Positions 1 through 64,000 of a DNA stretch of 64,000 bases are shown one piece after another. The notes below the pieces were generated by a model. It was not told the origin of the DNA. It was given only the letters and a program-made list of their open reading frames with translations, and ran no database searches. Source of the stretch: Gammaproteobacteria bacterium (GTDB lineage: Bacteria; Pseudomonadota; Gammaproteobacteria; Steroidobacterales; Steroidobacteraceae); assembly GCA_025358295.1 (NCBI GenBank), contig JANYJY010000001.1, positions 62,001 through 126,000 of the forward strand, in the 5' to 3' direction. The stretch's first letter is position 1. Each line of letters starts with the position of its first letter. The position numbers were made by a program, and so were the translations under genes.

Positions 1-1179
1 GCCGATATAGCGCTTCAGCGCGGGGTCGTATACAGCCTCTTCCAAGGTGCTCGACATGGTGCATTGCCCGCCGCAACCGGGCTGCGACGGGTTGCGGTCG
101 GTGAAAACAGGCTGCACTCGGTTGACGTCGGTACTCCACACAGGTCTGGACCGTGAATCCAGGCCGGCAAAGTACTGATACGCCGCTTGCACCAACAGCG
201 CGCTGCGCTCGACTCTGGCGAGGTAGGTCCGCGCACCGGGCGCGTCTTGGCCGGCGCGCCGATCGGCTGCGGGCGAGTTCCCATACATATATACATAGGG
301 GCCTGGAGCCCCGGCATTGCCGCGTCCAAAATTGACGAATCCGGCCGGGCAAAACGCTGCCGCGAGCTGTTGCGGCGGCTGGTCAAAATTGCAGAATGTC
401 CAGTCGCTATCCTGCCAAGAATGCGCGTTGTGCCGGGAATACACGATTTCCACGTGTCCGGGACTGCCGGATATTGGCTGCGGATCGCCACCCTTGGGAT
501 CAGCTCTGCGGTAGATCCCAGCGATGGCATAGAAATCCGACCCTATCGCGATGAGGGAGCGCGCCTTGCCGCTCAATAAGGCCGGATGACCGGCCTGATA
601 GCCGCCGTAGACATTCTCCGTGGCGACAGGCGGCGGCGGGCCGTTGATCCTGGCGATGCCGAAACTGGTGCGGCCCCGGCGGTCATCGCCGCCGAATCCG
701 CCACCGTCGCCGAAGAACGCGTACACATTGCCGTCTTGACCCCAGGTCACCGGCCACAGATCGCTGCCCTCCGCCGCCCGATAGGCGTGCGGCCAATCCC
801 ATACCAACGCGCTGATCAGCGCGCTCGGGCAATAGGGGGCATCACCCAATCGAGTCGCGGGCGCAGTAGTCACTTTGAGCGGACCGGACGCGGCAGTATT
901 GCCCGATGCATCAAGGGCACCGATGACATATTCGTAGGTCGTGGACGCCTCAACCGAGGTATCGGCGAAACTTGATCCGCTCGCGACGCCGACGGCCAGC
1001 CCGTTGCGAAGAATTCGGTATCCGATCACGTTGGCTGAAACGCCGCGCCAGCGCAAGCCGATCACGGCCGCCGTTGCACAATCGATGCTCACCGCTTGCG
1101 GCGCCTGGACTGCACCGCCAAACAGACTGCAGCCGGACACCACGATGCCGAGCGCGACCGGCCCCGCCCATCGGCCCAT
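1..1179 (-). CDS. Lipoprotein with fibronectin III-like and DUF4185-like domains, partial (3' end outside window)
   Basis: This reading frame is open from an ATG at 1179 to the window edge, giving 393 codons without a stop. The N-terminus is a short lipoprotein signal ending in the lipobox VVSGC (Cys17), so export and lipidation are expected. Residues about 27-100 look like a fibronectin type III domain (hydrophobic strand pattern, TTYEYVIGALDASGN). After that, WPVTWGQDGNVYAFFGDGGG resembles the start of DUF4185 beta-propeller proteins, some of which are linked to carbohydrate binding or hydrolysis. It is the last visible gene of a leftward run of glycosyltransferases, 17 bp after the GT4 gene. 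The role is probably at the cell surface acting on polysaccharide, but this is inference; no catalytic residues can be named. Confidence 0.8.
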   Translation of the reverse strand, partial: MGRWAGPVALGIVVSGCSLFGGAVQAPQAVSIDCATAAVIGLRWRGVSANVIGYRILRNGLAVGVASGSSFADTSVEASTTYEYVIGALDASGNTAASGPLKVTTAPATRLGDAPYCPSALISALVWDWPHAYRAAEGSDLWPVTWGQDGNVYAFFGDGGGFGGDDRRGRTSFGIARINGPPPPVATENVYGGYQAGHPALLSGKARSLIAIGSDFYAIAGIYRRADPKGGDPQPISGSPGHVEIVYSRHNAHSWQDSDWTFCNFDQPPQQLAAAFCPAGFVNFGRGNAGAPGPYVYMYGNSPAADRRAGQDAPGARTYLARVERSALLVQAAYQYFAGLDSRSRPVWSTDVNRVQPVFTDRNPSQPGCGGQCTMSSTLEEAVYDPALKRYIG

Positions 1180-1196
1180 GCGACTGCTGATGGCGA

Positions 1197-2429
1197 CTAT
1201 CGAACGACAGGCTCGTTGCATAACTCACTGTAACGCTCAGCCACCAACCGCAAGTCGAACGGCGCCGCCGAAGCGCGGCCTGCCTCGCCGACCTGCGGCC
1301 AGCGCGGTTTCTGTTCGAGCGCCAAGCGCAGCACCGCCAGCATCGCCGCAGGATCCTTGGGCGGGAACAGGTAGCCATTGCGGCCGTGCTGAATGAGGTC
1401 GGGCGCGGCGCCGACCGCCGTCACCACCACCGGCATGGCGCAAGCAAGCGCCTCGACCAACGCGAGACTGAAACCCTCATACTCCGTTGGAAAGACGAAC
1501 AAATCCGCGGCCTGCAGATATTCGTGGACCCGGTCGCTCTCGCCCGCGAATTGAATGGAGTCTTGCAATTGCCGCAGCCGGACGAACTCGCGGATGCTGT
1601 CCTCGCAATCGTCGAACGACAGTTTTCCGGAACCCACGATCACCAAATATAGCTCCGGGTATTGCTGCAGCAAGGCCGGCCATGCCTCGACCAGCATCGG
1701 CAAACCTTTGGCACGCGACAGCCGGCCGGAAAAAATGAGCACTGTCCTGTCGCTGGGCAAACCGAAAGCCGCACGCAATCGCTGCTTCGTTGCGGCCGAA
1801 ACGGGGCAGAATTTCCCGGTGTCCACCGCATTCGGGATTTGGCGGATGCGCGACTGAGCCACCCCACGCTCGAGCAATTGCGCACGAATTTCAGCAGAGA
1901 TCGCAATGACGTAGTCCGCCCGTCGAATCATGCAACAGCGAATTGCGGCGGCGATAGCGCCGATGCCGCGGCCCGACGCCGCATGCATGGTCTGAAGACT
2001 CTCAGCGGAGACGGCTTCATGCAGCTCAAAAAATGATTCGAGCCGCAAAATGCAGCGTTTTCGCCAGATGAGGCATATGGGCACGGCGACCAACGGGATG
2101 ATCTTCACCCCCGATACGATGATGACGTCGAACTTGTTGCGGTCCCGGACCAGCAACATCGTCAGTCGCGCCAGGAAGCTCAACAGCGGTAGGACCGCCC
2201 GCCAGCCCTTCCCCTTAAGAATGCCGGCCGGTGCGATGCGGCGCACGTGTACCGGTCCAATCGTCTCGGCGGGCGGCGCCGACGGCACCGACTGCCGGGT
2301 AATCACGCTCACGATGTGCCCGCGCTCGGCGAGTGATTGCGCCACGCGAGCGACAAACAGCTCCTGGCCGCCCACGATCGGCGGATAGAATGCTTCCGTC
2401 AGCCAATAGACGCGGCAGGGTTCGTTCAT
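1197..2429 (-). CDS. GT4 family glycosyltransferase
   Basis: This 410-residue protein has the two-domain GT-B layout. The N-terminal domain begins VYWLTEAFYPPIVGGQE, a glycine-rich acceptor-side loop. The C-terminal nucleotide-sugar domain has the family EX7E motif at about E318-E326 (EGFSLALVE), and a G-R-L-S-R-A-K-G loop lies before it. It should transfer a sugar from an activated donor to a lipid-linked glycan at the inner face of the membrane. The ATG at 2429 overlaps the stop of the upstream gene as ATGA, so translation is probably coupled. Donor and acceptor sugars cannot be read from the sequence. Confidence 0.93.
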   Translation of the reverse strand: MNEPCRVYWLTEAFYPPIVGGQELFVARVAQSLAERGHIVSVITRQSVPSAPPAETIGPVHVRRIAPAGILKGKGWRAVLPLLSFLARLTMLLVRDRNKFDVIIVSGVKIIPLVAVPICLIWRKRCILRLESFFELHEAVSAESLQTMHAASGRGIGAIAAAIRCCMIRRADYVIAISAEIRAQLLERGVAQSRIRQIPNAVDTGKFCPVSAATKQRLRAAFGLPSDRTVLIFSGRLSRAKGLPMLVEAWPALLQQYPELYLVIVGSGKLSFDDCEDSIREFVRLRQLQDSIQFAGESDRVHEYLQAADLFVFPTEYEGFSLALVEALACAMPVVVTAVGAAPDLIQHGRNGYLFPPKDPAAMLAVLRLALEQKPRWPQVGEAGRASAAPFDLRLVAERYSELCNEPVVR

Positions 2430-3964
2430 CCGAGAAAGTGCCTCACCGTGCGCAGGAATTCGCCCGCTGCGAAAATGGTACGTTTGCCGTCCAGCAACGT
2501 TTTATCGCCGAATGTCGACAAAGTATGCAAGCCGGCCGGATATCTTCCCTCGGGATCCGGATCGACTGTCGCCGCCACTTCTTCAAAAAAATCATCGGGC
2601 GTCAATGCCAACACTCGATTGATGGTGACTCGGGCACCATAGGTACTCGAACAATCCTGAGCTGGGCGGTACAACACGCCGCCGGCGACAAAAGGCGTTC
2701 CGGCCGGCCGCGCCGAGCGCACGTCGATTTTGACGGGGTTGCCTGTGTGCGCCTGCCACGGGCCTTCCGGCGCAGGTGCAAACCAAAGATACAATTCGCT
2801 GTTGGCGCCTTTGTCGGCCACGTCGGAGGCCGACAGCCACCAGCGCCCCTGGTATTGGAACAGGGTGGCATCTGCAAACCCGCGTCCCTCGATCAATGTG
2901 GCAATTCTTCGCCAACGCTGCGGAAACTCTTCGCTCTCATACAAGGCGATCTCTTTCGCCGCGCTGCTTTCCGGTACGCACAGCAACCGGCCGCCGGCCT
3001 CGAACAGAAATGGATACGACAAGTGCACCGGCATCTGCGGGCCAATCCGTACGCGAATCGCATCGTCGGCGCGCTGTGCGTCGAATGCAACGATATACCC
3101 CAAGTTCTCGCCGTAATTGTAATGTTCGCAGAAGATCATCGGCCGCCCGCCAAACACGATGCCGAAAGGATCTGCGCGCATTTCTGAGCGGCGGGTGGCC
3201 GGCAGCCAACAAATCTCGGGCGTCGTCGTCAACGTCAAAAAATCCGCGATCGGCCGATCGACAATCCCGACATTCCATTGATCATGACGAAACAACGCGC
3301 GAAAACCAGTCGCCGCAGCGCGCGCGGCAATGCGCGCGGCAAGCAGTGCTCGTTGCCACAACGTCGGCGATCGCGGCCGGCGAATGCTTTGCAGTACCGT
3401 CGGCGCGCGTCCGCGCCCGGCTCCGCCTGCGGCGATGGCTCGGCACTCTTGCGCCGGCCAATGCGTAAATCGCTCGAGCATCTGCTGCCGATTTTTCCGC
3501 ACCGACAATTGGCGCGTGCGCAAAAATCCCTGCCGCAATACAACCACCGTATCGGGGTCGCGATGCACTCGCACCAGCATTGCGCTGGTAACCTCGCAAT
3601 GCTCGTATACCTCCCAAAACCCCGGCGACCCTCGGTAGTTTACCCAATCCCCGAACTGGTATCGCCAGACACCATGGCGCGGCCGATCGATGATCTGCGC
3701 CGGTAGATCTGCGTCGAGAAAACAGATGATGAAATCGAGATCGTAGTCGCTGAGACGCCCGCCGCTCATCGGAACATTCGGCAATTCCGCCGGCGCACCT
3801 CGCAAGGGAACTTGGGGCGGCTCCATGCTGATGCTTACCTCTGCACGCACCCCGGGCACCGACATGAGCACTTCCAGGCAGCGGCTCTGCCAATCCTCCA
3901 ATGCGCCTCCACCATAGAGAATCCCGAATCGAATGACGTCGGACTTAGGCTCAGGGGTGGTCAA
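2426..3964 (-). CDS. Formyltransferase-like domain fused to beta-propeller (GINT1 N-domain/GH43-like) protein
   Basis: The 512-residue protein has two parts. Residues about 10-150 recall the formyltransferase fold: a DYDLDFIICFLDADLP strand, then HGVWRYQFGDWVNYRGSPGF, resembling the GVW-x-H-x-G-D-x-x-x-YRG pattern of formyl transferases, although the usual catalytic His is replaced by Gln. Residues about 240-510 look like a five-bladed propeller of the glycosidase clan (repeated F-D-A, WWLSASD and RPAQD motifs), similar to the N-terminal domain of plant glucosamine inositolphosphorylceramide transferases. It overlaps both neighbours by a few bases, so it belongs to the glycosyltransferase operon. 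A role in attaching or modifying an acyl or amino-sugar group is plausible but unproven. Confidence 0.8.
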   Translation of the reverse strand: MTTPEPKSDVIRFGILYGGGALEDWQSRCLEVLMSVPGVRAEVSISMEPPQVPLRGAPAELPNVPMSGGRLSDYDLDFIICFLDADLPAQIIDRPRHGVWRYQFGDWVNYRGSPGFWEVYEHCEVTSAMLVRVHRDPDTVVVLRQGFLRTRQLSVRKNRQQMLERFTHWPAQECRAIAAGGAGRGRAPTVLQSIRRPRSPTLWQRALLAARIAARAAATGFRALFRHDQWNVGIVDRPIADFLTLTTTPEICWLPATRRSEMRADPFGIVFGGRPMIFCEHYNYGENLGYIVAFDAQRADDAIRVRIGPQMPVHLSYPFLFEAGGRLLCVPESSAAKEIALYESEEFPQRWRRIATLIEGRGFADATLFQYQGRWWLSASDVADKGANSELYLWFAPAPEGPWQAHTGNPVKIDVRSARPAGTPFVAGGVLYRPAQDCSSTYGARVTINRVLALTPDDFFEEVAATVDPDPEGRYPAGLHTLSTFGDKTLLDGKRTIFAAGEFLRTVRHFLG

Positions 3965-5063
3965 GGCTGTTGAAGAGCGCCAGAACTTGCGTGGCGCACT
4001 TCTCCCAACTGAAATCCGACGCCCTTTGCAGGCCCCTTGCTATCAACCGGGCGCGCAGGCCCGTATCGAAGATCACCTGGCGCATGCCTCGGGCAATATC
4101 CTCGACGCGCAGCGGATCGACCAACACTGCGGCGCCATCGGTCACTTCCGGCGGCGCGCAGGTGTCGGCGGTCACGATGGGGCATCCGCAGGCCATGGCC
4201 TCGATCAGCGGAATGCCAAATCCCTCATACAGCGAGGGAAATGCAAACAGATCGGCAAGCGCATAAACGGCAGGCAAATCCGCATGCATGACCCACCCGG
4301 GAAACAACACGCGATCCTTTATTCCCAGACCCTCGATGACCTTTAATTCTTCGTCCGTGCTCCAACGTTGCTCTCCGGCGATGACCAAGGCATGAGGAAT
4401 TTCGTGCTTCAGCTGCGCAAAAGCCTGCAGCAAGCGCGACACATTCTTACGCGATTCGATCTGCCCAACCCACAAGATGAATTTTTCCGGCAGCCGATAT
4501 TTCTCGCGGATCTCCCGCAATTGACCGGCATCAGAAACCGGCCTGAACAGGGTGGGATCGAAGCCATTGTGGATCGGCACGACCTTGTTTGCATCGACGC
4601 CGGTGTGTTCGACCACATCCCTCTTCACCGCGTGCGATACGGCAATGAACGCATCGGCCCGACGGCAATACACCGGCACAAAATTCTTGAAATACCATTG
4701 ATCGTACAGGCGAAAATGCTCGGGAATCACGAACCATTCGGAGCCATGCAGCACGAAGATCTTCTTTGCCTTACCGAGGATGGGCACCGTGAACTTCGGA
4801 TTGAATATCAGATCAAGCCGCTTGCGGCGCGCCACCCAGGGCACCGCCACCTGATCCCAAAGCACGGTACCGGGCAAGGCGACCGCGACTTCCTCGACGT
4901 TGGGATATTCCGCATAGGTCCCCACTAGCTTGGGATTCTGATAGATGAGCACATAGCGGTGTTGCGCGCCCATCGACAACAGCAAGGGCAGCAATTTCTT
5001 GGTGTAAACCTTGACGCCGCCCTCTTGCTGTTCGTAATGGCGCAGCATGATTCCGATCTTCAT
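3951..5063 (-). CDS. GT4 family glycosyltransferase (GT-B fold)
   Basis: The 370-residue protein starts MKIGIMLRHYEQQEGGVKVYT, a typical GT-B N-terminal strand followed by a glycine-rich loop. The C-terminal domain carries FILWVGQIESRKNVSRL (donor phosphate loop) and the EX7E motif EGFGIPLIE at about E280-E288. It resembles mannosyl- or rhamnosyltransferases of polysaccharide loci. The last 14 bases overlap the start of the formyltransferase-like gene. Another gene, asnB-like, ends 34 bp upstream. The exact sugar is unknown. Confidence 0.93.
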   Translation of the reverse strand: MKIGIMLRHYEQQEGGVKVYTKKLLPLLLSMGAQHRYVLIYQNPKLVGTYAEYPNVEEVAVALPGTVLWDQVAVPWVARRKRLDLIFNPKFTVPILGKAKKIFVLHGSEWFVIPEHFRLYDQWYFKNFVPVYCRRADAFIAVSHAVKRDVVEHTGVDANKVVPIHNGFDPTLFRPVSDAGQLREIREKYRLPEKFILWVGQIESRKNVSRLLQAFAQLKHEIPHALVIAGEQRWSTDEELKVIEGLGIKDRVLFPGWVMHADLPAVYALADLFAFPSLYEGFGIPLIEAMACGCPIVTADTCAPPEVTDGAAVLVDPLRVEDIARGMRQVIFDTGLRARLIARGLQRASDFSWEKCATQVLALFNSLDHP

Positions 5064-5097
5064 CCACGTATCCTCATCCGTGCCACAAGCGTCTGAT

Positions 5098-7002
5098 TCA
5101 TGCGGCCGCGCGCTGCGATTCGCCGAGAATCCTCATGCGATACCAAACTTCCGTATTGATCAACAACCATAGTCGATTTCCGTGATCCTCGTGTCCGGCA
5201 AGATGCGAGGCAAGCAACGCATCGATGGCCTTGCGTTCGAATACGCCCGCCTGCACCAGCGCCGAATCGCGCAGATAGTGATCGTAAAGCTTCTTGTATT
5301 CATCGCGCAGCACATACGGCAAGGCCGAGGAGAACCCTTGCTTGGGCCTGGCTAGGATCTCCGGCGACAAATAGCGGGCTGCCAGCTTGCGCTGAATGTA
5401 GCGCAGGGATCGTCCCCGTACTTTAAGCGACGAGGACAGCCGCGCGGCAAACTCCGCCAGGCGATGGTCCATGAACGGGCTGCGCGCCTCCAATCCATGG
5501 GCCATGCTCATCCGGTCCGAGATCATCACGGGATGGTCGGGTAGGCGAACTTTGCTGTCGGCGTATAGCATGCGATCGAGGGAATCCCCCTGGAGCCGGT
5601 CGAAGGGGGCCTTCAAAACCAGTTCAGGATCGAAACCGGCAAGTTCGGCGCGGGCACCCGGTGACAGCAACTGATCGCGCATGGCCGAATCGAAATAGAA
5701 ATACGACAGGCTCGCCGCATAGCGTTCCCCGCCGGACAAAAATGACAAGCGGTGCAGCCACCGCATTTGATGGCCCGCGCTCTTATACCAACCCGAGGCC
5801 GGGACCAGAGAGAGCGCGGGCCCGAAGACATGGCGCCGCAGCGCGGCGGGCACGCGGCTGTAGTATCCAGCGTACAGATTCCCGTAGTAGCGGTCATAGC
5901 CCCCGAAGAGTTCATCACCGCCGTCACCGCCGATCACCACCTTGACCGTCTCGCGCGCGAAGCGCGCGACTTGATAGGCGCACAGTGACAAGGGATCGGA
6001 GGGCTCGTCCAAATGCCAGATGAGATCCGGCAACAGGCCGGTAAGGTTCAGAGACAGCGTGCGTTCGTGATGTTCGGTCCCGTACATTTCTGCGACGGCG
6101 CGCGCGTACGGCGCCTCATCGTAGCGCTGGTAAGGCAGACCGATGGTGAAAGTGGGCAATTCCTTGACGCCGACTCGCTTGGCGAGCATCGCCACCAATA
6201 AACTGGAATCCAGGCCGCCGCTCAAAAATGCGCCGACCCGGACATCGCTCACCATGTGCAGCCGCAGACTCTCGACTATGCGCTCGTCCAACTCATCGAT
6301 TAGGTCTTCTTCTGTTCCCTGGATTTTCGGCTCGAATTGCAGATCCCAATACGCCCGGATCTGTGGCCGCGCGCCGCGCTCCAACGTCAGCAAATGCCCC
6401 GGCGGCAGCTTGCATACGCCTTTGAACATGGTCAGCGGCGGTCCGATGAGCCGCAGGGCAAGATATTGTTCGAGCGCCTGCAGATTCAACGTGGATAGGC
6501 TCGAATCCAAGGCGAGCAAACTCTTGATCTCAGAGCCGAACGCAAAGCGATCGGCCTGGTCGACATAGAACAGCGGCTTTTGGCCCAAATGGTCGCGAGC
6601 CGCCAGCAACCGCTGCTTGCGCGTATCCCACAATGCAAACGCAAACATTCCGCGCAAATGATCGAGCAAGGCGTCGCCGTAGCGTTCGTACAACCCGATG
6701 ATTACTTCGCAGTCGCTGTGGGTGACGAACTGATGGCCGTCGGCCACCAGTCTCGCGCGAAGCTCGCGGTAATTGTAGATCTCTCCATTGCACACCAGCC
6801 AAATGGTCTTCTCGACATTGTGCAACGGCTGACGGCCGCCTTCGAGGTCGATGATGGATAGGCGTCGATGGCCCAGAACCGCATACCCATCGGAGTGCAC
6901 GCCCTCCCCGTCGGGTCCGCGATGCTCCAGCGCGCGCAGCATCCTGCGCATATCCGCACCGGCGGGTTCAAGCGCTCCGACAATGCCAGCGATGCCGCAC
7001 AT
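5098..7002 (-). CDS. asnB: Asparagine synthase-like glutamine amidotransferase
   Basis: This 634-residue protein has the full class II architecture. The N-terminal glutaminase domain begins MCGIAGIVG, so Cys2 becomes the catalytic nucleophile after Met removal; LRGMFAFALWD follows. The C-terminal synthetase domain has the PP-loop SGGLDSS near residue 260 that binds ATP. The family converts aspartate and glutamine to asparagine, but copies in exopolysaccharide loci are thought to amidate a sugar acid or carrier. Position between glycosyltransferases favours that second role, by inference. The ATG overlaps the stop of the upstream GT4 gene by one base (TAATG), which points to one transcript. 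Confidence 0.92.
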   Translation of the reverse strand: MCGIAGIVGALEPAGADMRRMLRALEHRGPDGEGVHSDGYAVLGHRRLSIIDLEGGRQPLHNVEKTIWLVCNGEIYNYRELRARLVADGHQFVTHSDCEVIIGLYERYGDALLDHLRGMFAFALWDTRKQRLLAARDHLGQKPLFYVDQADRFAFGSEIKSLLALDSSLSTLNLQALEQYLALRLIGPPLTMFKGVCKLPPGHLLTLERGARPQIRAYWDLQFEPKIQGTEEDLIDELDERIVESLRLHMVSDVRVGAFLSGGLDSSLLVAMLAKRVGVKELPTFTIGLPYQRYDEAPYARAVAEMYGTEHHERTLSLNLTGLLPDLIWHLDEPSDPLSLCAYQVARFARETVKVVIGGDGGDELFGGYDRYYGNLYAGYYSRVPAALRRHVFGPALSLVPASGWYKSAGHQMRWLHRLSFLSGGERYAASLSYFYFDSAMRDQLLSPGARAELAGFDPELVLKAPFDRLQGDSLDRMLYADSKVRLPDHPVMISDRMSMAHGLEARSPFMDHRLAEFAARLSSSLKVRGRSLRYIQRKLAARYLSPEILARPKQGFSSALPYVLRDEYKKLYDHYLRDSALVQAGVFERKAIDALLASHLAGHEDHGNRLWLLINTEVWYRMRILGESQRAAA

Positions 7003-8168
7003 TACTTGCCTCCGCCTTGCATGATGATCGCCTCACGGAACAGCGCCTCGTAGCGTTCGGCGCAACGATCAATGAAGAACTCCTCTACCGCCGAGAGGTT
7101 GTACCGGCCCATGTCGCGGCGCTGCTGGGGATTATCATGCATATCAATAATTGCCTGCGTAAAAGCGCCGAAATCATTCAAACGGAGCACGTGACCGGTC
7201 TTGCCGGTGGTCAGGAAATCCGTCTGGCCGCCGTGGTCATAGCAAATAATCGGCAACCCATAGGCCATGGCCTCCAAGAATACCAGGCCGAAGCCCTCAT
7301 GCTGGCTGGTGGAGGCGAACACGTCGGCGGCCGCCAGGGCGCGGTATTTCGTGGCATCGCTCACCTGACCCAGCATATGCACCCGATCGGCAACGCCCAT
7401 CTCGAGCGCCACACGCCGAATGTCGGGTGCATCGGGCCCGTCTCCGACCAGCAACAGGTGCGCAGCCGGGCATTTTGATGCCGCCAACGACCTCACCAAT
7501 TGAGTCGTGCTCTTTCGCGCCACGAGCCTGCCGACGGAGACCACTACGAATGCGTCGCTGGGCAAGCCGAATTCCGCGCGCGCCACCCCGGAGACGAGCG
7601 GCGGCCTTTCGATCCCTAACGGAATCAGTTGGACCGGGCGAGTTACGCCGTAGATCTGCTGCACGTGACCGACGGTATTGCGCGATTGCCCAACCACCAC
7701 ATCCGCTGCGCGCAGAAGCTTGCGCACCGCAAAGCGCAACACTGCGTGGCGGTGCGGCGAGAGCTTTTTGCTCGGGTCGTACAGATCTCCGCCATGAATC
7801 GACAGTACATTGGGTATCCCAAAGCGCGTCGCCAGCACCTGGCCGACAGGTCCGGTCGGCACGGCGAAATGCGTATTGATCACATCGAATTTAGAGTGTT
7901 TGGCAAGCGACGCGCCACGCGCCATGGCCATGGGCAGGTAGGCCAGCATGGATGGAAAATTGGCGACCGCCAGCTGCTTCCTGAAGAATACCGGGACTCG
8001 AATCACCCGCACACCCTGATCGGATTCGGCCGCCGGCAAAGCCGCGGCGCGCGACGTCAACACCGTCACTTCATGGCGGCGCGCCAGTTCGCGCGCCAAG
8101 GCGGCCATGACGACGCCGCCGCCGCCGCCCAGGGGCGGATATTCGTAATTGCAAAACAGGATTCTCAA
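7002..8168 (-). CDS. GT4 family glycosyltransferase
   Basis: The protein has a GT-B fold with N-terminal ILFCNYEYPPLGGGGGVV, the classic glycine-rich loop, and the C-terminal EX7E motif HEGFGLVFLEAM. I place the start at the TTG at 8168 because it puts M-R-I-L directly before the first beta strand, giving about 388 residues. An ATG at 8237 in the same frame would add 23 residues that look non-coding, but it cannot be excluded since no strong ribosome site precedes the TTG. The gene begins a leftward run that continues into asnB. It diverges from the methyltransferase at 8300. Confidence 0.88.
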   Translation of the reverse strand: MRILFCNYEYPPLGGGGGVVMAALARELARRHEVTVLTSRAAALPAAESDQGVRVIRVPVFFRKQLAVANFPSMLAYLPMAMARGASLAKHSKFDVINTHFAVPTGPVGQVLATRFGIPNVLSIHGGDLYDPSKKLSPHRHAVLRFAVRKLLRAADVVVGQSRNTVGHVQQIYGVTRPVQLIPLGIERPPLVSGVARAEFGLPSDAFVVVSVGRLVARKSTTQLVRSLAASKCPAAHLLLVGDGPDAPDIRRVALEMGVADRVHMLGQVSDATKYRALAAADVFASTSQHEGFGLVFLEAMAYGLPIICYDHGGQTDFLTTGKTGHVLRLNDFGAFTQAIIDMHDNPQQRRDMGRYNLSAVEEFFIDRCAERYEALFREAIIMQGGGK

Positions 8169-8262
8169 ACAGCTCGTACTCTTAAGCAGCGTCAATCCAG
8201 CTCTTTCCGTCGGTTCACATAATCGGGACGCGGCCACCTATCCGAGTGGCGGCGACGCGTCC

Positions 8263-8295
8263 CTACTCTATACTAGCGGCGCGGAGTCAGGAGAG
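8263..8295 (+). promoter_or_regulatory. Candidate -10 element and ribosome site for methyltransferase gene
   Basis: TATACT at 8269-8274 fits a sigma-70 -10 box, but no good -35 box lies 17 bp upstream. AGGAGAG at 8289-8295 is a strong Shine-Dalgarno sequence 4 bases before the ATG at 8300 and decides that start over an earlier in-frame codon at 8246. Confidence 0.4.
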
Positions 8296-8299
8296 TTCC

Positions 8300-9088
8300 A
8301 TGTCGACAAATTCCCAGCCTTCAGTTCTATCGGTGGTGGCCCCTGCGCGCCCCGGTACTAAGCTTTCTGCCCGCCTGGAGCCGTTTGACTCCTACTGGCA
8401 GGCGCCCGCCGACGTCGATAAAGGGTACAAGTCCTTCAGCGCGTACTATCGTGCCAATTACCTGCCGCACGTCCCGGCCGACCGGAACGCGAAAATCCTG
8501 GTGATCAGCTGCGGACCCGGCTACCTCGTCGATCTGCTCGCCGCGAACGGCTACAAGGATGTCCTCGGCATCGATTCCGACGCCGCCAAGGTGGAACACG
8601 CACGCCGCCGCGGCCTGCATTGTGAAGTTGCCGAAGCGTTCCCCTTCTTGTCGCAACTCCAGAGCGGTGAGTACGACAGCATCATTCCGGAACAAGAACT
8701 CAATCATCTCACCATCGATGAAACCATCGTATTTCTCGACATGTGCCGGCGTGCGCTCAAGCCCGGCGGTCAGATCATCGTGTATGCGATGAATGGCGCC
8801 AATCCGCTCGTGGGCTCGGAAAATCTCGCGCACAACATCGACCACTTTTACAACGTCACCGAATACAGCATCGGGCAGTTGCTGCAACTCGGCGGTTTTC
8901 AAAACGTTCGACCCTTCGCGCTCAAGCTGTATGTGTTTTGGAAAAATCCGCTGAACTATGTGGGTCTCGCGGTGACCAGCCTGATGGAAGCCGCCATGCG
9001 GGTTGTATTTACCCTGTATGGCAAGAAAGTACGCATTTTGTCGAAGAAGATTGCGGCAATCGCGGAGCGGCCGCGGACCGGCGCCTAG
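8300..9088 (+). CDS. Class I SAM-dependent methyltransferase
   Basis: The 262-residue protein has the class I Rossmann core. Motif I is ILVISCGPGYLVDLL (glycine-rich SAM loop), followed by an acidic residue ending strand 2 in VLGIDSDAAKVEHAR. The motif after it, DSIIPEQELNHL, occupies the strand-4 position. The C-terminal half includes a hydrophobic stretch (LNYVGLAVTSLMEAAMRVVF) that may contact membrane lipid. The start was chosen by the strong AGGAGAG ribosome site. It is transcribed away from the polysaccharide operon, so it may methylate a glycan or lipid intermediate; the substrate is unknown. Confidence 0.9.
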   Translation: MSTNSQPSVLSVVAPARPGTKLSARLEPFDSYWQAPADVDKGYKSFSAYYRANYLPHVPADRNAKILVISCGPGYLVDLLAANGYKDVLGIDSDAAKVEHARRRGLHCEVAEAFPFLSQLQSGEYDSIIPEQELNHLTIDETIVFLDMCRRALKPGGQIIVYAMNGANPLVGSENLAHNIDHFYNVTEYSIGQLLQLGGFQNVRPFALKLYVFWKNPLNYVGLAVTSLMEAAMRVVFTLYGKKVRILSKKIAAIAERPRTGA

Positions 9089-9260
9089 CAGCCTGTAGGA
9101 CTGAGATTTTATGGTAGGTGCGAAGCGCGGCTTAATAACGCGCAGCACGGAGCCCCACGTAACGTTCACGTTGTTTGGGCGGCCTTAATGGGAAAAACCC
9201 GATAACAATCCCGCCCTCCTGGCGTGCTCTCTGATCCCCTGGAAGCATTGGTTGCTATAT

Positions 9261-9281
9261 ATATATCGTTTAATGATATAT
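9261..9281. promoter_or_regulatory. 21-bp AT-rich palindrome, candidate antitoxin operator
   Basis: ATATATC (9261-9267) and GATATAT (9275-9281) form a perfect 7-bp inverted repeat with a 7-base spacer, in a locally AT-rich island in GC-rich DNA. A second, overlapping pair TTTAAT/ATTAAA lies at 9269-9285. It ends 6 bases before the ATG at 9288, which is where autoregulating antitoxins usually bind. The binding role is inferred. Confidence 0.5.
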
Positions 9282-9287
9282 TAAACC

Positions 9288-9682
9288 ATGCTTGATGAGC
9301 CGATGCGTCGCCTCCTTACGACTATCGACGCTACTGGCTCGTCAATGGCTGGAGTGTCCGATTTCGGATTGCGGAAGTCGAGGCCAGCGCGGCGCGGCCG
9401 GATGGCATCAAGTACGCATTCACGCTGCATGACGTGGATGGCACCCGCTTGCTGGGGTACGACAATGCGCACGGTGTGCCGCGCACGCAAGAGTACGACC
9501 ATCGTCATCGATTTCGGCACACCAGGGAGCTGGTGGCCTATACGTTTCGTGGTGCCGATGAGCTGCTCTGTGACTTCTTCGCTGCGGTCGAACAGGCCTG
9601 CGCCGAGGAAGGCAGCGAGTTCGAGGTCGACGAAATCGAGTTGGAGGCTGAGGAGGACGATGATGCACAAGTCTATGACTGA
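9288..9682 (+). pseudogene. TumE-family toxin-like gene, N-terminus frameshifted
   Basis: The conserved body runs in one frame from about 9299 to the TGA at 9680: YWLVNGWSVRFRIAEVE, then a YAFTLHDVDGTRLLGYDNAH core and an acidic C-terminal tail, as in TumE (DUF6516) toxins. In this frame TGA-TGA lies at 9293-9298, and no ATG, GTG or TTG follows until GTG at 9434, too late to include the first conserved strands. An ATG at 9288, just after the palindrome, is in another frame. A single-base deletion would join them. I therefore call it a likely broken toxin gene; a sequencing error or an unusual start is possible. It overlaps the downstream antitoxin gene by 20 bases. Confidence 0.55.
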
Positions 9683-10019
9683 GTTGAATGAGGAAATGCG
9701 TGCGGTGGCACGAGGCGAACGGCGGGCTGCACCGCTGCCGGCAGCACCCCTTCTCGCTGCTTTATCGCGAGAAGCGCTGGAGCTCTTAGGCGTCTTGCTG
9801 CGCGAGCACCCTGCAAACGTGACCGAATTGGTGACGCTCACTGGCCGGGCTCAGTCGAACATCTCCCGCTCGCTGCAGCTGCTCGCCAAACACCGTCTGA
9901 TTAGGCTCGTGCGCGAGGGACGCGAAATCCGCCCGGAGGCAATTGCCAAGACCGTGCGCGTGGATCTCGCGACGGGCACTTATGAGACGACCCCCCTCTC
10001 AGAATCGGCGGCGGCCTGA
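9663..10019 (+). CDS. TumA-like antitoxin / winged helix-turn-helix regulator
   Basis: The 118-residue protein has a MarR/ArsR-type winged helix-turn-helix near its middle: LELLGVLLREHPANVTELV, then AQSNISRSLQLLAKHRLI (recognition helix) and a short wing. This matches the HVO_A0114/TumA-type antitoxins found beside TumE toxins. The ATG at 9663 is chosen because AGGAGG at 9651-9656 lies 6 bases before it; an ATG at 9660 is adjacent. The overlap with the toxin-like gene suggests coupled translation. It probably represses its own promoter at the palindrome 9261-9281. With the toxin seemingly broken, it may persist as an orphan regulator. Confidence 0.82.
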   Translation: MHKSMTELNEEMRAVARGERRAAPLPAAPLLAALSREALELLGVLLREHPANVTELVTLTGRAQSNISRSLQLLAKHRLIRLVREGREIRPEAIAKTVRVDLATGTYETTPLSESAAA

Positions 10020-10093
10020 CGACGGTCGCCGGCCGTTTGCAGCTGTTTTTTGCGTGTCGCCAGCCTCACTCCCCAGTGGCCTTCGAATCCGAA

Positions 10094-11083
10094 CTACAGA
10101 AGCCCGTTGGCGCGATACCAAGTCGCCGTGTCCACGGTGCCCTGGGCAAAGCTTAACGTGGGCGAAAAATCCAACTGCCTGTGTGCCTTGGCGCTCGACA
10201 AGACGAACGATTTGCGAAAAAAATCCAGCCGCCGACGATGCAGCGGTGGGTTGATGCCCATGGGCTTGAGCGTGTATTCCATCGTCACCGCAGCGGCCAA
10301 AAAAGGCCACAAGGGGGCGCGCCAGTGCGGGGCGCGGCGCCCCAATGCGTTTGCCACTGCTTGCACCATCTCGCGCGTAGTCATGGTTTCTCGGCCCGCC
10401 ATGACGAATGTCTCACCAATTGCCGCCGGGTTGGCCGTTGCCTGCATTAATCCGCGCACCAAGTCCGCGACATGAATGGCCTGCCGCCGGTTCAGGCCGG
10501 AACCGATGATAAAGAACCGCCCCCGATCGAGGGCGCGAAACAATTTGAGCAGCCGGAAGTCCCCCGGACCGTAGGTCTCTGAGATCCTGACGATGCAGGT
10601 CTCCAAGTGGTCTCGGTAGGCAGCAACCTCGCCTTCGGCTTGCAATTTGCTGCGCCCATAGACATTCAGCGGCCGCGGCGGGGTGTCCTCATTCAGTGCC
10701 TGACCGCTGTACTCGCCATAAACGCCGATGGTGCTGCCGTATACAAACCGCCTAACGCCGGCCAGCCGGCTGGCTTCGAGCAGGGTGCGGGTGCCATGGA
10801 CATTGACGTCGAAAAAATAACTATCGGCGACGTTCGCCTCGTGCTGCGCGGCGGCGAGATGAATGACGACCTCGCAACCCGCGGCGACGCGTCGCGCAAA
10901 ATTCAAATCTTGCAACGGGCCTTGTTCGATTCCAATGCCGGCGCCAGCAAGTTCCTGCGCGCGCTGCTGTTCGGCAGCGCTGTTCAACTGCCCCGCCACG
11001 ACCACCTGGTGCCCCCCGCGGTGCGCGTCGAGCGCGAGTCGCGAGCCGATGAATCCCGTGCCGCCAGTGACCAATAATTTCAT
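10094..11083 (-). CDS. NAD-dependent epimerase/dehydratase (extended SDR)
   Basis: The 329-residue protein is an extended short-chain dehydrogenase. The NAD(P) loop is TGGTGFIGSR at residues 6-15, the catalytic Tyr/Lys pair is YGRSK, and VYGSTIGVYGEY supplies the active-site Ser/Thr. It is related to nucleoside-diphosphate-sugar epimerases and to 3-beta-HSD-like enzymes. It lies 2 bases downstream of the flavoenzyme gene at 11086 and in the same operon as the radical SAM gene. The substrate could be a sugar nucleotide or a lipid alcohol; the sequence does not decide. Confidence 0.88.
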   Translation of the reverse strand: MKLLVTGGTGFIGSRLALDAHRGGHQVVVAGQLNSAAEQQRAQELAGAGIGIEQGPLQDLNFARRVAAGCEVVIHLAAAQHEANVADSYFFDVNVHGTRTLLEASRLAGVRRFVYGSTIGVYGEYSGQALNEDTPPRPLNVYGRSKLQAEGEVAAYRDHLETCIVRISETYGPGDFRLLKLFRALDRGRFFIIGSGLNRRQAIHVADLVRGLMQATANPAAIGETFVMAGRETMTTREMVQAVANALGRRAPHWRAPLWPFLAAAVTMEYTLKPMGINPPLHRRRLDFFRKSFVLSSAKAHRQLDFSPTLSFAQGTVDTATWYRANGLL

Positions 11084-11085
11084 GC

Positions 11086-12780
11086 TCAGACTCCACCCAT
11101 GACAGGCTCGGCCGCGCGGTGATGCCGCAGCATCGCCTGCGTGTCCGCAATTTCCTGGGTGCGCTTAGCGTCGGTCCAGCCGTGCAGCTGCTGCATGCCG
11201 TGAGCGACGATGCTGATGGCCGAAGTTCCGGGATGCGACCCGGAGCCAAGATTGGTGCGTCGCAGGACCACATCCGACAAGTGCACTGCCATTTCCCACT
11301 GGACCGCGTAAGTCACCTCAGCCATCACGGTATCGGTCTCGCCCACGCGCTGCGCCAACCCCGGCGAGCGGGCCAACGCCGCCAATTCACCATATTCGGT
11401 CCCATAGTTACGTAACCACGCCTCCAGAGTTCGTGTCGGCACCGTTTCCGGCACACACTGCCGCGCGCTGGTTTGAAGTGCCGCAAAATCGTTAATGTCA
11501 CCGCCGGCGAGTGGGATTCGCGCCGTAGGCGGCGCCTGCGGGGCTCGCGGATGCTGTTCCAGCAACAAGTCGATCGCCGTTGAGGCATCGCCTCGAGCGG
11601 TCGTGTAGCGAATCCCAATCAGGGTAACCAAGCCTTGGATTCCCTGCGTGCGATGATCGATGAAACGAGACTCCTTGCCGAAGCTCAATTCTCCGGTCGC
11701 GCTGCTGCCGTCGCCGAAAGGCACCAATCCGCAGTTCGCGTAAATCACGTCTTGACGGGACAGGCGCAGCGCAGGGTAGGACGCATTCATTTCGGCGATC
11801 CAGGCGGCCAGTTCCGATTCCTCGACTTCGGCCGTATCCGGCCGATCGGCAAACAAGCGATGCCATACGCCGATCAAGGTGTAATCGCGCCACGGCACGG
11901 CGAACAAATGTCGCGCCGCACGGCTGACCACGGCGTCGCTGTCCCGACTCCAACCCGGCACGGCGAGCGCATACTTGGACTGCGGCTTGCGATTGACCAA
12001 AAAACAGGCATCGCGCGAGAAGTGCCCGCGCGGGTGCTGTGGAAAATGCCGTGGGTCATTCAGCAGGTACTCGGCCCACGGTCCCGCCGCGTTTAGCACC
12101 AGCTTCGCGCGGATGTCCAATTCTTGGCCGCCGGCACGGTCATGAGCCCGGACCCCGCACACGCGCTTGCCCTCCCACAGAAACGCCGACGCCTGGACGT
12201 AGTTCGCCGCCACAGCACCCTTGTTGACGGCCGACTTGACGAATGCGAGCACCAAGCGCGCCGCGTTGTACATCTGGCCATCCTCGAAAACCGCTCCACC
12301 CGTCAATCCCCGCTGCTCGATTTCCGGAAACAGTTCCAATATCCGAGTCTTCGACAGCAGTTCCATGCCTGAAATCCGCCGCGTCGGGTCGCTAATGCCG
12401 GCGTTCCTGCCGAGCGTCAACAAGTCGTATGCAAGCATGCCCGCCGCGAGGAACGCCTTGCCCTGGCGGCCATGTCCGTAGGTGGGTATGACAATGGGTA
12501 GCGGGGTCACGAGATGCGGCGCGATACGCAGCATGGCCGAGCGTTGCGCGCACGAAAAACGCAATCGGCGGACATCGCCATGCTGCAAATAGCGGATGCC
12601 GCCGTGCACCATCTTGAAGCATTCGGCCGAGGCGCCGCTGCCAAAGTCATCCTGCTCGATCAGAGCCACCCGCAGTCCGCGCAGAGTGGCATCCCAAGCA
12701 GCGGCGGCGCCAAAAGCTCCGCCGCCGATGATCAGAACATCAAATTGTTCTGCAGCGAGAATCGCGAGTTCGCGTTTCAT
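11086..12780 (-). CDS. FAD-dependent glycerol-3-phosphate dehydrogenase-like oxidoreductase
   Basis: This 564-residue protein has the FAD-binding motif FDVLIIGGGAFGAAAAWDA at about residues 14-32, followed by the DAO/GlpD signature GSGASAECFKMVHGGIRYLQ. The length fits GlpD-type enzymes, which oxidise glycerol-3-phosphate to dihydroxyacetone phosphate and pass electrons to quinone. It is placed between a radical SAM gene and an SDR gene inside a polysaccharide locus rather than with glycerol uptake genes. That context suggests a modified substrate, such as a glycerol phosphate group on the glycan, but this is inference. Confidence 0.87.
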   Translation of the reverse strand: MKRELAILAAEQFDVLIIGGGAFGAAAAWDATLRGLRVALIEQDDFGSGASAECFKMVHGGIRYLQHGDVRRLRFSCAQRSAMLRIAPHLVTPLPIVIPTYGHGRQGKAFLAAGMLAYDLLTLGRNAGISDPTRRISGMELLSKTRILELFPEIEQRGLTGGAVFEDGQMYNAARLVLAFVKSAVNKGAVAANYVQASAFLWEGKRVCGVRAHDRAGGQELDIRAKLVLNAAGPWAEYLLNDPRHFPQHPRGHFSRDACFLVNRKPQSKYALAVPGWSRDSDAVVSRAARHLFAVPWRDYTLIGVWHRLFADRPDTAEVEESELAAWIAEMNASYPALRLSRQDVIYANCGLVPFGDGSSATGELSFGKESRFIDHRTQGIQGLVTLIGIRYTTARGDASTAIDLLLEQHPRAPQAPPTARIPLAGGDINDFAALQTSARQCVPETVPTRTLEAWLRNYGTEYGELAALARSPGLAQRVGETDTVMAEVTYAVQWEMAVHLSDVVLRRTNLGSGSHPGTSAISIVAHGMQQLHGWTDAKRTQEIADTQAMLRHHRAAEPVMGGV

Positions 12781-12789
12781 GCCGGGCGC

Positions 12790-13923
12790 TCAGGTATTCT
12801 CGAACACCTTCAAAGGATAGTGCTTGTCGGTGGTATCGCGCCCTTTCACCAACTTCACTTTGTCGTGCTGCTCGAGATAGGACACGCGCGGCACATGCGG
12901 CGTGGGTTTAACGTCCGTATAGTCGATGTAACTGTCAAAGTCGATCTTTTGACCGAGCGTCACTTTCAGCTTGTTCTTCAATACCCAAAGCAACGGGCCG
13001 GCTTTCGGAGCCTGCGGAATTAAAGTTGAGCGCATGGCGGTACGGGCGGTGGTGACCATCCAGCAGTTCTGCTCGCAGGCACGCACCTTCGCGATCGACG
13101 TTTTCGACGTATCGCTCGCAACAATATCCTGCCAACTCTGCCTGGCGAGATTTCCCATCGGCAGATCGCTGCGGACGTTGCAAGCCCACACATCCGACCA
13201 TGGGTCGATAAACGCAAATCCAGTCCCCGCTACGCAAGGAATGAGGCGCGGATGGCCGAGAATTTTTTCCACCAGTCCGAGATTCAAATAAGCTCGAAAC
13301 CAGTTCTTAAGTTTGCCGCTCTTGAGCATCACCGTTATCAGGCCTTCGACCTGACGCGCGACCTTTACCCGATCGTAGAAGTAGTTGTCATTCTTGTAGA
13401 ATTGCCAGGCGTTGTGCAAAGTCGACGTGGCCAATTCGAATCCATGCGAGCGGGCGAATTCGTACGTGCGGACCAACTGATCGACATTTTCATCCTGAAT
13501 CACGAATGCAAAGCCAAGATCGCGCCCGCCGGCTTCCTGCAGCATGCGCAATCCTTTCACTTTGATCGCATGCCCGTCCTCTTCACCGCGGATCCGATTG
13601 CTGGTAAACGCGTCGCCCTCCAGACTGAAGCGCACCTTGATGTCCGGATATTTCTTGATGATGGGCACCAGTTTTTCCGCGTGCAAGCCGTTGGAGCTGA
13701 TCTCCATAATCCGCGCTTTCGGATACAGCACGTCCACCAGGGTGGCCAGATCGCGACGCAGGGTCGGCTCACCGCCCGATAGATTCAGGTTGTCGAAGCC
13801 ACCGGGCAGCTTCGCAAGCGTTTCGGCGGTGACTTCCAACTTCGGTTCGGTTGGATTTTTCCAGATGTAGCACATCTGGCAGCGCGAATTGCATCGGAAT
13901 GTAGGAATTACCGTCAAATCCAT
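12790..13923 (-). CDS. Radical SAM protein with C-terminal SPASM-like cysteines
   Basis: The 377-residue protein has the radical SAM cluster motif CNSRCQMC (CxxxCxxC) at residues 11-18 and the SAM-binding GGEP motif in LNLSGGEPTLRR. Cysteines near residues 230-280 (CVAGTGFAF, WACNVRSD, CEQNCW) resemble a SPASM auxiliary cluster. It heads the three-gene leftward operon with the flavoenzyme and SDR genes (10 and 2 bases apart). The family includes enzymes that modify peptides, lipids or sugars by radical chemistry. No PqqD-like partner or precursor peptide is visible nearby. Confidence 0.9.
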   Translation of the reverse strand: MDLTVIPTFRCNSRCQMCYIWKNPTEPKLEVTAETLAKLPGGFDNLNLSGGEPTLRRDLATLVDVLYPKARIMEISSNGLHAEKLVPIIKKYPDIKVRFSLEGDAFTSNRIRGEEDGHAIKVKGLRMLQEAGGRDLGFAFVIQDENVDQLVRTYEFARSHGFELATSTLHNAWQFYKNDNYFYDRVKVARQVEGLITVMLKSGKLKNWFRAYLNLGLVEKILGHPRLIPCVAGTGFAFIDPWSDVWACNVRSDLPMGNLARQSWQDIVASDTSKTSIAKVRACEQNCWMVTTARTAMRSTLIPQAPKAGPLLWVLKNKLKVTLGQKIDFDSYIDYTDVKPTPHVPRVSYLEQHDKVKLVKGRDTTDKHYPLKVFENT

Positions 13924-14191
13924 TGATAGGCCTTCTAACGCCCCGCGGCGAATGTCCTGTTCTCGCGGTGGCGATTTACTAGATTATGGAACGCCCTCAC
14001 TATAAGCCACCGCCCTGGCTGTAACCACTCGCGGTAGCCAAAAAACTGCGTAAAAGTATTCAAATCGGAAACTGGGTCACATGCTTCATGGCATATGGCA
14101 AGTCGCGACTGTGACGCATGCACTACCCATGAACCCAGCAATATGCTCTAAGGCAGTGGCGCCGTGTTGGTGTTAGGTCCGAAGGTTGGCT

Positions 14192-15409
14192 ATGCCTCGA
14201 TTGCTGTCGATCAATAATTACTACTACAGGCGAGGAGGGTCGGAAGCGGTCTATTTTGAACATAACCGTCTGTTTGAGGAGGCCGGCTGGGAGGTGGTGC
14301 CGTTTTCCATGCACAACCCGCAGAACCAGCCCTCGAAGTGGTCAGAGCATTTCGTCCAGGCCGATGACGCGCAGTCCCCCGTCAACACACTGTCGCGCGC
14401 GGCCGCCGCGATCTATTCCACCCAGGCTGCACGGCGTATTAAGGAGCTCATTTCACTGGCTCGGCCGCAGATCGCGCACGCCCACAATATCTATCACCAT
14501 TTATCGCCCTCGGTGTTGGTCGAATTGCGGCGCCAAGGTATTCCCGTCGTCCTGACGCTGCACGACTTGAAACTCGCCTGTCCGGCCTACAAAATGTATG
14601 TCCGCGGTGCAGTATGCGAAGCCTGCCGCGGGGGGGCGGTGCGCAACGTAGTCAAAAATCGCTGCATCAAGAACTCCGCCGCCATGAGCGCCCTCGTGTG
14701 GCTCGAAACGACCCTGCACCGGGCAGTCGGTATCTACGAGAAGGCCGTCACCCGATTTGTCGTCCCCAGCCGGTTTTTTTTGGCGAAATTCGCCGATTGG
14801 GGTATCGATACCAGCCGTTTCACCCATATCCCGAACTCAGTCGATGTCGACAGGCTCATCGCAACGGATGAACCCGGTGACTCGTTTGTGTACTTGGGCC
14901 GGCTGGTCGAGGAGAAGGGAGTGGACACTCTGATCAAGGCTGCTGCCTTGGCGCGAGTGAGGTTGAAGATAATCGGTACCGGGCCCGAGGAAGCCAGCTT
15001 GCGGCGATTAGCCGCCGCGACGGGAGGCGACGTCGAATTTACCGGCTATTTGGCCGGATCCACTTTGCACGCGGCGATTTCATCGGCGCGCGCGGTCGTC
15101 ATACCCTCGGAATGGTATGAAAACGCGCCCATCAGCGTCATGGAAGCGAGCGCGCTTGCTCGGCCGGTCATCGGCGCCGACATCGGGGGCATTCCGGAAT
15201 TGATCAAACAGGGGGAAACAGGATTTGTATTTAACAGTGGCAACGTCGACTCGCTCGTCCAGGTACTTACGCAAGTCGACCGTTTGTCCGACACGAAGTT
15301 GCGGAGTGTAGGACTCGCCGGCCGGCACTGGATGAGCACAGATTTTAGCCCAGCCACATACCGCAACCGCATGCTGGCGCTCTATCGGCAAATTGACACA
15401 GCACAGTAA
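14192..15409 (+). CDS. GT4 family glycosyltransferase
   Basis: The 405-residue protein begins MPRLLSINNYYYRRGGSEAV, with the acceptor-side glycine loop RRGGSE. The C-terminal domain has FVYLGRLVEEKGVDTL and the EX7E motif YENAPISVMEAS. The middle contains a Cys-rich stretch (CPAYKMYVRGAVCEAC...) found in one GT4 subgroup with the pattern LHDLKLACPAY. The start was set at ATG 14192, which has GAAGG 6 bases upstream. It is followed 36 bases later by another GT4 gene in the same direction. Confidence 0.92.
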   Translation: MPRLLSINNYYYRRGGSEAVYFEHNRLFEEAGWEVVPFSMHNPQNQPSKWSEHFVQADDAQSPVNTLSRAAAAIYSTQAARRIKELISLARPQIAHAHNIYHHLSPSVLVELRRQGIPVVLTLHDLKLACPAYKMYVRGAVCEACRGGAVRNVVKNRCIKNSAAMSALVWLETTLHRAVGIYEKAVTRFVVPSRFFLAKFADWGIDTSRFTHIPNSVDVDRLIATDEPGDSFVYLGRLVEEKGVDTLIKAAALARVRLKIIGTGPEEASLRRLAAATGGDVEFTGYLAGSTLHAAISSARAVVIPSEWYENAPISVMEASALARPVIGADIGGIPELIKQGETGFVFNSGNVDSLVQVLTQVDRLSDTKLRSVGLAGRHWMSTDFSPATYRNRMLALYRQIDTAQ

Positions 15410-15445
15410 ATAATGGTGCACAATGGCGTTAAGGGGAAAGACGAA

Positions 15446-16687
15446 ATGAAGAAGGCTCAAGGTGGCGGCCTTGAAATATTTGCACTTGGGCTGCGCGGCA
15501 TTCCTAACGTGCCGGGTGGCGTCGAGATGCATGCCTCAGAGCTGTACCCGCGACTGACCGCGCTTGGTGCGAAAGTGACGGTCCTCGGGCGCACACCGTA
15601 TCGGCCAGAGGGCTCGCCTGACTCATGGAAAGGCGTGACAGTCCGTTGGCTGTGGTCGCCACGGGTTCAGGGGGTAGAGGCTCTGGTACACACGTTTTTG
15701 GGCGTGCTATATGCCGCCATACGCCGGCCGGACGTGCTACACATCCACGCCGTCGGACCCTGGCTAGCCGTACCGCTCGCCAAGCTGCTGCGACTCAATG
15801 TCGTCGTCACTCATCACGGCCAGGACTACTTGCGGGAAAAGTGGAATGCGCCCGCGCAATCGATATTGCGGTTGGGTGAACGCCTGGGCATGGCCTTCTC
15901 CGACGACAGGATCGTCATTTCTCAGGGCATTTTGGATTTAGCCCGTTCGAAGTACCACCGCGACGCCAGCTTGATTCCCAATGGCGTGGGAGATCTGCAA
16001 AAATTCGCCAGCCTGGCCCAGGTCAACAAGTATGGCCTGACACCTCAGCGATACGTCATCCAAGTCAGCCGGCTGGTTCCGGAAAAACGCCAGCTGGATC
16101 TCATCACCGCCTTCAAGGCCGCAAACCTTCCAGGCTGGAAACTATTGTTGGTTGGCGGTGCGCAGGGCTCTCAGGACTACGCGGATCAGGTCATCAAACA
16201 GTGCGTCGGCAACGAGGCCATCGTCATGACCGGATTCCTTCCTCCGCACGAAGTGCATGAACTGCTATCGCATGCGGGCATCTTCGTACTCCCTTCTTCG
16301 CATGAAGGCATGCCGATCTCATTGCTCGAGGCGATGAAATTGGGTACACCGGTGTTGGCAAGCAATATTCCCGCAAATCTGGAAGTCGCACTCGACGAAG
16401 CCAGCTATTTTCGAGTTGGCGATACCCGGACTTTGGCGACTCGCATGCAGGAACTTGCCGGACTGACTGCCGACGGCCGCGCGGCGATAGGGCAACGTCT
16501 GCGCGCCTCGTGCAAGCGCTATGATTGGGACAGTATTGCTGAATCCACATTCAAGGTGCTGGAGCACGCCACCGGGAAGCACAGAGTGAGGGTCGTTGCG
16601 TCGCCATCCAGCAACCGTGCCGGCTATGTAGCGCCGGCCATACGCGACACTGATAGGGTCGGGACGGGCGCGAGGATGGACCGATGA
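15446..16687 (+). CDS. GT4 family glycosyltransferase
   Basis: The protein starts MKKAQGGGLEIFALGLRGIP, and the loop GIPNVPGGVEMH is the typical acceptor-side motif. The C-terminal nucleotide domain shows VIQVSRLVPEKRQLDLI and the EX7E motif SHEGMPISLLEAM. The ATG at 15446 is preceded by AAGGGG at 15431-15436 and is preferred over an in-frame codon at 15413. The last 30 or so residues are basic and low in complexity. The stop overlaps the next ATG as ATGA, so the small Cys-containing protein downstream is probably co-translated with it. Confidence 0.91.
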   Translation: MKKAQGGGLEIFALGLRGIPNVPGGVEMHASELYPRLTALGAKVTVLGRTPYRPEGSPDSWKGVTVRWLWSPRVQGVEALVHTFLGVLYAAIRRPDVLHIHAVGPWLAVPLAKLLRLNVVVTHHGQDYLREKWNAPAQSILRLGERLGMAFSDDRIVISQGILDLARSKYHRDASLIPNGVGDLQKFASLAQVNKYGLTPQRYVIQVSRLVPEKRQLDLITAFKAANLPGWKLLLVGGAQGSQDYADQVIKQCVGNEAIVMTGFLPPHEVHELLSHAGIFVLPSSHEGMPISLLEAMKLGTPVLASNIPANLEVALDEASYFRVGDTRTLATRMQELAGLTADGRAAIGQRLRASCKRYDWDSIAESTFKVLEHATGKHRVRVVASPSSNRAGYVAPAIRDTDRVGTGARMDR

Positions 16688-17037
16688 GCTTCCTCAAAAG
16701 ACTATTCGGTGGCGCCACCAAGCCGAGCCGATTGCCGCCCGCAAACAACAAGGCAGCACAGTGGATTTCAAATCCGTGGCACGCGGTGTCTATCGCCCCA
16801 AGCAAGCAAGCCTGTGAGGCGGCACGGCAAGCGTATCGCATGCGGTTTCTGTCAAAAGACGCACCACAACTGCCGTTGCCCGGTTGTCATGCTCGCAATT
16901 GCCAGTGCCATTACCGGCATCACGACGATCGGCGAAGTTCTCCGCGGCGCGCGGCGGACAGTTCGTCACCAAATAAACTTTGGCGAGGTCAAGAGCGGCG
17001 CAGTACCGCAGAACGTCGCGCCACGGATGAGGCCTGA
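16684..17037 (+). CDS. Small basic protein with GCxxxxCxCxYRHHDDRR motif, function unknown
   Basis: The 117-residue protein starts in an ATGA overlap with the glycosyltransferase gene, which supports real translation. The N-terminus MSFLKRLFGG is amphipathic and basic and may touch the membrane. The centre has PLPGCHARNCQCHYRHHDDR, three closely spaced Cys followed by His and Arg/Asp pairs, which could bind metal. The C-terminus is Arg-rich. I have seen related small hypothetical proteins with the same R-Y-R-H-x-D-D-R-R core in other gammaproteobacteria, but no function is assigned. Its last 49 bases overlap the convergent epimerase gene. Confidence 0.72.
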   Translation: MSFLKRLFGGATKPSRLPPANNKAAQWISNPWHAVSIAPSKQACEAARQAYRMRFLSKDAPQLPLPGCHARNCQCHYRHHDDRRSSPRRAADSSSPNKLWRGQERRSTAERRATDEA

Positions 17038-18047
17038 CGTCCCGCACAGTAGTAATCGCGGAACCAATCGACGAAATTGCGTACGCCGACTTCAATCGGT
17101 GTATTCGGCTTGTAGCCGATGTCCTCCTCCAGATCGCGAACATCGGCAAATGTATCGGCGACGTCACCGGGCTGCTTAGGCAGGAAACGCTTGTCGGCCT
17201 TGCGGCCCAGGCAATCTTCCAGCACCTCTATATAGCGCAGCAATTCGATCGGCCGGTTGCTACCAATGTTGTACAAGCGATAGGGAGCACCGCCACAGGC
17301 CGGGTCCGGCATCGCGCTGTTCCAGCGCGGATCGGGCTGCGCTACTCGATCCAGGACGCGTACGATCCCTTCAACGATGTCATCGATATAAGTAAAGTCG
17401 CGCTTGTGCTGCCCATGATTGAACACCTCGATCGGCTGCCCGTCCTGAATCGCACGCGCAAACTTTAATAGCGCCATGTCGGGGCGGCTCCAGGGTCCGT
17501 AAACCGTAAAGAAGCGCAGACCCGTGGTCGGCAAGCGGAACATGCTCGAATAACTGTGTGCCATGAGCTCATTGGCGCGCTTGCTCGCGGCGTACAGCGA
17601 AACCGGATGCGAGGCGACGTCATGCTCGGAATACGGCAGTTTTGTACTGGCGCCGTAGACTGAGCTCGACGATGCATAGACCAGGTGTTCGACGCCATGA
17701 TGCCGGCAGCCCTCCAGGACATTGAGCGTGCCGACGATATTGCTCTGGATATAACTATGCGGGTCAAGAATCGAATGCCGCACGCCGGCCTGTGCGCCCA
17801 AATGCACGACTCGGGCAAACTTCTCGCTTGCAAACAGGGCCTCAATCGCAGCCCGGTCAGCGAGGTCCGAATGCACGAATTTGAAGCCGCGGTTCGCCCG
17901 TAGACGCTCCAGCCGCGCCTGTTTCAGCGACACGTCGTAATAGTCGTTCAGATTGTCGAGGCCAAGGACTTCATGACCTCGATCGAGCAATCGTTGCGCG
18001 GTGAAGGATCCAATAAAGCCGGCGGCGCCGGTAACGAGTAATTTCAT
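16989..18047 (-). CDS. UDP-glucuronate 4-epimerase-like NAD-dependent epimerase
   Basis: The 352-residue protein has the NAD loop TGAAGFIGS and catalytic YAASK. DNLNDYYDVSLKQARLERL is the signature of UDP-glucuronate 4-epimerases, as is TVYGPWSRPDMALLKFARAI. It would interconvert UDP-glucuronate and UDP-galacturonate in the cytoplasm, supplying an acidic sugar for the polysaccharide. The ATG at 18047 directly precedes KLLVTGAAG; 27 extra upstream codons look non-coding. It stands alone on the minus strand, diverging from the GT2 genes, and its 3' end overlaps the small protein gene. Confidence 0.92.
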   Translation of the reverse strand: MKLLVTGAAGFIGSFTAQRLLDRGHEVLGLDNLNDYYDVSLKQARLERLRANRGFKFVHSDLADRAAIEALFASEKFARVVHLGAQAGVRHSILDPHSYIQSNIVGTLNVLEGCRHHGVEHLVYASSSSVYGASTKLPYSEHDVASHPVSLYAASKRANELMAHSYSSMFRLPTTGLRFFTVYGPWSRPDMALLKFARAIQDGQPIEVFNHGQHKRDFTYIDDIVEGIVRVLDRVAQPDPRWNSAMPDPACGGAPYRLYNIGSNRPIELLRYIEVLEDCLGRKADKRFLPKQPGDVADTFADVRDLEEDIGYKPNTPIEVGVRNFVDWFRDYYCAGRQASSVARRSAVLRRS

Positions 18048-18274
18048 CTTGGACCGAAAGTATACCGACGCCAAATCCCCGCATCGCACAGATGACAAAT
18101 CCCGAGTACCGATCGACACTTGGAACACACATATGTCACATTAGTCGGCTTAGGTTTAATCGCTGATACCTGCTTAATCGTTGCACCGTGTGATAAATTG
18201 CCGTTGCTGAATCGAAGTGTTCGGCACTTAGTTCGACTGCTGTTTTCCAACACGGAATTGCCACGAAGAATCGC

Positions 18275-19246
18275 GTGTCTTCGCCCCTCAAACTATCTGT
18301 AATCGTCCCCTTCTATAACGAAGAGGACAGCATCGGCCCCATGCATGCCGCAATCGTCAACGCGGTGGCGCCGTTGCGTATTCCCTTCGAAATGGTATTC
18401 GTGGACGACGGCAGTCGTGACGCCACGGCGGCACGAGCCGAGGAAATAGCGCGCGGCGATGCGCGCGTGAGATTCGTAAAATTTCGCCGCAATTATGGCC
18501 AGACGGCCGCAATGGCCGCCGGCATTCAATACTCACGCGGCGAACTCCTGGTGACCATGGACGGCGATCTGCAGAATGACCCGGATGATATCCAGCACTT
18601 GCTGGCCAAGATCGACGAAGGCTACGACATCGTCGTCGGCTGGCGGCACAAGCGGCAGGACAAGTTGATCTCGCGCAAAATCCCATCGGTCATTGCAAAC
18701 CGTCTGATCGGCAAAGTGACCGGTATTCCCATCACGGATAACGGCTGTTCCTTGAAGGCTTTTCGCGGCTCCTTGATTCGCAACATTCCTCTGTATTCAG
18801 AAATGCATCGGTTCATACCTGCGATGACCTCGATTGCGGGACCCCGAATTGCGGAAATCAAGGTGCAACATCACGCCCGTCAGTTCGGCACGTCCAAGTA
18901 CGGCCTATCGCGCGTCTACAAGGTCCTGCTCGACCTGATGGTCATCAAGACATTGACTTCATTCATTTCGCGGCCGCTGCTGTGGTTCAGCTTGATTTGC
19001 GTGCCTCTCACGTTGATAGGCCTCGCCACGCTGAGCGCCGGACTACTGGAAGCGCTGGTGCCGAACGGCCGGATATCGTTGCCTCTGACCGGCAGCGGCA
19101 TCATTTTTCTGACTGCCGCAATCACCATGATGGCAAGCGGCACACTGGGCGAATTGATCTTCAAGCTCGGCGACGTGCGCCCAGAGGACTTCGCCCGGCT
19201 CACCCAACGCCTGGTTTCATCCAAGGAAGATTCCGAACAAGCATGA
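18275..19246 (+). CDS. GT2 family glycosyltransferase with membrane anchor (DPM1/GtrB-like)
   Basis: The 323-residue protein has a GT-A domain: LSVIVPFYNEED at the N-terminus, MVFVDDGSRDAT, and the metal-binding DGDLQNDP. The last third has two membrane helices (about 232-260 and 264-290), as in GtrB or polyprenyl-phosphate sugar synthases. It would charge undecaprenyl phosphate with a sugar for later use by membrane transferases. The GTG start at 18275 has GAAGAA 5 bases upstream. The stop overlaps the ATG of a second, diverged GT2 gene. Confidence 0.92.
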   Translation: MSSPLKLSVIVPFYNEEDSIGPMHAAIVNAVAPLRIPFEMVFVDDGSRDATAARAEEIARGDARVRFVKFRRNYGQTAAMAAGIQYSRGELLVTMDGDLQNDPDDIQHLLAKIDEGYDIVVGWRHKRQDKLISRKIPSVIANRLIGKVTGIPITDNGCSLKAFRGSLIRNIPLYSEMHRFIPAMTSIAGPRIAEIKVQHHARQFGTSKYGLSRVYKVLLDLMVIKTLTSFISRPLLWFSLICVPLTLIGLATLSAGLLEALVPNGRISLPLTGSGIIFLTAAITMMASGTLGELIFKLGDVRPEDFARLTQRLVSSKEDSEQA

Positions 19247-20247
19247 GTAATCAGAATATCCAAGTGTCCGTGATCGTGCCCGTCGGCGAACGCCAGAGCG
19301 AACTGCGCGCTCTGTACGCCGAATACAAATCGGGGCTCGTGTCGCTCAACCTGCCATTTGAGTTCGTATTCGTGCTGGACGGGCCGCAACCCAGTTATGA
19401 GCGGGAGCTCGCGCAACTCGTCGCAGACGGCGAACCGGTCATCATAGTCTCGCTGTCGCGTTATTTCGGCGAGGCCACTGCCATTATGGTGGGATTCGAT
19501 CATGCGTCGGGTGCCGTTATTTTTACGCTCCCGGCATACCTCCAAGTGCAGGGCTCGGAAATCAAAACGATGTACGCCGCGATCGGCACGGCGGATCTTG
19601 CGGTGGGCCGGCGCGAACCGCGGGCCACCCGTTGGTTCCAGAGTGTGCGGCGCCGCGCCTTTCACGGTTTATTGGGTTTCGTGACACGCCTCAATTTCAG
19701 CGATTTGGGCTGCAACGTCCGGGCAATGAAACGCAAAGTTCTAGAGGAAATTCGCCTGTACGGGGATCAGCAGAGATTTTTGCCCGTGCTGGCGGAGCGG
19801 CAGGGATTCAAGGTCGCCGAAGTTGAGGTCAAGCAATCCATCGATGACAGGCATGATCGGGTCTACGCGCCGCGCAATTACATGCGGGCGTTTCTCGACA
19901 TATTCACCGTGTTTTTCTTGGTCCGCTTCACCAAGAAGCCGTTGCGCTTCTTCGGCATGATAGGCGTCGTGACCTTGAGCATCGGGTTCCTGGAGCTGCT
20001 GTATCTAATATTCGCGCGAATCGTCTGGAGTAGCCCCCTCGCCGACCGCCCTGCACTTCTGCTGGCGTCGTTGCTGATTGTGCTCGGCGTGCAAATTTTC
20101 GCATTGGGACTTCTGGGCGAGCTGATCATCTTTACGCATGCCGGCGGCAACAAGGATTATCAGGTTGATCGAATCGTGCAATACCCGGATGCGGCCGCCC
20201 CTCACCGCAAACCCGTGCCGGACGCCAACCCCGTCAAGGTCGCCTAG
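19243..20247 (+). CDS. Diverged GT2-like protein with membrane anchor, paralogue of upstream gene
   Basis: The 334-residue protein shares the layout of the preceding GT2: a GT-A domain, then two membrane helices near residues 225-300. Its active site has changed. Where the neighbour has DGDLQNDP, this one reads LPAYLQVQG, so the aspartates that hold the metal and nucleotide are missing. It may be a non-catalytic partner, perhaps forming a heteromer with the upstream enzyme. The ATGA overlap (19243-19246) favours equal expression. The protein could still bind a nucleotide through FVLDGPQPS. Confidence 0.85.
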   Translation: MSNQNIQVSVIVPVGERQSELRALYAEYKSGLVSLNLPFEFVFVLDGPQPSYERELAQLVADGEPVIIVSLSRYFGEATAIMVGFDHASGAVIFTLPAYLQVQGSEIKTMYAAIGTADLAVGRREPRATRWFQSVRRRAFHGLLGFVTRLNFSDLGCNVRAMKRKVLEEIRLYGDQQRFLPVLAERQGFKVAEVEVKQSIDDRHDRVYAPRNYMRAFLDIFTVFFLVRFTKKPLRFFGMIGVVTLSIGFLELLYLIFARIVWSSPLADRPALLLASLLIVLGVQIFALGLLGELIIFTHAGGNKDYQVDRIVQYPDAAAPHRKPVPDANPVKVA

Positions 20248-20268
20248 CCGCAGCCGTAGACCGGTCTA

Positions 20269-21846
20269 ATGTTATTCAACAGCGGGATTTTTGCGCTATT
20301 TTTTGCGGCTTTCCTGCCGCTGTATTTGTTGTGCAGACGCCACGTCACTGCGCGCAATTTATTGTTGATCCTCGCCAGCTATGTCTTTTACGGTTGGTGG
20401 GACCCGCGCTTCTTGATTCTGGTCGCTGTTTCCACCGCCGTCGACTACGTCGCGGCTCTTGGCGCCGCGGGCAAGCCGGTACGCACCGTCGACCTGCTGA
20501 AAAGCGGCGCATTCCTCCTGGCCGTCACTTTGGCATCCCTCGCGTTTGCGGCTGCCGACATCTGGCTGTTGGTCCCGGTGGGCGCGGGCATGCTGGTCCT
20601 TGCAGCCGTGATCCGGCTGATCCTGCGCACCGACGGACCGGCGAGAAATAAATATTGGCTGCTGCTGTCGCTGACGACCAACCTCGGCATCTTGGCATTT
20701 TTCAAATATTGCAATTTTTTTGTTGGGTCGATTGTCGCCGTGCTGACCGATCTTGGCATCGACGCTCATGCACAGCGATTCTCCATTATTTTGCCCGTCG
20801 GACTCTCGTTTTATACCTTCCAGGCAATCAGCCGCACCATCGATTCCTATCAGCGCCGCTTCGAACCGCAGTATTCGATCGTCAATTATGCGGCGTTTCA
20901 CGCGTTTTTTCCTCAGCTAGTCGCCGGCCCCATCGAACGCGCCGGCCACCTCATGCCGCAATTCGAGTCAGTGCGGCCGTTTGACGGACGATTGCTCGCC
21001 TCGGGTGCTCTGCTCTTTTTATGGGGGCTGTATCAAAAAATCGTGATCGCGGACAATGTCGCGCGTATCGCCGATTCGCTGTTCACTGCGCCCGGCGGGC
21101 AGAGCGGGGGCGCGACACTGGCGGGGGTGCTCGCGTTCGCGGTCCAGATCTATTGCGATTTCTGCGGTTATTCGAATATGGCGCGCGGATTGGCGCGCAT
21201 CCTTGGATTCGATCTGATGATCAATTTCAATCTGCCCTATTTCGCACGGACTCCCGCGGAATTCTGGCAGCGGTGGCATATCAGCCTGTCACGGTGGTTG
21301 CGCGACTATCTTTACATCAGCCTCGGCGGCAATCGCGGCGGCCGCATGAAGATGTACCGCAATCTCATGATCACGATGCTGCTGGGCGGCCTTTGGCACG
21401 GCGCCTCGTGGACCTTCGTCGCGTGGGGAGGATTTCACGGTGCAATTCAGGTGGCCTACCGGGCGCTGGGCATCGATACGCGCATCGAGGGCTCACGCTT
21501 TGCCAGCGCGTCGGGATTTACGATTCAGGTGGCGTCCTGGTTCGTCACCATGACCCTGGTCTGCATCGGCTGGATATTGTTCCGAGCCCACACTTTCGAT
21601 GACGCCGTCGCGATATTGCGCAACCTGTTCGCAACCACCGGATATACAACGGCGCAATTCTCCGGACTGTGGGGATACACTGCACCGCTAATGCTGATAG
21701 AGGGATTTCAGCGGGTTTCTGGCCGGCCCGAGATCCTCATGGTGGGACCGTTCTTGCTGCGGTATACATTGACGGTGATCTTGGTGCTGACGCTGTTTGC
21801 ATTTAGCGTTCACGGCAGCCATGAGTTCATTTATTTTGATTTCTGA
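20269..21846 (+). CDS. MBOAT family O-acyltransferase (AlgI-like)
   Basis: The 525-residue membrane protein has about ten or more hydrophobic helices and the AlgI-type core: ILPVGLSFYTFQAISRTID, FFPQLVAGPIERA, and FWQRWHISLSRWLRDYLYI, with the catalytic His in GLWHGASWTFVAWG. Such proteins pass an acetyl group across the inner membrane for O-acetylation of polysaccharides. It is followed by an SGNH-like protein that probably finishes the transfer in the periplasm, as in alginate acetylation. It begins 21 bp after the GT2 pair. Confidence 0.94.
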   Translation: MLFNSGIFALFFAAFLPLYLLCRRHVTARNLLLILASYVFYGWWDPRFLILVAVSTAVDYVAALGAAGKPVRTVDLLKSGAFLLAVTLASLAFAAADIWLLVPVGAGMLVLAAVIRLILRTDGPARNKYWLLLSLTTNLGILAFFKYCNFFVGSIVAVLTDLGIDAHAQRFSIILPVGLSFYTFQAISRTIDSYQRRFEPQYSIVNYAAFHAFFPQLVAGPIERAGHLMPQFESVRPFDGRLLASGALLFLWGLYQKIVIADNVARIADSLFTAPGGQSGGATLAGVLAFAVQIYCDFCGYSNMARGLARILGFDLMINFNLPYFARTPAEFWQRWHISLSRWLRDYLYISLGGNRGGRMKMYRNLMITMLLGGLWHGASWTFVAWGGFHGAIQVAYRALGIDTRIEGSRFASASGFTIQVASWFVTMTLVCIGWILFRAHTFDDAVAILRNLFATTGYTTAQFSGLWGYTAPLMLIEGFQRVSGRPEILMVGPFLLRYTLTVILVLTLFAFSVHGSHEFIYFDF

Positions 21847-21871
21847 ATCGCCACCGCCCCGGCGCTCCGCG

Positions 21872-22987
21872 ATGCTGTTCAGGCGCATCACGCTCGGGAT
21901 TCTGCTTCTCTTGTACACCTTGGTGCTTGCGGAGGCCTATTTCCGTGTATTTGACCCTCAGGCTCTAATGCCTCGGTACATCACCAGTACGCCATGGGGC
22001 GTGCGCGGCAATATTCCCAATGCGCGCTATTGGAATCACACCCCTGAGGTCGACGTCGAATACCGCATCAACAACCAAGGCCTGCGCGCCGACCGGAGCA
22101 TTCCGCTGCATAAACCGCCCGGAACTTGCCGCGTGGCCGTATTTGGCGATTCGTTCTTCTTCGGCATCGAACTGCAATTGCCGGAAACATTCGAGGGACA
22201 GCTGGAGAGGCGACTCAGGGAAGCAGGCTTTCGCGCCGAAGTTCTTAATTTCTCAGTCGGCGGCTTCGGAACCGCAGAAATGCTGCAGAATTTCACGGGA
22301 TTCGGGCAGCAATTCGAGCCCGACGTGGTGATATTTTCTTGGGACGATTCCGACGTCCAAGATAATGTCAGGTCGGGCCTGTTTCGCCTCAACGACGGCC
22401 AGCTGCAACCGGCGGATTCCAAGTACCTGCCGGGGGTCAAGACTTCCGACTGGCTCATGAGATTCCGCCTTTACCGTGCAATCGCGGATCACAGCGAATT
22501 CTATTCATTCATCCGCGAGAAAGCGGGGCTGCTCATCAAGCGGCAAATATGGAAATCAGGCAAGTCCAGCCCGAATTCAGCGCCCGTGGAGCAGACCAAC
22601 ATCGGTGGGGAGGCCGCCGAGGAAGAGTCGAATGCCGAGAAGAAGCGCGCGGCACTCGAACTGTCGTCGGCCCTGCTGCTGCGCGCTCACGATGTCGTCT
22701 CCGCACAAGGCGCAGACTTTTACGTGGTCGAAATCCCATACAAGTTGTCTAGGGTCCGTGTCAGGCCGTCCGTCAACGCCCTGTCCAGCGACGTGCAATC
22801 ACACATCAAAGTCGTCGGTACGTCTGCCGCCCTCAATAAGGCCGCCCGCCCCGATCTGAAACTATACTTTGAAACCGGCCAGGGGCATCTCACCCCCGTC
22901 GGTGTCGGCATTCTCGTTGATGAGACGATGAAGAAGCTTCATTCCTCGCCCCAGCTTGCAGCCTGTGCGGCGCCACCGCTTCAATAG
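21872..22987 (+). CDS. Membrane-anchored SGNH/GDSL-like protein, probable acetylation partner of MBOAT
   Basis: The protein opens with a signal anchor (LFRRITLGILLLLYTLVLAE) and an outer domain. The first SGNH block is VAVFGDSFFFG, with Ser in GDSF; LNFSVGGFGTAE supplies the Gly block, and the C-terminal GHLTPVG may supply the catalytic His. The gene starts inside the 3' end of the MBOAT gene: I favour ATG 21872, after the MBOAT stop, but ATG 21821 in the same frame overlaps that gene and is possible. Together the two would O-acetylate the exopolysaccharide in the periplasm. Confidence 0.87.
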   Translation: MLFRRITLGILLLLYTLVLAEAYFRVFDPQALMPRYITSTPWGVRGNIPNARYWNHTPEVDVEYRINNQGLRADRSIPLHKPPGTCRVAVFGDSFFFGIELQLPETFEGQLERRLREAGFRAEVLNFSVGGFGTAEMLQNFTGFGQQFEPDVVIFSWDDSDVQDNVRSGLFRLNDGQLQPADSKYLPGVKTSDWLMRFRLYRAIADHSEFYSFIREKAGLLIKRQIWKSGKSSPNSAPVEQTNIGGEAAEEESNAEKKRAALELSSALLLRAHDVVSAQGADFYVVEIPYKLSRVRVRPSVNALSSDVQSHIKVVGTSAALNKAARPDLKLYFETGQGHLTPVGVGILVDETMKKLHSSPQLAACAAPPLQ

Positions 22988-23005
22988 ATCGCCACCGGCT
23001 CGCTG

Positions 23006-24298
23006 CTACTTGGGATAATTCGCGGGATAGGTCGTGTTGGTCAACGGGTTGCTCTGCAACATCTGCACCAGATTCGACCAGCGAGCTTCGTCGGGAATAT
23101 TGCCCGAGACCATCCTGGTCCAAAAGGCATGTGTGGCCTGAAAGGTTTGATTCAGCGAGTGCAGGATGTCGAGGGGCGTGAAGGGTCCGCCATATTTGTG
23201 GAAGTAATTCGTCGACATGTCTCCCGACTCTACGTCGAACATTGCCGCCATCTTGGGCCGCAGATCGACGGTTCCGCCGTTTCTGGTGTTCACGCCCAGG
23301 TAGGCCTGCAGGCCGTCGTTTACACCTGCATAGCCATAGGTGCTGATGCCGGATTGACCCAAGGTATCGGCCGTGCCCGCTGCAATGCGATTGTCGGCCA
23401 TCCATTGTTCCAATGCGACGGCAGTGACGCCGCTGGCGAAATAGGCATTACCCATGATCACGCTGGTATGAGGAAATGCCGCAGTCGCCGCCGTCAGCAA
23501 TCTTTGCTGCTGGGCCAGCCAGACGCCGTCGCTGTAGTGCGGGTCGTTCACTCCGAAGCCTGCCGCCGCCTGCACAATGGCGGAATTCTCCTGAATGAAT
23601 AAAGCTTCGACATTCGGATCGGCGTCCAAATGATGCCCCAAGGCCTGCACCGTGGCGATTAGGCGATCCATGACCGGGGGGTAGTACACGGCAGGCGCGT
23701 ACATGCCGGTGGACGCACCACTCGCGTTCTTGCCCCACCAACCATAGGTTCCGGAAACAGGGCTGGCCCCGTAGGACGAATCGTCCTGGATGTATTTTGG
23801 TATGACGCTGCCGTCGCCGTGCGAAAACGACCGCGGACTGTACCAAACCAGCATGACGACCAGTCGCTTCGGTTTGTTGTAGGCCGTCTTCAGACGCGTC
23901 AACGCGGCGTCGATCGCCGAGAAGTCGTATTGGCCCTTACTCGGCTCGATCGCGCCCCACGTGATCAACATGCGATAGCCGAGCACGGAGTCCTGATTGT
24001 TAAGGTCGTTCATTTCGTTGGCCACGAACGACGTCGAGCCGCCGCCCGTGATGATGCCGTAGGAGGCCATGTAGTGGCCTGGGTTCCACTTGATTGTCCC
24101 GCCCCCTGTCGCCGGCGGCGGTGAGGACCCGGCACTCGTGACGCACTGGTCCTTGACGCATACCATCGGCGGCGGACTCGGCTGGGGAGTGCCCTGTGGG
24201 GCAGCCTGAACCCGACCGGCCATGATGAATACTGCGATGCCCAACGCTGCAGCGCCCGCAATGATGGTGTTTTGGCTCATCAATTTCGCACCTGACAT
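23006..24298 (-). CDS. Secreted TIM-barrel glycoside hydrolase-like protein
   Basis: The 430-residue protein has a signal peptide ending near GRVQA-AP, then a Pro/Gly/Ser-rich linker with one Cys pair (CVKDQC). The main domain reads like a beta/alpha barrel of the GH-A clan: YRMLITWGAIEPSKGQYDF resembles the first barrel strands, ALFIQENSAI could give the acid/base Glu, and AAMFDVESGD the nucleophile. I cannot name a family. A GAGGGA ribosome site 6 bases before ATG 24298 fixes the start. Position in the locus suggests it trims the exported polysaccharide, by inference. Confidence 0.8.
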   Translation of the reverse strand: MSGAKLMSQNTIIAGAAALGIAVFIMAGRVQAAPQGTPQPSPPPMVCVKDQCVTSAGSSPPPATGGGTIKWNPGHYMASYGIITGGGSTSFVANEMNDLNNQDSVLGYRMLITWGAIEPSKGQYDFSAIDAALTRLKTAYNKPKRLVVMLVWYSPRSFSHGDGSVIPKYIQDDSSYGASPVSGTYGWWGKNASGASTGMYAPAVYYPPVMDRLIATVQALGHHLDADPNVEALFIQENSAIVQAAAGFGVNDPHYSDGVWLAQQQRLLTAATAAFPHTSVIMGNAYFASGVTAVALEQWMADNRIAAGTADTLGQSGISTYGYAGVNDGLQAYLGVNTRNGGTVDLRPKMAAMFDVESGDMSTNYFHKYGGPFTPLDILHSLNQTFQATHAFWTRMVSGNIPDEARWSNLVQMLQSNPLTNTTYPANYPK

Positions 24299-24433
24299 GA
24301 AGATTCCCTCGATCGAATATGCTCGCCGGAAGGCGCAGCGCTTATGTTCAAAGTACTCTCTGCCCGCCCCATCGATCAACTGTCGACGCGTTGCGACAGT
24401 ACAGATTTGCGATGCTGCAAACTACGGAGCAAA

Positions 24434-24449
24434 GCAGCATATTTGCTGC
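24434..24449 (-). terminator. Hairpin just after ligase-like gene
   Basis: GCAGCA (24434-24439) and TGCTGC (24444-24449) form a perfect 6-bp stem with a 4-base loop one base past the stop codon of the leftward gene. Only three T follow in the transcript, so a factor-independent terminator would be weak. Confidence 0.3.
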
Positions 24450-24450
24450 A

Positions 24451-25794
24451 CTATGCGCGAATAGCCGCATCTTCGGCACTAAGGGAATCCGCCACAAGGC
24501 CGCGGCGCAAGGCCTCGCGGCGGGCGCAAATGACACCCGAGAAATACCAATACAAGTAGGTAATGGAGACGAAGAAATGAAAATTATTGTAAAAAATGGA
24601 CACCGCAAACACCGCCACTACGCCGGTCCAACCGGCAGCCAACCCTCCCGTCAGCGAGTGATCGCGCCGGGACACGCTCAGGCTGTCGGCGAATATCATC
24701 CAATTCAAGGCACCGATGAGCAGTACTCCCAAGAGCCCGAACTCAAGTAGAAAAAACGTGAATGAGATGGTCAGCACGCTCTCGAACAGCTTGAAATAAG
24801 CGCCCTCAAAATTCTTGCCGGACAACGAAGGCGACACGTTGCCGAGACCCAGACCGAATGCAAGCGACACCGGGTCCTTCGCCAGATACTTCGTCGGTAT
24901 GGTGATCGACTCGCCTCGATGCGCAATCTTCTTTCCGCCTAGGCCCACTCCCTTGCCGCCGCCCTGCGATACCAGGTAACGGTCGAGAGTTTTTTCATTA
25001 GTGAAGAAATCAATGATGTTGACCTGGCCCTCCTCGAACCGGTTATAAATCGGTACGAATATCGCCCCGAACAGAACCAGCACGGCCATCGTCAATCCCG
25101 CGTACTGCAATCTCCTGCCGCGCTCGGCGCCCAAAATCAAGGTCACCAGGAGCCCCAACGGCACCAGCACAATCGTCACCTTGGTTTCGTTGATCGTGGT
25201 GGGGAAAAGCAGCAGCAGGAAGACAAACGCATATCGAACCACGCCGATCCGGCGCTTCAGCACCATGCCGGTCAATATGAGCGCGCCGCAGATCAAGAAC
25301 ATGGACAAGACTCCGGAGTCCATGATCGTGCCGCGCACATCGTCACCGGAAACGCGATCGGCGCTGAAGATCACCCATCGTTGATATGCCGCAACCGGTA
25401 ATTGAACAAAAGCCAGCACCAGCAGCAGTTTTAGCTGCCTGCCAAGCTGAATGTCGGTCATCGGATGCACCATGGGCAGCAGAAAAAACGGCGCCGCCCG
25501 GAAATAAAATCTGAGGCCGCTGATCAACGGGCCCGGGCCGGGATTATTGTTGACGACGCTGCAAGCGATGACGAGCGCCAACCCAAACAAAATCACCCAG
25601 TATTTTGGCGCCACCAATTGGAACCGTTCGCGAGTACCTGCGACCAGCACCCACAGAATCGATATGCCGGACATCACTTCAGGCAAAAATCGCAGCAACG
25701 GCGGAAGGTTGAATCGCTGTACCAGAAAGTCAGACAGCGTCACACAACACATCATGATAAGAATAAATGCTTGCATAAACGAAAAGTCAGTCAT
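24451..25794 (-). CDS. O-antigen ligase/polymerase-like membrane protein (candidate Wzy)
   Basis: The protein is almost wholly hydrophobic, with about ten or more membrane segments and a long outer loop between residues about 250 and 350 that contains GLGLGNVSPS, as in Wzy/WaaL proteins. Wzy polymerises repeat units in the periplasm; WaaL ligates finished chains. This is the only candidate polymerase in the window, so a Wzy role is likely. The start is uncertain: ATG 25794 removes 44 upstream residues that look non-coding, while ATG 25926 would be longer and ATG 25776 shorter. Confidence 0.85.
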   Translation of the reverse strand: MTDFSFMQAFILIMMCCVTLSDFLVQRFNLPPLLRFLPEVMSGISILWVLVAGTRERFQLVAPKYWVILFGLALVIACSVVNNNPGPGPLISGLRFYFRAAPFFLLPMVHPMTDIQLGRQLKLLLVLAFVQLPVAAYQRWVIFSADRVSGDDVRGTIMDSGVLSMFLICGALILTGMVLKRRIGVVRYAFVFLLLLFPTTINETKVTIVLVPLGLLVTLILGAERGRRLQYAGLTMAVLVLFGAIFVPIYNRFEEGQVNIIDFFTNEKTLDRYLVSQGGGKGVGLGGKKIAHRGESITIPTKYLAKDPVSLAFGLGLGNVSPSLSGKNFEGAYFKLFESVLTISFTFFLLEFGLLGVLLIGALNWMIFADSLSVSRRDHSLTGGLAAGWTGVVAVFAVSIFYNNFHFFVSITYLYWYFSGVICARREALRRGLVADSLSAEDAAIRA

Positions 25795-25928
25795 CCCCCA
25801 TGCGCTTTTTGGCGTATTACGCCGGGTTGTCACCCAGTGATCGCCCCCCGTGATCATAGCAACTAACGGCACGCTTACTGGTCCGTGACCGAGCACTTTC
25901 ACCAAGCGGTATCCTGTACGCCGCAATA

Positions 25929-27104
25929 ATGCTAGATTCTGTCAAAATGAGCGCCCTGCAAGCAGTGGACGGCAACGTCGCCACCCCGCGCGTATACCCG
26001 GACAACAAGATCAAGTCGCTGGAGAGCATTCGCGGCCTGGCTGCAGTCCTCGTTGTCATCCATCACGTACCGAATTGGAACTCTCTCGTACACAACGTCA
26101 GATTTATCCAAAACGGGTATCTACTGGTGGATCTGTTCTTTGTCCTGTCCGGCTTCGTCATTTACAACGCCTATGCCGACAAGATAGCAACGGTGCCGCA
26201 GTTGGTGCGTTTCCAATTTCTGCGCTTCGGCAGGCTGTATCCCGTCCACCTGCTGTTTCTGACGGTGTTCGTTGCCATTGAGGCATCGAAGTATTTCGCC
26301 CATTCGCGCCTCGGCATGGCGATGCCGAATACCACGCCGTTCAAAGAAAGCGGCTGGACAGCGTTCGTGGAGCAGATTTTTTTGGTGCAGGCCATCGGTC
26401 CCACCGGCAACGCCCTGACCTTTAATTCCGCCGCCTGGTCTATCAGTGTCGAGTTCTACACGTATCTGATATTCGGCTTGACGATATTGTATGCGTACAA
26501 AGCAAAACACATCGTTTTCATCATTTTTGTATGTATCACGGTGCCTCTGCTCATCACCCGAACCACCTTTGGCTCCACCGATTTCATACGCTGCATCGCC
26601 GGGTTCTCCACCGGGTGTCTGACCGCGATTGCCTCGCGCCGATTTACGCTACGAATGCATCCGGCGATGTCGTCCCTGGTGTTTATTGCACTGATGCTTT
26701 TTCTAGCCGTGGAGACCAATGCGCATTACAATTCTTTGACCTATTTATTGACGGCTGCGCTGATCGTGTCGTTGACCGCATCCCAGGATGGATGGCTGCA
26801 TTCTTTGTTGAAGCTACGATTCCTGACTTGGCTCGGCACTATTTCGTATTCCATCTACATGTCGCACACCGCCGTCATATGGGCATTCAATCAAGTATTT
26901 CGCGTGGTGTTCAAACGACCCGTTCTGTTTCTGGACGATCGCATGACTCCGCAGCTGCCGCTTATTGCCACCGCGGTCTCCTACATACTCGTGGTCGTCT
27001 GCGTCCTGATATTAAGCCATCTGACTTACGTGCTGGTTGAGGATCCGTTGCGAAAAAAATCGCGAAAGACGGGATTTCCCGGCAATTTCGAGTATCGGCG
27101 CTGA
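25929..27104 (+). CDS. Acyltransferase family 3 (OafA-like) membrane protein
   Basis: The 391-residue protein has the acyltransferase-3 pattern: SLESIRGLAAVLVVIHH, with the catalytic His in the first membrane helix, then LVDLFFVLSGFVIYNAY and FQFLRFGRLYPVHL. About ten membrane helices follow. Family members add acetyl or other acyl groups to sugars. It diverges from the ligase-like gene and ends convergently with the gtrA-like gene. It gives the locus a second acylation route besides MBOAT/SGNH. Confidence 0.93.
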   Translation: MLDSVKMSALQAVDGNVATPRVYPDNKIKSLESIRGLAAVLVVIHHVPNWNSLVHNVRFIQNGYLLVDLFFVLSGFVIYNAYADKIATVPQLVRFQFLRFGRLYPVHLLFLTVFVAIEASKYFAHSRLGMAMPNTTPFKESGWTAFVEQIFLVQAIGPTGNALTFNSAAWSISVEFYTYLIFGLTILYAYKAKHIVFIIFVCITVPLLITRTTFGSTDFIRCIAGFSTGCLTAIASRRFTLRMHPAMSSLVFIALMLFLAVETNAHYNSLTYLLTAALIVSLTASQDGWLHSLLKLRFLTWLGTISYSIYMSHTAVIWAFNQVFRVVFKRPVLFLDDRMTPQLPLIATAVSYILVVVCVLILSHLTYVLVEDPLRKKSRKTGFPGNFEYRR

Positions 27105-27114
27105 GCGGGCGCGC

Positions 27115-27531
27115 CTAAGGATTGTCGGCAGTCTTGTTACGGCGCCTCGAAAACACCAACCTGCTCGAGAGCAAAAAGTTAATAGACAGCCCTGCCAGCG
27201 AGCCGGCCGCGACCGCGGCAACTGGAATCCATCCGGTCGCCCCAAACCAGGCGATGATCGCGGCATACAGCGACAAATTGATCGCCGCCCCGAACGCATT
27301 CGTGAGCAGAAACGCCGCGAACTCCCGCCCCGGCGGGCTCTGCGACCGAAAATTGAATCGACGATTGAGCCACCAGGTCGTCGTTACGGCGAAGAAATAC
27401 GAGCACAGGCGCGCTTGGTAAGCACCCCTACCGAGCCCCCGGACAAGAATCGCCACCACTCCCGCATCGACGACAAAGCCGATCACGCCGATAATCGCAA
27501 ATCCAATGAATAACGATTGACGGCTCCGCAT
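27115..27531 (-). CDS. GtrA family membrane protein
   Basis: The 138-residue protein has four membrane helices and the family pattern FAIIGVIGFVVDAGVVAIL near the start, with WWLNRRFNF in the middle. GtrA proteins are thought to flip a polyprenyl-phosphate-linked sugar across the inner membrane. It is the last gene of an operon with a GT2 synthase and two GT-C transferases, which makes a complete GtrA-GtrB-Gtr type module for adding a side-branch sugar. Confidence 0.9.
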   Translation of the reverse strand: MRSRQSLFIGFAIIGVIGFVVDAGVVAILVRGLGRGAYQARLCSYFFAVTTTWWLNRRFNFRSQSPPGREFAAFLLTNAFGAAINLSLYAAIIAWFGATGWIPVAAVAAGSLAGLSINFLLSSRLVFSRRRNKTADNP

Positions 27532-27539
27532 GCGCAGAT

Positions 27540-28478
27540 TCAGCGCCGCGGCAGTCGAATCGATTGTGTCAGATAGAACAGGCGCTTCATTTCATTGCGG
27601 GCCCGCGTCACGGTGGCGAGAACCAAGCCACAAACCAGGCTCAACAACCCAGACACGAACAAGCCGACGATCAACACGGCGGTTGGCAGGCGCGGCACCA
27701 GATGCGTTTCCAGGTAGGTCAGCCATAACGGCACTGCAAGCAGTACTGCCGATAGCACCAGGAGGCCGGCGACAACTCCAAAAAATGCCAGCGGCAATTC
27801 CTCTTTCACGAGAAGCGCTATGTATTTGAGGATCCGGTAGCCGTCGCGATACGTCGATAACTTGCTCGAGCTTCCCGGCGGCCGTTCTTTGTAGGCAGTG
27901 CGCCGCTCAACGATGGGGCAGCGCAGCTGCAACGCATGCACAGTCAATTCAGTTTCGATTTCAAAGCCCGACGAGAGCGAGGGGAAACTCTTGACGAAGC
28001 GTCGCGACATGACACGATAGCCGGACAACATATCCCGCGAACGATTGCCGAATATATAGGCCACCAGGCTGGTCAGCAGCCAGTTGCCGAATCGATGTCC
28101 GCGCCGGTAGGCAGCGCTGCCGCTTTCTTCGCGAATTGCGGTCACCATATCGACCGACTCGGTCAACAAAATGTCGATCATGACAGGAGCGGCCGATGCG
28201 TCGTAGGTGTCGTCGCCGTCCACCATGACATAGATGTCAGCCTCAACGTCCGCAAACATGCGCCTGACAACGTTTCCCTTGCCCTTTTGAGGTTCGGATC
28301 GAACCACCGCTCCGTGCTCTCGGGCAACGCGTGCGGTATCGTCGGTCGAGCAATTGTCGTAAGCGAAGATGGTCGCCTCCGGCAACGCGGCGCGAAAATT
28401 GTCGACCACTTTGCCGATGGCGACCGCTTCGTTATGGCAGGGAATGAGTACGGCGATGAAAGGTGCGGTCTGCGACAT
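27540..28478 (-). CDS. GT2 family glycosyltransferase (polyprenyl-phosphate sugar synthase, GtrB-like)
   Basis: The 312-residue protein begins AVLIPCHNEAVAIGKVVDNF, carries FAYDNCSTDDT and the metal motif VDGDDTY, and ends in two membrane helices at about residues 230-290. This matches DPM1/GtrB enzymes that make a polyprenyl-phosphate sugar on the cytoplasmic face. It lies 8 bases upstream of gtrA and 1 base downstream of a GT-C gene, so the three probably work together. Confidence 0.92.
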   Translation of the reverse strand: MSQTAPFIAVLIPCHNEAVAIGKVVDNFRAALPEATIFAYDNCSTDDTARVAREHGAVVRSEPQKGKGNVVRRMFADVEADIYVMVDGDDTYDASAAPVMIDILLTESVDMVTAIREESGSAAYRRGHRFGNWLLTSLVAYIFGNRSRDMLSGYRVMSRRFVKSFPSLSSGFEIETELTVHALQLRCPIVERRTAYKERPPGSSSKLSTYRDGYRILKYIALLVKEELPLAFFGVVAGLLVLSAVLLAVPLWLTYLETHLVPRLPTAVLIVGLFVSGLLSLVCGLVLATVTRARNEMKRLFYLTQSIRLPRR

Positions 28479-28479
28479 T

Positions 28480-29736
28480 TTATGTTCTCAAACGGGTAAG
28501 CCCGCGTGGTGCAAAGATACCGACGGCCACTGCCAGCATTCCCGGCACCAACACCACTGAATATCGGGCCAGAGCAATCGTCGGCAGATGGGCGAAATAA
28601 TACAGAACAATCAGGCACACGCAGATACCCACGCTACCCTTGAGTTCGCTGCGGCGGGTAACGAGAAACGCGCAAAACCAGGCCAACAGCGGCAGTTGGA
28701 ACAGCGCCACCGCCAGCGATTTGCCCGCGGTATCGCCGAATGTCCAAAAGAGCAGCAGATCGTAGCTGATTTTCTTGATGAAAAAACTGGGACTGTCCAC
28801 GAGTTTTTGAATGGCCGTGTGGCGGCGGGCGTCGTCGAGCTGAACATGTTTCTGCAACTCGCTGCTGCCCGGCGTAAAGTCCACATCCTCCTCTTCCCGC
28901 ATTCGCGCGACGCTCAACGGATAAAGCGCAGAAACGGAGAAGGGCGCGCGATTGAAATCTTCGACGAAGTCATTTCCCTGATGAAGAGTGAACCCGGTAT
29001 TTCCCACCTCCGGCGCAAATACTCCCGTCAGCAGGCCATTGCGAATGGTCCAAGGCATCACCACCAACACGCCGGACAGCAAGACGAGCAGCGCCAACAG
29101 GGGAGAAACCCGCTTGCCGAAAGGCAGCGACAATAACAGCGGAACAAGAACCAGAAATGGCGTATACACCGATTTGGCCATGACGCTCAAGCCAACGATC
29201 AGGCCGACCAGCAATGCGGCGCCGCGAGTCGGTCCCTGCTTGAACTGCACAACAGCTGCGATCAGCGCGGTGAAAAGAAACATCATCAGCGGCTCAACCC
29301 ATATTCTGCTCGTATACCAGATCAAAAAAGGGTCGATGGCGCACAGTCCTGCCGCGAGCACCGCCAGCTGAGCATTCCAGAGGGCTTTGGCCGTCCAAAA
29401 GACAATGACGCAGGTCAGGCCGAACAGCACACATTGCACCAATTGAACCGACGCGGGCCACCAGCCGCCGCTTACTGCGAGAGTTCCGGCGATGAGCAGC
29501 GGATAGAGCGGCCCGCGCGCCGAAGACGACTCTGTGCTGGGGTAATAAGAAAACGAGTGATTCTTCCAAATACCGAACCCAAGCGGACCGTGCAGATCCG
29601 GATCCAGTACGGCGTGGTGGTAGTCGCCGATCGCCGGATAGATGCACAGCGCAAACGCCAGCGACACTGCTGCTCCGGCCAGTCCGATGTACCAGCCGAC
29701 ACCGCGCAAGCCGCCCAAACGGCGCAGGAAGTTCAT
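28480..29736 (-). CDS. GT-C family membrane glycosyltransferase (PMT_2/ArnT-like)
   Basis: The 418-residue protein has about ten membrane segments and a first outer loop DPDLHGPLGFGIWKNHSFSY, where GT-C enzymes place their acidic catalytic residue. It uses polyprenyl-linked donors at the periplasmic face. The ATG at 29736 overlaps the stop of the preceding GT-C gene as ATGA; this start is better than one at 29793, which would add 19 residues inside that gene. With GtrA and GtrB neighbours it probably adds a side sugar. Confidence 0.88.
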   Translation of the reverse strand: MNFLRRLGGLRGVGWYIGLAGAAVSLAFALCIYPAIGDYHHAVLDPDLHGPLGFGIWKNHSFSYYPSTESSSARGPLYPLLIAGTLAVSGGWWPASVQLVQCVLFGLTCVIVFWTAKALWNAQLAVLAAGLCAIDPFLIWYTSRIWVEPLMMFLFTALIAAVVQFKQGPTRGAALLVGLIVGLSVMAKSVYTPFLVLVPLLLSLPFGKRVSPLLALLVLLSGVLVVMPWTIRNGLLTGVFAPEVGNTGFTLHQGNDFVEDFNRAPFSVSALYPLSVARMREEEDVDFTPGSSELQKHVQLDDARRHTAIQKLVDSPSFFIKKISYDLLLFWTFGDTAGKSLAVALFQLPLLAWFCAFLVTRRSELKGSVGICVCLIVLYYFAHLPTIALARYSVVLVPGMLAVAVGIFAPRGLTRLRT

Positions 29737-31736
29737 GGCCCGGACGCCGCCGTGATCAGCAGCACGTCCGCCGTGCCCGAGTCTGCCGTCCATACGCGCG
29801 TCACCGACCAGCCCGCCGTGGCGGCGTAGCCCATGATGCTCTGCTCCGCCACTGCAAAGACGGTGGCGAACACGCGATGCTTCGCTGCAACCACAGGAAC
29901 CAAGGCGGCAAGCGTGTAGATCACGGGCCGATTGGTCCAGCGCTCCGTCTTACCGTCCGAACAGACATACGTCTCGTAGCGGGCGTCTCCCACGTCGAGA
30001 AAGGAATAATCAATATGCGCGTAATATTGGTCCAGACTTGGAATGCCCGTAATGACCGCATCGCCGGGTTGAACATGTGCGTCGAGCCACTCTGCGGCGC
30101 CGCGCACATCGTTTCTCGGGTAGTAGTGCTCGGCGCGGTGCCTCGGCATGCCGACCCGAAAATTGGTTCTGGCTGAGTCCACTTCCAGGATGTGGCGCGG
30201 CTGAAAATCCTCACTGAGTGCAAAACAAAGCAGCGGCACCGCTAGCGGGAACAGTATCGGCAGGCGGCGCATCCTCTCCCGCTCCTGCATGGCCGGTAGG
30301 ATTGCGCAGATGGCAAAAAGAGCGAGCAGTGGGTAGAGAAAAAAGGTGTAGCGGGTCTCGATACGATCCGTGGGCGAGGCACCTACGACAAGCACCAATA
30401 CGACCGTCAGACTCAGCAGCACCGCCACCGGGTCGCTGCCACCGCGATCGCCGGCAATCGCGCGCCGGCATAAATATACAATCGCCGCGACGATTCCCAA
30501 AGAGAGAAAGGGTGCGGTACGAAGCCACGGGCGCACGACGTGATCGAGTACATTGGGATATCCCCACAGAAACCAGATTGCTTCGAAATCCCCCGCCTGG
30601 GGCGTGACGCCGGGCACTGCATGCCCAGTGAAGCCGAGAGAACTTGCGGCAAGAACGCCCCACAAAAGCAGCCACGCGGCGAGCATGAGCCAAAAATATC
30701 GGGCCCGACGCCAGCTCAATTCTTGTGGTTCCAGGAGGCGCATCAGCAGCATCAGCAGTACGAGGCCGGCGACAATAAGAAAGCTATGCACTGCCGCGGC
30801 AATCAAGACCGAACAAAGTCCCCAGAAAAGCAGACCGCGCCGCTGAAATCCGGCGAGCCATCTAGCGACCGGGACAGCGCACGACAGCGGCAGCAGCAAC
30901 CCGACGCTCAAGGCCGGATGCTGGATCAGAGGAGCGAACCACTGAAAAAATTCCCGCAGCGGCGATGTGGGCTCGTCCCCGGGTCCGCCGGCCGCAGGCG
31001 GTTCGGCAAAGCCACGCAAGTCACGCGTCGCCAGATAGAGCAGCGCCAGCAACACGCATAGAAGCCCCAGCCGGCGCCAGTCTTTGAGTTTCAATTTCTC
31101 GGCGTTATTCGCGGCGACGATGGCGAACAGATTCGCGACTCCGAGCAGGACTCCGCCCTCCCAAATCAGCACGCCGAACACCGACAGGATCGCCATCCAC
31201 GCCAGACCCGCAGCACGCTTATCGATTGTAAATCGCAGATAGGCGACGAGGTACCAGGCGAACAGCGTTTGAAACGGCGCATACATCCGGGCAAATCGGG
31301 CCATCTCGATTTCCCAGACCGACAAGCATAGGACAATGACCAGCAAATATCCCGCCAACGGCCCCTGCAGCCGTTTGCCGAGAAGAAAAGCTGCCGGCAG
31401 CAGGGCCAGGCTGCAAAGGCCGGCGACGAAACGGCCGGCGAATTCGGGCGACATACCGCCCAAGCGCAGACCAGCCACCACATACTGATAGGCTAAGCCG
31501 CGCGTGTAGTAGCCGCCGCAGGGGAATGCCGGCAAGCCGCTGCGCAACACATTGTCGATGGAGCGCGATATGTAGAATTCATCGGCGCCAAGTGGCCACG
31601 TGCCGATGCCTTTAAAACGTCCGTAGACCCCCGCCAGCAGCGCCATGGCGCCCAACAGGAACATTATCGCGGCCACGGCCGGCCGGCCTCTCAATGCCTT
31701 CCAGCCCCCGCTCATGAGGTTCCAGTCGCTGCTCAC
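29733..31736 (-). CDS. GT-C family membrane glycosyltransferase, large
   Basis: The 667-residue protein has around a dozen membrane helices and a C-terminal periplasmic domain of about 150 residues. The motif PLGADEFYISRS after the first helix matches the catalytic acidic pair of PMT/ArnT enzymes. It probably transfers a sugar from a polyprenyl-phosphate donor in the periplasm. It heads the four-gene leftward operon with the second GT-C, GT2 and GtrA genes. The long inverted repeat just upstream (31749-31808) may regulate this operon or its divergent neighbour. Confidence 0.88.
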   Translation of the reverse strand: MSSDWNLMSGGWKALRGRPAVAAIMFLLGAMALLAGVYGRFKGIGTWPLGADEFYISRSIDNVLRSGLPAFPCGGYYTRGLAYQYVVAGLRLGGMSPEFAGRFVAGLCSLALLPAAFLLGKRLQGPLAGYLLVIVLCLSVWEIEMARFARMYAPFQTLFAWYLVAYLRFTIDKRAAGLAWMAILSVFGVLIWEGGVLLGVANLFAIVAANNAEKLKLKDWRRLGLLCVLLALLYLATRDLRGFAEPPAAGGPGDEPTSPLREFFQWFAPLIQHPALSVGLLLPLSCAVPVARWLAGFQRRGLLFWGLCSVLIAAAVHSFLIVAGLVLLMLLMRLLEPQELSWRRARYFWLMLAAWLLLWGVLAASSLGFTGHAVPGVTPQAGDFEAIWFLWGYPNVLDHVVRPWLRTAPFLSLGIVAAIVYLCRRAIAGDRGGSDPVAVLLSLTVVLVLVVGASPTDRIETRYTFFLYPLLALFAICAILPAMQERERMRRLPILFPLAVPLLCFALSEDFQPRHILEVDSARTNFRVGMPRHRAEHYYPRNDVRGAAEWLDAHVQPGDAVITGIPSLDQYYAHIDYSFLDVGDARYETYVCSDGKTERWTNRPVIYTLAALVPVVAAKHRVFATVFAVAEQSIMGYAATAGWSVTRVWTADSGTADVLLITAASGP

Positions 31737-31748
31737 GTAGTCGACCGC

Positions 31749-31808
31749 TGCCGGCAGAAAAGCGGACTAATGAGGCGAAAAATGCGCCGCATTGCGCTTT
31801 TCTCGGCA
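31749..31808. repeat. Inverted repeat with nested palindrome in divergent promoter gap
   Basis: TGCCG-GC-AGAAAAGCG (31749-31764) pairs with CGCTTTTCTCGGCA (31795-31808), a 14-bp match with a two-base bulge. The 30-base loop contains the perfect palindrome AATGCG-C-CGCATT at 31781-31793. It fills most of the gap between divergent genes starting at 31736 and 31830, so an operator or a leader hairpin is likely. Confidence 0.6.
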
Positions 31809-31829
31809 TCTCGGGCATAGTGATTGACG

Positions 31830-32360
31830 ATGAATACGCTACTCGAAGATCTGAAAGCCCAACGCGAAGGCCTGCTCGGATTGGGATTTTGGGCAGTCCT
31901 GGTGTATCGCTTCGGGCATGCCCGCTTCGTCATCAAGAACAAAATTGTTCGTGCGCCCTGGACCATTGTCTACCTCATTCTACACAAGCTTGTTGAGATC
32001 TTTTGCGGCATCAGCATCGGCTCAACGGCGACAATAGGCCGGCGCTTCAGCATCGAACATCACGGCTGCATCGTCATTCACGGCAATAGCGTCATCGGCG
32101 ATGATTGCTTGATTCGTCACGGCGTTACTCTCGGCAATTCCGGATTGGACGATCTGTTCGGTGCCCCCAAACTCGGTAATCGCGTGCAAATTGGCGCGGG
32201 CGCCAAGCTACTCGGACGCATCAACGTTGGCGATGACGCGATCATCGGAGCCAACGCCGTGGTCGTTCGCGACGTGCCGGACAAGGCAGTCGTCGGCGGA
32301 ATACCGGCCAGGATATTGTCACGGAGCGCGCCCAACCCACCGGTCGATGAGCCGCACTAA
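31830..32360 (+). CDS. Serine acetyltransferase-like (CysE/LbH fold) acetyltransferase
   Basis: The 176-residue protein has left-handed beta-helix hexapeptide repeats (IGSTATIGRRF, HGNSVIGDDC, GRINVGDDAIIGANAVVVRDVP) and the active-site segment IEHHGCIVIHG with the catalytic His. It resembles the C-terminal half of CysE but is shorter and lacks the usual N-terminal helical domain, as do acetyltransferases of polysaccharide loci. It probably O-acetylates a sugar with acetyl-CoA; cysteine synthesis is less likely here. The start at ATG 31830 has no strong ribosome site. The 3' end overlaps the convergent GT4 gene by 42 bases. Confidence 0.87.
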   Translation: MNTLLEDLKAQREGLLGLGFWAVLVYRFGHARFVIKNKIVRAPWTIVYLILHKLVEIFCGISIGSTATIGRRFSIEHHGCIVIHGNSVIGDDCLIRHGVTLGNSGLDDLFGAPKLGNRVQIGAGAKLLGRINVGDDAIIGANAVVVRDVPDKAVVGGIPARILSRSAPNPPVDEPH

Positions 32361-33440
32361 TTCCTGCGCGTTGCGCAGCGAGTGGCGGGCCACGGCGTGG
32401 TCGCGGCCTCGATTGACGTAAGTGGCCCGCACTTCAGGATTCTCGATGAGGCGCCTGACCGCCGCAGCCAATCCGGACTCCGAATGCGCCGCGATCCCGA
32501 CTTGGCCGCGCTCCAATACCTGATCCGGGTCGACGTCCAAACTCACCACGGCCGCATCGCGCAGCCAGGATTGTATGAAGGTATTCGGAAATCCCTCATG
32601 CGAACTGGTATTGACAAAAATGTGAGCACGAGCAAGTAATTCATTCACCTCGGCATGCGTTTTGGAACCCACGTACTCCAGGTTCCCCGTGGACGCTACC
32701 GCCGTCATCAAGGATTCTTGCCACCGAAGATTCCCGCCGGCCTCGGCCGGCGCGCCAACCATGATGAATCTGGCGCCGGCGCAGTCCCGAAGATTGGCCG
32801 CCAAGCGCACGAATATCTCGGGCCGCTTCCATGGCTTGAGATTTGCGATCCAGACCACCGTGGCGGTACCGGACTTGTCAATCGGCTCCGACGCGGGTGG
32901 ATGAAAATTCCCAACGACTGCATCCGCCGCACGCCCGAAGTTCCGCCTCAACAGTTGCGCCTGATGTTCGGTTTGGACAACGATCCGTGTGGCGCGGCGC
33001 GCCCCGTAGTTGACTGCGCGTTTTTCCAAATGAACCCGCAAAAGGTTGCGGCCGGGATCGAGCGACAGCGGAGCGACGTCCGTATCGTGCGCAACATGCC
33101 AAATCATCGGAATGGAATGACGACGCGCGTAGGCGGCACACAGACCAGTGTACGCGCAGGCGACCCTTTGGTAGATCGCAGCAGGGGCAATCTTAGTTAA
33201 GCTCCGCCACAGTGAAACGGCATCCATGACATATCCCAGCCGCGGTACGCCGCCATGGCCGACCCGCACGACTTGATATCGACGCGTTCGCTCGCGCTCG
33301 TCCATAAAGTGCGTGAGATAGTAGATCTCATAGCTGCCAGAGGCAGCCAAAGCATCAATCAATAGGCCGATTTGATACTCGGCGCCCCCGCCGTGTTCAT
33401 ACGGGTTGACGATGCAGAGCTTGCGCTTCTGGTCGCTCAG
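32319..33440 (-). CDS. GT4 family glycosyltransferase, apparent CTG start
   Basis: The protein (373 residues) has the GT-B N-terminal strand KLCIVNPYEHGGGAEYQIG and the C-terminal motif HEGFPNTFIQ, where Gln replaces the second Glu of EX7E, as is usual in its subgroup. No ATG, GTG or TTG lies in frame upstream of this strand; the first such codon (TTG 33362) would remove the glycine-rich loop. CTG at 33440 overlaps the preceding TGA as CTGA and has GAGGG (complement of 33447-33451) 6 bases upstream. I therefore take CTG as the start. A sequencing error is the main alternative. Confidence 0.85.
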   Translation of the reverse strand: MSDQKRKLCIVNPYEHGGGAEYQIGLLIDALAASGSYEIYYLTHFMDERERTRRYQVVRVGHGGVPRLGYVMDAVSLWRSLTKIAPAAIYQRVACAYTGLCAAYARRHSIPMIWHVAHDTDVAPLSLDPGRNLLRVHLEKRAVNYGARRATRIVVQTEHQAQLLRRNFGRAADAVVGNFHPPASEPIDKSGTATVVWIANLKPWKRPEIFVRLAANLRDCAGARFIMVGAPAEAGGNLRWQESLMTAVASTGNLEYVGSKTHAEVNELLARAHIFVNTSSHEGFPNTFIQSWLRDAAVVSLDVDPDQVLERGQVGIAAHSESGLAAAVRRLIENPEVRATYVNRGRDHAVARHSLRNAQELVRLIDRWVGRAP

Positions 33441-34666
33441 GTGCCGCCCTCGGCGGTACGGAGCAGCCGCTTTTCGACGATGTCGGCGATGACGCCGTAG
33501 GCCCGATGCCCGAGCGCATAGCTGCGTCCGCGCTGGCCCATCGCCAATGCCGTTTCGGGGTTCTGCAGCAGCGTGACGATGGCGGCGGCAAACGGCGCCT
33601 CTTCGTAAGGGACGCAGTATCCTGCAGCGCTCTCTTCAATGACTCGTCTTTGTTCCGGATGGTCATTGGCGACGACCGCCTTGGCCATTGCCATATATTC
33701 AACGAGTTTCGTCGGCGAAGTGGACCGGAGCACCGCGGTCGGATAGAACGGCGAAACACAGACATCCGCCTCCCGCACATATTGCAGCGCCTGCGGCTGC
33801 GGCAGCTGGCCGACGAATATGACCGATGAGCCCAATTCCAGGCGCTCGACCTCCTCTTGGAGCAAAGCGAGGTCCTGCGGGTCTTCACCGCGGCCCACGA
33901 TGTATAGACGCGCCGCCGGCACAGCGGCCCGAACGGCCGCAAAGACCCGTATGAGAAAATCCAGCCGACGCACTTTGTCCAGCGTGCCCAAATACATAAC
34001 ACAGGGCACCCCGGGCGGCAGCACCCGGCGAGCCTCGGTCGACTCGGCGGCCGCATACATGTCGACTTGAATGCCCATGGGTACGGCGGTCATTTTCTCG
34101 ATCGGAATGCCCGCCGCGGCGATGTCCGACCGCATCTGCTCGCTCTGCACAAACACGTGGTCGGCTGCCGGCAGCAGACACCGGTATAAAAGCCAACGGA
34201 ATGCATTTCCCCGCAACGAATATAGCAAGGGGTACCGGGCAGTGCCGTCTCGAGCGCGCAGCAGGTAGTACTCTGGAAACGGGAAGGACAGCCAGTAAAC
34301 AAAACGGATGCGAAATATACGTCGCGCCACTATGGCTAACAAACCCGCCAGGAATTTATCCTTGACCTCGACAATATCGTATCGCGCGCTGCGCAGGACG
34401 GAGAACATACGCCAGTCGTTGGCGATCCCCAGCGCATGTTTGCGCAGGCGCCGGAACAGCGACTGTCCCAGGTCGGTGGCCCCAACCCAAACCCGGCCGC
34501 CTCGCCACTCGGTTGTATACCCGCGACGGCACGCGGATTCACTTTGTAGAATCCAGTCAATCTGATGGCCACGGCCCGCCAGCTCCGTACCGAACAGCAC
34601 CGAGACGTCGACGCGGGTCGGGGGGAAAGTATCCGAAGAGACGACCAGTAGCCGCAGTCGCGTCAT
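33437..34666 (-). CDS. GT4 family glycosyltransferase
   Basis: The 409-residue protein begins MTRLRLLVVSSDTFPPTRVD, with the C-terminal donor domain reading VMYLGTLDKVRRLDFLI and SPTKLVEYMAMAKAVV. That last segment replaces the usual EX7E pattern with the S-P-T-K-L-x-E-Y variant of one GT4 subgroup. The ATG at 34666 is preceded by AAGGCGAG and lies 14 bases after the flippase stop; a longer frame from 34987 would run inside that gene and looks non-coding. It couples to the next gene through a CTGA overlap. Confidence 0.9.
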   Translation of the reverse strand: MTRLRLLVVSSDTFPPTRVDVSVLFGTELAGRGHQIDWILQSESACRRGYTTEWRGGRVWVGATDLGQSLFRRLRKHALGIANDWRMFSVLRSARYDIVEVKDKFLAGLLAIVARRIFRIRFVYWLSFPFPEYYLLRARDGTARYPLLYSLRGNAFRWLLYRCLLPAADHVFVQSEQMRSDIAAAGIPIEKMTAVPMGIQVDMYAAAESTEARRVLPPGVPCVMYLGTLDKVRRLDFLIRVFAAVRAAVPAARLYIVGRGEDPQDLALLQEEVERLELGSSVIFVGQLPQPQALQYVREADVCVSPFYPTAVLRSTSPTKLVEYMAMAKAVVANDHPEQRRVIEESAAGYCVPYEEAPFAAAIVTLLQNPETALAMGQRGRSYALGHRAYGVIADIVEKRLLRTAEGGT

Positions 34667-34680
34667 GACTCGCCTTGGCT

Positions 34681-36249
34681 TCAGCGGGCGCCGGAAGCGC
34701 CGGCAGTATTGAGCAATCCGAGCACCCGCAACACCCGCATTTCCTTGCCCGGAAAGAGCCGTAGCAGCATGTCCCGATCGGACGCACAGAGAATGGGTCC
34801 TCGTAGATGCACCAAGGCAAAGGCTGCGAAGACGGCGCCACCCAGCAGCAGCTGCAACAGCGGCGGCGCCACGAGCAGCGCTTTTATCCCGTAGCAAACC
34901 AACACCGCGGCGCCCCATAAGGCCACGCCGGCGAACAAGGAGGTGCCGGCGTTGAGCCACACCGCCTGGCGCCGCATATGCCACCACACAAAAGAATTCT
35001 TCAGCACCTGCGAAGAACCGATGGCCAGCGCCGCTCCATATAACCCCATGTAGGGGACGAGAACGAACAAGGCGATGATGTTATAGACGGCAAACATCTT
35101 GCTCAGCAACTGAATATGCGCCTTTTCCTGGTACTGAGCGACCAGCGCAACGGGCGTCGCAAAGCTGTTGAGCGTAGCGAATCCCATGAATACGCACAGC
35201 AGCCACGATTCTTCGATGAATTTTCCGCCGAAAACCACCCGCACGAGTTCCGCGTGATAAACGATGGAATAGCCCAGCAGCGGCCACAGGACCAGAAGAT
35301 TTATATTCAGTAGAAAAGTGAAATATTGCGGCACGCGCTGCGCCGCCTCATCCGGTTTGATGGCAAAGAACATCGGCTGGATGATGTTGTCGAACAGGCG
35401 GCTCGGCAGCATATTGATCGCCATTTCAGTGAGGCGCAGATAAAACGAATAAATACCCACCGATACGGCATTCATGAATCCGGCAATGAAAAAATTGTCG
35501 ACTCGGGACTCCAAGAAAAAGGTTCCCGCGTCGTTGAAATTGTTGAACAGACCGTATCTCAGCAGCCGCTTGCGGTCTGCAGGGCTGGGCTTGTAGTCAA
35601 TTTTCGCGGGCAACGCCGCGACACAATGGCGCCGATAGACCACGCGCAGAAATAGGTAGATGGTGAAGTAAGCCGCAGTATCCGCATAAATGGCAGTACG
35701 CAAAGACAGGACACCGGCAAAGGCCAACGCAGAGTAGCTGATGAGTTTTGCGTACGACAACATGGCGACGGAACCCACGCTGAAACGGTGCATCATGTGT
35801 GCGGCCATCGTCAGCTGCAAAATCTGAGTCTGGAAATACACCAGAATCAAGACGCAGAACAGCAGGAACTGAGTTCTATAAGGGCCCAATCCAAAAAACG
35901 GGGCCACCTTGTTCCATGCCAGCAGCACCAATAGAAGCACGGCGCAATTCGACACGAAACGCAACCGGGCGATTCTTTTCACCAGCCACGCCGCGGCGAC
36001 GGTGTTGCCGACTTTAAGGAATTCAGGCTGGAAACGCCGAAGAGTTTGCTCCAACCCCAGGGAAGCGGCGGTGCCGACCAAGCCAACGAACGAATACAGC
36101 AGATTTAAAACGCCAAAGTCTTCCTGGCGCAGGGCGCGAACCAGCACCACATAGCTCAAGACCGTCGCGAGTTGCGATACGAGGCGGTAGGTGATCGTAT
36201 GGAACAGCGAGCGGCGCGCTTTGGCCCGATCGTACAGCGGTGCACTCAT
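34681..36249 (-). CDS. Wzx-like polysaccharide flippase (MVF/PST family)
   Basis: The 522-residue protein has about 12-14 membrane helices. The N-terminal FHTITYRLVSQLATVLSYVV and VRALRQEDFGVLNLLYSFVG match polysaccharide transporter proteins. It should flip undecaprenyl-diphosphate-linked repeat units to the periplasm, where the ligase/polymerase-like protein can act. It lies 6 bp after the tyrosine kinase gene in the main export operon. Confidence 0.92.
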   Translation of the reverse strand: MSAPLYDRAKARRSLFHTITYRLVSQLATVLSYVVLVRALRQEDFGVLNLLYSFVGLVGTAASLGLEQTLRRFQPEFLKVGNTVAAAWLVKRIARLRFVSNCAVLLLVLLAWNKVAPFFGLGPYRTQFLLFCVLILVYFQTQILQLTMAAHMMHRFSVGSVAMLSYAKLISYSALAFAGVLSLRTAIYADTAAYFTIYLFLRVVYRRHCVAALPAKIDYKPSPADRKRLLRYGLFNNFNDAGTFFLESRVDNFFIAGFMNAVSVGIYSFYLRLTEMAINMLPSRLFDNIIQPMFFAIKPDEAAQRVPQYFTFLLNINLLVLWPLLGYSIVYHAELVRVVFGGKFIEESWLLCVFMGFATLNSFATPVALVAQYQEKAHIQLLSKMFAVYNIIALFVLVPYMGLYGAALAIGSSQVLKNSFVWWHMRRQAVWLNAGTSLFAGVALWGAAVLVCYGIKALLVAPPLLQLLLGGAVFAAFALVHLRGPILCASDRDMLLRLFPGKEMRVLRVLGLLNTAGASGAR

Positions 36250-36255
36250 CGCAGG

Positions 36256-37131
36256 CTACCTACGTTTGGCGCCCTTGCCTTCCGCCTCATATCCATAATC
36301 GTATCCCGGCGTAGTTTCGATCGCTCGATTCAGCACGACTCCAGCGACCGTAAACTCAGCCAGCAAACTCAATGTCCTTTGAAAATCCGTCCGATTGGTC
36401 TGACCTTCGCTCGCGACGACGATGATTGCATCGATTCTCGGCGCAACCACCAACGCGTCGTCGGTGACGAGCACCGGCGGTAAATCGATCAACACCACCG
36501 GATCTACCGTGCCTTGTTTTAATTCCCCGATCAGCTGATCGAAACGAGGCGAGGATAAGAGTTCGGACGCCTGGTCCGTCGGCACGGTGCTGCCGGCGAT
36601 ATACAGATTGTCTCTGCCGACGGAAAAAAACATGTTATTCGTACCGCCCGCGAATTCCAGGTACTCGCGCAACTGCCGCCCCGGTTCGACACCCAAGGTG
36701 CGGCACACGCTGGGGTTGCGCATGTCCATGTCGAGGAGCACGATCTCCCGACTCTTCTCGCGCGCCATGCTGAATGCCAGGTTCAATGCGGTCAAGGTTT
36801 TGCCGTCATTGGGTCCGGCGCTGGTAACCGCTATGGTCGTCCACTCGTTGATGCGCGCCTTATGCAGCAGGCGAGTCCTCAACATCCGGTACGCTGCGAT
36901 CGCAGCGCCGTCATTTGCCTCATCGCCATCGATCAACAAGCGCCGCTCGCGGCAGTACTCCAGATCGATCGGCGCCGGCACTGCGTGGATGCGCACATCC
37001 GCGGCAATCGCCGCCGCTCCCTGCGCCCGGGCCATCGAACGATCCGCCTCCGCCGGTCGTGCGCGGCGCGGCGTCCCGCCGCCGGATTTCATGCCGCGGT
37101 TCTTCTCAATTGCACGTTCGACGATCGACAT
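36256..37131 (-). CDS. Bacterial tyrosine autokinase (CpsD/exosortase-associated type)
   Basis: The 291-residue protein has Walker A at about 104-112 (TSAGPNDGKT, Lys111), Walker A' VLLDMDMRNPSV at 131-142 and Walker B VVLIDLPPV near 213. The C-terminus has a short Tyr cluster, YDYGY, for autophosphorylation. It would control chain length together with the Wzz-like protein encoded 23 bp upstream. The loop PNDGKT differs from the usual PGEGKS of the family, though the Lys and Thr remain. The basic, flexible N-terminus is typical of the cytoplasmic-only type. Confidence 0.92.
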   Translation of the reverse strand: MSIVERAIEKNRGMKSGGGTPRRARPAEADRSMARAQGAAAIAADVRIHAVPAPIDLEYCRERRLLIDGDEANDGAAIAAYRMLRTRLLHKARINEWTTIAVTSAGPNDGKTLTALNLAFSMAREKSREIVLLDMDMRNPSVCRTLGVEPGRQLREYLEFAGGTNNMFFSVGRDNLYIAGSTVPTDQASELLSSPRFDQLIGELKQGTVDPVVLIDLPPVLVTDDALVVAPRIDAIIVVASEGQTNRTDFQRTLSLLAEFTVAGVVLNRAIETTPGYDYGYEAEGKGAKRR

Positions 37132-37154
37132 ATTTACCTACATTTTACCGAGGC

Positions 37155-38675
37155 TTATCGATGCAGCGCCGATACTATCACAGCGCCCGCAACGAACAGG
37201 GCGAGGGAATAAACCGCAATTACGGAGCCCACTTTGAACACACGGGCATGCCGATCGCGCCGGTTTTTGATGAATGGAATGCTGGCAAGGATCGGAATAC
37301 CGTCCGGCAGAGGCAAATCGCGTGCTGTGCGAATATTCTTATCCAAGGTCTCAGCAATCGCCACTGCAATGCCTGAAAGCGCTACCCCAAATACCAATCC
37401 CAGCAGGATCAGGCCCAGCCGATTGGGATATGAAGGCGATTTAGGTTCCGCCGCCGCACGCAGCAGCGTAAAGCGCTCGCCGCCTTGCTGGCTCTCGAAT
37501 GTGTGAGCCAAATTGGCGCTCTGGAGTTTATCTTGCGTCTGCTGATACTCCGTTTGCAGCACCTGCTTGCGGCGCATCACCTCCGAGAATTCGTGCTCCG
37601 CCGTCGGCGTCTGCGCAATGGCAAAGCGGCTGTGTCCAAGCTTGCTCTGCAGCGAACCGAGCTGGGCCCGCAGACTTTCGAGCCCGTTGCGAGCCGCCTG
37701 AAGTTGAGTTGCGGTTAAATTGTATTGCGGGTTGTTGGCCGATTGCACGATCCCGCCGGTGGCGCGCGTGCCCGCAGATTGCGCCATCAGAGTCTCCAGC
37801 GCCCTGCGCAGGCGCTTTACTTCCGGATGATCAGGCGTATAGCGCTGTTCCGCCTCGGTTAATTTTGCGCGCACCGTCGCTATATCCGTCAGGTCGCCCG
37901 ATTGCGTGATGAGATTCGGGCTCATTTGACTGAGCTGCAGACTCAATACCGATTCCTTTTCCTGGGCGGCGAGGATCTGCGGCTGCAAGTTATCGATCTG
38001 ATGCTGCGTCTCTTCCAGCGAAGCTTCATTGCGCGTCAGCATCTCCGGCAGCGCATCGCCATATTTGCTGCGCAGCGCCGCGAGCTTGGCGTCGACCTCG
38101 CGCATTTGCGCATTGATGCTTTCCGATTGCTTCTCCAAAAATCCCGCCGCTTCGCCGGCCGCCTGAGTGCGCCGGACTTGGTTGTACGTCAGGAAGAGTT
38201 GTGCCAGACGCGCGTCGATTTCACGGGCCAATGCGGGGTTGCGATTGGTATAAAACAGCGAGAAGGCGTTTGACTCGGCCTGCGGCTTGAAAGTGACGGG
38301 ATCCACGCGCTCAACGGTCGAGTCATCGAGAATCCGCTGCGCTTTCTCGGCGGCGCTCCATTCCTTGTGCAAGGGGTAAGGATCGATGTCATGCACGATC
38401 TGCAGCAAGCTGTCGACGGTCATGACCCGTCCTTGCACGATCTCGATCTGCTGATCGGAATAGCTGATCACCGTGGTCTCGATGATGTCCTTGGGAACCG
38501 ATGACGGCTCCAGCAGAATCGTGGACGACGCCTGATAACGCGGATGGATGGCAAATGCGGCGATGACGCAGATGAAAATCACGCCGGGCAGAATGGTGGC
38601 AACGTACATGTAACGCCGCCGCAAAATCCCGAAGAAATCGCCGACGACCGGTGCGCTGCCTGGCGGCATATTCAT
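37155..38675 (-). CDS. Wzz/GumC-type chain-length determinant protein
   Basis: The 506-residue protein has a membrane helix near residue 20-40 (YVATILPGVIFICVIAAFAI), a long periplasmic coiled-coil region (about 170-400) and a second helix near 420-440, with a third hydrophobic stretch at the end. The Pro-rich SPSYPNRLGLILLGLVFG before the last helices is the family signature. It sets polymer length and bridges polymerase and export channel. The partner kinase domain is on the separate protein downstream. Confidence 0.93.
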   Translation of the reverse strand: MNMPPGSAPVVGDFFGILRRRYMYVATILPGVIFICVIAAFAIHPRYQASSTILLEPSSVPKDIIETTVISYSDQQIEIVQGRVMTVDSLLQIVHDIDPYPLHKEWSAAEKAQRILDDSTVERVDPVTFKPQAESNAFSLFYTNRNPALAREIDARLAQLFLTYNQVRRTQAAGEAAGFLEKQSESINAQMREVDAKLAALRSKYGDALPEMLTRNEASLEETQHQIDNLQPQILAAQEKESVLSLQLSQMSPNLITQSGDLTDIATVRAKLTEAEQRYTPDHPEVKRLRRALETLMAQSAGTRATGGIVQSANNPQYNLTATQLQAARNGLESLRAQLGSLQSKLGHSRFAIAQTPTAEHEFSEVMRRKQVLQTEYQQTQDKLQSANLAHTFESQQGGERFTLLRAAAEPKSPSYPNRLGLILLGLVFGVALSGIAVAIAETLDKNIRTARDLPLPDGIPILASIPFIKNRRDRHARVFKVGSVIAVYSLALFVAGAVIVSALHR

Positions 38676-38678
38676 GTA

Positions 38679-39893
38679 TTACCTTTGTTGCCCTAGGCCT
38701 TGATAGCCAATCTGCAGATAAATTCGGTTGTTTGCGGCCGATTCGGGATCGTTCTGATATTTCTGCCAGACGTATTGATAACCGCTCTGCAGAAAAAGCC
38801 GGCTCGTCAAAAACCAATGCGCCTCGATCAGAGTCTGAGCATATTTCCGATCGTCGCCGCCCAGATTGGGGGTCAAGCCATGGGTGCGTATGCCAACCAC
38901 GGCTCCCGTCATCGAGAATCGCGCGGTAAACGCTCGATCGTATTGAAACTGCACGCGATTGGTCGTGTAAACGCCGCCGCCGCCGGATGGCGCGACCGAT
39001 CGGCGCGCAATGAAGTGGAATCTATCGAGACCGGTCTTATAACTCAGGTCGAATGAGCCTCCAAGCCGGTCAACTTCCGCCCGGCTCGGCGTTGGAATGT
39101 CGGTATCCACGCGCGTGCGCTGGTAGAACAACTCGACGTTCGACGTCAGCAAAGGCGTCCAATTGGAATTAAGACCCAGGAATGCACCGCTGCCGGTGGC
39201 TTGAGAAAATACATTCCGGGTCTCGAACTTCGAACCAAGCCCGCCCAACGTCCACTCGGACCTTTGACTCGCCGCCCAGTTCAAGAAAGCCCGAGCCTGG
39301 TAGTAGTCGAAGTTGCGGTGGCTGGTGTTGTCCGAGGGCGAGTAATTGACGATTTGATATTGCCCCGACGCTCCCGCGCCGAACGTTGGACTCAAGCTAT
39401 AGACAAATTTTGGCGAAAGCACCGCGCTGTCGCGGGTCGCACCCACGACGGTCCTGCCGGTGTCGGCAGGAGGCTGATTGGGATTGACGTCGTTGAATGT
39501 CGCGGTGGTGAATTCCGCATTGAATTCGTCCACGTGCAGCACAGTTCCGGCAATACTCGTGATGCTTCGTTGCGTCCTATAGCTGCTGATGAAATCCAGA
39601 TACCCCTCCAGACGATCGTCGCCGGGGTCTTTCGGATAGTAACGGTAGACGGCTCGCGGGCGGATCGTCGTGGTCGAGTCCGGTGTATCGATGCCTATGT
39701 TGGTCGATACGTCGGCCAGATAGCCCTGAACCTGCGGTTGCTTGCCGCGGTCCAAATCGATATTGGAATTGGTCTCCGCCGACAGTGTAACCATTGGTTG
39801 ATAATAGACCTCGGCTGCGGTCGCTGAAGTCGCCCCCACGCCTGACGTAGCAAGCAGTATTGCGCCGCCGACCTTGACCGTTCGATGTCTCAT
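38679..39893 (-). CDS. Outer-membrane beta-barrel protein of exopolysaccharide system
   Basis: The protein (404 residues) begins with a signal peptide (RTVKVGGAILLATSGVGATSATAAE) and continues with alternating polar and aromatic strands ending LQIGYQGLGQ, as in outer-membrane barrels of the BBP2/EpsL type. It may form an outer-membrane channel or accessory for polymer export. ATG 39893 gives a clean signal peptide; ATG 39923 in the same frame would overlap the upstream gene. It lies 10 bases downstream of the Wza-like gene. Confidence 0.88.
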   Translation of the reverse strand: MRHRTVKVGGAILLATSGVGATSATAAEVYYQPMVTLSAETNSNIDLDRGKQPQVQGYLADVSTNIGIDTPDSTTTIRPRAVYRYYPKDPGDDRLEGYLDFISSYRTQRSITSIAGTVLHVDEFNAEFTTATFNDVNPNQPPADTGRTVVGATRDSAVLSPKFVYSLSPTFGAGASGQYQIVNYSPSDNTSHRNFDYYQARAFLNWAASQRSEWTLGGLGSKFETRNVFSQATGSGAFLGLNSNWTPLLTSNVELFYQRTRVDTDIPTPSRAEVDRLGGSFDLSYKTGLDRFHFIARRSVAPSGGGGVYTTNRVQFQYDRAFTARFSMTGAVVGIRTHGLTPNLGGDDRKYAQTLIEAHWFLTSRLFLQSGYQYVWQKYQNDPESAANNRIYLQIGYQGLGQQR

Positions 39894-39903
39894 GTCCAGC
39901 TGC

Positions 39904-40506
39904 TCACGGGACCACGACGACATCGCCGCTCTCCAAATCCACGTTCTGCGCTAGATCCTTGCCCGCGGCCACTTGGCCGTACTTAAACGGCAGGATGCGT
40001 TGCCCGGTGGGCGTGGTGCGAATCACGATGATCCCGTCGAGTTTGGCATAGGGATTCCCGCCTCCCGCCATGCTCAATGCCTGCAACACGTTGATGGTGG
40101 GGTTCATGACGAGTTGACCTGGCTTGAGTACTTGCCCTATGACGTAGACGACGTTGCCTTTGGTGTCCGTCACGATCACGGTGGCGATCGGGTCAGAAAT
40201 GTACTTCTTGAGCCGTACTTCCATTTCCGTTCGAACTTGTTCGACCGTCTTACCGCCGGCCATCATGACGCCGGCCAACGGATAAGAGATCTTACCGTCC
40301 GGCGATACCGTGATTTCTTGGGGCAGGAGCTTCGGGTCGTCGTAGACGCCGATGATCAGCTTGTCCCCGGGATGGATCTTGTAATCGGGGACCGATTGCG
40401 CGGACGCGCAAGCGTTCCACATCGGGCTTGCGGCAGCACCGGCAACTAAAAGTACCGACCAAATCCGCTGCGTGGCGGACGCCACTTTGGATCGCGCCTT
40501 CTCCAT
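39904..40506 (-). CDS. Wza-like polysaccharide export protein
   Basis: The 200-residue protein has a signal peptide ending near ACASAQS, then the Poly_export domain (YKIHPGDKLIIGVYDDPKLL, ITVSPDGKISYPLAG) and one SLBB domain (VYVIGQVLKPGQLVM, NVLQALSMAGG). There is no clear lipobox, so it may be a soluble or barrel-paired short form, fitting the separate outer-membrane barrel encoded next. It is the first gene of the export operon 40506-32319, which reads leftward from the regulatory gap. Confidence 0.93.
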   Translation of the reverse strand: MEKARSKVASATQRIWSVLLVAGAAASPMWNACASAQSVPDYKIHPGDKLIIGVYDDPKLLPQEITVSPDGKISYPLAGVMMAGGKTVEQVRTEMEVRLKKYISDPIATVIVTDTKGNVVYVIGQVLKPGQLVMNPTINVLQALSMAGGGNPYAKLDGIIVIRTTPTGQRILPFKYGQVAAGKDLAQNVDLESGDVVVVP

Positions 40507-40556
40507 CGTGAATCCCCTCTTACTTCTTTGAATCCAAGCAAAAATTAAGGTTCATT

Positions 40557-40589
40557 CGGGCTTAAAGCCCGCTGTTCTCACCGAGTATA
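40557..40589 (-). promoter_or_regulatory. Palindrome and -10 box upstream of export operon
   Basis: CGGGCTTAAAGCCCG at 40557-40571 is a perfect palindrome around a central A. On the minus strand, TATACT (complement of 40584-40589) fits a -10 box, which would put the start of transcription near 40577, so the palindrome would lie just after it. That is a common operator position. No strong -35 box is seen. Function is inferred. Confidence 0.42.
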
Positions 40590-40965
40590 CAGGCCGAATC
40601 CGCCGACCAAACAAGGTATTGATGGGCTGGGGCGTCTCGACCTACCCATTGAGTGATGCGCCCCGCATTCGCAGAATAGATATGTCAACTGTCACGCGAG
40701 TTCCTCGAGCCCCAAGGTCAACCGCCGCTCGATTTCCATTCTATACAAGCGTGCAATATCCCAAGCTCGGCAAGCCGCAGGCCGGGGGCGGCGAAATATA
40801 TTGCTCACCGCAATTATACCGCACCGCAACAATTCGCGCGAGTCAGCCGGCCTCGACTTCCTGACCGCAACGATCATTGCCGCACCAAATCTGCCTCATT
40901 ACCGACAGCGATTCTCAGCGCCCGCGGCACTCTTTGCGTGGGTGCAGCGAGCCCGCTTTACATAA

Positions 40966-40980
40966 TGGCTGCCCTGTTGC
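40966..40980 (+). promoter_or_regulatory. Candidate sigma-54 promoter of priming-transferase gene
   Basis: TGGCTG-CCCTG-TTGC keeps the GG and GC dinucleotides of the -24/-12 consensus (TGGCAC-N5-TTGC) at correct spacing, with two mismatches. Transcription would begin about 60 bp before the ATG at 41054. Related exopolysaccharide loci often use sigma-54 activators, but no such activator is in the window. Confidence 0.4.
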
Positions 40981-41053
40981 GCCACGCCGTTTACTTCTAT
41001 AATTTCCGCGCGTCACCGCAGCCGATCACGAGCGAATCCGCAGGAGGGCTTCG

Positions 41054-42568
41054 ATGCCCGAATCCACGGCAAGCACGCGAAGCTTGCCAGCCGATGAATT
41101 GCATATTCGATTACGCGACATAGACCATCGCGCCCCCGCATTGCTATGCAATGGCGCCCTCCAAGACAAAGCTGTTCGCTTCGGCAACCTCGAGCCGGCT
41201 CTCGTCACCTTATTGAAGCAGCGCACGTTGCCTCTGGTTGCGGCTCTGACTCTTTATTTTTGCGCACTCCTCCACGGACTGCCGTGGTCATCGGAATTGT
41301 GTGCAGTGGGACTCGTGGGCTTTCTCATTACCGCCCAGGTTTTGAGTCCCTTGGATCTGCGCAGGCGCAAAGTGTCGCAACCGCTGCGCAATGTGGTAAT
41401 CAGAGTCCTGCTGCAGTGGAGCTGCGTTGTCGCAGTCATCGCATTCCTTGCGGTCTCATTCAAGCTCACGACCGTATTGCCGAGAGACGTCATTTTGATC
41501 TGGTTCCTGGCAACGCCCGCGGCGCTGCTCCTGGTCGACTCACTCGGCGTTCGCATCTTGAAATTGCTGGCAACGGACCAGTCGGCGATTCAACGCTACA
41601 TCATCGTTGGCGCGAACGAAGTGGGGGTTGAACTGGCGCGGCGCATCGAGCATAGCCACGCACCCGGTAATTTTTTTGGCTTTCTCGATTTTCGCAGCGC
41701 CGACCGGCTCATCGACGTGCTTGAAAAGCGGGTCACGAGCGGCTGTACGGCGCAAGACTTGGCGTATTTCGTCCGCAAAAATTCCATCAGCAGGGTGTAC
41801 CTGGCATTACCCATATCAACCTCCCCACGAATCGCAGAACTGGTCAAAGAATTGCGAGACACGACGGCTTCTGTTTATTTCGTACCCAACATCTTCGCGT
41901 TCGACCTCGTTCAAGCCCGATGCGTGGCGATTGACGGCATGCCGGCGTTCTCGATTTGCGATTCGCCCTTGGAAGGAATGAACGGTGTCTGGAAACGGCT
42001 GTTCGACGTGATCCTTGCGTCGCTCCTGTTGATATTGATATGGCCGGCGCTGCTCGCGGTCGGCCTGGCGATCAAGTACACAACGCCGGGACCCATACTT
42101 TTCAAACAGCGGCGGTATGGGCTCAATGGCGAGGAAATTTTGGTCTATAAATTCCGCAGCATGACGGTCTGTGAGGACGGCCCGGTCGTGGCACAGGCTA
42201 CCAAACAAGATATTCGCGTGACCCGGATCGGCGCGTATCTGCGTCGCACGTCATTGGACGAGTTGCCGCAAATTTTCAATGTGCTCGAAGGAAATATGAG
42301 TTTCGTGGGACCACGGCCGCACGCAATTGCACACAATGAAGAGTACCGCAAGCTGATCAGCGGCTACATGATGCGCCACAAGGTGCGGCCCGGTATCACA
42401 GGCTGGGCGCAGGTCAACGGCCAGCGCGGCGAAACCTCGACGATCGACATGATGCAACGGCGGGTTCTGTACGACCTGGATTACCTGAAGAACTGGTCGT
42501 TGTGGTTGGATCTGAAAATCATTGGCAGGACCGCCATGACCGTCCTGCGCGCCAACAACGCCTATTGA
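41054..42568 (+). CDS. Undecaprenyl-phosphate sugar phosphotransferase (WcaJ/WbaP-like)
   Basis: The 504-residue protein has four or more N-terminal membrane helices, a Rossmann-like CoA-binding segment in the middle (YIIVGANEVGVELARRIE), a further helix near 320 and the catalytic C-terminal domain (KRLFDVILASLLL, ILVYKFRSMTV, TRIGAYLRRTSLDELPQIFN, NMSFVGPRPHA, RPGITGWAQVNGQRG). It transfers a sugar 1-phosphate to undecaprenyl phosphate, the first step of repeat-unit synthesis. AGGAGG at 41042-41047 supports the ATG. It diverges from the export operon. Confidence 0.95.
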   Translation: MPESTASTRSLPADELHIRLRDIDHRAPALLCNGALQDKAVRFGNLEPALVTLLKQRTLPLVAALTLYFCALLHGLPWSSELCAVGLVGFLITAQVLSPLDLRRRKVSQPLRNVVIRVLLQWSCVVAVIAFLAVSFKLTTVLPRDVILIWFLATPAALLLVDSLGVRILKLLATDQSAIQRYIIVGANEVGVELARRIEHSHAPGNFFGFLDFRSADRLIDVLEKRVTSGCTAQDLAYFVRKNSISRVYLALPISTSPRIAELVKELRDTTASVYFVPNIFAFDLVQARCVAIDGMPAFSICDSPLEGMNGVWKRLFDVILASLLLILIWPALLAVGLAIKYTTPGPILFKQRRYGLNGEEILVYKFRSMTVCEDGPVVAQATKQDIRVTRIGAYLRRTSLDELPQIFNVLEGNMSFVGPRPHAIAHNEEYRKLISGYMMRHKVRPGITGWAQVNGQRGETSTIDMMQRRVLYDLDYLKNWSLWLDLKIIGRTAMTVLRANNAY

Positions 42569-42594
42569 TCACGGCCAATCGTCCCCGCTGGACG

Positions 42595-43398
42595 CTAAGG
42601 CGGTGGGAGGGCCTGGGAGTGGACCCCCGACGGCGCTTCATCCGTCATCTGCGTCATCGAGCTCGCACCACGCAATCTAGGCACGAACTTAATTCTCCAA
42701 AGGAACAGCAAGATTCTCGGGCCGCGCACCAAATACCGTCTGGCCAAGCGAACCGGGTCGTTGCACAAACGATAAACCCATTCAAATCCAACCTTCTGCA
42801 TCCAAAGCGGCGCGCGTCGTTCGACGCCGGTCAAAAAATTGATGGACGCCCCAACGCAGAGCGCCAAGCCTCGGTCGCGATCTCGTCGCAGCAACTCTCG
42901 ACCCAATAGCTCCTGTTGGGGACAACCGACTGCCAGAACGCAAAAACGAAATGGACTCTCTTGTTCGATGAATTGGAGGCAATTCTCCACCGCCCGTGGG
43001 TCTTCGATGAACTTCATCGGCGGATTAAAATGCTTCAGCTGGCGCAATCCATAATTGTCCGCCAACGTCCTCGCCTGCGCCTGGGTGCCGCCGATCATCA
43101 CCACCTTGTCGTCCGCTGAAACCACCGATGCCAGCAATTGCTCGGTGACATCGCTGCCCGGGCACGAGGCCAGACGAACACGCTTTAATACACGAATCAC
43201 GATCGCAAGAAAGCGGGAGTCGAGCAGCGCGAAACCGGCGGCGTCGTAAAGCTCGCGGAATGACGCGTCTTCGCACAATCGAATCACATGATCGGTGTTT
43301 GCGGTGACCACGTACGCGTATTTGTCGCAGCCAAAGTTCGCGGCCACCCGCAAAAAATCCGCTACGGTATAGTTATTCAATTTGAGCGTTATCCGCAT
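42595..43398 (-). CDS. WecG/TagA/CpsF family glycosyltransferase (GT26)
   Basis: The 267-residue protein has the family pattern: TANTDHVIRLCEDASFRELY near residue 35, LASCPGSDVTEQLLA, and the C-terminal CVGASINFLTGVERRAP with PLWMQKVGFEWVYRLCNDP. Enzymes of this family add the second sugar, often N-acetylmannosaminuronate or glucuronate, to an undecaprenyl-linked acceptor. It lies convergent to the priming transferase gene, so they probably act in sequence. The end of the gene includes the C-terminal tail of basic residues typical of membrane contact. Confidence 0.93.
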   Translation of the reverse strand: MRITLKLNNYTVADFLRVAANFGCDKYAYVVTANTDHVIRLCEDASFRELYDAAGFALLDSRFLAIVIRVLKRVRLASCPGSDVTEQLLASVVSADDKVVMIGGTQAQARTLADNYGLRQLKHFNPPMKFIEDPRAVENCLQFIEQESPFRFCVLAVGCPQQELLGRELLRRDRDRGLALCVGASINFLTGVERRAPLWMQKVGFEWVYRLCNDPVRLARRYLVRGPRILLFLWRIKFVPRLRGASSMTQMTDEAPSGVHSQALPPP

Positions 43399-43460
43399 GT
43401 AACTCTCCCGGTCAGGCCGGCTGGGGTGCGGAGAATAACGCTGTTCTGCGACGACATTGT

Positions 43461-43489
43461 GTCACTCGAAGGTCACTTAAGAAGTCACT
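43461..43489 (-). promoter_or_regulatory. Three phased GTCACT direct repeats upstream of WecG-like gene
   Basis: GTCACT occurs at 43461-43466, 43472-43477 and 43484-43489, with starts 11 and 12 bases apart, about one helix turn. They sit 63-91 bases upstream of the leftward ATG at 43398. Phased direct repeats often bind a regulator in tandem; which regulator is unknown. Confidence 0.45.
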
Positions 43490-43679
43490 CTACATGATCC
43501 GGACGCAAAATCTGAACAGGCAGCCGCCACTGCACAGGCGACCCTTATACCATCCAGACGGGGTATTGATTTGACATATAGTATAGCTGCGTGGGGTGGG
43601 ATTGTCTGATATCGGGCTGAATTGGCATGTGTTTTGTTCCTCAACTTTGGAATTCTTGCAGCTTCGAGCCGTACCCATC

Positions 43680-44210
43680 ATGAGGCGCGCCAAGTTGGAA
43701 AAATCTCCGGATCGACCCCTGCCGAACACCTATTGGGTGGTTCCCGGCCGTTTGCTTGCCGGCGAATATCCGGGCGGCAGCGATTCCTCGGATTCTCGTA
43801 ACCGACTTGCGCGACTTGAGGACTGTGGTATCGATTACATAGTCGATCTCACCGTCGAGGGTGAACTTCCGGAATACCGTCACCTCTTGTCGCCACGCAC
43901 CACGTATCTGCGCTTTGAGATTTTGGATACTTGGATACCTGACAGTGTTCAACAGACGCGGCAGTTATTGGCGGACATTCAAACCGCGTTGGCGGCGGGA
44001 CATTGCATTTACGTGCACTGTCGTGCCGGCATCGGCCGTACCGGCTTGATCATCGGATGCTTCTTAGCGCAGACCGAAGCATCGGGCAAGGCGGCGCTTA
44101 AGGACCTGAATCGTCTGTGGAAACAAAGCGACCGCTCGTCAAGCTGGCCCAAGCTACCCCAGACACCGGAACAAGCTGAGTACATACGGCGTTGGACGAG
44201 GTCAGGGTAG
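43680..44210 (+). CDS. Dual-specificity/tyrosine phosphatase-like protein
   Basis: The 176-residue protein has the phosphatase P-loop HCRAGIGRTG near residue 121 (C-x5-R, Cys nucleophile) and a general-acid aspartate candidate in LDTWIPDS upstream. It begins NTYWVVPGRLLAGEYPGG, the usual lead of bacterial DSP-like proteins. A substrate is unknown, though it lies beside a locus containing a tyrosine kinase and may act on phosphotyrosine or on phosphorylated sugars. ATG 43680 gives the domain without extra residues. Confidence 0.87.
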   Translation: MRRAKLEKSPDRPLPNTYWVVPGRLLAGEYPGGSDSSDSRNRLARLEDCGIDYIVDLTVEGELPEYRHLLSPRTTYLRFEILDTWIPDSVQQTRQLLADIQTALAAGHCIYVHCRAGIGRTGLIIGCFLAQTEASGKAALKDLNRLWKQSDRSSSWPKLPQTPEQAEYIRRWTRSG

Positions 44211-44348
44211 CCGCCGTCGTAGCGAGCGGCCCTCCTCTCGGCCGGAATCCGCGGTATCGCCGTCCCAGACCCCTGAGTCCTGCAGAATATTGCATCGCGC
44301 CTGCCGAGACAGTGATACCTTGAAGGCCTAACGTGCCAGGAGAGTCGA

Positions 44349-44669
44349 GTGAATCAATACAAGCCCAGCCCTAGTTTTGGACGCCCCTCGGCACCGGCCG
44401 GCGACGACCCGATGATGGATTTTCGAGCGCGCCTGATACACAGCCAAGCCGAAGCCGCGGAGCGCCGCCGCATGGATCTCGCCGAGCAGTCCTCGAGATT
44501 GAAGACCGCCGAGGAAAGAATCCGCATTTGGGAACGCATCCACGAAGTCACGCTGCCGCGCGATCCGGCGCATCGCTTGATCGAGATCATAGCGACCAAT
44601 ACCGGCCTTACCGATGTCGATGTGCGCGATGAGCAGCAGCGCCGCGCCTCATTGCGGGCTGCCGTCTAG
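44349..44669 (+). CDS. Small conserved protein of unknown function
   Basis: The 106-residue protein starts with GTG at 44349, 5 bases after AGGAGAG. It is highly charged. Residues about 25-70 are predicted helical (ERRRMDLAEQSSRLKTAEER, IRIWERIHEVTLP), followed by a short acidic/basic tail. No membrane segment or known motif is visible. It lies alone in direction between the phosphatase and the convergent CoA-transferase operon. Confidence 0.7.
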   Translation: MNQYKPSPSFGRPSAPAGDDPMMDFRARLIHSQAEAAERRRMDLAEQSSRLKTAEERIRIWERIHEVTLPRDPAHRLIEIIATNTGLTDVDVRDEQQRRASLRAAV

Positions 44670-44673
44670 GTTC

Positions 44674-45309
44674 CTATTCCCGGTATTTCGCGGGAGTCTT
44701 GCGGCGCAATTCGTCGGCCGTGACGCCGGGAGCAATCTCGATGAGTTTGAAGGAATCTTTTCGCGTGGGCCGCGAGAAGACCGCCAGATCCGTGATCAAC
44801 ATGTCGACCACATTGGTCCCGGTCAGAGGCAGTTCGCAGCGGGGCTTGAATTTCGGATCACCGTCCTTCGAGGCGTGATCCATGACCACCACCACGCGCT
44901 TGACGCCGGCGACCAGATCCATGGCGCCGCCCATGCCTTTGACCATCTTGCCGGGAATCATCCAATTGGCCAGATCGCCGTTTTCGGCCACTTCCATGGC
45001 GCCGAGAATCGCCAAATCGATGTGACCGCCGCGGATCATGCCGAAGCTGTCGGCGGATGAAAAATACGAAGTCATCGGCAGTGCCGTCACGGTCTGCTTG
45101 CCGGCATTGATCAGATCGGCGTCTTCCTCGCCCTCGAACGGGAACGGGCCCGTTCCCAGCATGCCGTTTTCCGACTGCAGCACGACCTTCATCCCGGGCG
45201 CAATATAATTGGCCACCAGAGTCGGAATGCCGATACCGAGATTCACATAGAAGCCATCGGACAGCTCGCGCGCCGCTCGCGCGGCCAATTCTTCACGTGA
45301 CCACGGCAT
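44674..45309 (-). CDS. scoB: 3-oxoacid CoA-transferase subunit B
   Basis: The 211-residue protein has [14 protein letters not shown] at the N-terminus and the catalytic Glu in SENGMLGTG. Paired with subunit A, it transfers CoA from succinyl-CoA to acetoacetate or a related 3-oxo acid. ATG 45309 is preceded by GGAG; it overlaps the 3' end of subunit A by 17 bases, so expression is coupled. Which acid is used cannot be read from the sequence; the atoA name is also possible. Confidence 0.93.
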
Positions 45310-46030
45310 TCGCCTTCTCCTCACGCTTGCGCACCGTGCGCTTCTCGATCAATTTCGTATAGTGCACACCCTGAATAATGCGCTGCACGAAAATGCCCGG
45401 GGTATGGATATTGTCCGGATCGAGCGCACCCACCGGTACCAGCTCTTCGACCTCGGCCACCGTGACACGGCCGGCGGTAGCCATGTTGGGATTGAAATTA
45501 CGCGCGGTCTTGCGGTAGATGAGATTGCCTTCGGCATCGCCTTTCCAGGCCTTGACCAGCGACACATCGGCCACCAACCCCTTCTCGAGCACATAGGTCT
45601 CGCCGTCCACGGTTTTCGTTTCCTTGCCCTCCGCGACTAGGGTGCCCGCGCCCACCTTGGTGTAGAAGCCGTAGATGCCCGCACCGCCGGCGCGAATGCG
45701 CTCCGCCAGCGTGCCCTGCGGATTGAATTCAAGCTCCAATTCCCCGGCCAGATACTGCCGCTCGAACTCCTTATTCTCGCCCACGTAGGAAGAAACCATT
45801 TTGCGAATCTGGCGGGTTTGCAGCAGCAATCCCAAACCCACGCCGTCGAGTCCGGCGTTGTTGGACACCACGGTGAGCTTGCCGACTCCGGACGCCTTCA
45901 AGGCGTCGATGAGATTCTCCGGTATGCCGCAGGCGCCGAAGCCGCCGCACATCAGGGTCATGCCCTCCTTGACCACTCCCTGCAGCGCCGAGGCGGCATC
46001 CGCATAGATCTTGGAATTCGCCGCGCTCAT
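45293..46030 (-). CDS. scoA: 3-oxoacid CoA-transferase subunit A
   Basis: The 245-residue protein carries the family signature [20 protein letters not shown] near residue 33, the CoA-binding Gly-rich loop. It forms the alpha subunit of the heteromeric CoA-transferase with scoB downstream. The gene begins 8 bp after the adenosylhomocysteinase stop, so both may be on the SAM-recycling transcript. Confidence 0.94.
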
Positions 46031-46038
46031 CTCTCCCC

Positions 46039-47451
46039 CTAGTACCGATACTGATCGACTTTGTACGGACCCTGTTTTTCGACGCCGATGTAGCGCGCCT
46101 GCGTGTCCGTCAGTTCGGTCAGTTGAGCAGCCAACTTGGACAGCTGCAGACGAGCCACTTTCTCATCGAGATGCTTGGGCAGCACATACACGCCGACCGG
46201 ATATTTCTTGGTGTTGGCGAAGAGTTCGATCTGCGCCAGCACTTGGTTCGCGAACGAGGAACTCATGACGTAGGAGGGATGTCCCGTGCCACAGCCCAAA
46301 TTCACCAAGCGACCCTCGGCGAGCAGGATGATCCGCTTGCCGTCGGGAAATATCACATGATCGACCTGCGGCTTGATGTTGTCCCAGGCGTACTGCCGTA
46401 GAGACGCCACTTCGATTTCATTGTCGAAATGCCCGATGTTGCACACGATGGCCTGATCCTTCATGCGCTTCATGTGATCATGGGTTATCACGTGAAAATT
46501 GCCGGTGGCGGAGACGAATATGTCGGCCTTGTCCGCGGCATATTCCATGGTCACGACGCGATAGCCTTCCATCGCTGCCTGCAATGCGCAGATCGGATCA
46601 ATCTCGGTGACCCACACCTGCGCCGACAGGGCACGCAGAGCCTGGGCTGAACCCTTGCCCACGTCGCCGTAACCGCAGACCAAGGCGACCTTGCCGGCGA
46701 TCATCACATCGGTAGCCCGCTTGATGGCGTCCACCAGGGATTCGCGGCAACCGTACAAATTGTCGAATTTGGACTTGGTGACCGAATCGTTGACATTGAA
46801 TGCCGGGAAGGCCAGTTGCCCGTCCTTGGCCATTTGATACAGGCGTTTGACGCCGGTGGTCGTCTCCTCGGTCACGCCCTTGATCTTCGCGAGCCGGGTT
46901 GAATACCACTTCGGGTCGACGTGCAGCTTGGCCTTGATGGCGGCGTACAGACACTCCTCTTCCTCATTGCTCGCCCGGGCGATCAGCGATGCGTCCTTTT
47001 CCGCCCTGGCACCCAGATGCAACAACAGCGTGGCATCGCCACCGTCGTCCAGGATCATGTTCGTGTGCCCGCCGTCCGGCCATTCGAAAATACGATGCGT
47101 GTAGTCCCAGTACTCGGCCAGCGACTCGCCCTTGATTGCGAATACCGGCGTGCCGCCGGCGGCAATGGCCGCGGCCGCATGGTCCTGGGTCGAATAAATA
47201 TTGCACGACGCCCAGCGCACCTGCGCGCCCAGGGCATTCAAGGTCTCGATCAAGACCGCCGTTTGAATGGTCATGTGCAGGGAGCCGGTGATGCGCGCAC
47301 CGCGCAGGGGCTGCTGCGATGCGAATTCATGGCGGATCGCCATCAGGCCGGGCATTTCCGTTTCCGCGATTCTGATTTCCTTGCGGCCCCAGTCCGCCAG
47401 ACTCAAATCCTTGACGAGAAAATCGTTACTTTGTTTGATTGCTGCATTCAT
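46039..47451 (-). CDS. ahcY: Adenosylhomocysteinase
   Basis: The 470-residue protein has the NAD-binding motif [16 protein letters not shown] near residue 265 and the C-terminal tail ending [10 protein letters not shown], invariant in the family (Lys and Tyr bind NAD of the partner subunit). It splits S-adenosylhomocysteine to homocysteine and adenosine, relieving inhibition of methyltransferases. It lies 26 bp after metK. Length and motifs are full, with no sign of damage. Confidence 0.97.
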
Positions 47452-47477
47452 TGGTCAATACTCCTTGTCGGTGCGCC

Positions 47478-48650
47478 TTAGGCGGCGCGCGTCGCTTTAA
47501 ATTCGGCGGCGAGCGTGCTCGCCTTGTCGGTGCGTTCCCAGCTGAACTCTGCTTCTTTGCGGCCGAAGTGCCCGTAGGAAGCTGTCATTTGATAGATCGG
47601 ACGCGCCAGATCCAGCATTTCGCGCAGCCCGAACGGTGTGAGATCGAAATGCGCGCGCACCAGCTGCGTCAAACGCGTGTCGGGCAATTTGCCAGTGCCG
47701 AAAGTCTCTACCATGATGGAGGTGGGCTCAGCCACGCCGATGGCATAGGAGAGCTGCACTTCGCAGCGCTCGGCCAAGCCCGCGGCGACGATGTTCTTGG
47801 CCACATAGCGCGCCGCATAGGCCGCCGACCGATCGACCTTGGACGGATCCTTGCCTGAGAACGCGCCGCCGCCATGGCGCGCGAATCCACCGTAGGTATC
47901 CACGATGATCTTGCGTCCCGTTAGGCCGCAATCGCCGACCGGGCCGCCGATGACGAACCGGCCGGTCGGATTGATGTGGTACTTGGTGCGTTTGTCGATC
48001 CATTTTTTGGGCAGTACCGGCTTGAGGATTTCCTCCATCACCGCTTCGCGCAATTGCTTGGTGCTAATACTGTCTTCATGCTGGGTCGACAGGACCACCG
48101 CTTCGAGTCCCACCGGCTTGTCGTTCTCATAGCGCAGGGTCACCTGGCTCTTGGCGTCCGGGCGCAGCCAGGGCAGCTTGCCGCTCTTGCGCACCTGCGC
48201 CTGGCGCTTCACCAGGCGATGCGCGAGGGTGATAGGGGCCGGCATCAGCACATCGGTTTCGTTGGTGGCGTAGCCGAACATCAGTCCCTGATCGCCCGCG
48301 CCTTGCTTGCGCTCATTCTTGCGGTCCACGCCCTGGGCGATGTCGGGCGACTGCTTGCCGATAATATTGAGCACACCGCAGCTGGCGCCGTCGAACCCCA
48401 TGTCCGAGGTGTTGTAACCGATGTCGAGTACGGTCTTGCGCACAATGGCTTCTACGTCCACCCACGCACTGGTGGTGACCTCGCCGGCCACGATAACCAC
48501 ACCGGTTTTGACCATGGTTTCACAGGCCACCCGACCCTTAGGGTCGGCCGCCAGAATGGCGTCCAGGACCGCGTCCGAGATCTGATCGGCTACCTTGTCG
48601 GGATGGCCTTCGGAGACCGATTCCGAGGTAAATGAGAAGCTTCTGCTCAT
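47478..48650 (-). CDS. metK: S-adenosylmethionine synthetase
   Basis: The 390-residue protein has the ATP/methionine motifs [16 protein letters not shown] near residue 15 and the [16 protein letters not shown] loop. It makes SAM from methionine and ATP. It is upstream of ahcY and downstream of a PfkB kinase gene in one leftward run, so the cluster makes SAM and recycles its product. No SAM riboswitch is seen in the 18-bp gap upstream. Confidence 0.97.
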
Positions 48651-48668
48651 AACTTGAGTTCCTTGCGC

Positions 48669-49619
48669 CTAGCCAAAATTATCCCGGAAGCGGCGATCGA
48701 ATTCCTCCCGGGTAAAACTGTGATTCTGCGGTCCGCGCGATTCGATCTTGATCGCGCCCATCAGGGATGCCGTTCGACCCGTGGTCGGCCAGTCTAACCC
48801 CCGCAACAGGCCGTGAATTAGACCAGCCCGATAGGCATCCCCGCAACCCGTGGGATCCACCACCGCCTTCGGCTGGGCGCAGGGCACATTTAGCGTTTGT
48901 CCCCGGGTGTGGATGACCGAGCCCTCAGCGCCCCGCGTGATCACCAGGGCATCGACCTGAGCCGTGATATCGCTCACTGAATAGCCGGTTCTTTCCTGCA
49001 ATAAGCCCCATTCATAGTCGTTGACCGCCACCCAGCGAGCCTGTCCGATGAAGGTTTTGAGCTCCTCGCCGCCGAACATGGGCAGGCCCTGACCGGGGTC
49101 GAATATGAACGGGATCTTGGCCGCCGCAAATTGCGCCGCGTGGGCAATCATGGCGTCTCGCCCGTCCGGTGCCACGATGCCAAGGCCGATCCCCGGTCCG
49201 GCGTCGGACACCGTGTTCAGGTGCGCATGCTGCATTGCTCCGGGGTGGAAGGCGGTGATCTGATTGTCATCCAGATCGGTGGTGATGAAGGCCTGGGCGG
49301 TAAAGGTGCCGTTGACGACCTTGATGTGATCGACAGGGATGCCCTGTGCATGCATACGCTCGCGGTAGGGGCCGAAATCGTCCCCCGCGGTGGCCATGGG
49401 CACACCCCGATCGCCCAACAGATGCAGGCTGTACGCGATATTCGTGGCACAACCGCCGAATTCGCGGCGCATTTCGGGCACCAGGAAGGACACATTCAAG
49501 ATATGAATCTTGTCCGGCAGGATGTGCGATTTAAATCGGTCTTGAAACAGCAATATCGTGTCGTAAGCCACGGAGCCGCAAATCAAGGCGGCTTGTCCAC
49601 CCAAGCGATCCTGCACCAT
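48669..49619 (-). CDS. PfkB-family kinase, probable adenosine kinase
   Basis: The 316-residue protein has the PfkB signatures: GGCATNIAYSLHLLG near residue 54 and DPTGCGDAYRAGLIHG near 258, with the catalytic Asp in GCGD. Because it leads the metK-ahcY run, adenosine is the likely substrate: it would remove the adenosine made by AhcY. The family also includes ribokinase and other sugar kinases. ATG 49619 fits the usual N-terminus; a longer frame upstream lacks support. Confidence 0.9.
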   Translation of the reverse strand: MVQDRLGGQAALICGSVAYDTILLFQDRFKSHILPDKIHILNVSFLVPEMRREFGGCATNIAYSLHLLGDRGVPMATAGDDFGPYRERMHAQGIPVDHIKVVNGTFTAQAFITTDLDDNQITAFHPGAMQHAHLNTVSDAGPGIGLGIVAPDGRDAMIAHAAQFAAAKIPFIFDPGQGLPMFGGEELKTFIGQARWVAVNDYEWGLLQERTGYSVSDITAQVDALVITRGAEGSVIHTRGQTLNVPCAQPKAVVDPTGCGDAYRAGLIHGLLRGLDWPTTGRTASLMGAIKIESRGPQNHSFTREEFDRRFRDNFG

Positions 49620-49800
49620 CCACTCATCCTGGAGTAAAACGCCTATTCTACAAGTAAATCCCGTAGAGCCGCTGTAGCGAATCGCGACCTGTAGCAGCCC
49701 GATCGTGCCGCCAGGCCCCGCGACGCGAAATAATTGCAACCATGCCCCGGTCTTATCGGGCAGGTAGGCTTTGTAAGTTGTTCAACCGAAGGAGAGCACG

Positions 49801-50064
49801 ATGATCAAGACCAGCGCGGCCGTGACCGCCATCAGCAGCCTGTTAACTCTGGGGGCGGCCGCTTTCGCGACACCGGCGTTTGCCGCCGACAAACCCGAGA
49901 TGGAAAAATGCTACGGCGTCGTGAAAGCCGGCAAGAACGACTGTGCGGGTCCCGCCCATGCCTGTGCCGGACAAGCCACGACGGACTCCGGAGCCAAGGA
50001 ATTCGTCGCACTGCCCAAGGGCACCTGCGCGCGGCTTTCCGGCGGCAGCCTGGCGCCGAAATAG
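49801..50064 (+). CDS. bufA1: BufA1-type bufferin precursor (DUF2282)
   Basis: The 87-residue protein has a signal peptide (VTAISSLLTLGAAAFATPAFA) and a mature peptide with four Cys: EKCYGVVKAGKNDC, then AHAC and GTCARL. This is the bufferin pattern; the peptide is modified by the BufB/BufC pair into a metal-binding product (copper for known cases). AAGGAG at 49790-49795 supports the start. The next three genes are BufB, BufC and DoxX, the standard order. Confidence 0.93.
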   Translation: MIKTSAAVTAISSLLTLGAAAFATPAFAADKPEMEKCYGVVKAGKNDCAGPAHACAGQATTDSGAKEFVALPKGTCARLSGGSLAPK

Positions 50065-50075
50065 GCGTCGAATCG

Positions 50076-50948
50076 GTGACGGATAACCCCGCTCGCCGAA
50101 AGCCTCACGGTCCGATGCCGGCTCGCGCCGGCATCGGACTGCGGGCTCAACACCATCTGCAAGTCATCGCCGAATCGCCCGACGTGGCCTGGTTCGAAGC
50201 GCACACCGAGAATTACTTTGCCGACGGCGGCGCGCATGTCGAGGCCCTAGTGCATATCCGCGAGCGCTACCCCCTGTCGCTGCATGGCGTCGGCCTGTCG
50301 TTGGGTTCGGCCGATGAAATCAACCTGCCGCACATGCAACGGGTGCGCAGCGCGATGCAGCGCTTTGAGCCGACGCTCGTCTCCGAGCATCTGTCATGGA
50401 TCTCGGTGGATGGCCGCTTCGCCAACGACCTTTTGCCGCTGCCCTACACCGACGAGGCGTTGCGGCATGTGAGCACACGCATCTCGCAGGCGCAGGATTT
50501 TCTAGGCCGGCAAATACTTATTGAGAATGTGTCGAGCTACCTGCAGTTCGACTGCTCACGCATGCCCGAGTGGGAATTTCTCGCCGGGGTCGCCGCGGAG
50601 TCGGGCTGTGGAATCTTGCTGGATCTGAATAACATCTACGTCGCCGCGTGCAACGGCGGCTATGAACCCCTGTGCTACTTGAATGCCATAGATTCCGGCG
50701 CGGTCCAAGAGATCCATTTGGCCGGGCACGACAGAGTGGCGATCGAGGGTGTGCAATTGCTCATCGACACGCACGGCTCGCCGGTGTGCGATGCCGTGTG
50801 GGACCTGTATGCGGCGGCGCTGCGGCGATTCGGCGATGTGCCGACCTTGATCGAATGGGACACGAACATTCCGACACTCGAGATACTGACAGCCGAGGCC
50901 GCCAAGGCGGATCGACTGCGGGCGGACGCGCATGCTCTCGCTGCATGA
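50076..50948 (+). CDS. bufB: BufB-type multinuclear iron enzyme (DUF692)
   Basis: The protein (290 residues from GTG 50076; ATG 50115 would give 277) is a DUF692 member: RAGIGLRAQHHLQVIAE, then HTENYFADGG with metal ligands, SLHGVGLSLGSAD, LVSEHLSW and LIENVSSYL, with His/Glu/Asp residues spread over a TIM barrel. The family uses a mixed-valent iron centre to make oxazolone-type bonds on Cys in the precursor. The start is not settled because neither candidate has a strong ribosome site. Confidence 0.91.
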   Translation: MTDNPARRKPHGPMPARAGIGLRAQHHLQVIAESPDVAWFEAHTENYFADGGAHVEALVHIRERYPLSLHGVGLSLGSADEINLPHMQRVRSAMQRFEPTLVSEHLSWISVDGRFANDLLPLPYTDEALRHVSTRISQAQDFLGRQILIENVSSYLQFDCSRMPEWEFLAGVAAESGCGILLDLNNIYVAACNGGYEPLCYLNAIDSGAVQEIHLAGHDRVAIEGVQLLIDTHGSPVCDAVWDLYAAALRRFGDVPTLIEWDTNIPTLEILTAEAAKADRLRADAHALAA

Positions 50949-51678
50949 ACTGCAGGTGAAAGTTTTACGCGCCGTCCTCGACGGCAAGCCGGATGCTGCC
51001 TGCGGCATCACGCCCCCCCACGCCGTGGGCGTTTATGCCCGCACGGCGCGGGGCAATTTCATCGACAGCTTGAAATCAAGCTATCCGGCGATTCAACGCT
51101 TGGTCGGTGAAGAGTATTTCGAGCAAACGGCGCGCCACTTCCATGCGCGCCATCCTTCCCGTTCGGGAGATCTGCAACCGGCGGGAAGGGACTTTGCGCA
51201 TGCGCTTCGCGAACTGCACGGCGAGGATGAATTTCGCTACCTCAGCGATGTGGCGCGTTTTGAATGGCTGGTGCAGGAAGCGCTCCTCGCCGCCGACCAC
51301 GGACCGCTCGATCTTGCGCGGTTGGCGGCGCAGGCACCGAGCCGCCACGAGGAGTTGCGATTCAAGCTGCATCCCTCCGCCCGCCTGTTCGAATCGCCGT
51401 TTCCCTGCCGGGCCATTTGGCAGGCCAATGTCGCTAGCGACGCGGACCCGGCCGTGATCGACCTCGATGGCGGAGCCGACCGACTGCTCATGGTCAGAAC
51501 ATGCGGGCAATTGAATTTTCACGACTTGAGCCAGGGTGAGCGTGATTTTCTGCTCGAGCTTAAGGCCGGCCGCTCCCTGTCGGCGGCGATCGACTGCGCC
51601 GCCGGCCCCCTGCCCTTCGATCCCGCAGCCGCCTTGCAGCGCTTCGTAGCCTGCGGCGTCGTCGTCGATTTTCAATGA
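50932..51678 (+). CDS. bufC: BufC-type partner protein (DUF2063)
   Basis: The 248-residue protein has the DUF2063 N-terminus (LHELQVKVLRAVLDG, then VYARTARGNFIDSLKSSYPA) with its Leu/Tyr-rich helices and a C-terminal domain that recruits the precursor. It overlaps bufB by 17 bases. Together with BufB it forms the maturation enzyme for the BufA peptide. Confidence 0.92.
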   Translation: MLSLHELQVKVLRAVLDGKPDAACGITPPHAVGVYARTARGNFIDSLKSSYPAIQRLVGEEYFEQTARHFHARHPSRSGDLQPAGRDFAHALRELHGEDEFRYLSDVARFEWLVQEALLAADHGPLDLARLAAQAPSRHEELRFKLHPSARLFESPFPCRAIWQANVASDADPAVIDLDGGADRLLMVRTCGQLNFHDLSQGERDFLLELKAGRSLSAAIDCAAGPLPFDPAAALQRFVACGVVVDFQ

Positions 51679-51708
51679 CGCACTGAAACAACATCAAGGA
51701 CTCGCTTC

Positions 51709-52170
51709 ATGCCCATGCTCGACAAGATTTTAGGCGTCGATAGGTTCGCGGCGCGGCTGCTCAATCCGCTGCAATCCCTGTTCGCGCTGGGTGCCCGGCT
51801 GTACGTGAGCTGGCAATTTCTGAAATCGGGTTATCTTAAAGTGACTTCCTGGGACAGCACCCTTTACCTGTTCGAGAACGAATACCACACGCCCCTACTG
51901 TCCCCGCATGCGGCCGCAGTCGCCGGCTCCTTCGGCGAATTATTCTTTCCAACCTTGCTGGTGCTTGGCCTCATGGGGCGGCTGAGCGCCATCGGCCTGT
52001 TCGCGGTCAATGCCATGGCGGTCATCTCGTATGCGCACGTGCTGCTGGCGGAGGGCTCCGAGGCCGCACTCGGGCAACATGTGTTGTGGGGTACACTGTT
52101 GGTGTTTCTCATTATCTACGGCCCCGGTAAATACTCGCTGGATCATCTGCTGAACAGGTCACGCCTCTGA
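51709..52170 (+). CDS. DoxX family membrane protein
   Basis: The 153-residue protein has four membrane helices. The family pattern RLYVSWQFLKSGYLKVTSWDS, with HTPLLSPHAAAVAG and the LGLMGRLSAIGLFAVNAM helix, is clear. It is the fourth gene of the bufferin operon, where it often occurs. Its role there is not settled. The stop TGA shares bases with the CTG start of the next gene. Confidence 0.92.
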   Translation: MPMLDKILGVDRFAARLLNPLQSLFALGARLYVSWQFLKSGYLKVTSWDSTLYLFENEYHTPLLSPHAAAVAGSFGELFFPTLLVLGLMGRLSAIGLFAVNAMAVISYAHVLLAEGSEAALGQHVLWGTLLVFLIIYGPGKYSLDHLLNRSRL

Positions 52171-54161
52171 CGCTCGGCCGCGATAGCTGCGGCTCTTGGG
52201 ATAGCGCCTGCCGCTATGAATGGCTGGTGACGAACGGCCTTGGCGGTTTTGCCTGCGGCACGGTGTCCGGCGCCAACACCCGCCGCTACCATGGATTTCT
52301 GATTGCGAGTCTTAAGCCACCGGTGGAGCGCACATTGCTGGTGGCAAAGATCGAGCTCGCCGTGCACTACCTCGGCGTAGAGACCGATCTGTCCGCCAAC
52401 GAATTCCTGGGCGGGGCACTCAGCGGCCAGGGATTCGTGCACCTGGAATCCTTCGCCGTGCAAGACGGCATCCCGACGTGGCGTTATGCCGTGGCGGACG
52501 CGTTGCTGGAGCAGAAGATTTTCATGGCGCCCGGCGCGAACACCAGCTATCTGCGCCTCGAATTGCTGCGAGCCTCGGCGCCTTTGCGCCTCACGTTGAA
52601 GCCCCTGCTCGCGTACCGGGACTACCACTCGCACAACCGCGGCGCCCAACCCTTCCAACTCGAGGCGGACGCGGCAGAATGCCGCATCCAGGCATTCGCG
52701 GGCGCAAGGCCCTACCGGTTGTCGATCACGGCGGGCCGATTCAGCGCGGCCCCCGAATGGTATTGGAATTTCTGGCATCGAGTGGAAGCGACGCGAGGCC
52801 TCGACGCCGCGGAAGATCTGTTCATGCCCGGCACCTTCAGCGTCGATTTGAGCCTCAAGTCGCCGGTGCACCTGCTGGCAACCGCCGAGCCGTCGGCTCC
52901 GGCGCCCGGTGCGGAGGTTCTGCAGGGCCTGAAGAGAAGTTCGCAGCAATTGACCGCCGCATTGCCCAATACCGCACCGGCCTGGATTCATTCGCTGGCC
53001 CAGGCGTCGGATCAATTCATCGTCCATCGGGACGCAGTGGACACTGCCGGCGAAGGCGGCGCTGCTGCCTGCAGCGTCATCGCGGGGTACCCCTGGTTCA
53101 CCGATTGGGGCCGCGACACCATGATCGCACTACCGGGGCTCGCGACCGCGCTGCGCCGCTACGATGTCGCGGCGGGTATTCTGCAAACCTTCGCCGGCTT
53201 CGTCGATCGCGGCATGCTGCCGAATTGTTTTCCCGAGCGCGGCGCAGCGCCGCAATACAACACTGCGGACGCCACTTTGTGGATGTTCCACGCGCTCGAC
53301 GATTACTTGCAAGCCAGGCGTGATCCGGCGCTCACACAGAAAATATTCCCCATTCTGATGAGCATCATTCACGCGCATGTGGACGGCACCCGCTACGGGA
53401 TTCACGTGGATCCGGCTGACGGACTGCTGTGCGCCGGTGAGGCCGGAACTCAATTGACTTGGATGGACGCGAAGCACGGCGATCGCGTATTCACGCCGAG
53501 GATCGGCAAGCCGGTCGAAATCAATGCGCTGTGGCTGAACGCCTTGGACGTGGCCATGCGGCTCGCGGCGCGCGTGCATGATCTCCCGCAGAAGCGCTTC
53601 TGCCAAAGCTTGCACGCCCGCGCCGGCGCGAGTTTCGGCCGCTTCTGGAACCAGCAGCGATGCTGTTTGTACGATGTGCTCGATGTCGAAGGGGGATGCA
53701 CCGCTGACGACAGCATTCGGCCGAATCAGATCTTGGCCGTCTCTCTGCCCTACTGCGTCCTGGACCCGGGGCAAATGCGCGCGGTGGTGGACTGCTGCGC
53801 CCGGGAATTGCTGACCAGCCATGGACTTCGCAGTCTCGGCCCTCAAGAACCGGGCTACATCGGCCGCTATAAGGGCGATGCCTCACAACGCGACGCGGCT
53901 TACCACATGGGCACAGTCTGGGGCTGGCTGCTGGGACCCTTCGCCCGCGCGCACTATCGTGTGTACGGCGATGCCCGGCTGGCGCAATCATTTCTCGAAC
54001 CCGTGGCGCAGCAGCTGCACAGCGCCTGCCTGGGAACGCTGAGCGAGATATTTGATGGTGATGCACCTCACAATGCCCACGGCTGTTTCGCGCAAGCTTG
54101 GAGCGTCGCTGAGATACTGCGTTCTTGGCTGTACCTCGACCGCAAGATCGCGACCCTCTAA
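52167..54161 (+). CDS. Glycogen debranching enzyme-like amylo-1,6-glucosidase, apparent CTG start
   Basis: The protein (664 residues) has the debranching domain order: an N-terminal domain with EWLVTNGLGGFACGTVSGAN and RRYHGFLI, then the GH133-type (alpha/alpha)6 domain with GYPWFTDWGRDTMIALPGLA and its catalytic acid. The N-terminal segment TLGRDSCGSWDSACRYEWL is conserved but has no ATG, GTG or TTG before it; CTG at 52167, in a CTGA overlap with the doxX stop, is the best start, with AGG at 52156. GTG 52227 would delete the conserved start. It would act on alpha-1,6 branches of glycogen or related glucan. Confidence 0.88.
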   Translation: MTLGRDSCGSWDSACRYEWLVTNGLGGFACGTVSGANTRRYHGFLIASLKPPVERTLLVAKIELAVHYLGVETDLSANEFLGGALSGQGFVHLESFAVQDGIPTWRYAVADALLEQKIFMAPGANTSYLRLELLRASAPLRLTLKPLLAYRDYHSHNRGAQPFQLEADAAECRIQAFAGARPYRLSITAGRFSAAPEWYWNFWHRVEATRGLDAAEDLFMPGTFSVDLSLKSPVHLLATAEPSAPAPGAEVLQGLKRSSQQLTAALPNTAPAWIHSLAQASDQFIVHRDAVDTAGEGGAAACSVIAGYPWFTDWGRDTMIALPGLATALRRYDVAAGILQTFAGFVDRGMLPNCFPERGAAPQYNTADATLWMFHALDDYLQARRDPALTQKIFPILMSIIHAHVDGTRYGIHVDPADGLLCAGEAGTQLTWMDAKHGDRVFTPRIGKPVEINALWLNALDVAMRLAARVHDLPQKRFCQSLHARAGASFGRFWNQQRCCLYDVLDVEGGCTADDSIRPNQILAVSLPYCVLDPGQMRAVVDCCARELLTSHGLRSLGPQEPGYIGRYKGDASQRDAAYHMGTVWGWLLGPFARAHYRVYGDARLAQSFLEPVAQQLHSACLGTLSEIFDGDAPHNAHGCFAQAWSVAEILRSWLYLDRKIATL

Positions 54162-54170
54162 GGAAGAAGA

Positions 54171-56798
54171 ATGAACACCGAGCGCGAGCGCCTGCTCGCC
54201 AACGTGCCGGGCCACGATGGCTGGCATCACTGGGGTCCCTACCTCAGTGAACGCCAGTGGGGCACGGTCCGCGAAGACTACAGTCCCGGCGGCAACGCCT
54301 GGGAATACTTTCCTCATGAACACGCGCGCAGCCGAGCCTATCGCTGGGGCGAGGACGGCATTGCCGGTATCTCCGATGCCGACCAACAGGTATGTCTGTC
54401 GCTGGCGATGTGGAACGGCCACGATTCGATTTTGAAGGAGCGTTTGTTCGGACTCACCAATGCGCAAGGCAATCACGGCGAGGACGTGAAGGAGCATTAT
54501 TTCTATTTGGATGCCACCCCCACGCATTCCTATTTAAAGATGCTCTACAAGTATCCGCATGGCGCCTTTCCCTATGCGGACCTGATCGAGGAGAACGCCC
54601 GCCGCGGCGCGGAGCTCCCGGAATACGAACTTCTGGACACCGGCATTTTTGAGGAGAATCGCTACTTCGACGTGTTCGTCGAATACGCGCAAGCCGAGCC
54701 CGGCGATATGCTGATGAAGATCACCGTCTGGAATCGCGGCGCCAGAGCTGCGATGCTGCATATGATCCCGCAGCTGGTGCTGCGCAATACATGGACTTGG
54801 GAGCCGGGCTCGGGCAAGCCGCGTTTGTTCGCGGCGGGTGGCGGTGCCGTCGGCATCGAACCGGCGGACTTGGGCATGAGCCGGTTGTACTTTGACGGCA
54901 ATGCCGACGTCTTGTTCACGGAAAATGAGTCCAATGCGCCGCTGCTCTGGAATTTGGGCGCCCCGGGCTACTTCAAGGATGGATTCCACGAACGCATCGT
55001 CGGCGGCCGCACCGACCGGGTTAACCCGGCGCATGTCGGCACCAAGGCAGGCGTGTGGTTTCAGTCGACCATCCCCGGCGGCGCGAGGCAGGAATACCGT
55101 CTGCGCCTGTCACGCCGCACCCTCGATGCACCCTTCGATGAATTCGAATCCTGCTTAGGGTTGCGGCGTTCGGAAGCCGATCGGTACTACGCCGATCTGC
55201 AGAAAGACATGGCCTCGGCGGACGAGCGCGTGGTGCAGCGGCAGGCTTTCGCCGGACTGATTTGGAGCAAGCAGTACTACTGCCTGGATGTTTCGCGCTG
55301 GCTCAAGGGCGATCCGGGCCAGTTCGCACCGCCGGAGGCGCGGCTGCACGGCCGCAACATTGAATGGCGAAATCTCAACAACGCCGACATCATTTCCATG
55401 CCAGACAAATGGGAATATCCCTGGTACGCATCCTGGGACCTGGCCTTTCACTGCATCCCCTTCGCCTTGATCGATGCGGAGTTCGCCAAGCACCAACTCG
55501 TGCTGCTGACGCGCGAATGGTACATGCACCCCAACGGCCAAATTCCCGCCTACGAGTGGGCCTTCAGCGACGTCAATCCGCCGGTGCACGCCTGGGCGGC
55601 CTGGCGCGTGTACCAGATCGATCGCAAACAGAACGGCGGCAAGGGCGACCTCGAGTTTCTCGAGCGCGTATTTCATAAATTGATGCTGAACTTCACTTGG
55701 TGGGTCAATCGCAAAGACAACCTCGGCAGGAATATCTTTCAGGGCGGTTTTTTAGGCCTGGACAATATCGGCGTGTTCGATCGCAGTGCGCAGCTGCCCA
55801 CCGGCGGCTACATCAATCAATCGGACGGCACCAGCTGGATGGCGATGTATTCGCTGAATTTGATGCGCATCGCGCTGGAGCTCGCCGAACACAATCATGT
55901 GTATGAGGACATCGCCAGCAAATTCTTCGAACACTTCTTGAATATCGCCGAGGCCATGAGCTGCATGTACAGCGCCGACATCGGCCTGTGGGACGAAGAG
56001 GACCAGTTTTTCTACGACGTATTGAATCTACCCGACAACCAGAAAATACGGCTGCGGGTGCGCTCCATGGTGGGGCTGATCCCGCTGTTCGCGGTCGAGA
56101 CCCTGGAGCCGGAATTGCTGGAGAAGCTGCCGGGATTCAGAAAGCGACTGGAATGGTTTCTGAGCCATCGCCCCGATCTTGCGGATCTGGTGTCTCACTG
56201 GCAGTCGCCGGGGCGTGGCCAGAGACGGTTGTTATCGCTGCTGCGCGGCCACCGCATGAAAAAACTCCTGCGGCGCATGTTGGATGAGTCCGAATTTCTC
56301 TCCGACTATGGCGTGCGGGCAGTGTCGCGTGCGCACCTCGACCAGCCCTTCGTGCTCAAAGTCGGCGATGTGGATCAGTCCGTCTGCTATGCGCCGGCCG
56401 AATCCGAATCGCGGCAATTCGGCGGCAATTCCAACTGGCGCGGCCCGATTTGGTTTCCGCTCAATTTCCTCATCGTCGAGTCCCTGCAGAAATTTCATCA
56501 TTACTACGGCGATGACTTCAAAGTGGAATATCCGACGGGCTCGGGGCGCTTTCTGACCCTCGATGAAGTCGCCACCGAGTTGTCGCACCGCCTGTCGCGC
56601 ATATTCCTGAAGGATGCCAACGGCGAACGCGCCGTGCTGCGCCACCAGCCCGCGTTGCAAACCGACCCGCACTACGCGGATTGCATCCCGTTCTACGAGT
56701 ACTTTCACGGCGACTCCGGCCGCGGCGTCGGCGCGTCGCACCAGTCGGGATGGACGTCGCTGATCGCCAAACTGCTCATGCCGCGGGCACATGACTGA
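54171..56798 (+). CDS. GH63-like glucosidase/mannosylglycerate hydrolase-type protein
   Basis: The 875-residue protein has [20 protein letters not shown] at the N-terminus and the (alpha/alpha)6-barrel segments [20 protein letters not shown] and [14 protein letters not shown], with candidate acid residues Asp in SWDLAFH and Glu in the C-terminal [15 protein letters not shown] region. It fits the GH63 family of alpha-glucosidases and mannosylglycerate hydrolases. It lies 9 bp after the debranching gene, so the two probably form one operon working on an alpha-glucan or compatible solute. GGAAGAAG precedes the ATG. Confidence 0.9.
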
Positions 56799-56892
56799 CC
56801 GCCCTACTCGCCCGGCGCGTTCCCGACCCCGCTGATTCCGTGCTAGGTTGCTTTCTATGCGCCGGACTCGGCAGATAGCGAAACGGGGTGGC

Positions 56893-58131
56893 ATGGTGAC
56901 GAATTCGCGAAAGCATCGGATCAGCTGGGCGCGTTACGCGTCCGCGATCCTGGCACTGGCGTCGCTAGGATCGGCGCATGCCCAGGAAATGCCCAAATCC
57001 GTGGCACAGGCCGAAGCCATGGAAACGGCCGATCGCCTGCCGCTCACCGATTTTTACTCCACGCCGGACAATCTTGCGGCGTCCAAGCCGGGTGCTCTCT
57101 TGCGCAAGGAGGCATTCACCGGCTATTCGCTGCCGAAGGGCGCCTCCGCCGTAAGAATTCTTTATCACTCCCTGGATGCCACCGCCCACGATGTCGTCAC
57201 CTCGGGCGTGGTGCTCATACCGGCAGGAACGGCGCCGCCCGGCGGCTGGCCCCTCATCGCCTGGGCTCACGGCACCTCCGGCGTCGCCCGGTTGTGCGCG
57301 CCCTCCGCCATGAAAGACGTCTACTACGGCGAGGAGGGCCTGATGCCCATGGTTGCCGCCGGCTTCGCGGTGGTGGCGACCGACTATCACGGCCTCGGCA
57401 CCGAAGGGGCGCACCAGTATGTGAATAAGGTCGCGCAGGCTAACGATGTCCTCTACTCGATTCCGGCTGCGCGGGCGGCGGTGCCCAGCCTGGGATCGAA
57501 GTGGGTCGTCGACGGACATTCGCAAGGCGGCCTCGCCGCCTTTGGGGTGGCCGAGGCGCAATATGATCTTAAGGATCCCGATTACCTGGGTGCGGTGTCG
57601 GTGGCCGGCGTCGCCCGGGAAGTGGATTTTTTCGCCCATCTGGCCGATACCCGTGGAGTTGGTTTTTATCTAGCCTTCATGGCCGCCGGCATCCACGCAC
57701 GCTATCCGGAATTCAATCCACGCGAATTATTATCGGACAGCGTGCTGCAACACTATCCGGACGTCACCACCAAGGGTTGCTTCTTCTATGCGTATGCAAC
57801 CTACGCCGACGCCCCCGGCTCGCAATTGCGCCATGACTGGCAGAAAAGCGCGTGGATACATCATTTCTTCGAAGGCAATGTGGTGGGCGCCAAACCCATC
57901 GGCGGTCCCTTGTTCGTGATCGCCGGCGAGGCAGATCAAACCGTTCCCCTCGCCGGAGTGCGCGCCGCCGTTAAGCAGCTGTGCGCCGCCCAAACGAACG
58001 TGCGGTTCCGCAGCTATCCCGGGCTCGACCACGATCCGGTCATGGAGCGATCGACGCCGGAGCAGCTCAAATGGATCCGGGCCCGATTCGCGGGTAAATC
58101 GTCCAGCTCGAATTGCCCCAAGGGCGGTTAA
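56893..58131 (+). CDS. Secreted lipase-like alpha/beta hydrolase
   Basis: The protein (412 residues) has a signal peptide (WARYASAILALASLGSAHA) and the alpha/beta-hydrolase core. The nucleophile elbow is GHSQGG (VDGHSQGGLAAF), the acid is Asp in GEADQTVP, and the His lies in YPGLDHDPV. It resembles secretory lipases of the LIP family. ATG 56893 is chosen because GGGG lies 5 bases before it. The last codons, SSSNCPKGG, are repeated 2.4 kb downstream at the end of the truncated frame near 60.5 kb. Confidence 0.88.
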   Translation: MVTNSRKHRISWARYASAILALASLGSAHAQEMPKSVAQAEAMETADRLPLTDFYSTPDNLAASKPGALLRKEAFTGYSLPKGASAVRILYHSLDATAHDVVTSGVVLIPAGTAPPGGWPLIAWAHGTSGVARLCAPSAMKDVYYGEEGLMPMVAAGFAVVATDYHGLGTEGAHQYVNKVAQANDVLYSIPAARAAVPSLGSKWVVDGHSQGGLAAFGVAEAQYDLKDPDYLGAVSVAGVAREVDFFAHLADTRGVGFYLAFMAAGIHARYPEFNPRELLSDSVLQHYPDVTTKGCFFYAYATYADAPGSQLRHDWQKSAWIHHFFEGNVVGAKPIGGPLFVIAGEADQTVPLAGVRAAVKQLCAAQTNVRFRSYPGLDHDPVMERSTPEQLKWIRARFAGKSSSSNCPKGG

Positions 58132-58167
58132 GGCCGGCCGCGAGCGGCACCCCTGAGCCTGGTTTGA
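58091..58167. repeat. ~77-bp direct repeat, copy 1
   Basis: This segment covers the end of the lipase gene and the start of the gap after it. It matches 60488-60568 with 25 identical bases in a row at 58103-58127 and about 80 percent identity outside. In the minus direction both copies encode QTRLR-x-AARG-x-P before a stop; in copy 2 that is the real end of the AraC gene. Confidence 0.8.
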
Positions 58168-58213
58168 CAGGCCACCCTTCCTCGGTGACAGCGGTGTTCG
58201 CTGAGCCGCGCCG

Positions 58214-58345
58214 CTATATTCGGTGGCCGCTAGTGGAAGCGATGTCGTCGATGATCTTCCCCGCCCCGCCGCAGTACTCGCACACGGTGACGTCGATCGA
58301 GAAAACCCGTTCCAATCACTGCGCGTGCGGTGCGGTGCGGATCTA
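58214..58345 (-). pseudogene. Decayed IS91-type transposase C-terminal fragment
   Basis: On the minus strand a frame reads HAQ, a TGA stop at 58318-58316, then LERVFSIDVTVCEYCGGAGK and II. The pattern WAQ-x-LKRVF-x-ID-x-x-x-C-x-x-CGG is the C-terminal zinc-finger region of IS91-family transposases. Arg before Leu has become the stop (CGA to TGA), and the frame after about 58240 no longer matches. Only the fragment remains, so it cannot move on its own. Confidence 0.7.
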
Positions 58346-58362
58346 TGGACGATTGCAATACC

Positions 58363-58435
58363 TACAATCAGCGTTAAAAAAACCGCGATCAATCCCTAAT
58401 CTTCGGTGCTACCCTTTGTCACTACCTTACGAGGG
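58363..58435 (+). promoter_or_regulatory. Possible -10 box and ribosome site of kinase gene
   Basis: TACAAT at 58363-58368 fits a -10 box; no -35 is convincing. GAGGG at 58431-58435 lies 5 bases before ATG 58441 and supports that start. Confidence 0.35.
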
Positions 58436-58440
58436 ATGAA

Positions 58441-60384
58441 ATGACTGCAGCGCACAACATTGCGGGTACGAAAACAGCCAAACGTCGCCGGCCGAGCGCG
58501 GACGGCGGGGAACTGGTTGTCGCGTGGATGGAAGATCTGTCGCGCGATCGTTGCACCGCGCAGGAATTTTTGTCTGCGATGTTCGATCACTTCCGCGAAA
58601 AAATCGACGGGCATTGGGAAGTTCTGTCGTTGCTCGACCAGTACTACCGCCGCGCCAAGATAAAGCCCGGGATTTATCGAATTGTTAAATCCCGCGTCGA
58701 TGATTGGATACTCCATGGGGAGGCAGACTCGCCGTCCGTGACTGCACCCACGACGTCGGCCGCGGCCTCTACTCCTGCTGCGCCAAAAAACACAGTCTCG
58801 TCATTCGCAAATGTGCCGCATAAGGCGGCGCCGACGGCACCCGGCGGAGTTCGGCGTGTAGCCGTCGGCGACGTACTGCGCAGCCGGTATCGGGTCATAG
58901 GAGTATTGGGACGCGGCGGGATGAGCACGGTATACGCAGCGGCGGATAAGTATCGACTCGACTTGCTTCCCGCCGGACAGCACATCGCCGTCAAAGTGCT
59001 GCACACGATGGTTACCGAGCGCGAAGAACTGCTCTGCGAGCTGCAACGCGAGTTTCAACATCTACAATCGCTGTCGCATCCCAACATCATCCGCGTGCAC
59101 GAATTCGATCGCGACGGCGACACTGCTTTTTTCACCATGGAATTGTTGAACGGCGTACTGCTCAGCCGCTTGATCAATGCCCGGCGGTCGGCAGCGTTGC
59201 CTCGAGCCCACTCACTTTCCATCATCCGCGATACGGGCGCGGCACTGGCGTACGCGCATTCGCGCGGCGTCGTGCATGGCGACGTCAACCCGCAAAACAT
59301 CTTCATTACCAATGAGGGCGAATTGCGCGTGCTGGATTTCGGCGCTGCACACTCGATGCGGCGCACTGGCTGGTCCGCAAACGATGATTCGTCGTTCGCG
59401 ATACCCGTCGCTACTCCCGGCTATGCCAGCTGCCAAGTGCTCGAAGGCCAGCGTCCCGATGCACGCGACGACACATTTTCCTTTGCCTGTGTCATCTACC
59501 TGTTGTTGTCGGGGAAACACCCCTTCCCCGGCTTAAGCGCCGTCGAGGCTCGGAACAAGAAAATCCGCACCCCACGGCCTGTTGGGCTGGAGGGTTCGCA
59601 ATGGCGAGTGCTGCGCGAAGGCTTGAATTGGGATCGCGCCCGACGTCCCTCCGATGTGCAGAACTGGCTGGAGAGGCTCAAGTTGCTTGGCGCGGCGCCC
59701 CACCTGCCGCCTCTGCCGCATTTGCTCACGAGTCCCACGCCCCGAAGCAGCAAAGCACTACTGTCGGCGGCCGCGGTGCTATTGCTTGCCCTGCTCGCAG
59801 CCGGTGGCTATTGGGTCGCCGCGATTCATCATCCGCTGTCCGACGCTTCGCACGTGACATCCACAGCGCCGGTAGTACCCGCGGTGACTCCGCCCCTGGT
59901 TGCGGTCCCCGCTGAGCTGCCGTCTCCGACGTCGATGCCTGCCGCCGTCCCTGGCTCCAGTCAGCCGCCCGTCGCGCGCGCGATAGAGGTTCCCGCCCCA
60001 CCCGACGCAGACACGTCCACCTCGGCGCAGGTCGCAGTCGCTGGCAAGGTGCGCATAGAACTCGTCGCGGACACGGTCGATGTGGCCCCCACTGAGAGAA
60101 CGGCGCACATTGTTGTGCACCGCAAAGGCAGTCTGCGCGAGGCGGCCAGCTTTAACTGGTGGACCGAATCGGGTACTGCAAAGCCCGGCGTGGATTTTGT
60201 CCCCGCCATGCCGCACACCACGGCGATCGAAAAAGGCAGCAGTAGCGTCACTTTGGACGTCGCTGTTTCCGACAGGCCGCGCCACCAGCCCAAGAGTTTC
60301 TATGTGGTGATCGATAAAGTGGAATCGGGACCCGCACTGGGTGCTCGCACGTTGACCATGGTGACGATACTGCCGCCCGATTAG
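58441..60384 (+). CDS. Membrane Ser/Thr protein kinase with C-terminal Calx-beta-like domain
   Basis: The 647-residue protein has an N-terminal helical region (about 25-95), a kinase domain (about 147-415), one membrane helix (439-462) and an outer domain. The kinase has the G-loop LGRGGMSTVY, Lys185 in HIAVKVL, Glu in the C-helix, the loop HGDVNPQN with Asp281 and Asn286, and DFG at 299-301; HGD replaces the usual HRD. Residues about 535-645 look like a Calx-beta domain (SGTAKPGVDFVP). It probably senses an outer signal and phosphorylates cytoplasmic proteins. It is flanked by repeats and an IS91 fragment. Confidence 0.92.
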   Translation: MTAAHNIAGTKTAKRRRPSADGGELVVAWMEDLSRDRCTAQEFLSAMFDHFREKIDGHWEVLSLLDQYYRRAKIKPGIYRIVKSRVDDWILHGEADSPSVTAPTTSAAASTPAAPKNTVSSFANVPHKAAPTAPGGVRRVAVGDVLRSRYRVIGVLGRGGMSTVYAAADKYRLDLLPAGQHIAVKVLHTMVTEREELLCELQREFQHLQSLSHPNIIRVHEFDRDGDTAFFTMELLNGVLLSRLINARRSAALPRAHSLSIIRDTGAALAYAHSRGVVHGDVNPQNIFITNEGELRVLDFGAAHSMRRTGWSANDDSSFAIPVATPGYASCQVLEGQRPDARDDTFSFACVIYLLLSGKHPFPGLSAVEARNKKIRTPRPVGLEGSQWRVLREGLNWDRARRPSDVQNWLERLKLLGAAPHLPPLPHLLTSPTPRSSKALLSAAAVLLLALLAAGGYWVAAIHHPLSDASHVTSTAPVVPAVTPPLVAVPAELPSPTSMPAAVPGSSQPPVARAIEVPAPPDADTSTSAQVAVAGKVRIELVADTVDVAPTERTAHIVVHRKGSLREAASFNWWTESGTAKPGVDFVPAMPHTTAIEKGSSSVTLDVAVSDRPRHQPKSFYVVIDKVESGPALGARTLTMVTILPPD

Positions 60385-60413
60385 TTCGCCCAAAGCCGGC
60401 CACGAGGATGACC

Positions 60414-60494
60414 ATGAAAATTAGTGCACAGAACTATCGAGTGCGGGAAGGCGAGAAAGTAACGCTGCGATTTTCTGTGGCGCGCGACGCGGGT
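60414..60494 (+). pseudogene. Truncated 26-codon reading frame after kinase gene
   Basis: ATG 60414 has GAGGA 5 bases upstream, and the frame reads ISAQNYRVREGEKVTLRFSV before a TAG at 60492-60494. The segment resembles the first strands of an outer beta-sandwich domain. The stop falls a few bases inside the second repeat copy, so the rest of the gene was probably lost at the junction. Confidence 0.5.
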
Positions 60495-60568
60495 AGAGCT
60501 TCCAGCTCGAATTGCCCCAAGGGCGGCGATCAAGGCTGGCCGCGAGCGGCGCACCTGAGCCGGGTTTG
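60488..60568. repeat. ~77-bp direct repeat, copy 2
   Basis: Partner of 58091-58167. Its right half encodes the last residues of the AraC gene and its left half is a copy of the lipase gene end, so the two copies bracket the kinase block. Confidence 0.8.
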
Positions 60569-61501
60569 AGACGGCAGCTCGCTAAACAGCGAGCGATAAT
60601 GGCTTGAAAACCGGCTCCAATGCCAGACCCCGCGGCGGGCGGCGATGACCCCGATCGACGTGTCGGCGCTCTGTTCGGCCAGCAAGTCGCGGCGGATCTG
60701 GTTGAGCTGCAAGGTGCGGACGAAATTGCCGGGGCCCATGTCGATGACGGATCGGAACACGGACTCGAGCGATCGCCGGCTCACGCCGACTTCCGCGCAG
60801 AGCGCAACGATGGCTATACCGTCCTCCAGGTTGTCGTGGATGTAATCGCACGCTCTTCTGAAAACCAGCATGGTCCGCGCGTTGCTGTAGCGCCTGCGTC
60901 GCCCCAGACCGCGTTCGCCCGAGGAATTGGCTATTTGCCATACTAAATCGCCCAAGGAGGATTTGAATCCCTTGACCGCGGCGGGGTAGCTCGACGGATA
61001 TTCGAGAGTGGTAAAGGCGGTCAATCCCGAATGCACCACTTCTCGAAGTTGTCGCGACCTCGCCGGGTCCGCCAGGATCTGCACCGTGCGCATCTCGGAT
61101 CCATCGTCGGGCAACAGGCTGCAGGAGATGTCCATGCAACAGATACTCATACCTGCCGCAGTTTTCCCCTCCAGAGCATGGCTCTCCGGGCATAATGCGA
61201 CGCTGTTTTGCGAGAATGTCGCGGCGTTCAGCGCGCAGGGTGGCGATGTCTCGCTCAGCAGGCAGGCGGCATAGCGCCCGGCCGGAGTGGATGCCCTTTG
61301 CGCGAGCTCACGGTTAGCCATCTCGAAATGGATGCCCAGGTCGTCGCCAAGATCGAAGGAGCGGAAGCGCCCCTCGAACGGGCCGGGGCTCAGCTGCTGG
61401 TATTGCTGATCGTAGCCATGCAATTGGGCCGCTTGCACATCGATGTCATGGAAATGCCCGCCGGATTCCCAAGCTTGCCGTTTTACATTTGGGTCAGTCA
61501 T
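60530..61501 (-). CDS. AraC family transcriptional regulator
   Basis: The 323-residue protein has a C-terminal double helix-turn-helix: DGIAIVALCAEVGVSRRSLE, then FVRTLQLNQIRRDLL and the second motif with SIGVIAARRGVWHWSRFSSH and YRSLFSELPS. The N-terminal part (about 1-190) would hold the effector or dimer domain; it resembles cupin-type regulators only weakly. ATG 61501 is chosen; 16 extra codons upstream look non-coding. It diverges from the TonB-dependent receptor gene, which it may control. Confidence 0.9.
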   Translation of the reverse strand: MTDPNVKRQAWESGGHFHDIDVQAAQLHGYDQQYQQLSPGPFEGRFRSFDLGDDLGIHFEMANRELAQRASTPAGRYAACLLSETSPPCALNAATFSQNSVALCPESHALEGKTAAGMSICCMDISCSLLPDDGSEMRTVQILADPARSRQLREVVHSGLTAFTTLEYPSSYPAAVKGFKSSLGDLVWQIANSSGERGLGRRRRYSNARTMLVFRRACDYIHDNLEDGIAIVALCAEVGVSRRSLESVFRSVIDMGPGNFVRTLQLNQIRRDLLAEQSADTSIGVIAARRGVWHWSRFSSHYRSLFSELPSQTRLRCAARGQP

Positions 61502-61660
61502 TGGAAGGGCATCATAGCAAATGGGCCCCCAGCGCCCTCGCCTGCGCACATTTGCGCAAAGCGGATAACGCTTGGCTTGCCGCAGCGGCTATTTTAGATT
61601 TCACGCCGCCGCCGGCCGCCGGCGCGGACGAATACGTACAGGTTCTTGAGGAGAGAAGGG

Positions 61661-63919
61661 ATGAAGAGACGCGCATGCCCCCTGTTGGCGGTGGCACCTT
61701 GGATATTTTGCGTGCAGACGGCGATTGCCGATGCCCCGGCCGATTCGGATCAAATCCCCGAAATCGTCGTCACTGCGCAGAAGCGCGTTGAGAACCTGCA
61801 AAACGTGCCGGTGTCGATCACCACCTTCGGCTCCGCTGAACTACGGAATCGAGCCGTAGAAAGCTTCATCGACTACGCAACGTCGGTGCCCAATCTGGGG
61901 TTTGGCGCCTCCGGGGACGGCGCCGCAAATTCGCGCACAATTTCGATCCGCGGCGTCAGCGGCGACAACACCACCGGATTCTATTTGGACGAGACACCGC
62001 TGCCGGACTCGCTCGATCCGAGAGTCGTCGATATCGATCGCATCGAGGTGCTGCGCGGTCCGCAAGGAACTCTGTACGGCGCGCGTTCCATGGGCGGCAC
62101 GGTTCGACTCCTGACCAACCAGCCGGACCCCAATCAATTCTCGGCCGCGGCCCATGCCGGCCTCTCCTCGACCGACCACACCGTTGCGCCCAACTACGTG
62201 GCCGACGGCGTGGTCAACTTGCCGCTGATCCAGGACACGCTGGCGCTGCGCATGGTCGGCTTCTTCGATCGGGAAGCAGGCTACTACACGCGGGAATTTC
62301 CGACGACGCCGGGAGGCAGCACGTTGTCGACGGTGAAAGATGTCGGACGTTCGGTGGTCCAGGGAGGTTCGCTGTCGCTGCTGTGGAAAGTCAATGACGC
62401 ACTGACCGTAACGCCGCGCATTCTGCATCAGGAAAACGCTTACAACGGCCTGCCGTTCGCCGACGGCACGGCGAGCGATTTTCGTCCCACGAATTTCGTG
62501 CAGAGGCGTTTGTTCGATGATACGGAGGGCGGCAGCGACCGTTGGACGCTGTACTCGCTTGGCGTTCACTACTCGCTGCCCTTGGGCGAACTGGTCTCCT
62601 CCACGTCCTACTTCGACCGCGAAATCATCGAGCGCGAAGATGAATCGGATGTGGTCTCGATGTTCTTCTTCACGCCCGCGGGCCTGGCGCCCGTGGAATC
62701 CCAGATCACCGAAATCAAGCCGCTGCACCGCTTCGTCCAGGAGCTGCGCTTCGCCTCGCAGCTGCAGGGCCCCTGGCAATTCGTGCTCGGTGCCTACTTC
62801 TCGTCCACGAACGGGCAATTTACTCCCGGACTGTACCCGCACACCGTAGTGCCCGGTCTGACCGCGGTGTCGGGATATCCGGGGGATCTGTTTTTCTACC
62901 AAAACTATCCGAGCACCATCCGCGAGCCGGCGGCCTTCGGAGAGCTCTCGTATCAGGCCACGTCGCAGTTGAAATTGACGGCCGGCGCTCGCTGGTATGA
63001 GATCAAATCAACGGCAAGCGGCACCGAACAGGGCGCCGCCGTCGGGACCATAGTCACCGATACGGCCGGCTCCTTGACCGAGGTGGGAGTCAATCCGAAG
63101 GTGCAGGCAGACTATCAGCTCAACGCCGATGCCATGGTGTACGCGACCGCCGCGAAGGGATTCCGTCCCGGCGGCATCGTCCCCACGGTGCCGTCCGCCG
63201 CGGCGCTGGGTTGCCCCGCGCAGCTGGCGGCGCTCGGTTTGACCACGGCGCAGACGCACCAGTACCAATCCGATAGTTTGTGGAACTACGAATTGGGTGC
63301 GAAAACATCCTGGCTGGACAACCGCCTGACCGTCAATGCGGATGTTTTCTACATCGACTGGAGCAACATCCAGCAGCAAATATTGCTGGCCTGCGGCTTT
63401 CAGTTTCGCACCAATGCGGGTGCAGCCAAGAGCGAGGGCGGCGAATTGGAAGTTCATGCGCGCCCGTTGCACGGCTTGGATATCTCGGGCGGCGTCGGTT
63501 ATCAGCACGCCGTGATCACCAAAGCCGGCGCGGGCGGGGCGGCCTCGCCATTGCAGCCCGGCGACCGTGTGTACCAAGTGCCGGACTGGACCGCCAACAC
63601 CTCGGTCACCTATTCCACCGCGCTCAATGCACGCCTCAATCTCGTGAGCAACCTGTCGTATTCCTATGTCGGCGACAGCAAGAGCGCAAACAACGATCCG
63701 TTCAATCCACGCACCCGCGCGCCCTACGCGCTGTTGGATGCGCGCCTCGGGCTGGCCCTTACCGGCTATGAGATTGCCCTTGTCGGGAAGAATCTGACCA
63801 ACGAACATGCCAATCTCTCGGACAATCGCTCCATTGCCGTCGAACTCCCGGGACGTCCGCGCATCGTGACCAATCAGCCCATCACCATCGGCATCGAAGT
63901 GCGAGCAACCTTCCATTGA
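61661..63919 (+). CDS. TonB-dependent outer-membrane receptor
   Basis: The 752-residue protein has a signal peptide (CPLLAVAPWIFCVQTAIA), a TonB box near IPEIVVTAQKR, a plug domain (about 40-150; DRIEVLRGPQGTLYGARSMG) and a 22-strand barrel with the C-terminal LPGRPRIVTNQPITIGIEV ending in an aromatic residue region. It imports a substrate, perhaps an iron chelate or sugar, using TonB energy. GAGGAGAGAAGGG (61648-61660) supports ATG 61661. A lipoprotein gene follows with a TTGA overlap. Confidence 0.94.
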   Translation: MKRRACPLLAVAPWIFCVQTAIADAPADSDQIPEIVVTAQKRVENLQNVPVSITTFGSAELRNRAVESFIDYATSVPNLGFGASGDGAANSRTISIRGVSGDNTTGFYLDETPLPDSLDPRVVDIDRIEVLRGPQGTLYGARSMGGTVRLLTNQPDPNQFSAAAHAGLSSTDHTVAPNYVADGVVNLPLIQDTLALRMVGFFDREAGYYTREFPTTPGGSTLSTVKDVGRSVVQGGSLSLLWKVNDALTVTPRILHQENAYNGLPFADGTASDFRPTNFVQRRLFDDTEGGSDRWTLYSLGVHYSLPLGELVSSTSYFDREIIEREDESDVVSMFFFTPAGLAPVESQITEIKPLHRFVQELRFASQLQGPWQFVLGAYFSSTNGQFTPGLYPHTVVPGLTAVSGYPGDLFFYQNYPSTIREPAAFGELSYQATSQLKLTAGARWYEIKSTASGTEQGAAVGTIVTDTAGSLTEVGVNPKVQADYQLNADAMVYATAAKGFRPGGIVPTVPSAAALGCPAQLAALGLTTAQTHQYQSDSLWNYELGAKTSWLDNRLTVNADVFYIDWSNIQQQILLACGFQFRTNAGAAKSEGGELEVHARPLHGLDISGGVGYQHAVITKAGAGGAASPLQPGDRVYQVPDWTANTSVTYSTALNARLNLVSNLSYSYVGDSKSANNDPFNPRTRAPYALLDARLGLALTGYEIALVGKNLTNEHANLSDNRSIAVELPGRPRIVTNQPITIGIEVRATFH

Positions 63920-64000
63920 AACGCACCCCGTCAGAAATACCTCCCCTTTGCACCGCCGGCGCATTGTTAGCGGCGGCGTTCGGCCTGCTGGCGGGTTGCC
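63916..64000 (+). CDS. Lipoprotein gene, partial (3' end outside window)
   Basis: From TTG 63916, sharing bases with the TonB-receptor stop (TTGA), 28 codons remain. They read KRTPSEIPPLCTAGALLAAA and end in a lipobox LLAGC at the window edge. This is a lipoprotein signal, so the gene probably encodes an outer- or inner-membrane lipoprotein working with the receptor. Nothing can be said of the mature part. Confidence 0.6.
   Translation, partial: MKRTPSEIPPLCTAGALLAAAFGLLAGC

Follow-up and report, generated by a model that had tools for sequence, protein, structure and literature searches.

How does a protein kinase gene come to lie between two copies of one gene junction? The question arises in a Steroidobacteraceae genome (GenBank assembly GCA_025358295.1), where a window of 64,000 nt (the whole stretch of DNA analyzed here; contig JANYJY010000001.1, positions 62,001 to 126,000) carries a lipase gene, a Ser/Thr kinase gene, and an AraC-type regulator gene in succession. 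The kinase insertion between duplicated junction copies is a clear but ordinary gene insertion. We consider it likely that two successive insertions took place at the lipase locus, and that the source of the kinase was a congeneric lineage near two of the relatives compared, G017 and G013 (genomes are given by G numbers, the genome under study being G000).

The duplicated junction

The original prediction was of a ~77-bp repeat on both sides of the kinase. Local alignment of the two copies (J1 and J2) (Table 1) gave 71 identities in 79 aligned columns, with eight mismatches and one 3-base gap, at a score of 109; control pairs of random same-size segments from the window (500 drawn and 479 retained, the remainder overlapping or too close) reached at most 37 (median 22). 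The predicted match of 58091-58167 with 60488-60568 is thus real and above chance, with coordinates correct to 1-2 bases, and beyond the limits of the copies the ungapped identity drops to 7/20 per side. The longest exact core shared by the copies spans 26 bases and had no exact match in our genome-contig collection, from which the genome under study is possibly absent. A whole-genome search with 58075-58180 returned only two strong copies (the next best match was 24 bases, E 0.2), which ruled out a genome-wide interspersed element.

Stops and reading frames agree with the composition that had been claimed for the copies. The real lipase stop in J1 lies at 58129-58131, and the orphan AraC end there is still in frame on the minus strand, up to a stop at 58128-58130; J2 has the reverse composition, with the real AraC stop at 60530-60532. 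Judged by eye, the lipases of G021, G014, G017, and G013 conserve the lipase part of the junction, and the G021 AraC conserves the AraC part. Because both copies hold both gene ends, each an ancestral part of its gene, the lipase–AraC junction is older than the kinase block. Moreover, since each copy is a fused tail-to-tail lipase/AraC end, the junction must have been present first and then duplicated around the 2.32-kb block. This supports the predicted entry of the block into a convergent junction, and a direct repeat of preexisting host sequence is what we find at both ends of the insert.

Table 1. Features at the lipase–kinase–AraC locus, in window positions
Feature	Position	Strand	Remarks
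Secretory-lipase-type hydrolase, 427 aa from first TTG	56848-58131	+	Pfam PF03583 LIP, 1.7e-17; stop within J1
Junction copy 1 (J1)	58089-58167		True lipase 3' end and orphan AraC 3' end; both stop codons overlap within 58128-58131
ISCR (IS91-type) transposase C-terminal remnant, 33 open codons	58217-58315	-	5' side toward kinase; between J1 and kinase promoter region
Kinase upstream region, like DUF3501–kinase spacer of G017	58352-58440	+	blastn from 58398; extension to ~58352 by eye
Predicted Hanks-type Ser/Thr kinase, 647 aa	58441-60384	+	PF00069, 1.1e-36; kinase domain, hydrophobic stretch, C-terminal Calx-beta-like domain
Right end of inserted block	60385-60487	+	Short open stretch, by eye like Calx-beta domain start, cut off by J2
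Junction copy 2 (J2)	60488-60569		Orphan lipase 3' end and true AraC 3' end
AraC-type regulator, convergent with kinase	60530-61501	-	PF12833, 1.2e-14; 70% to G021
TonB-dependent receptor	61646-63919	+	Part of AraC–TonB–PQQ dehydrogenase module

A block with direct-repeat ends and an internal transposase remnant resembles a mobile element, of which the repeats would be the ends. We give this reading almost no credence: both repeats are made of host gene ends that are conserved in relatives, and they occur in only two copies in the genome and in none of the relatives' lipase and kinase loci searched. The block was also rejected as known plasmid cargo, since two of 72,556 plasmid records matched, each over 3% of the block, and none covered more. 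An assembly artefact, that is, a chimeric contig of a draft genome, is very unlikely. The shortness of the exact core and the eight differing sites plus gap argue against it, as does the gene order, which across the insert, from the lipase side to the methyltransferase/peroxiredoxin side, is still that of relatives; in its favor are the state of the genome (74 contigs, 97.5% complete, 2.6% contaminated) and the match of the near relative G021 to a metagenome-assembled genome.

As for other signals, we found no tRNA as an insertion target at 45000-64000, and a scan of 58050-60650 gave zero promoter-like and three terminator-like sites, versus shuffled means of 0.7 and 2.7.

The kinase and the neighborhoods of the three genes

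The predicted kinase has a kinase domain in which a catalytic Lys, an HxD-type loop, and DFG can be made out by eye. Its hydrophobic stretch appears transmembrane-like, again by eye, and its Calx-beta match (PF03160, 4.3e-5) scores 24 bits, under the Pfam cut-off of 27. The GC content of the gene is 0.616, and its third-position GC is 0.69 versus 0.73-0.77 in four neighbors, which is slightly low and not decisive. Neither Pfam nor NCBIfam gave a match for the right end of the block, and nothing in the fetched loci resembled it convincingly. The AraC has a shorter C-terminal tail than its counterpart in G021.

In the relatives compared, lipase, kinase, and AraC lie apart from one another. The region at 55000-58116 aligns to G017 and G013 contigs with 79% DNA identity, and the gene after the lipase is a methyltransferase in G021, a peroxiredoxin in G014 and G017, and a short reading frame followed by a peroxiredoxin in G013. 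Here the methyltransferase and peroxiredoxin genes are found ~8-9 kb further on from the lipase, which is parted from these usual neighbors also by the AraC–TonB–PQQ dehydrogenase module, itself present in G021 and elsewhere. The kinase adjoins DUF3501 in G014, G017, and G021, and lies beside or near an acyl-CoA synthetase in G014, G013, G020, and G009. In the genome under study 70 bp separate DUF3501 from the acyl-CoA synthetase, and the kinase is missing from between them. Neither kinase nor AraC matched in any of 18 lipase loci of relatives, and neither lipase nor AraC in any of the 20 kinase loci examined (out of 29 fetched outside the genome under study), the flanks in both sets extending ~1.5 kb or as far as the contig went. 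The original prediction had called for comparison with a lipase–AraC junction without the kinase; no genome with a lipase–AraC junction turned up when relatives were searched with AraC, in the eight contig-collection loci with an AraC match, or in the lipase and kinase loci examined.

These neighborhoods bear on a Campbell-type integration, in which a circular DNA with the kinase beside a lipase–AraC junction would have recombined once with the chromosomal junction. Such an event gives the order repeat–insert–repeat directly, and the 10% divergence of the copies would fit two diverged parents. A donor with the junction was not seen, however, and a search of the lipase and kinase loci found nothing like the junction at E 0.1. 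In G017 and G013, which are nearest for the kinase, the peroxiredoxin lies downstream from the lipase; AraC has only a partial match in G017 (49%, on another contig) and none in G013 at E 1e-20. We consider this route decidedly improbable.

Distances and trees of the kinase

Kinase-domain identity was 83.5% to G017 and 76.0% to G013 (over 262 aa), versus 65.6% to G021 and 65.1% to G014. We expressed distances as the ratio of the G017 distance to the G014/G021 distance; 11 marker genes had a usable ratio, and a twelfth, rubrerythrin, was unusable. The kinase domain had a ratio of 0.47 (0.37-0.59), versus 0.89-1.68 in 10 of the 11 other genes; the exception was DoxX at 0.59 (0.38-0.86), compared with G021 only. 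The kinase distances are thus at odds with those of other genes. When G013 took the place of G017, the kinase-domain ratio was 0.70 (0.58-0.83) and overlapped those of GH875 (0.80, 0.61-1.00), peroxiredoxin, and others.

Trees were partly in agreement. A kinase clade of G000, G014, and G021 was rejected (AU test, p 0.0016). Support for G000, G017, and G013 together was 100/99, and for G000 with G017 alone just 78/39. A concatenation of 11 marker genes in five genomes rejected G000+G017 (p 6e-8) and G000+G013 (p 3e-8). Because this marker tree is unrooted, with a split of G014 and G021 versus the rest (93/96), topology alone is not decisive, and our argument rests on the distances. We also tried rpoB as a species marker, which left the group unresolved and had no match in G014 and G013.

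The same data speak to a relocation without interspecies transfer, in which the genome's own kinase would have moved from the DUF3501/acyl-CoA synthetase locus (contig C73) into the lipase–AraC junction (C1). The kinase is indeed absent here from a locus that holds it in close relatives; its DNA identity to G017 (80% over 960 bp) is about that of other genes, and a G013+G017 clade is compatible with the kinase tree (p 0.46 for 21 rows and 0.355 for 10). Against this, the kinase protein is far nearer to G017 than to G014/G021, and the genes beside the old kinase site are not (FeS, 1.51; DUF3501, 1.23), nor do the kinase data accept a clade with G014 and G021. We consider relocation unlikely. 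The distance anomaly toward G017 favors transfer from a congeneric lineage, and the proposal of the kinase as a candidate transferred gene is backed accordingly.

Possible course of the insertion and known systems

Under transfer from a congeneric lineage, the order of events would be as follows. The AraC–TonB–PQQ dehydrogenase module would first have been placed between the lipase and the downstream methyltransferase, which would have put lipase and AraC tail to tail, their stop codons overlapping. A 2.32-kb fragment (58168-60487) would then have entered this junction, leaving the 79-bp direct repeat; its cargo would have been an ISCR-type transposase end, the kinase gene, intact and with its promoter region, and the opening bases of a further reading frame. 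Neither overlapping gene would have lost its end, because the junction was duplicated. The source of the kinase would be the lineage near G017/G013, and the native kinase would have been lost from the DUF3501/acyl-CoA synthetase locus. The joining mechanism that we find most likely, at about even odds, would be either the repair of a double-strand break with staggered ends or a switch of replication template, with synthesis resuming ~79 bp behind the point of exit; an ISCR-type element may have carried the fragment earlier.

The transposase remnant makes such an element a possible vehicle of the kinase fragment. It matched positions 450-477 of the 509 in the NCBIfam ISCR clade Ia model (E 6.5e-6), with a score far under the model cut-off, as expected for a fragment, and plasmid IS91/ISVsa3-family transposases matched it at 53% over 32 aa. 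The remnant is single-copy in the genome, and an intact HUH (Y2) transposase is absent: PF04986 had no match in this genome and matches in eight of 23 genus genomes. Passages in PMC13393415 place the transposase promoter in terIS, where transposition ends, and note that adjacent genes can be carried. Folding alone of 58132-58220 and 58168-58260 identified no terIS or oriIS. It is quite improbable, in our estimate, that an ISCR-type rolling-circle element moved a chromosomal signaling kinase between congeneric bacteria and that its integration, or later repair, made the 79-bp repeat with both genes undamaged. ISCR/IS91 elements are not known to make a 79-bp target duplication.

As a fossil of gene gain the locus is well resolved: the sites of the related kinases, the lineage resembled, and the former look of the target can all be read from the sequence. 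It also indicates that overlapping convergent genes can take a duplication-forming insertion with both ends kept intact.

By eye, the congeneric Hanks-type kinases of G017, G014, G013, and G021 share the domain layout for as much of each protein as their contigs cover, the G017 contig ending inside the kinase. The kinase here occupies another genomic place, without DUF3501 or acyl-CoA synthetase neighbors. With ISCR/IS91 rolling-circle elements the locus shares a clade Ia transposase end and a kinase on the 5' side of the transposase, but only ~33 codons of the 509-position model are left. Compared with nonhomologous insertions with target duplication, such as those made by staggered-break repair or template switching, the repeat is long at 79 bp; the likeness lies in the sharp ends and in the host sequence that is directly repeated to either side of the insert.

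The duplicated lipase–AraC junction

The original prediction held that a kinase block entered a convergent lipase–AraC junction and that the junction was duplicated. The two-sided repeat is real: its copies share 71 identities over 79 aligned columns with one 3-base gap, scoring 109 against at most 37 in 479 control pairs of window segments (500 were drawn; the remainder overlapped or lay too close). Immediately beyond the repeat limits, ungapped identity was 7/20 on each side. Strong matches across the whole genome were confined to these two places, and the repeat's 26-base exact core had no exact match in genome_contigs.

Features around the kinase block; extended numbering continues past the end of the window
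Feature	Position	Strand	Remarks
Lipase	56848–58131	+	
Junction repeat, copy 1	58089–58167		
Inserted block	58168–60487		Holds transposase remnant (minus strand) and kinase
Hanks-type Ser/Thr kinase	58441–60384	+	
Junction repeat, copy 2	60488–60569		
AraC	60530–61501	-	
TonB receptor	61646–63919	+	
AraC–TonB receptor–PQQ-dependent alcohol dehydrogenase module	60530–63919, onward to 66144 (extended)		L081
Methyltransferase	66208–67068 (extended)		Beyond kinase, AraC, TonB receptor and PQQ dehydrogenase
Peroxiredoxin	67074–67709 (extended)		Beyond kinase, AraC, TonB receptor and PQQ dehydrogenase

The make-up of the copies bears out the duplication, as both gene ends occur in both copies and each is native to one. 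The lipase part belongs to copy 1, since lipases of relatives end, by eye, at nearly the same point; an 'SNC' motif shortly upstream of the stop is conserved, also by eye, in four genomes of the same genus (G021, G014, G017, and G013). The AraC part belongs to copy 2, since the AraC C-terminus matches G021 up to 'LPSQTR' (by eye). With both parts present in both copies, the fused junction must predate the duplication. The lipase stop of copy 1 (58129–58131) overlaps the orphan AraC stop (58128–58130, minus strand), and an insert at such a junction would, without duplication, have severed one gene. Because the copies differ at eight of 79 sites, well under the synonymous differences of other genes to G014 and G021 (pS 0.37–0.63), the duplication of this short and partly coding repeat is probably younger than the splits from those genomes.

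A staggered break followed by fill-in would yield the order lipase-J-insert-J-AraC, where J is the junction, as would a template switch restarting behind its own exit point. For single-crossover integration the donor circle would have to carry the junction itself, and no trace of such a circle was found. The finding is genuine and, in terms of events, well accounted for; as a type it is ordinary.

Lipase and AraC in related genomes

DNA comparison showed 55000–58116 to be collinear with G017 and G013 in a single stretch each, and collinear in two stretches with G021 (55000–56799 and 56973–58119) and G014 (55236–56796 and 56973–58116); 60559–63919 aligned to a separate G021 contig. The lipase is followed 3' by a methyltransferase in G021 and by a convergent peroxiredoxin in G014 and G017; in G013 a 160-aa reading frame comes between lipase and peroxiredoxin. 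The lipase–methyltransferase pair is apparently present twice in G021 (L068 and L075; contigs C119 and C125). Lipase and methyltransferase adjoin there; here the AraC module itself separates them.

Five of the eight AraC loci of genome_contigs (L099 from G021, L100, L102, L103, and L104) have the full AraC–TonB receptor–dehydrogenase set; L101 has AraC and TonB, L105 has AraC alone, and L106 had no match at E 1e-6. A kinase-free lipase–AraC junction, the arrangement implied for the site before insertion, was not seen in relatives: 18 lipase loci had no kinase or AraC match (flanks of ~1.5 kb, less where the contig ended), and the eight AraC loci had no lipase or kinase match within the sequence covered.

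Origin of the kinase

The kinase domain is 83.5% identical to that of G017, 76.0% to G013 (262 aa), 65.6% to G021, and 65.1% to G014. Its distance ratio, G017 over G014/G021, was 0.47 (bootstrap 0.37–0.59), against 0.89–1.68 in 10 of 11 other genes (lipase 1.02, GH875 0.89, AGL644 1.06, peroxiredoxin 0.97, FeS 1.51, DUF3501 1.23, and four unnamed genes 1.29, 1.68, 1.14, and 1.16). DoxX was the one exception at 0.59 (0.38–0.86), and a twelfth gene, rubrerythrin, is identical to G021 and hence gave no usable ratio. With G013 replacing G017, the ratio was 0.70 (0.58–0.83) for the domain and 0.83 (0.74–0.92) for the full kinase, with 0.80–2.21 in the 11 other genes; here the intervals of GH875 and peroxiredoxin overlap with that of the kinase, and the anomaly, clear for G017, is thus weak for G013.

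In the kinase tree this kinase groups with G017 and G013 (support 100/99). The kinase data reject a clade of this genome with G014 and G021 (p 0.0016), and an 11-gene concatenation rejects pairing this genome with G017 or with G013. Topology alone is insufficient, because the kinase data failed to reject a G013+G017 clade and the unrooted marker tree also holds G014+G021 against the rest (93/96). Taken with the distance ratios, the comparisons favor the predicted transfer, and we consider it fairly likely that the kinase was transferred within the genus. Its synonymous differences to G017 (0.50) are below those of seven of nine other genes measured against G017, so a relative of that genome, rather than G017 itself, would be the donor.

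Related kinases have differing surroundings from genome to genome. At the 20 kinase loci examined (L010–L029, the first 20 among 29 retrieved from other genomes; flanks again of ~1.5 kb, less where the contig ended), DUF3501 was present at three and acyl-CoA synthetase at four, and neither lipase nor AraC was matched. Given such varied surroundings, the gene may often be mobile. Counting this genome, 16 of the 23 from the genus had DUF3501. A kinase lies 3' of that gene in three of them (G021, G014, and G017); at the remaining 12 loci from other genomes none was seen beside it within reach of the flanks. Kinase and synthetase are convergent in G014, G020, and G009, and also, ~1 kb apart, in G013, where ~1 kb of other sequence separates the kinase 3' side from the synthetase (L065, around 9163–10226). 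On contig C73 of this genome, DUF3501 and the synthetase adjoin with a 70-bp gap and no kinase. This would most simply reflect loss or removal, because marker-tree neighbors on both sides (G014 with G021; G017) have the kinase beside DUF3501.

A transposase remnant in the block

On its minus strand the block still encodes a recognizable C-terminal piece of a transposase of ISCR clade Ia (positions 450–477 of the 509 in the model, E 6.5e-6), 53% identical over 32 residues to plasmid IS91/ISVsa3-family transposases. No further copies of the remnant were found in this genome. PF04986 matches occurred in eight of 23 genus genomes and not in this one. Short IS91/ISCR-like pieces exist in other congeners; G005 has a similar one (L129; 59% over 22 residues, E 0.014), and G016 has a 400-aa open Y2 transposase frame matching PF04986 (L122). 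No terIS/oriIS-type element end was identified at the block. A short open stretch closes the block on the right; by eye it resembles the start of a Calx-beta domain, and it had no family-model match.

The remnant has the kinase on its 5' side. According to an excerpt of PMC13393415, the transposase promoter sits within the terIS end, where transposition reportedly stops, and neighboring genes can also be transposed. The orientation of the kinase therefore fits a carrier role for an ISCR-type element, but most of that element is now gone.
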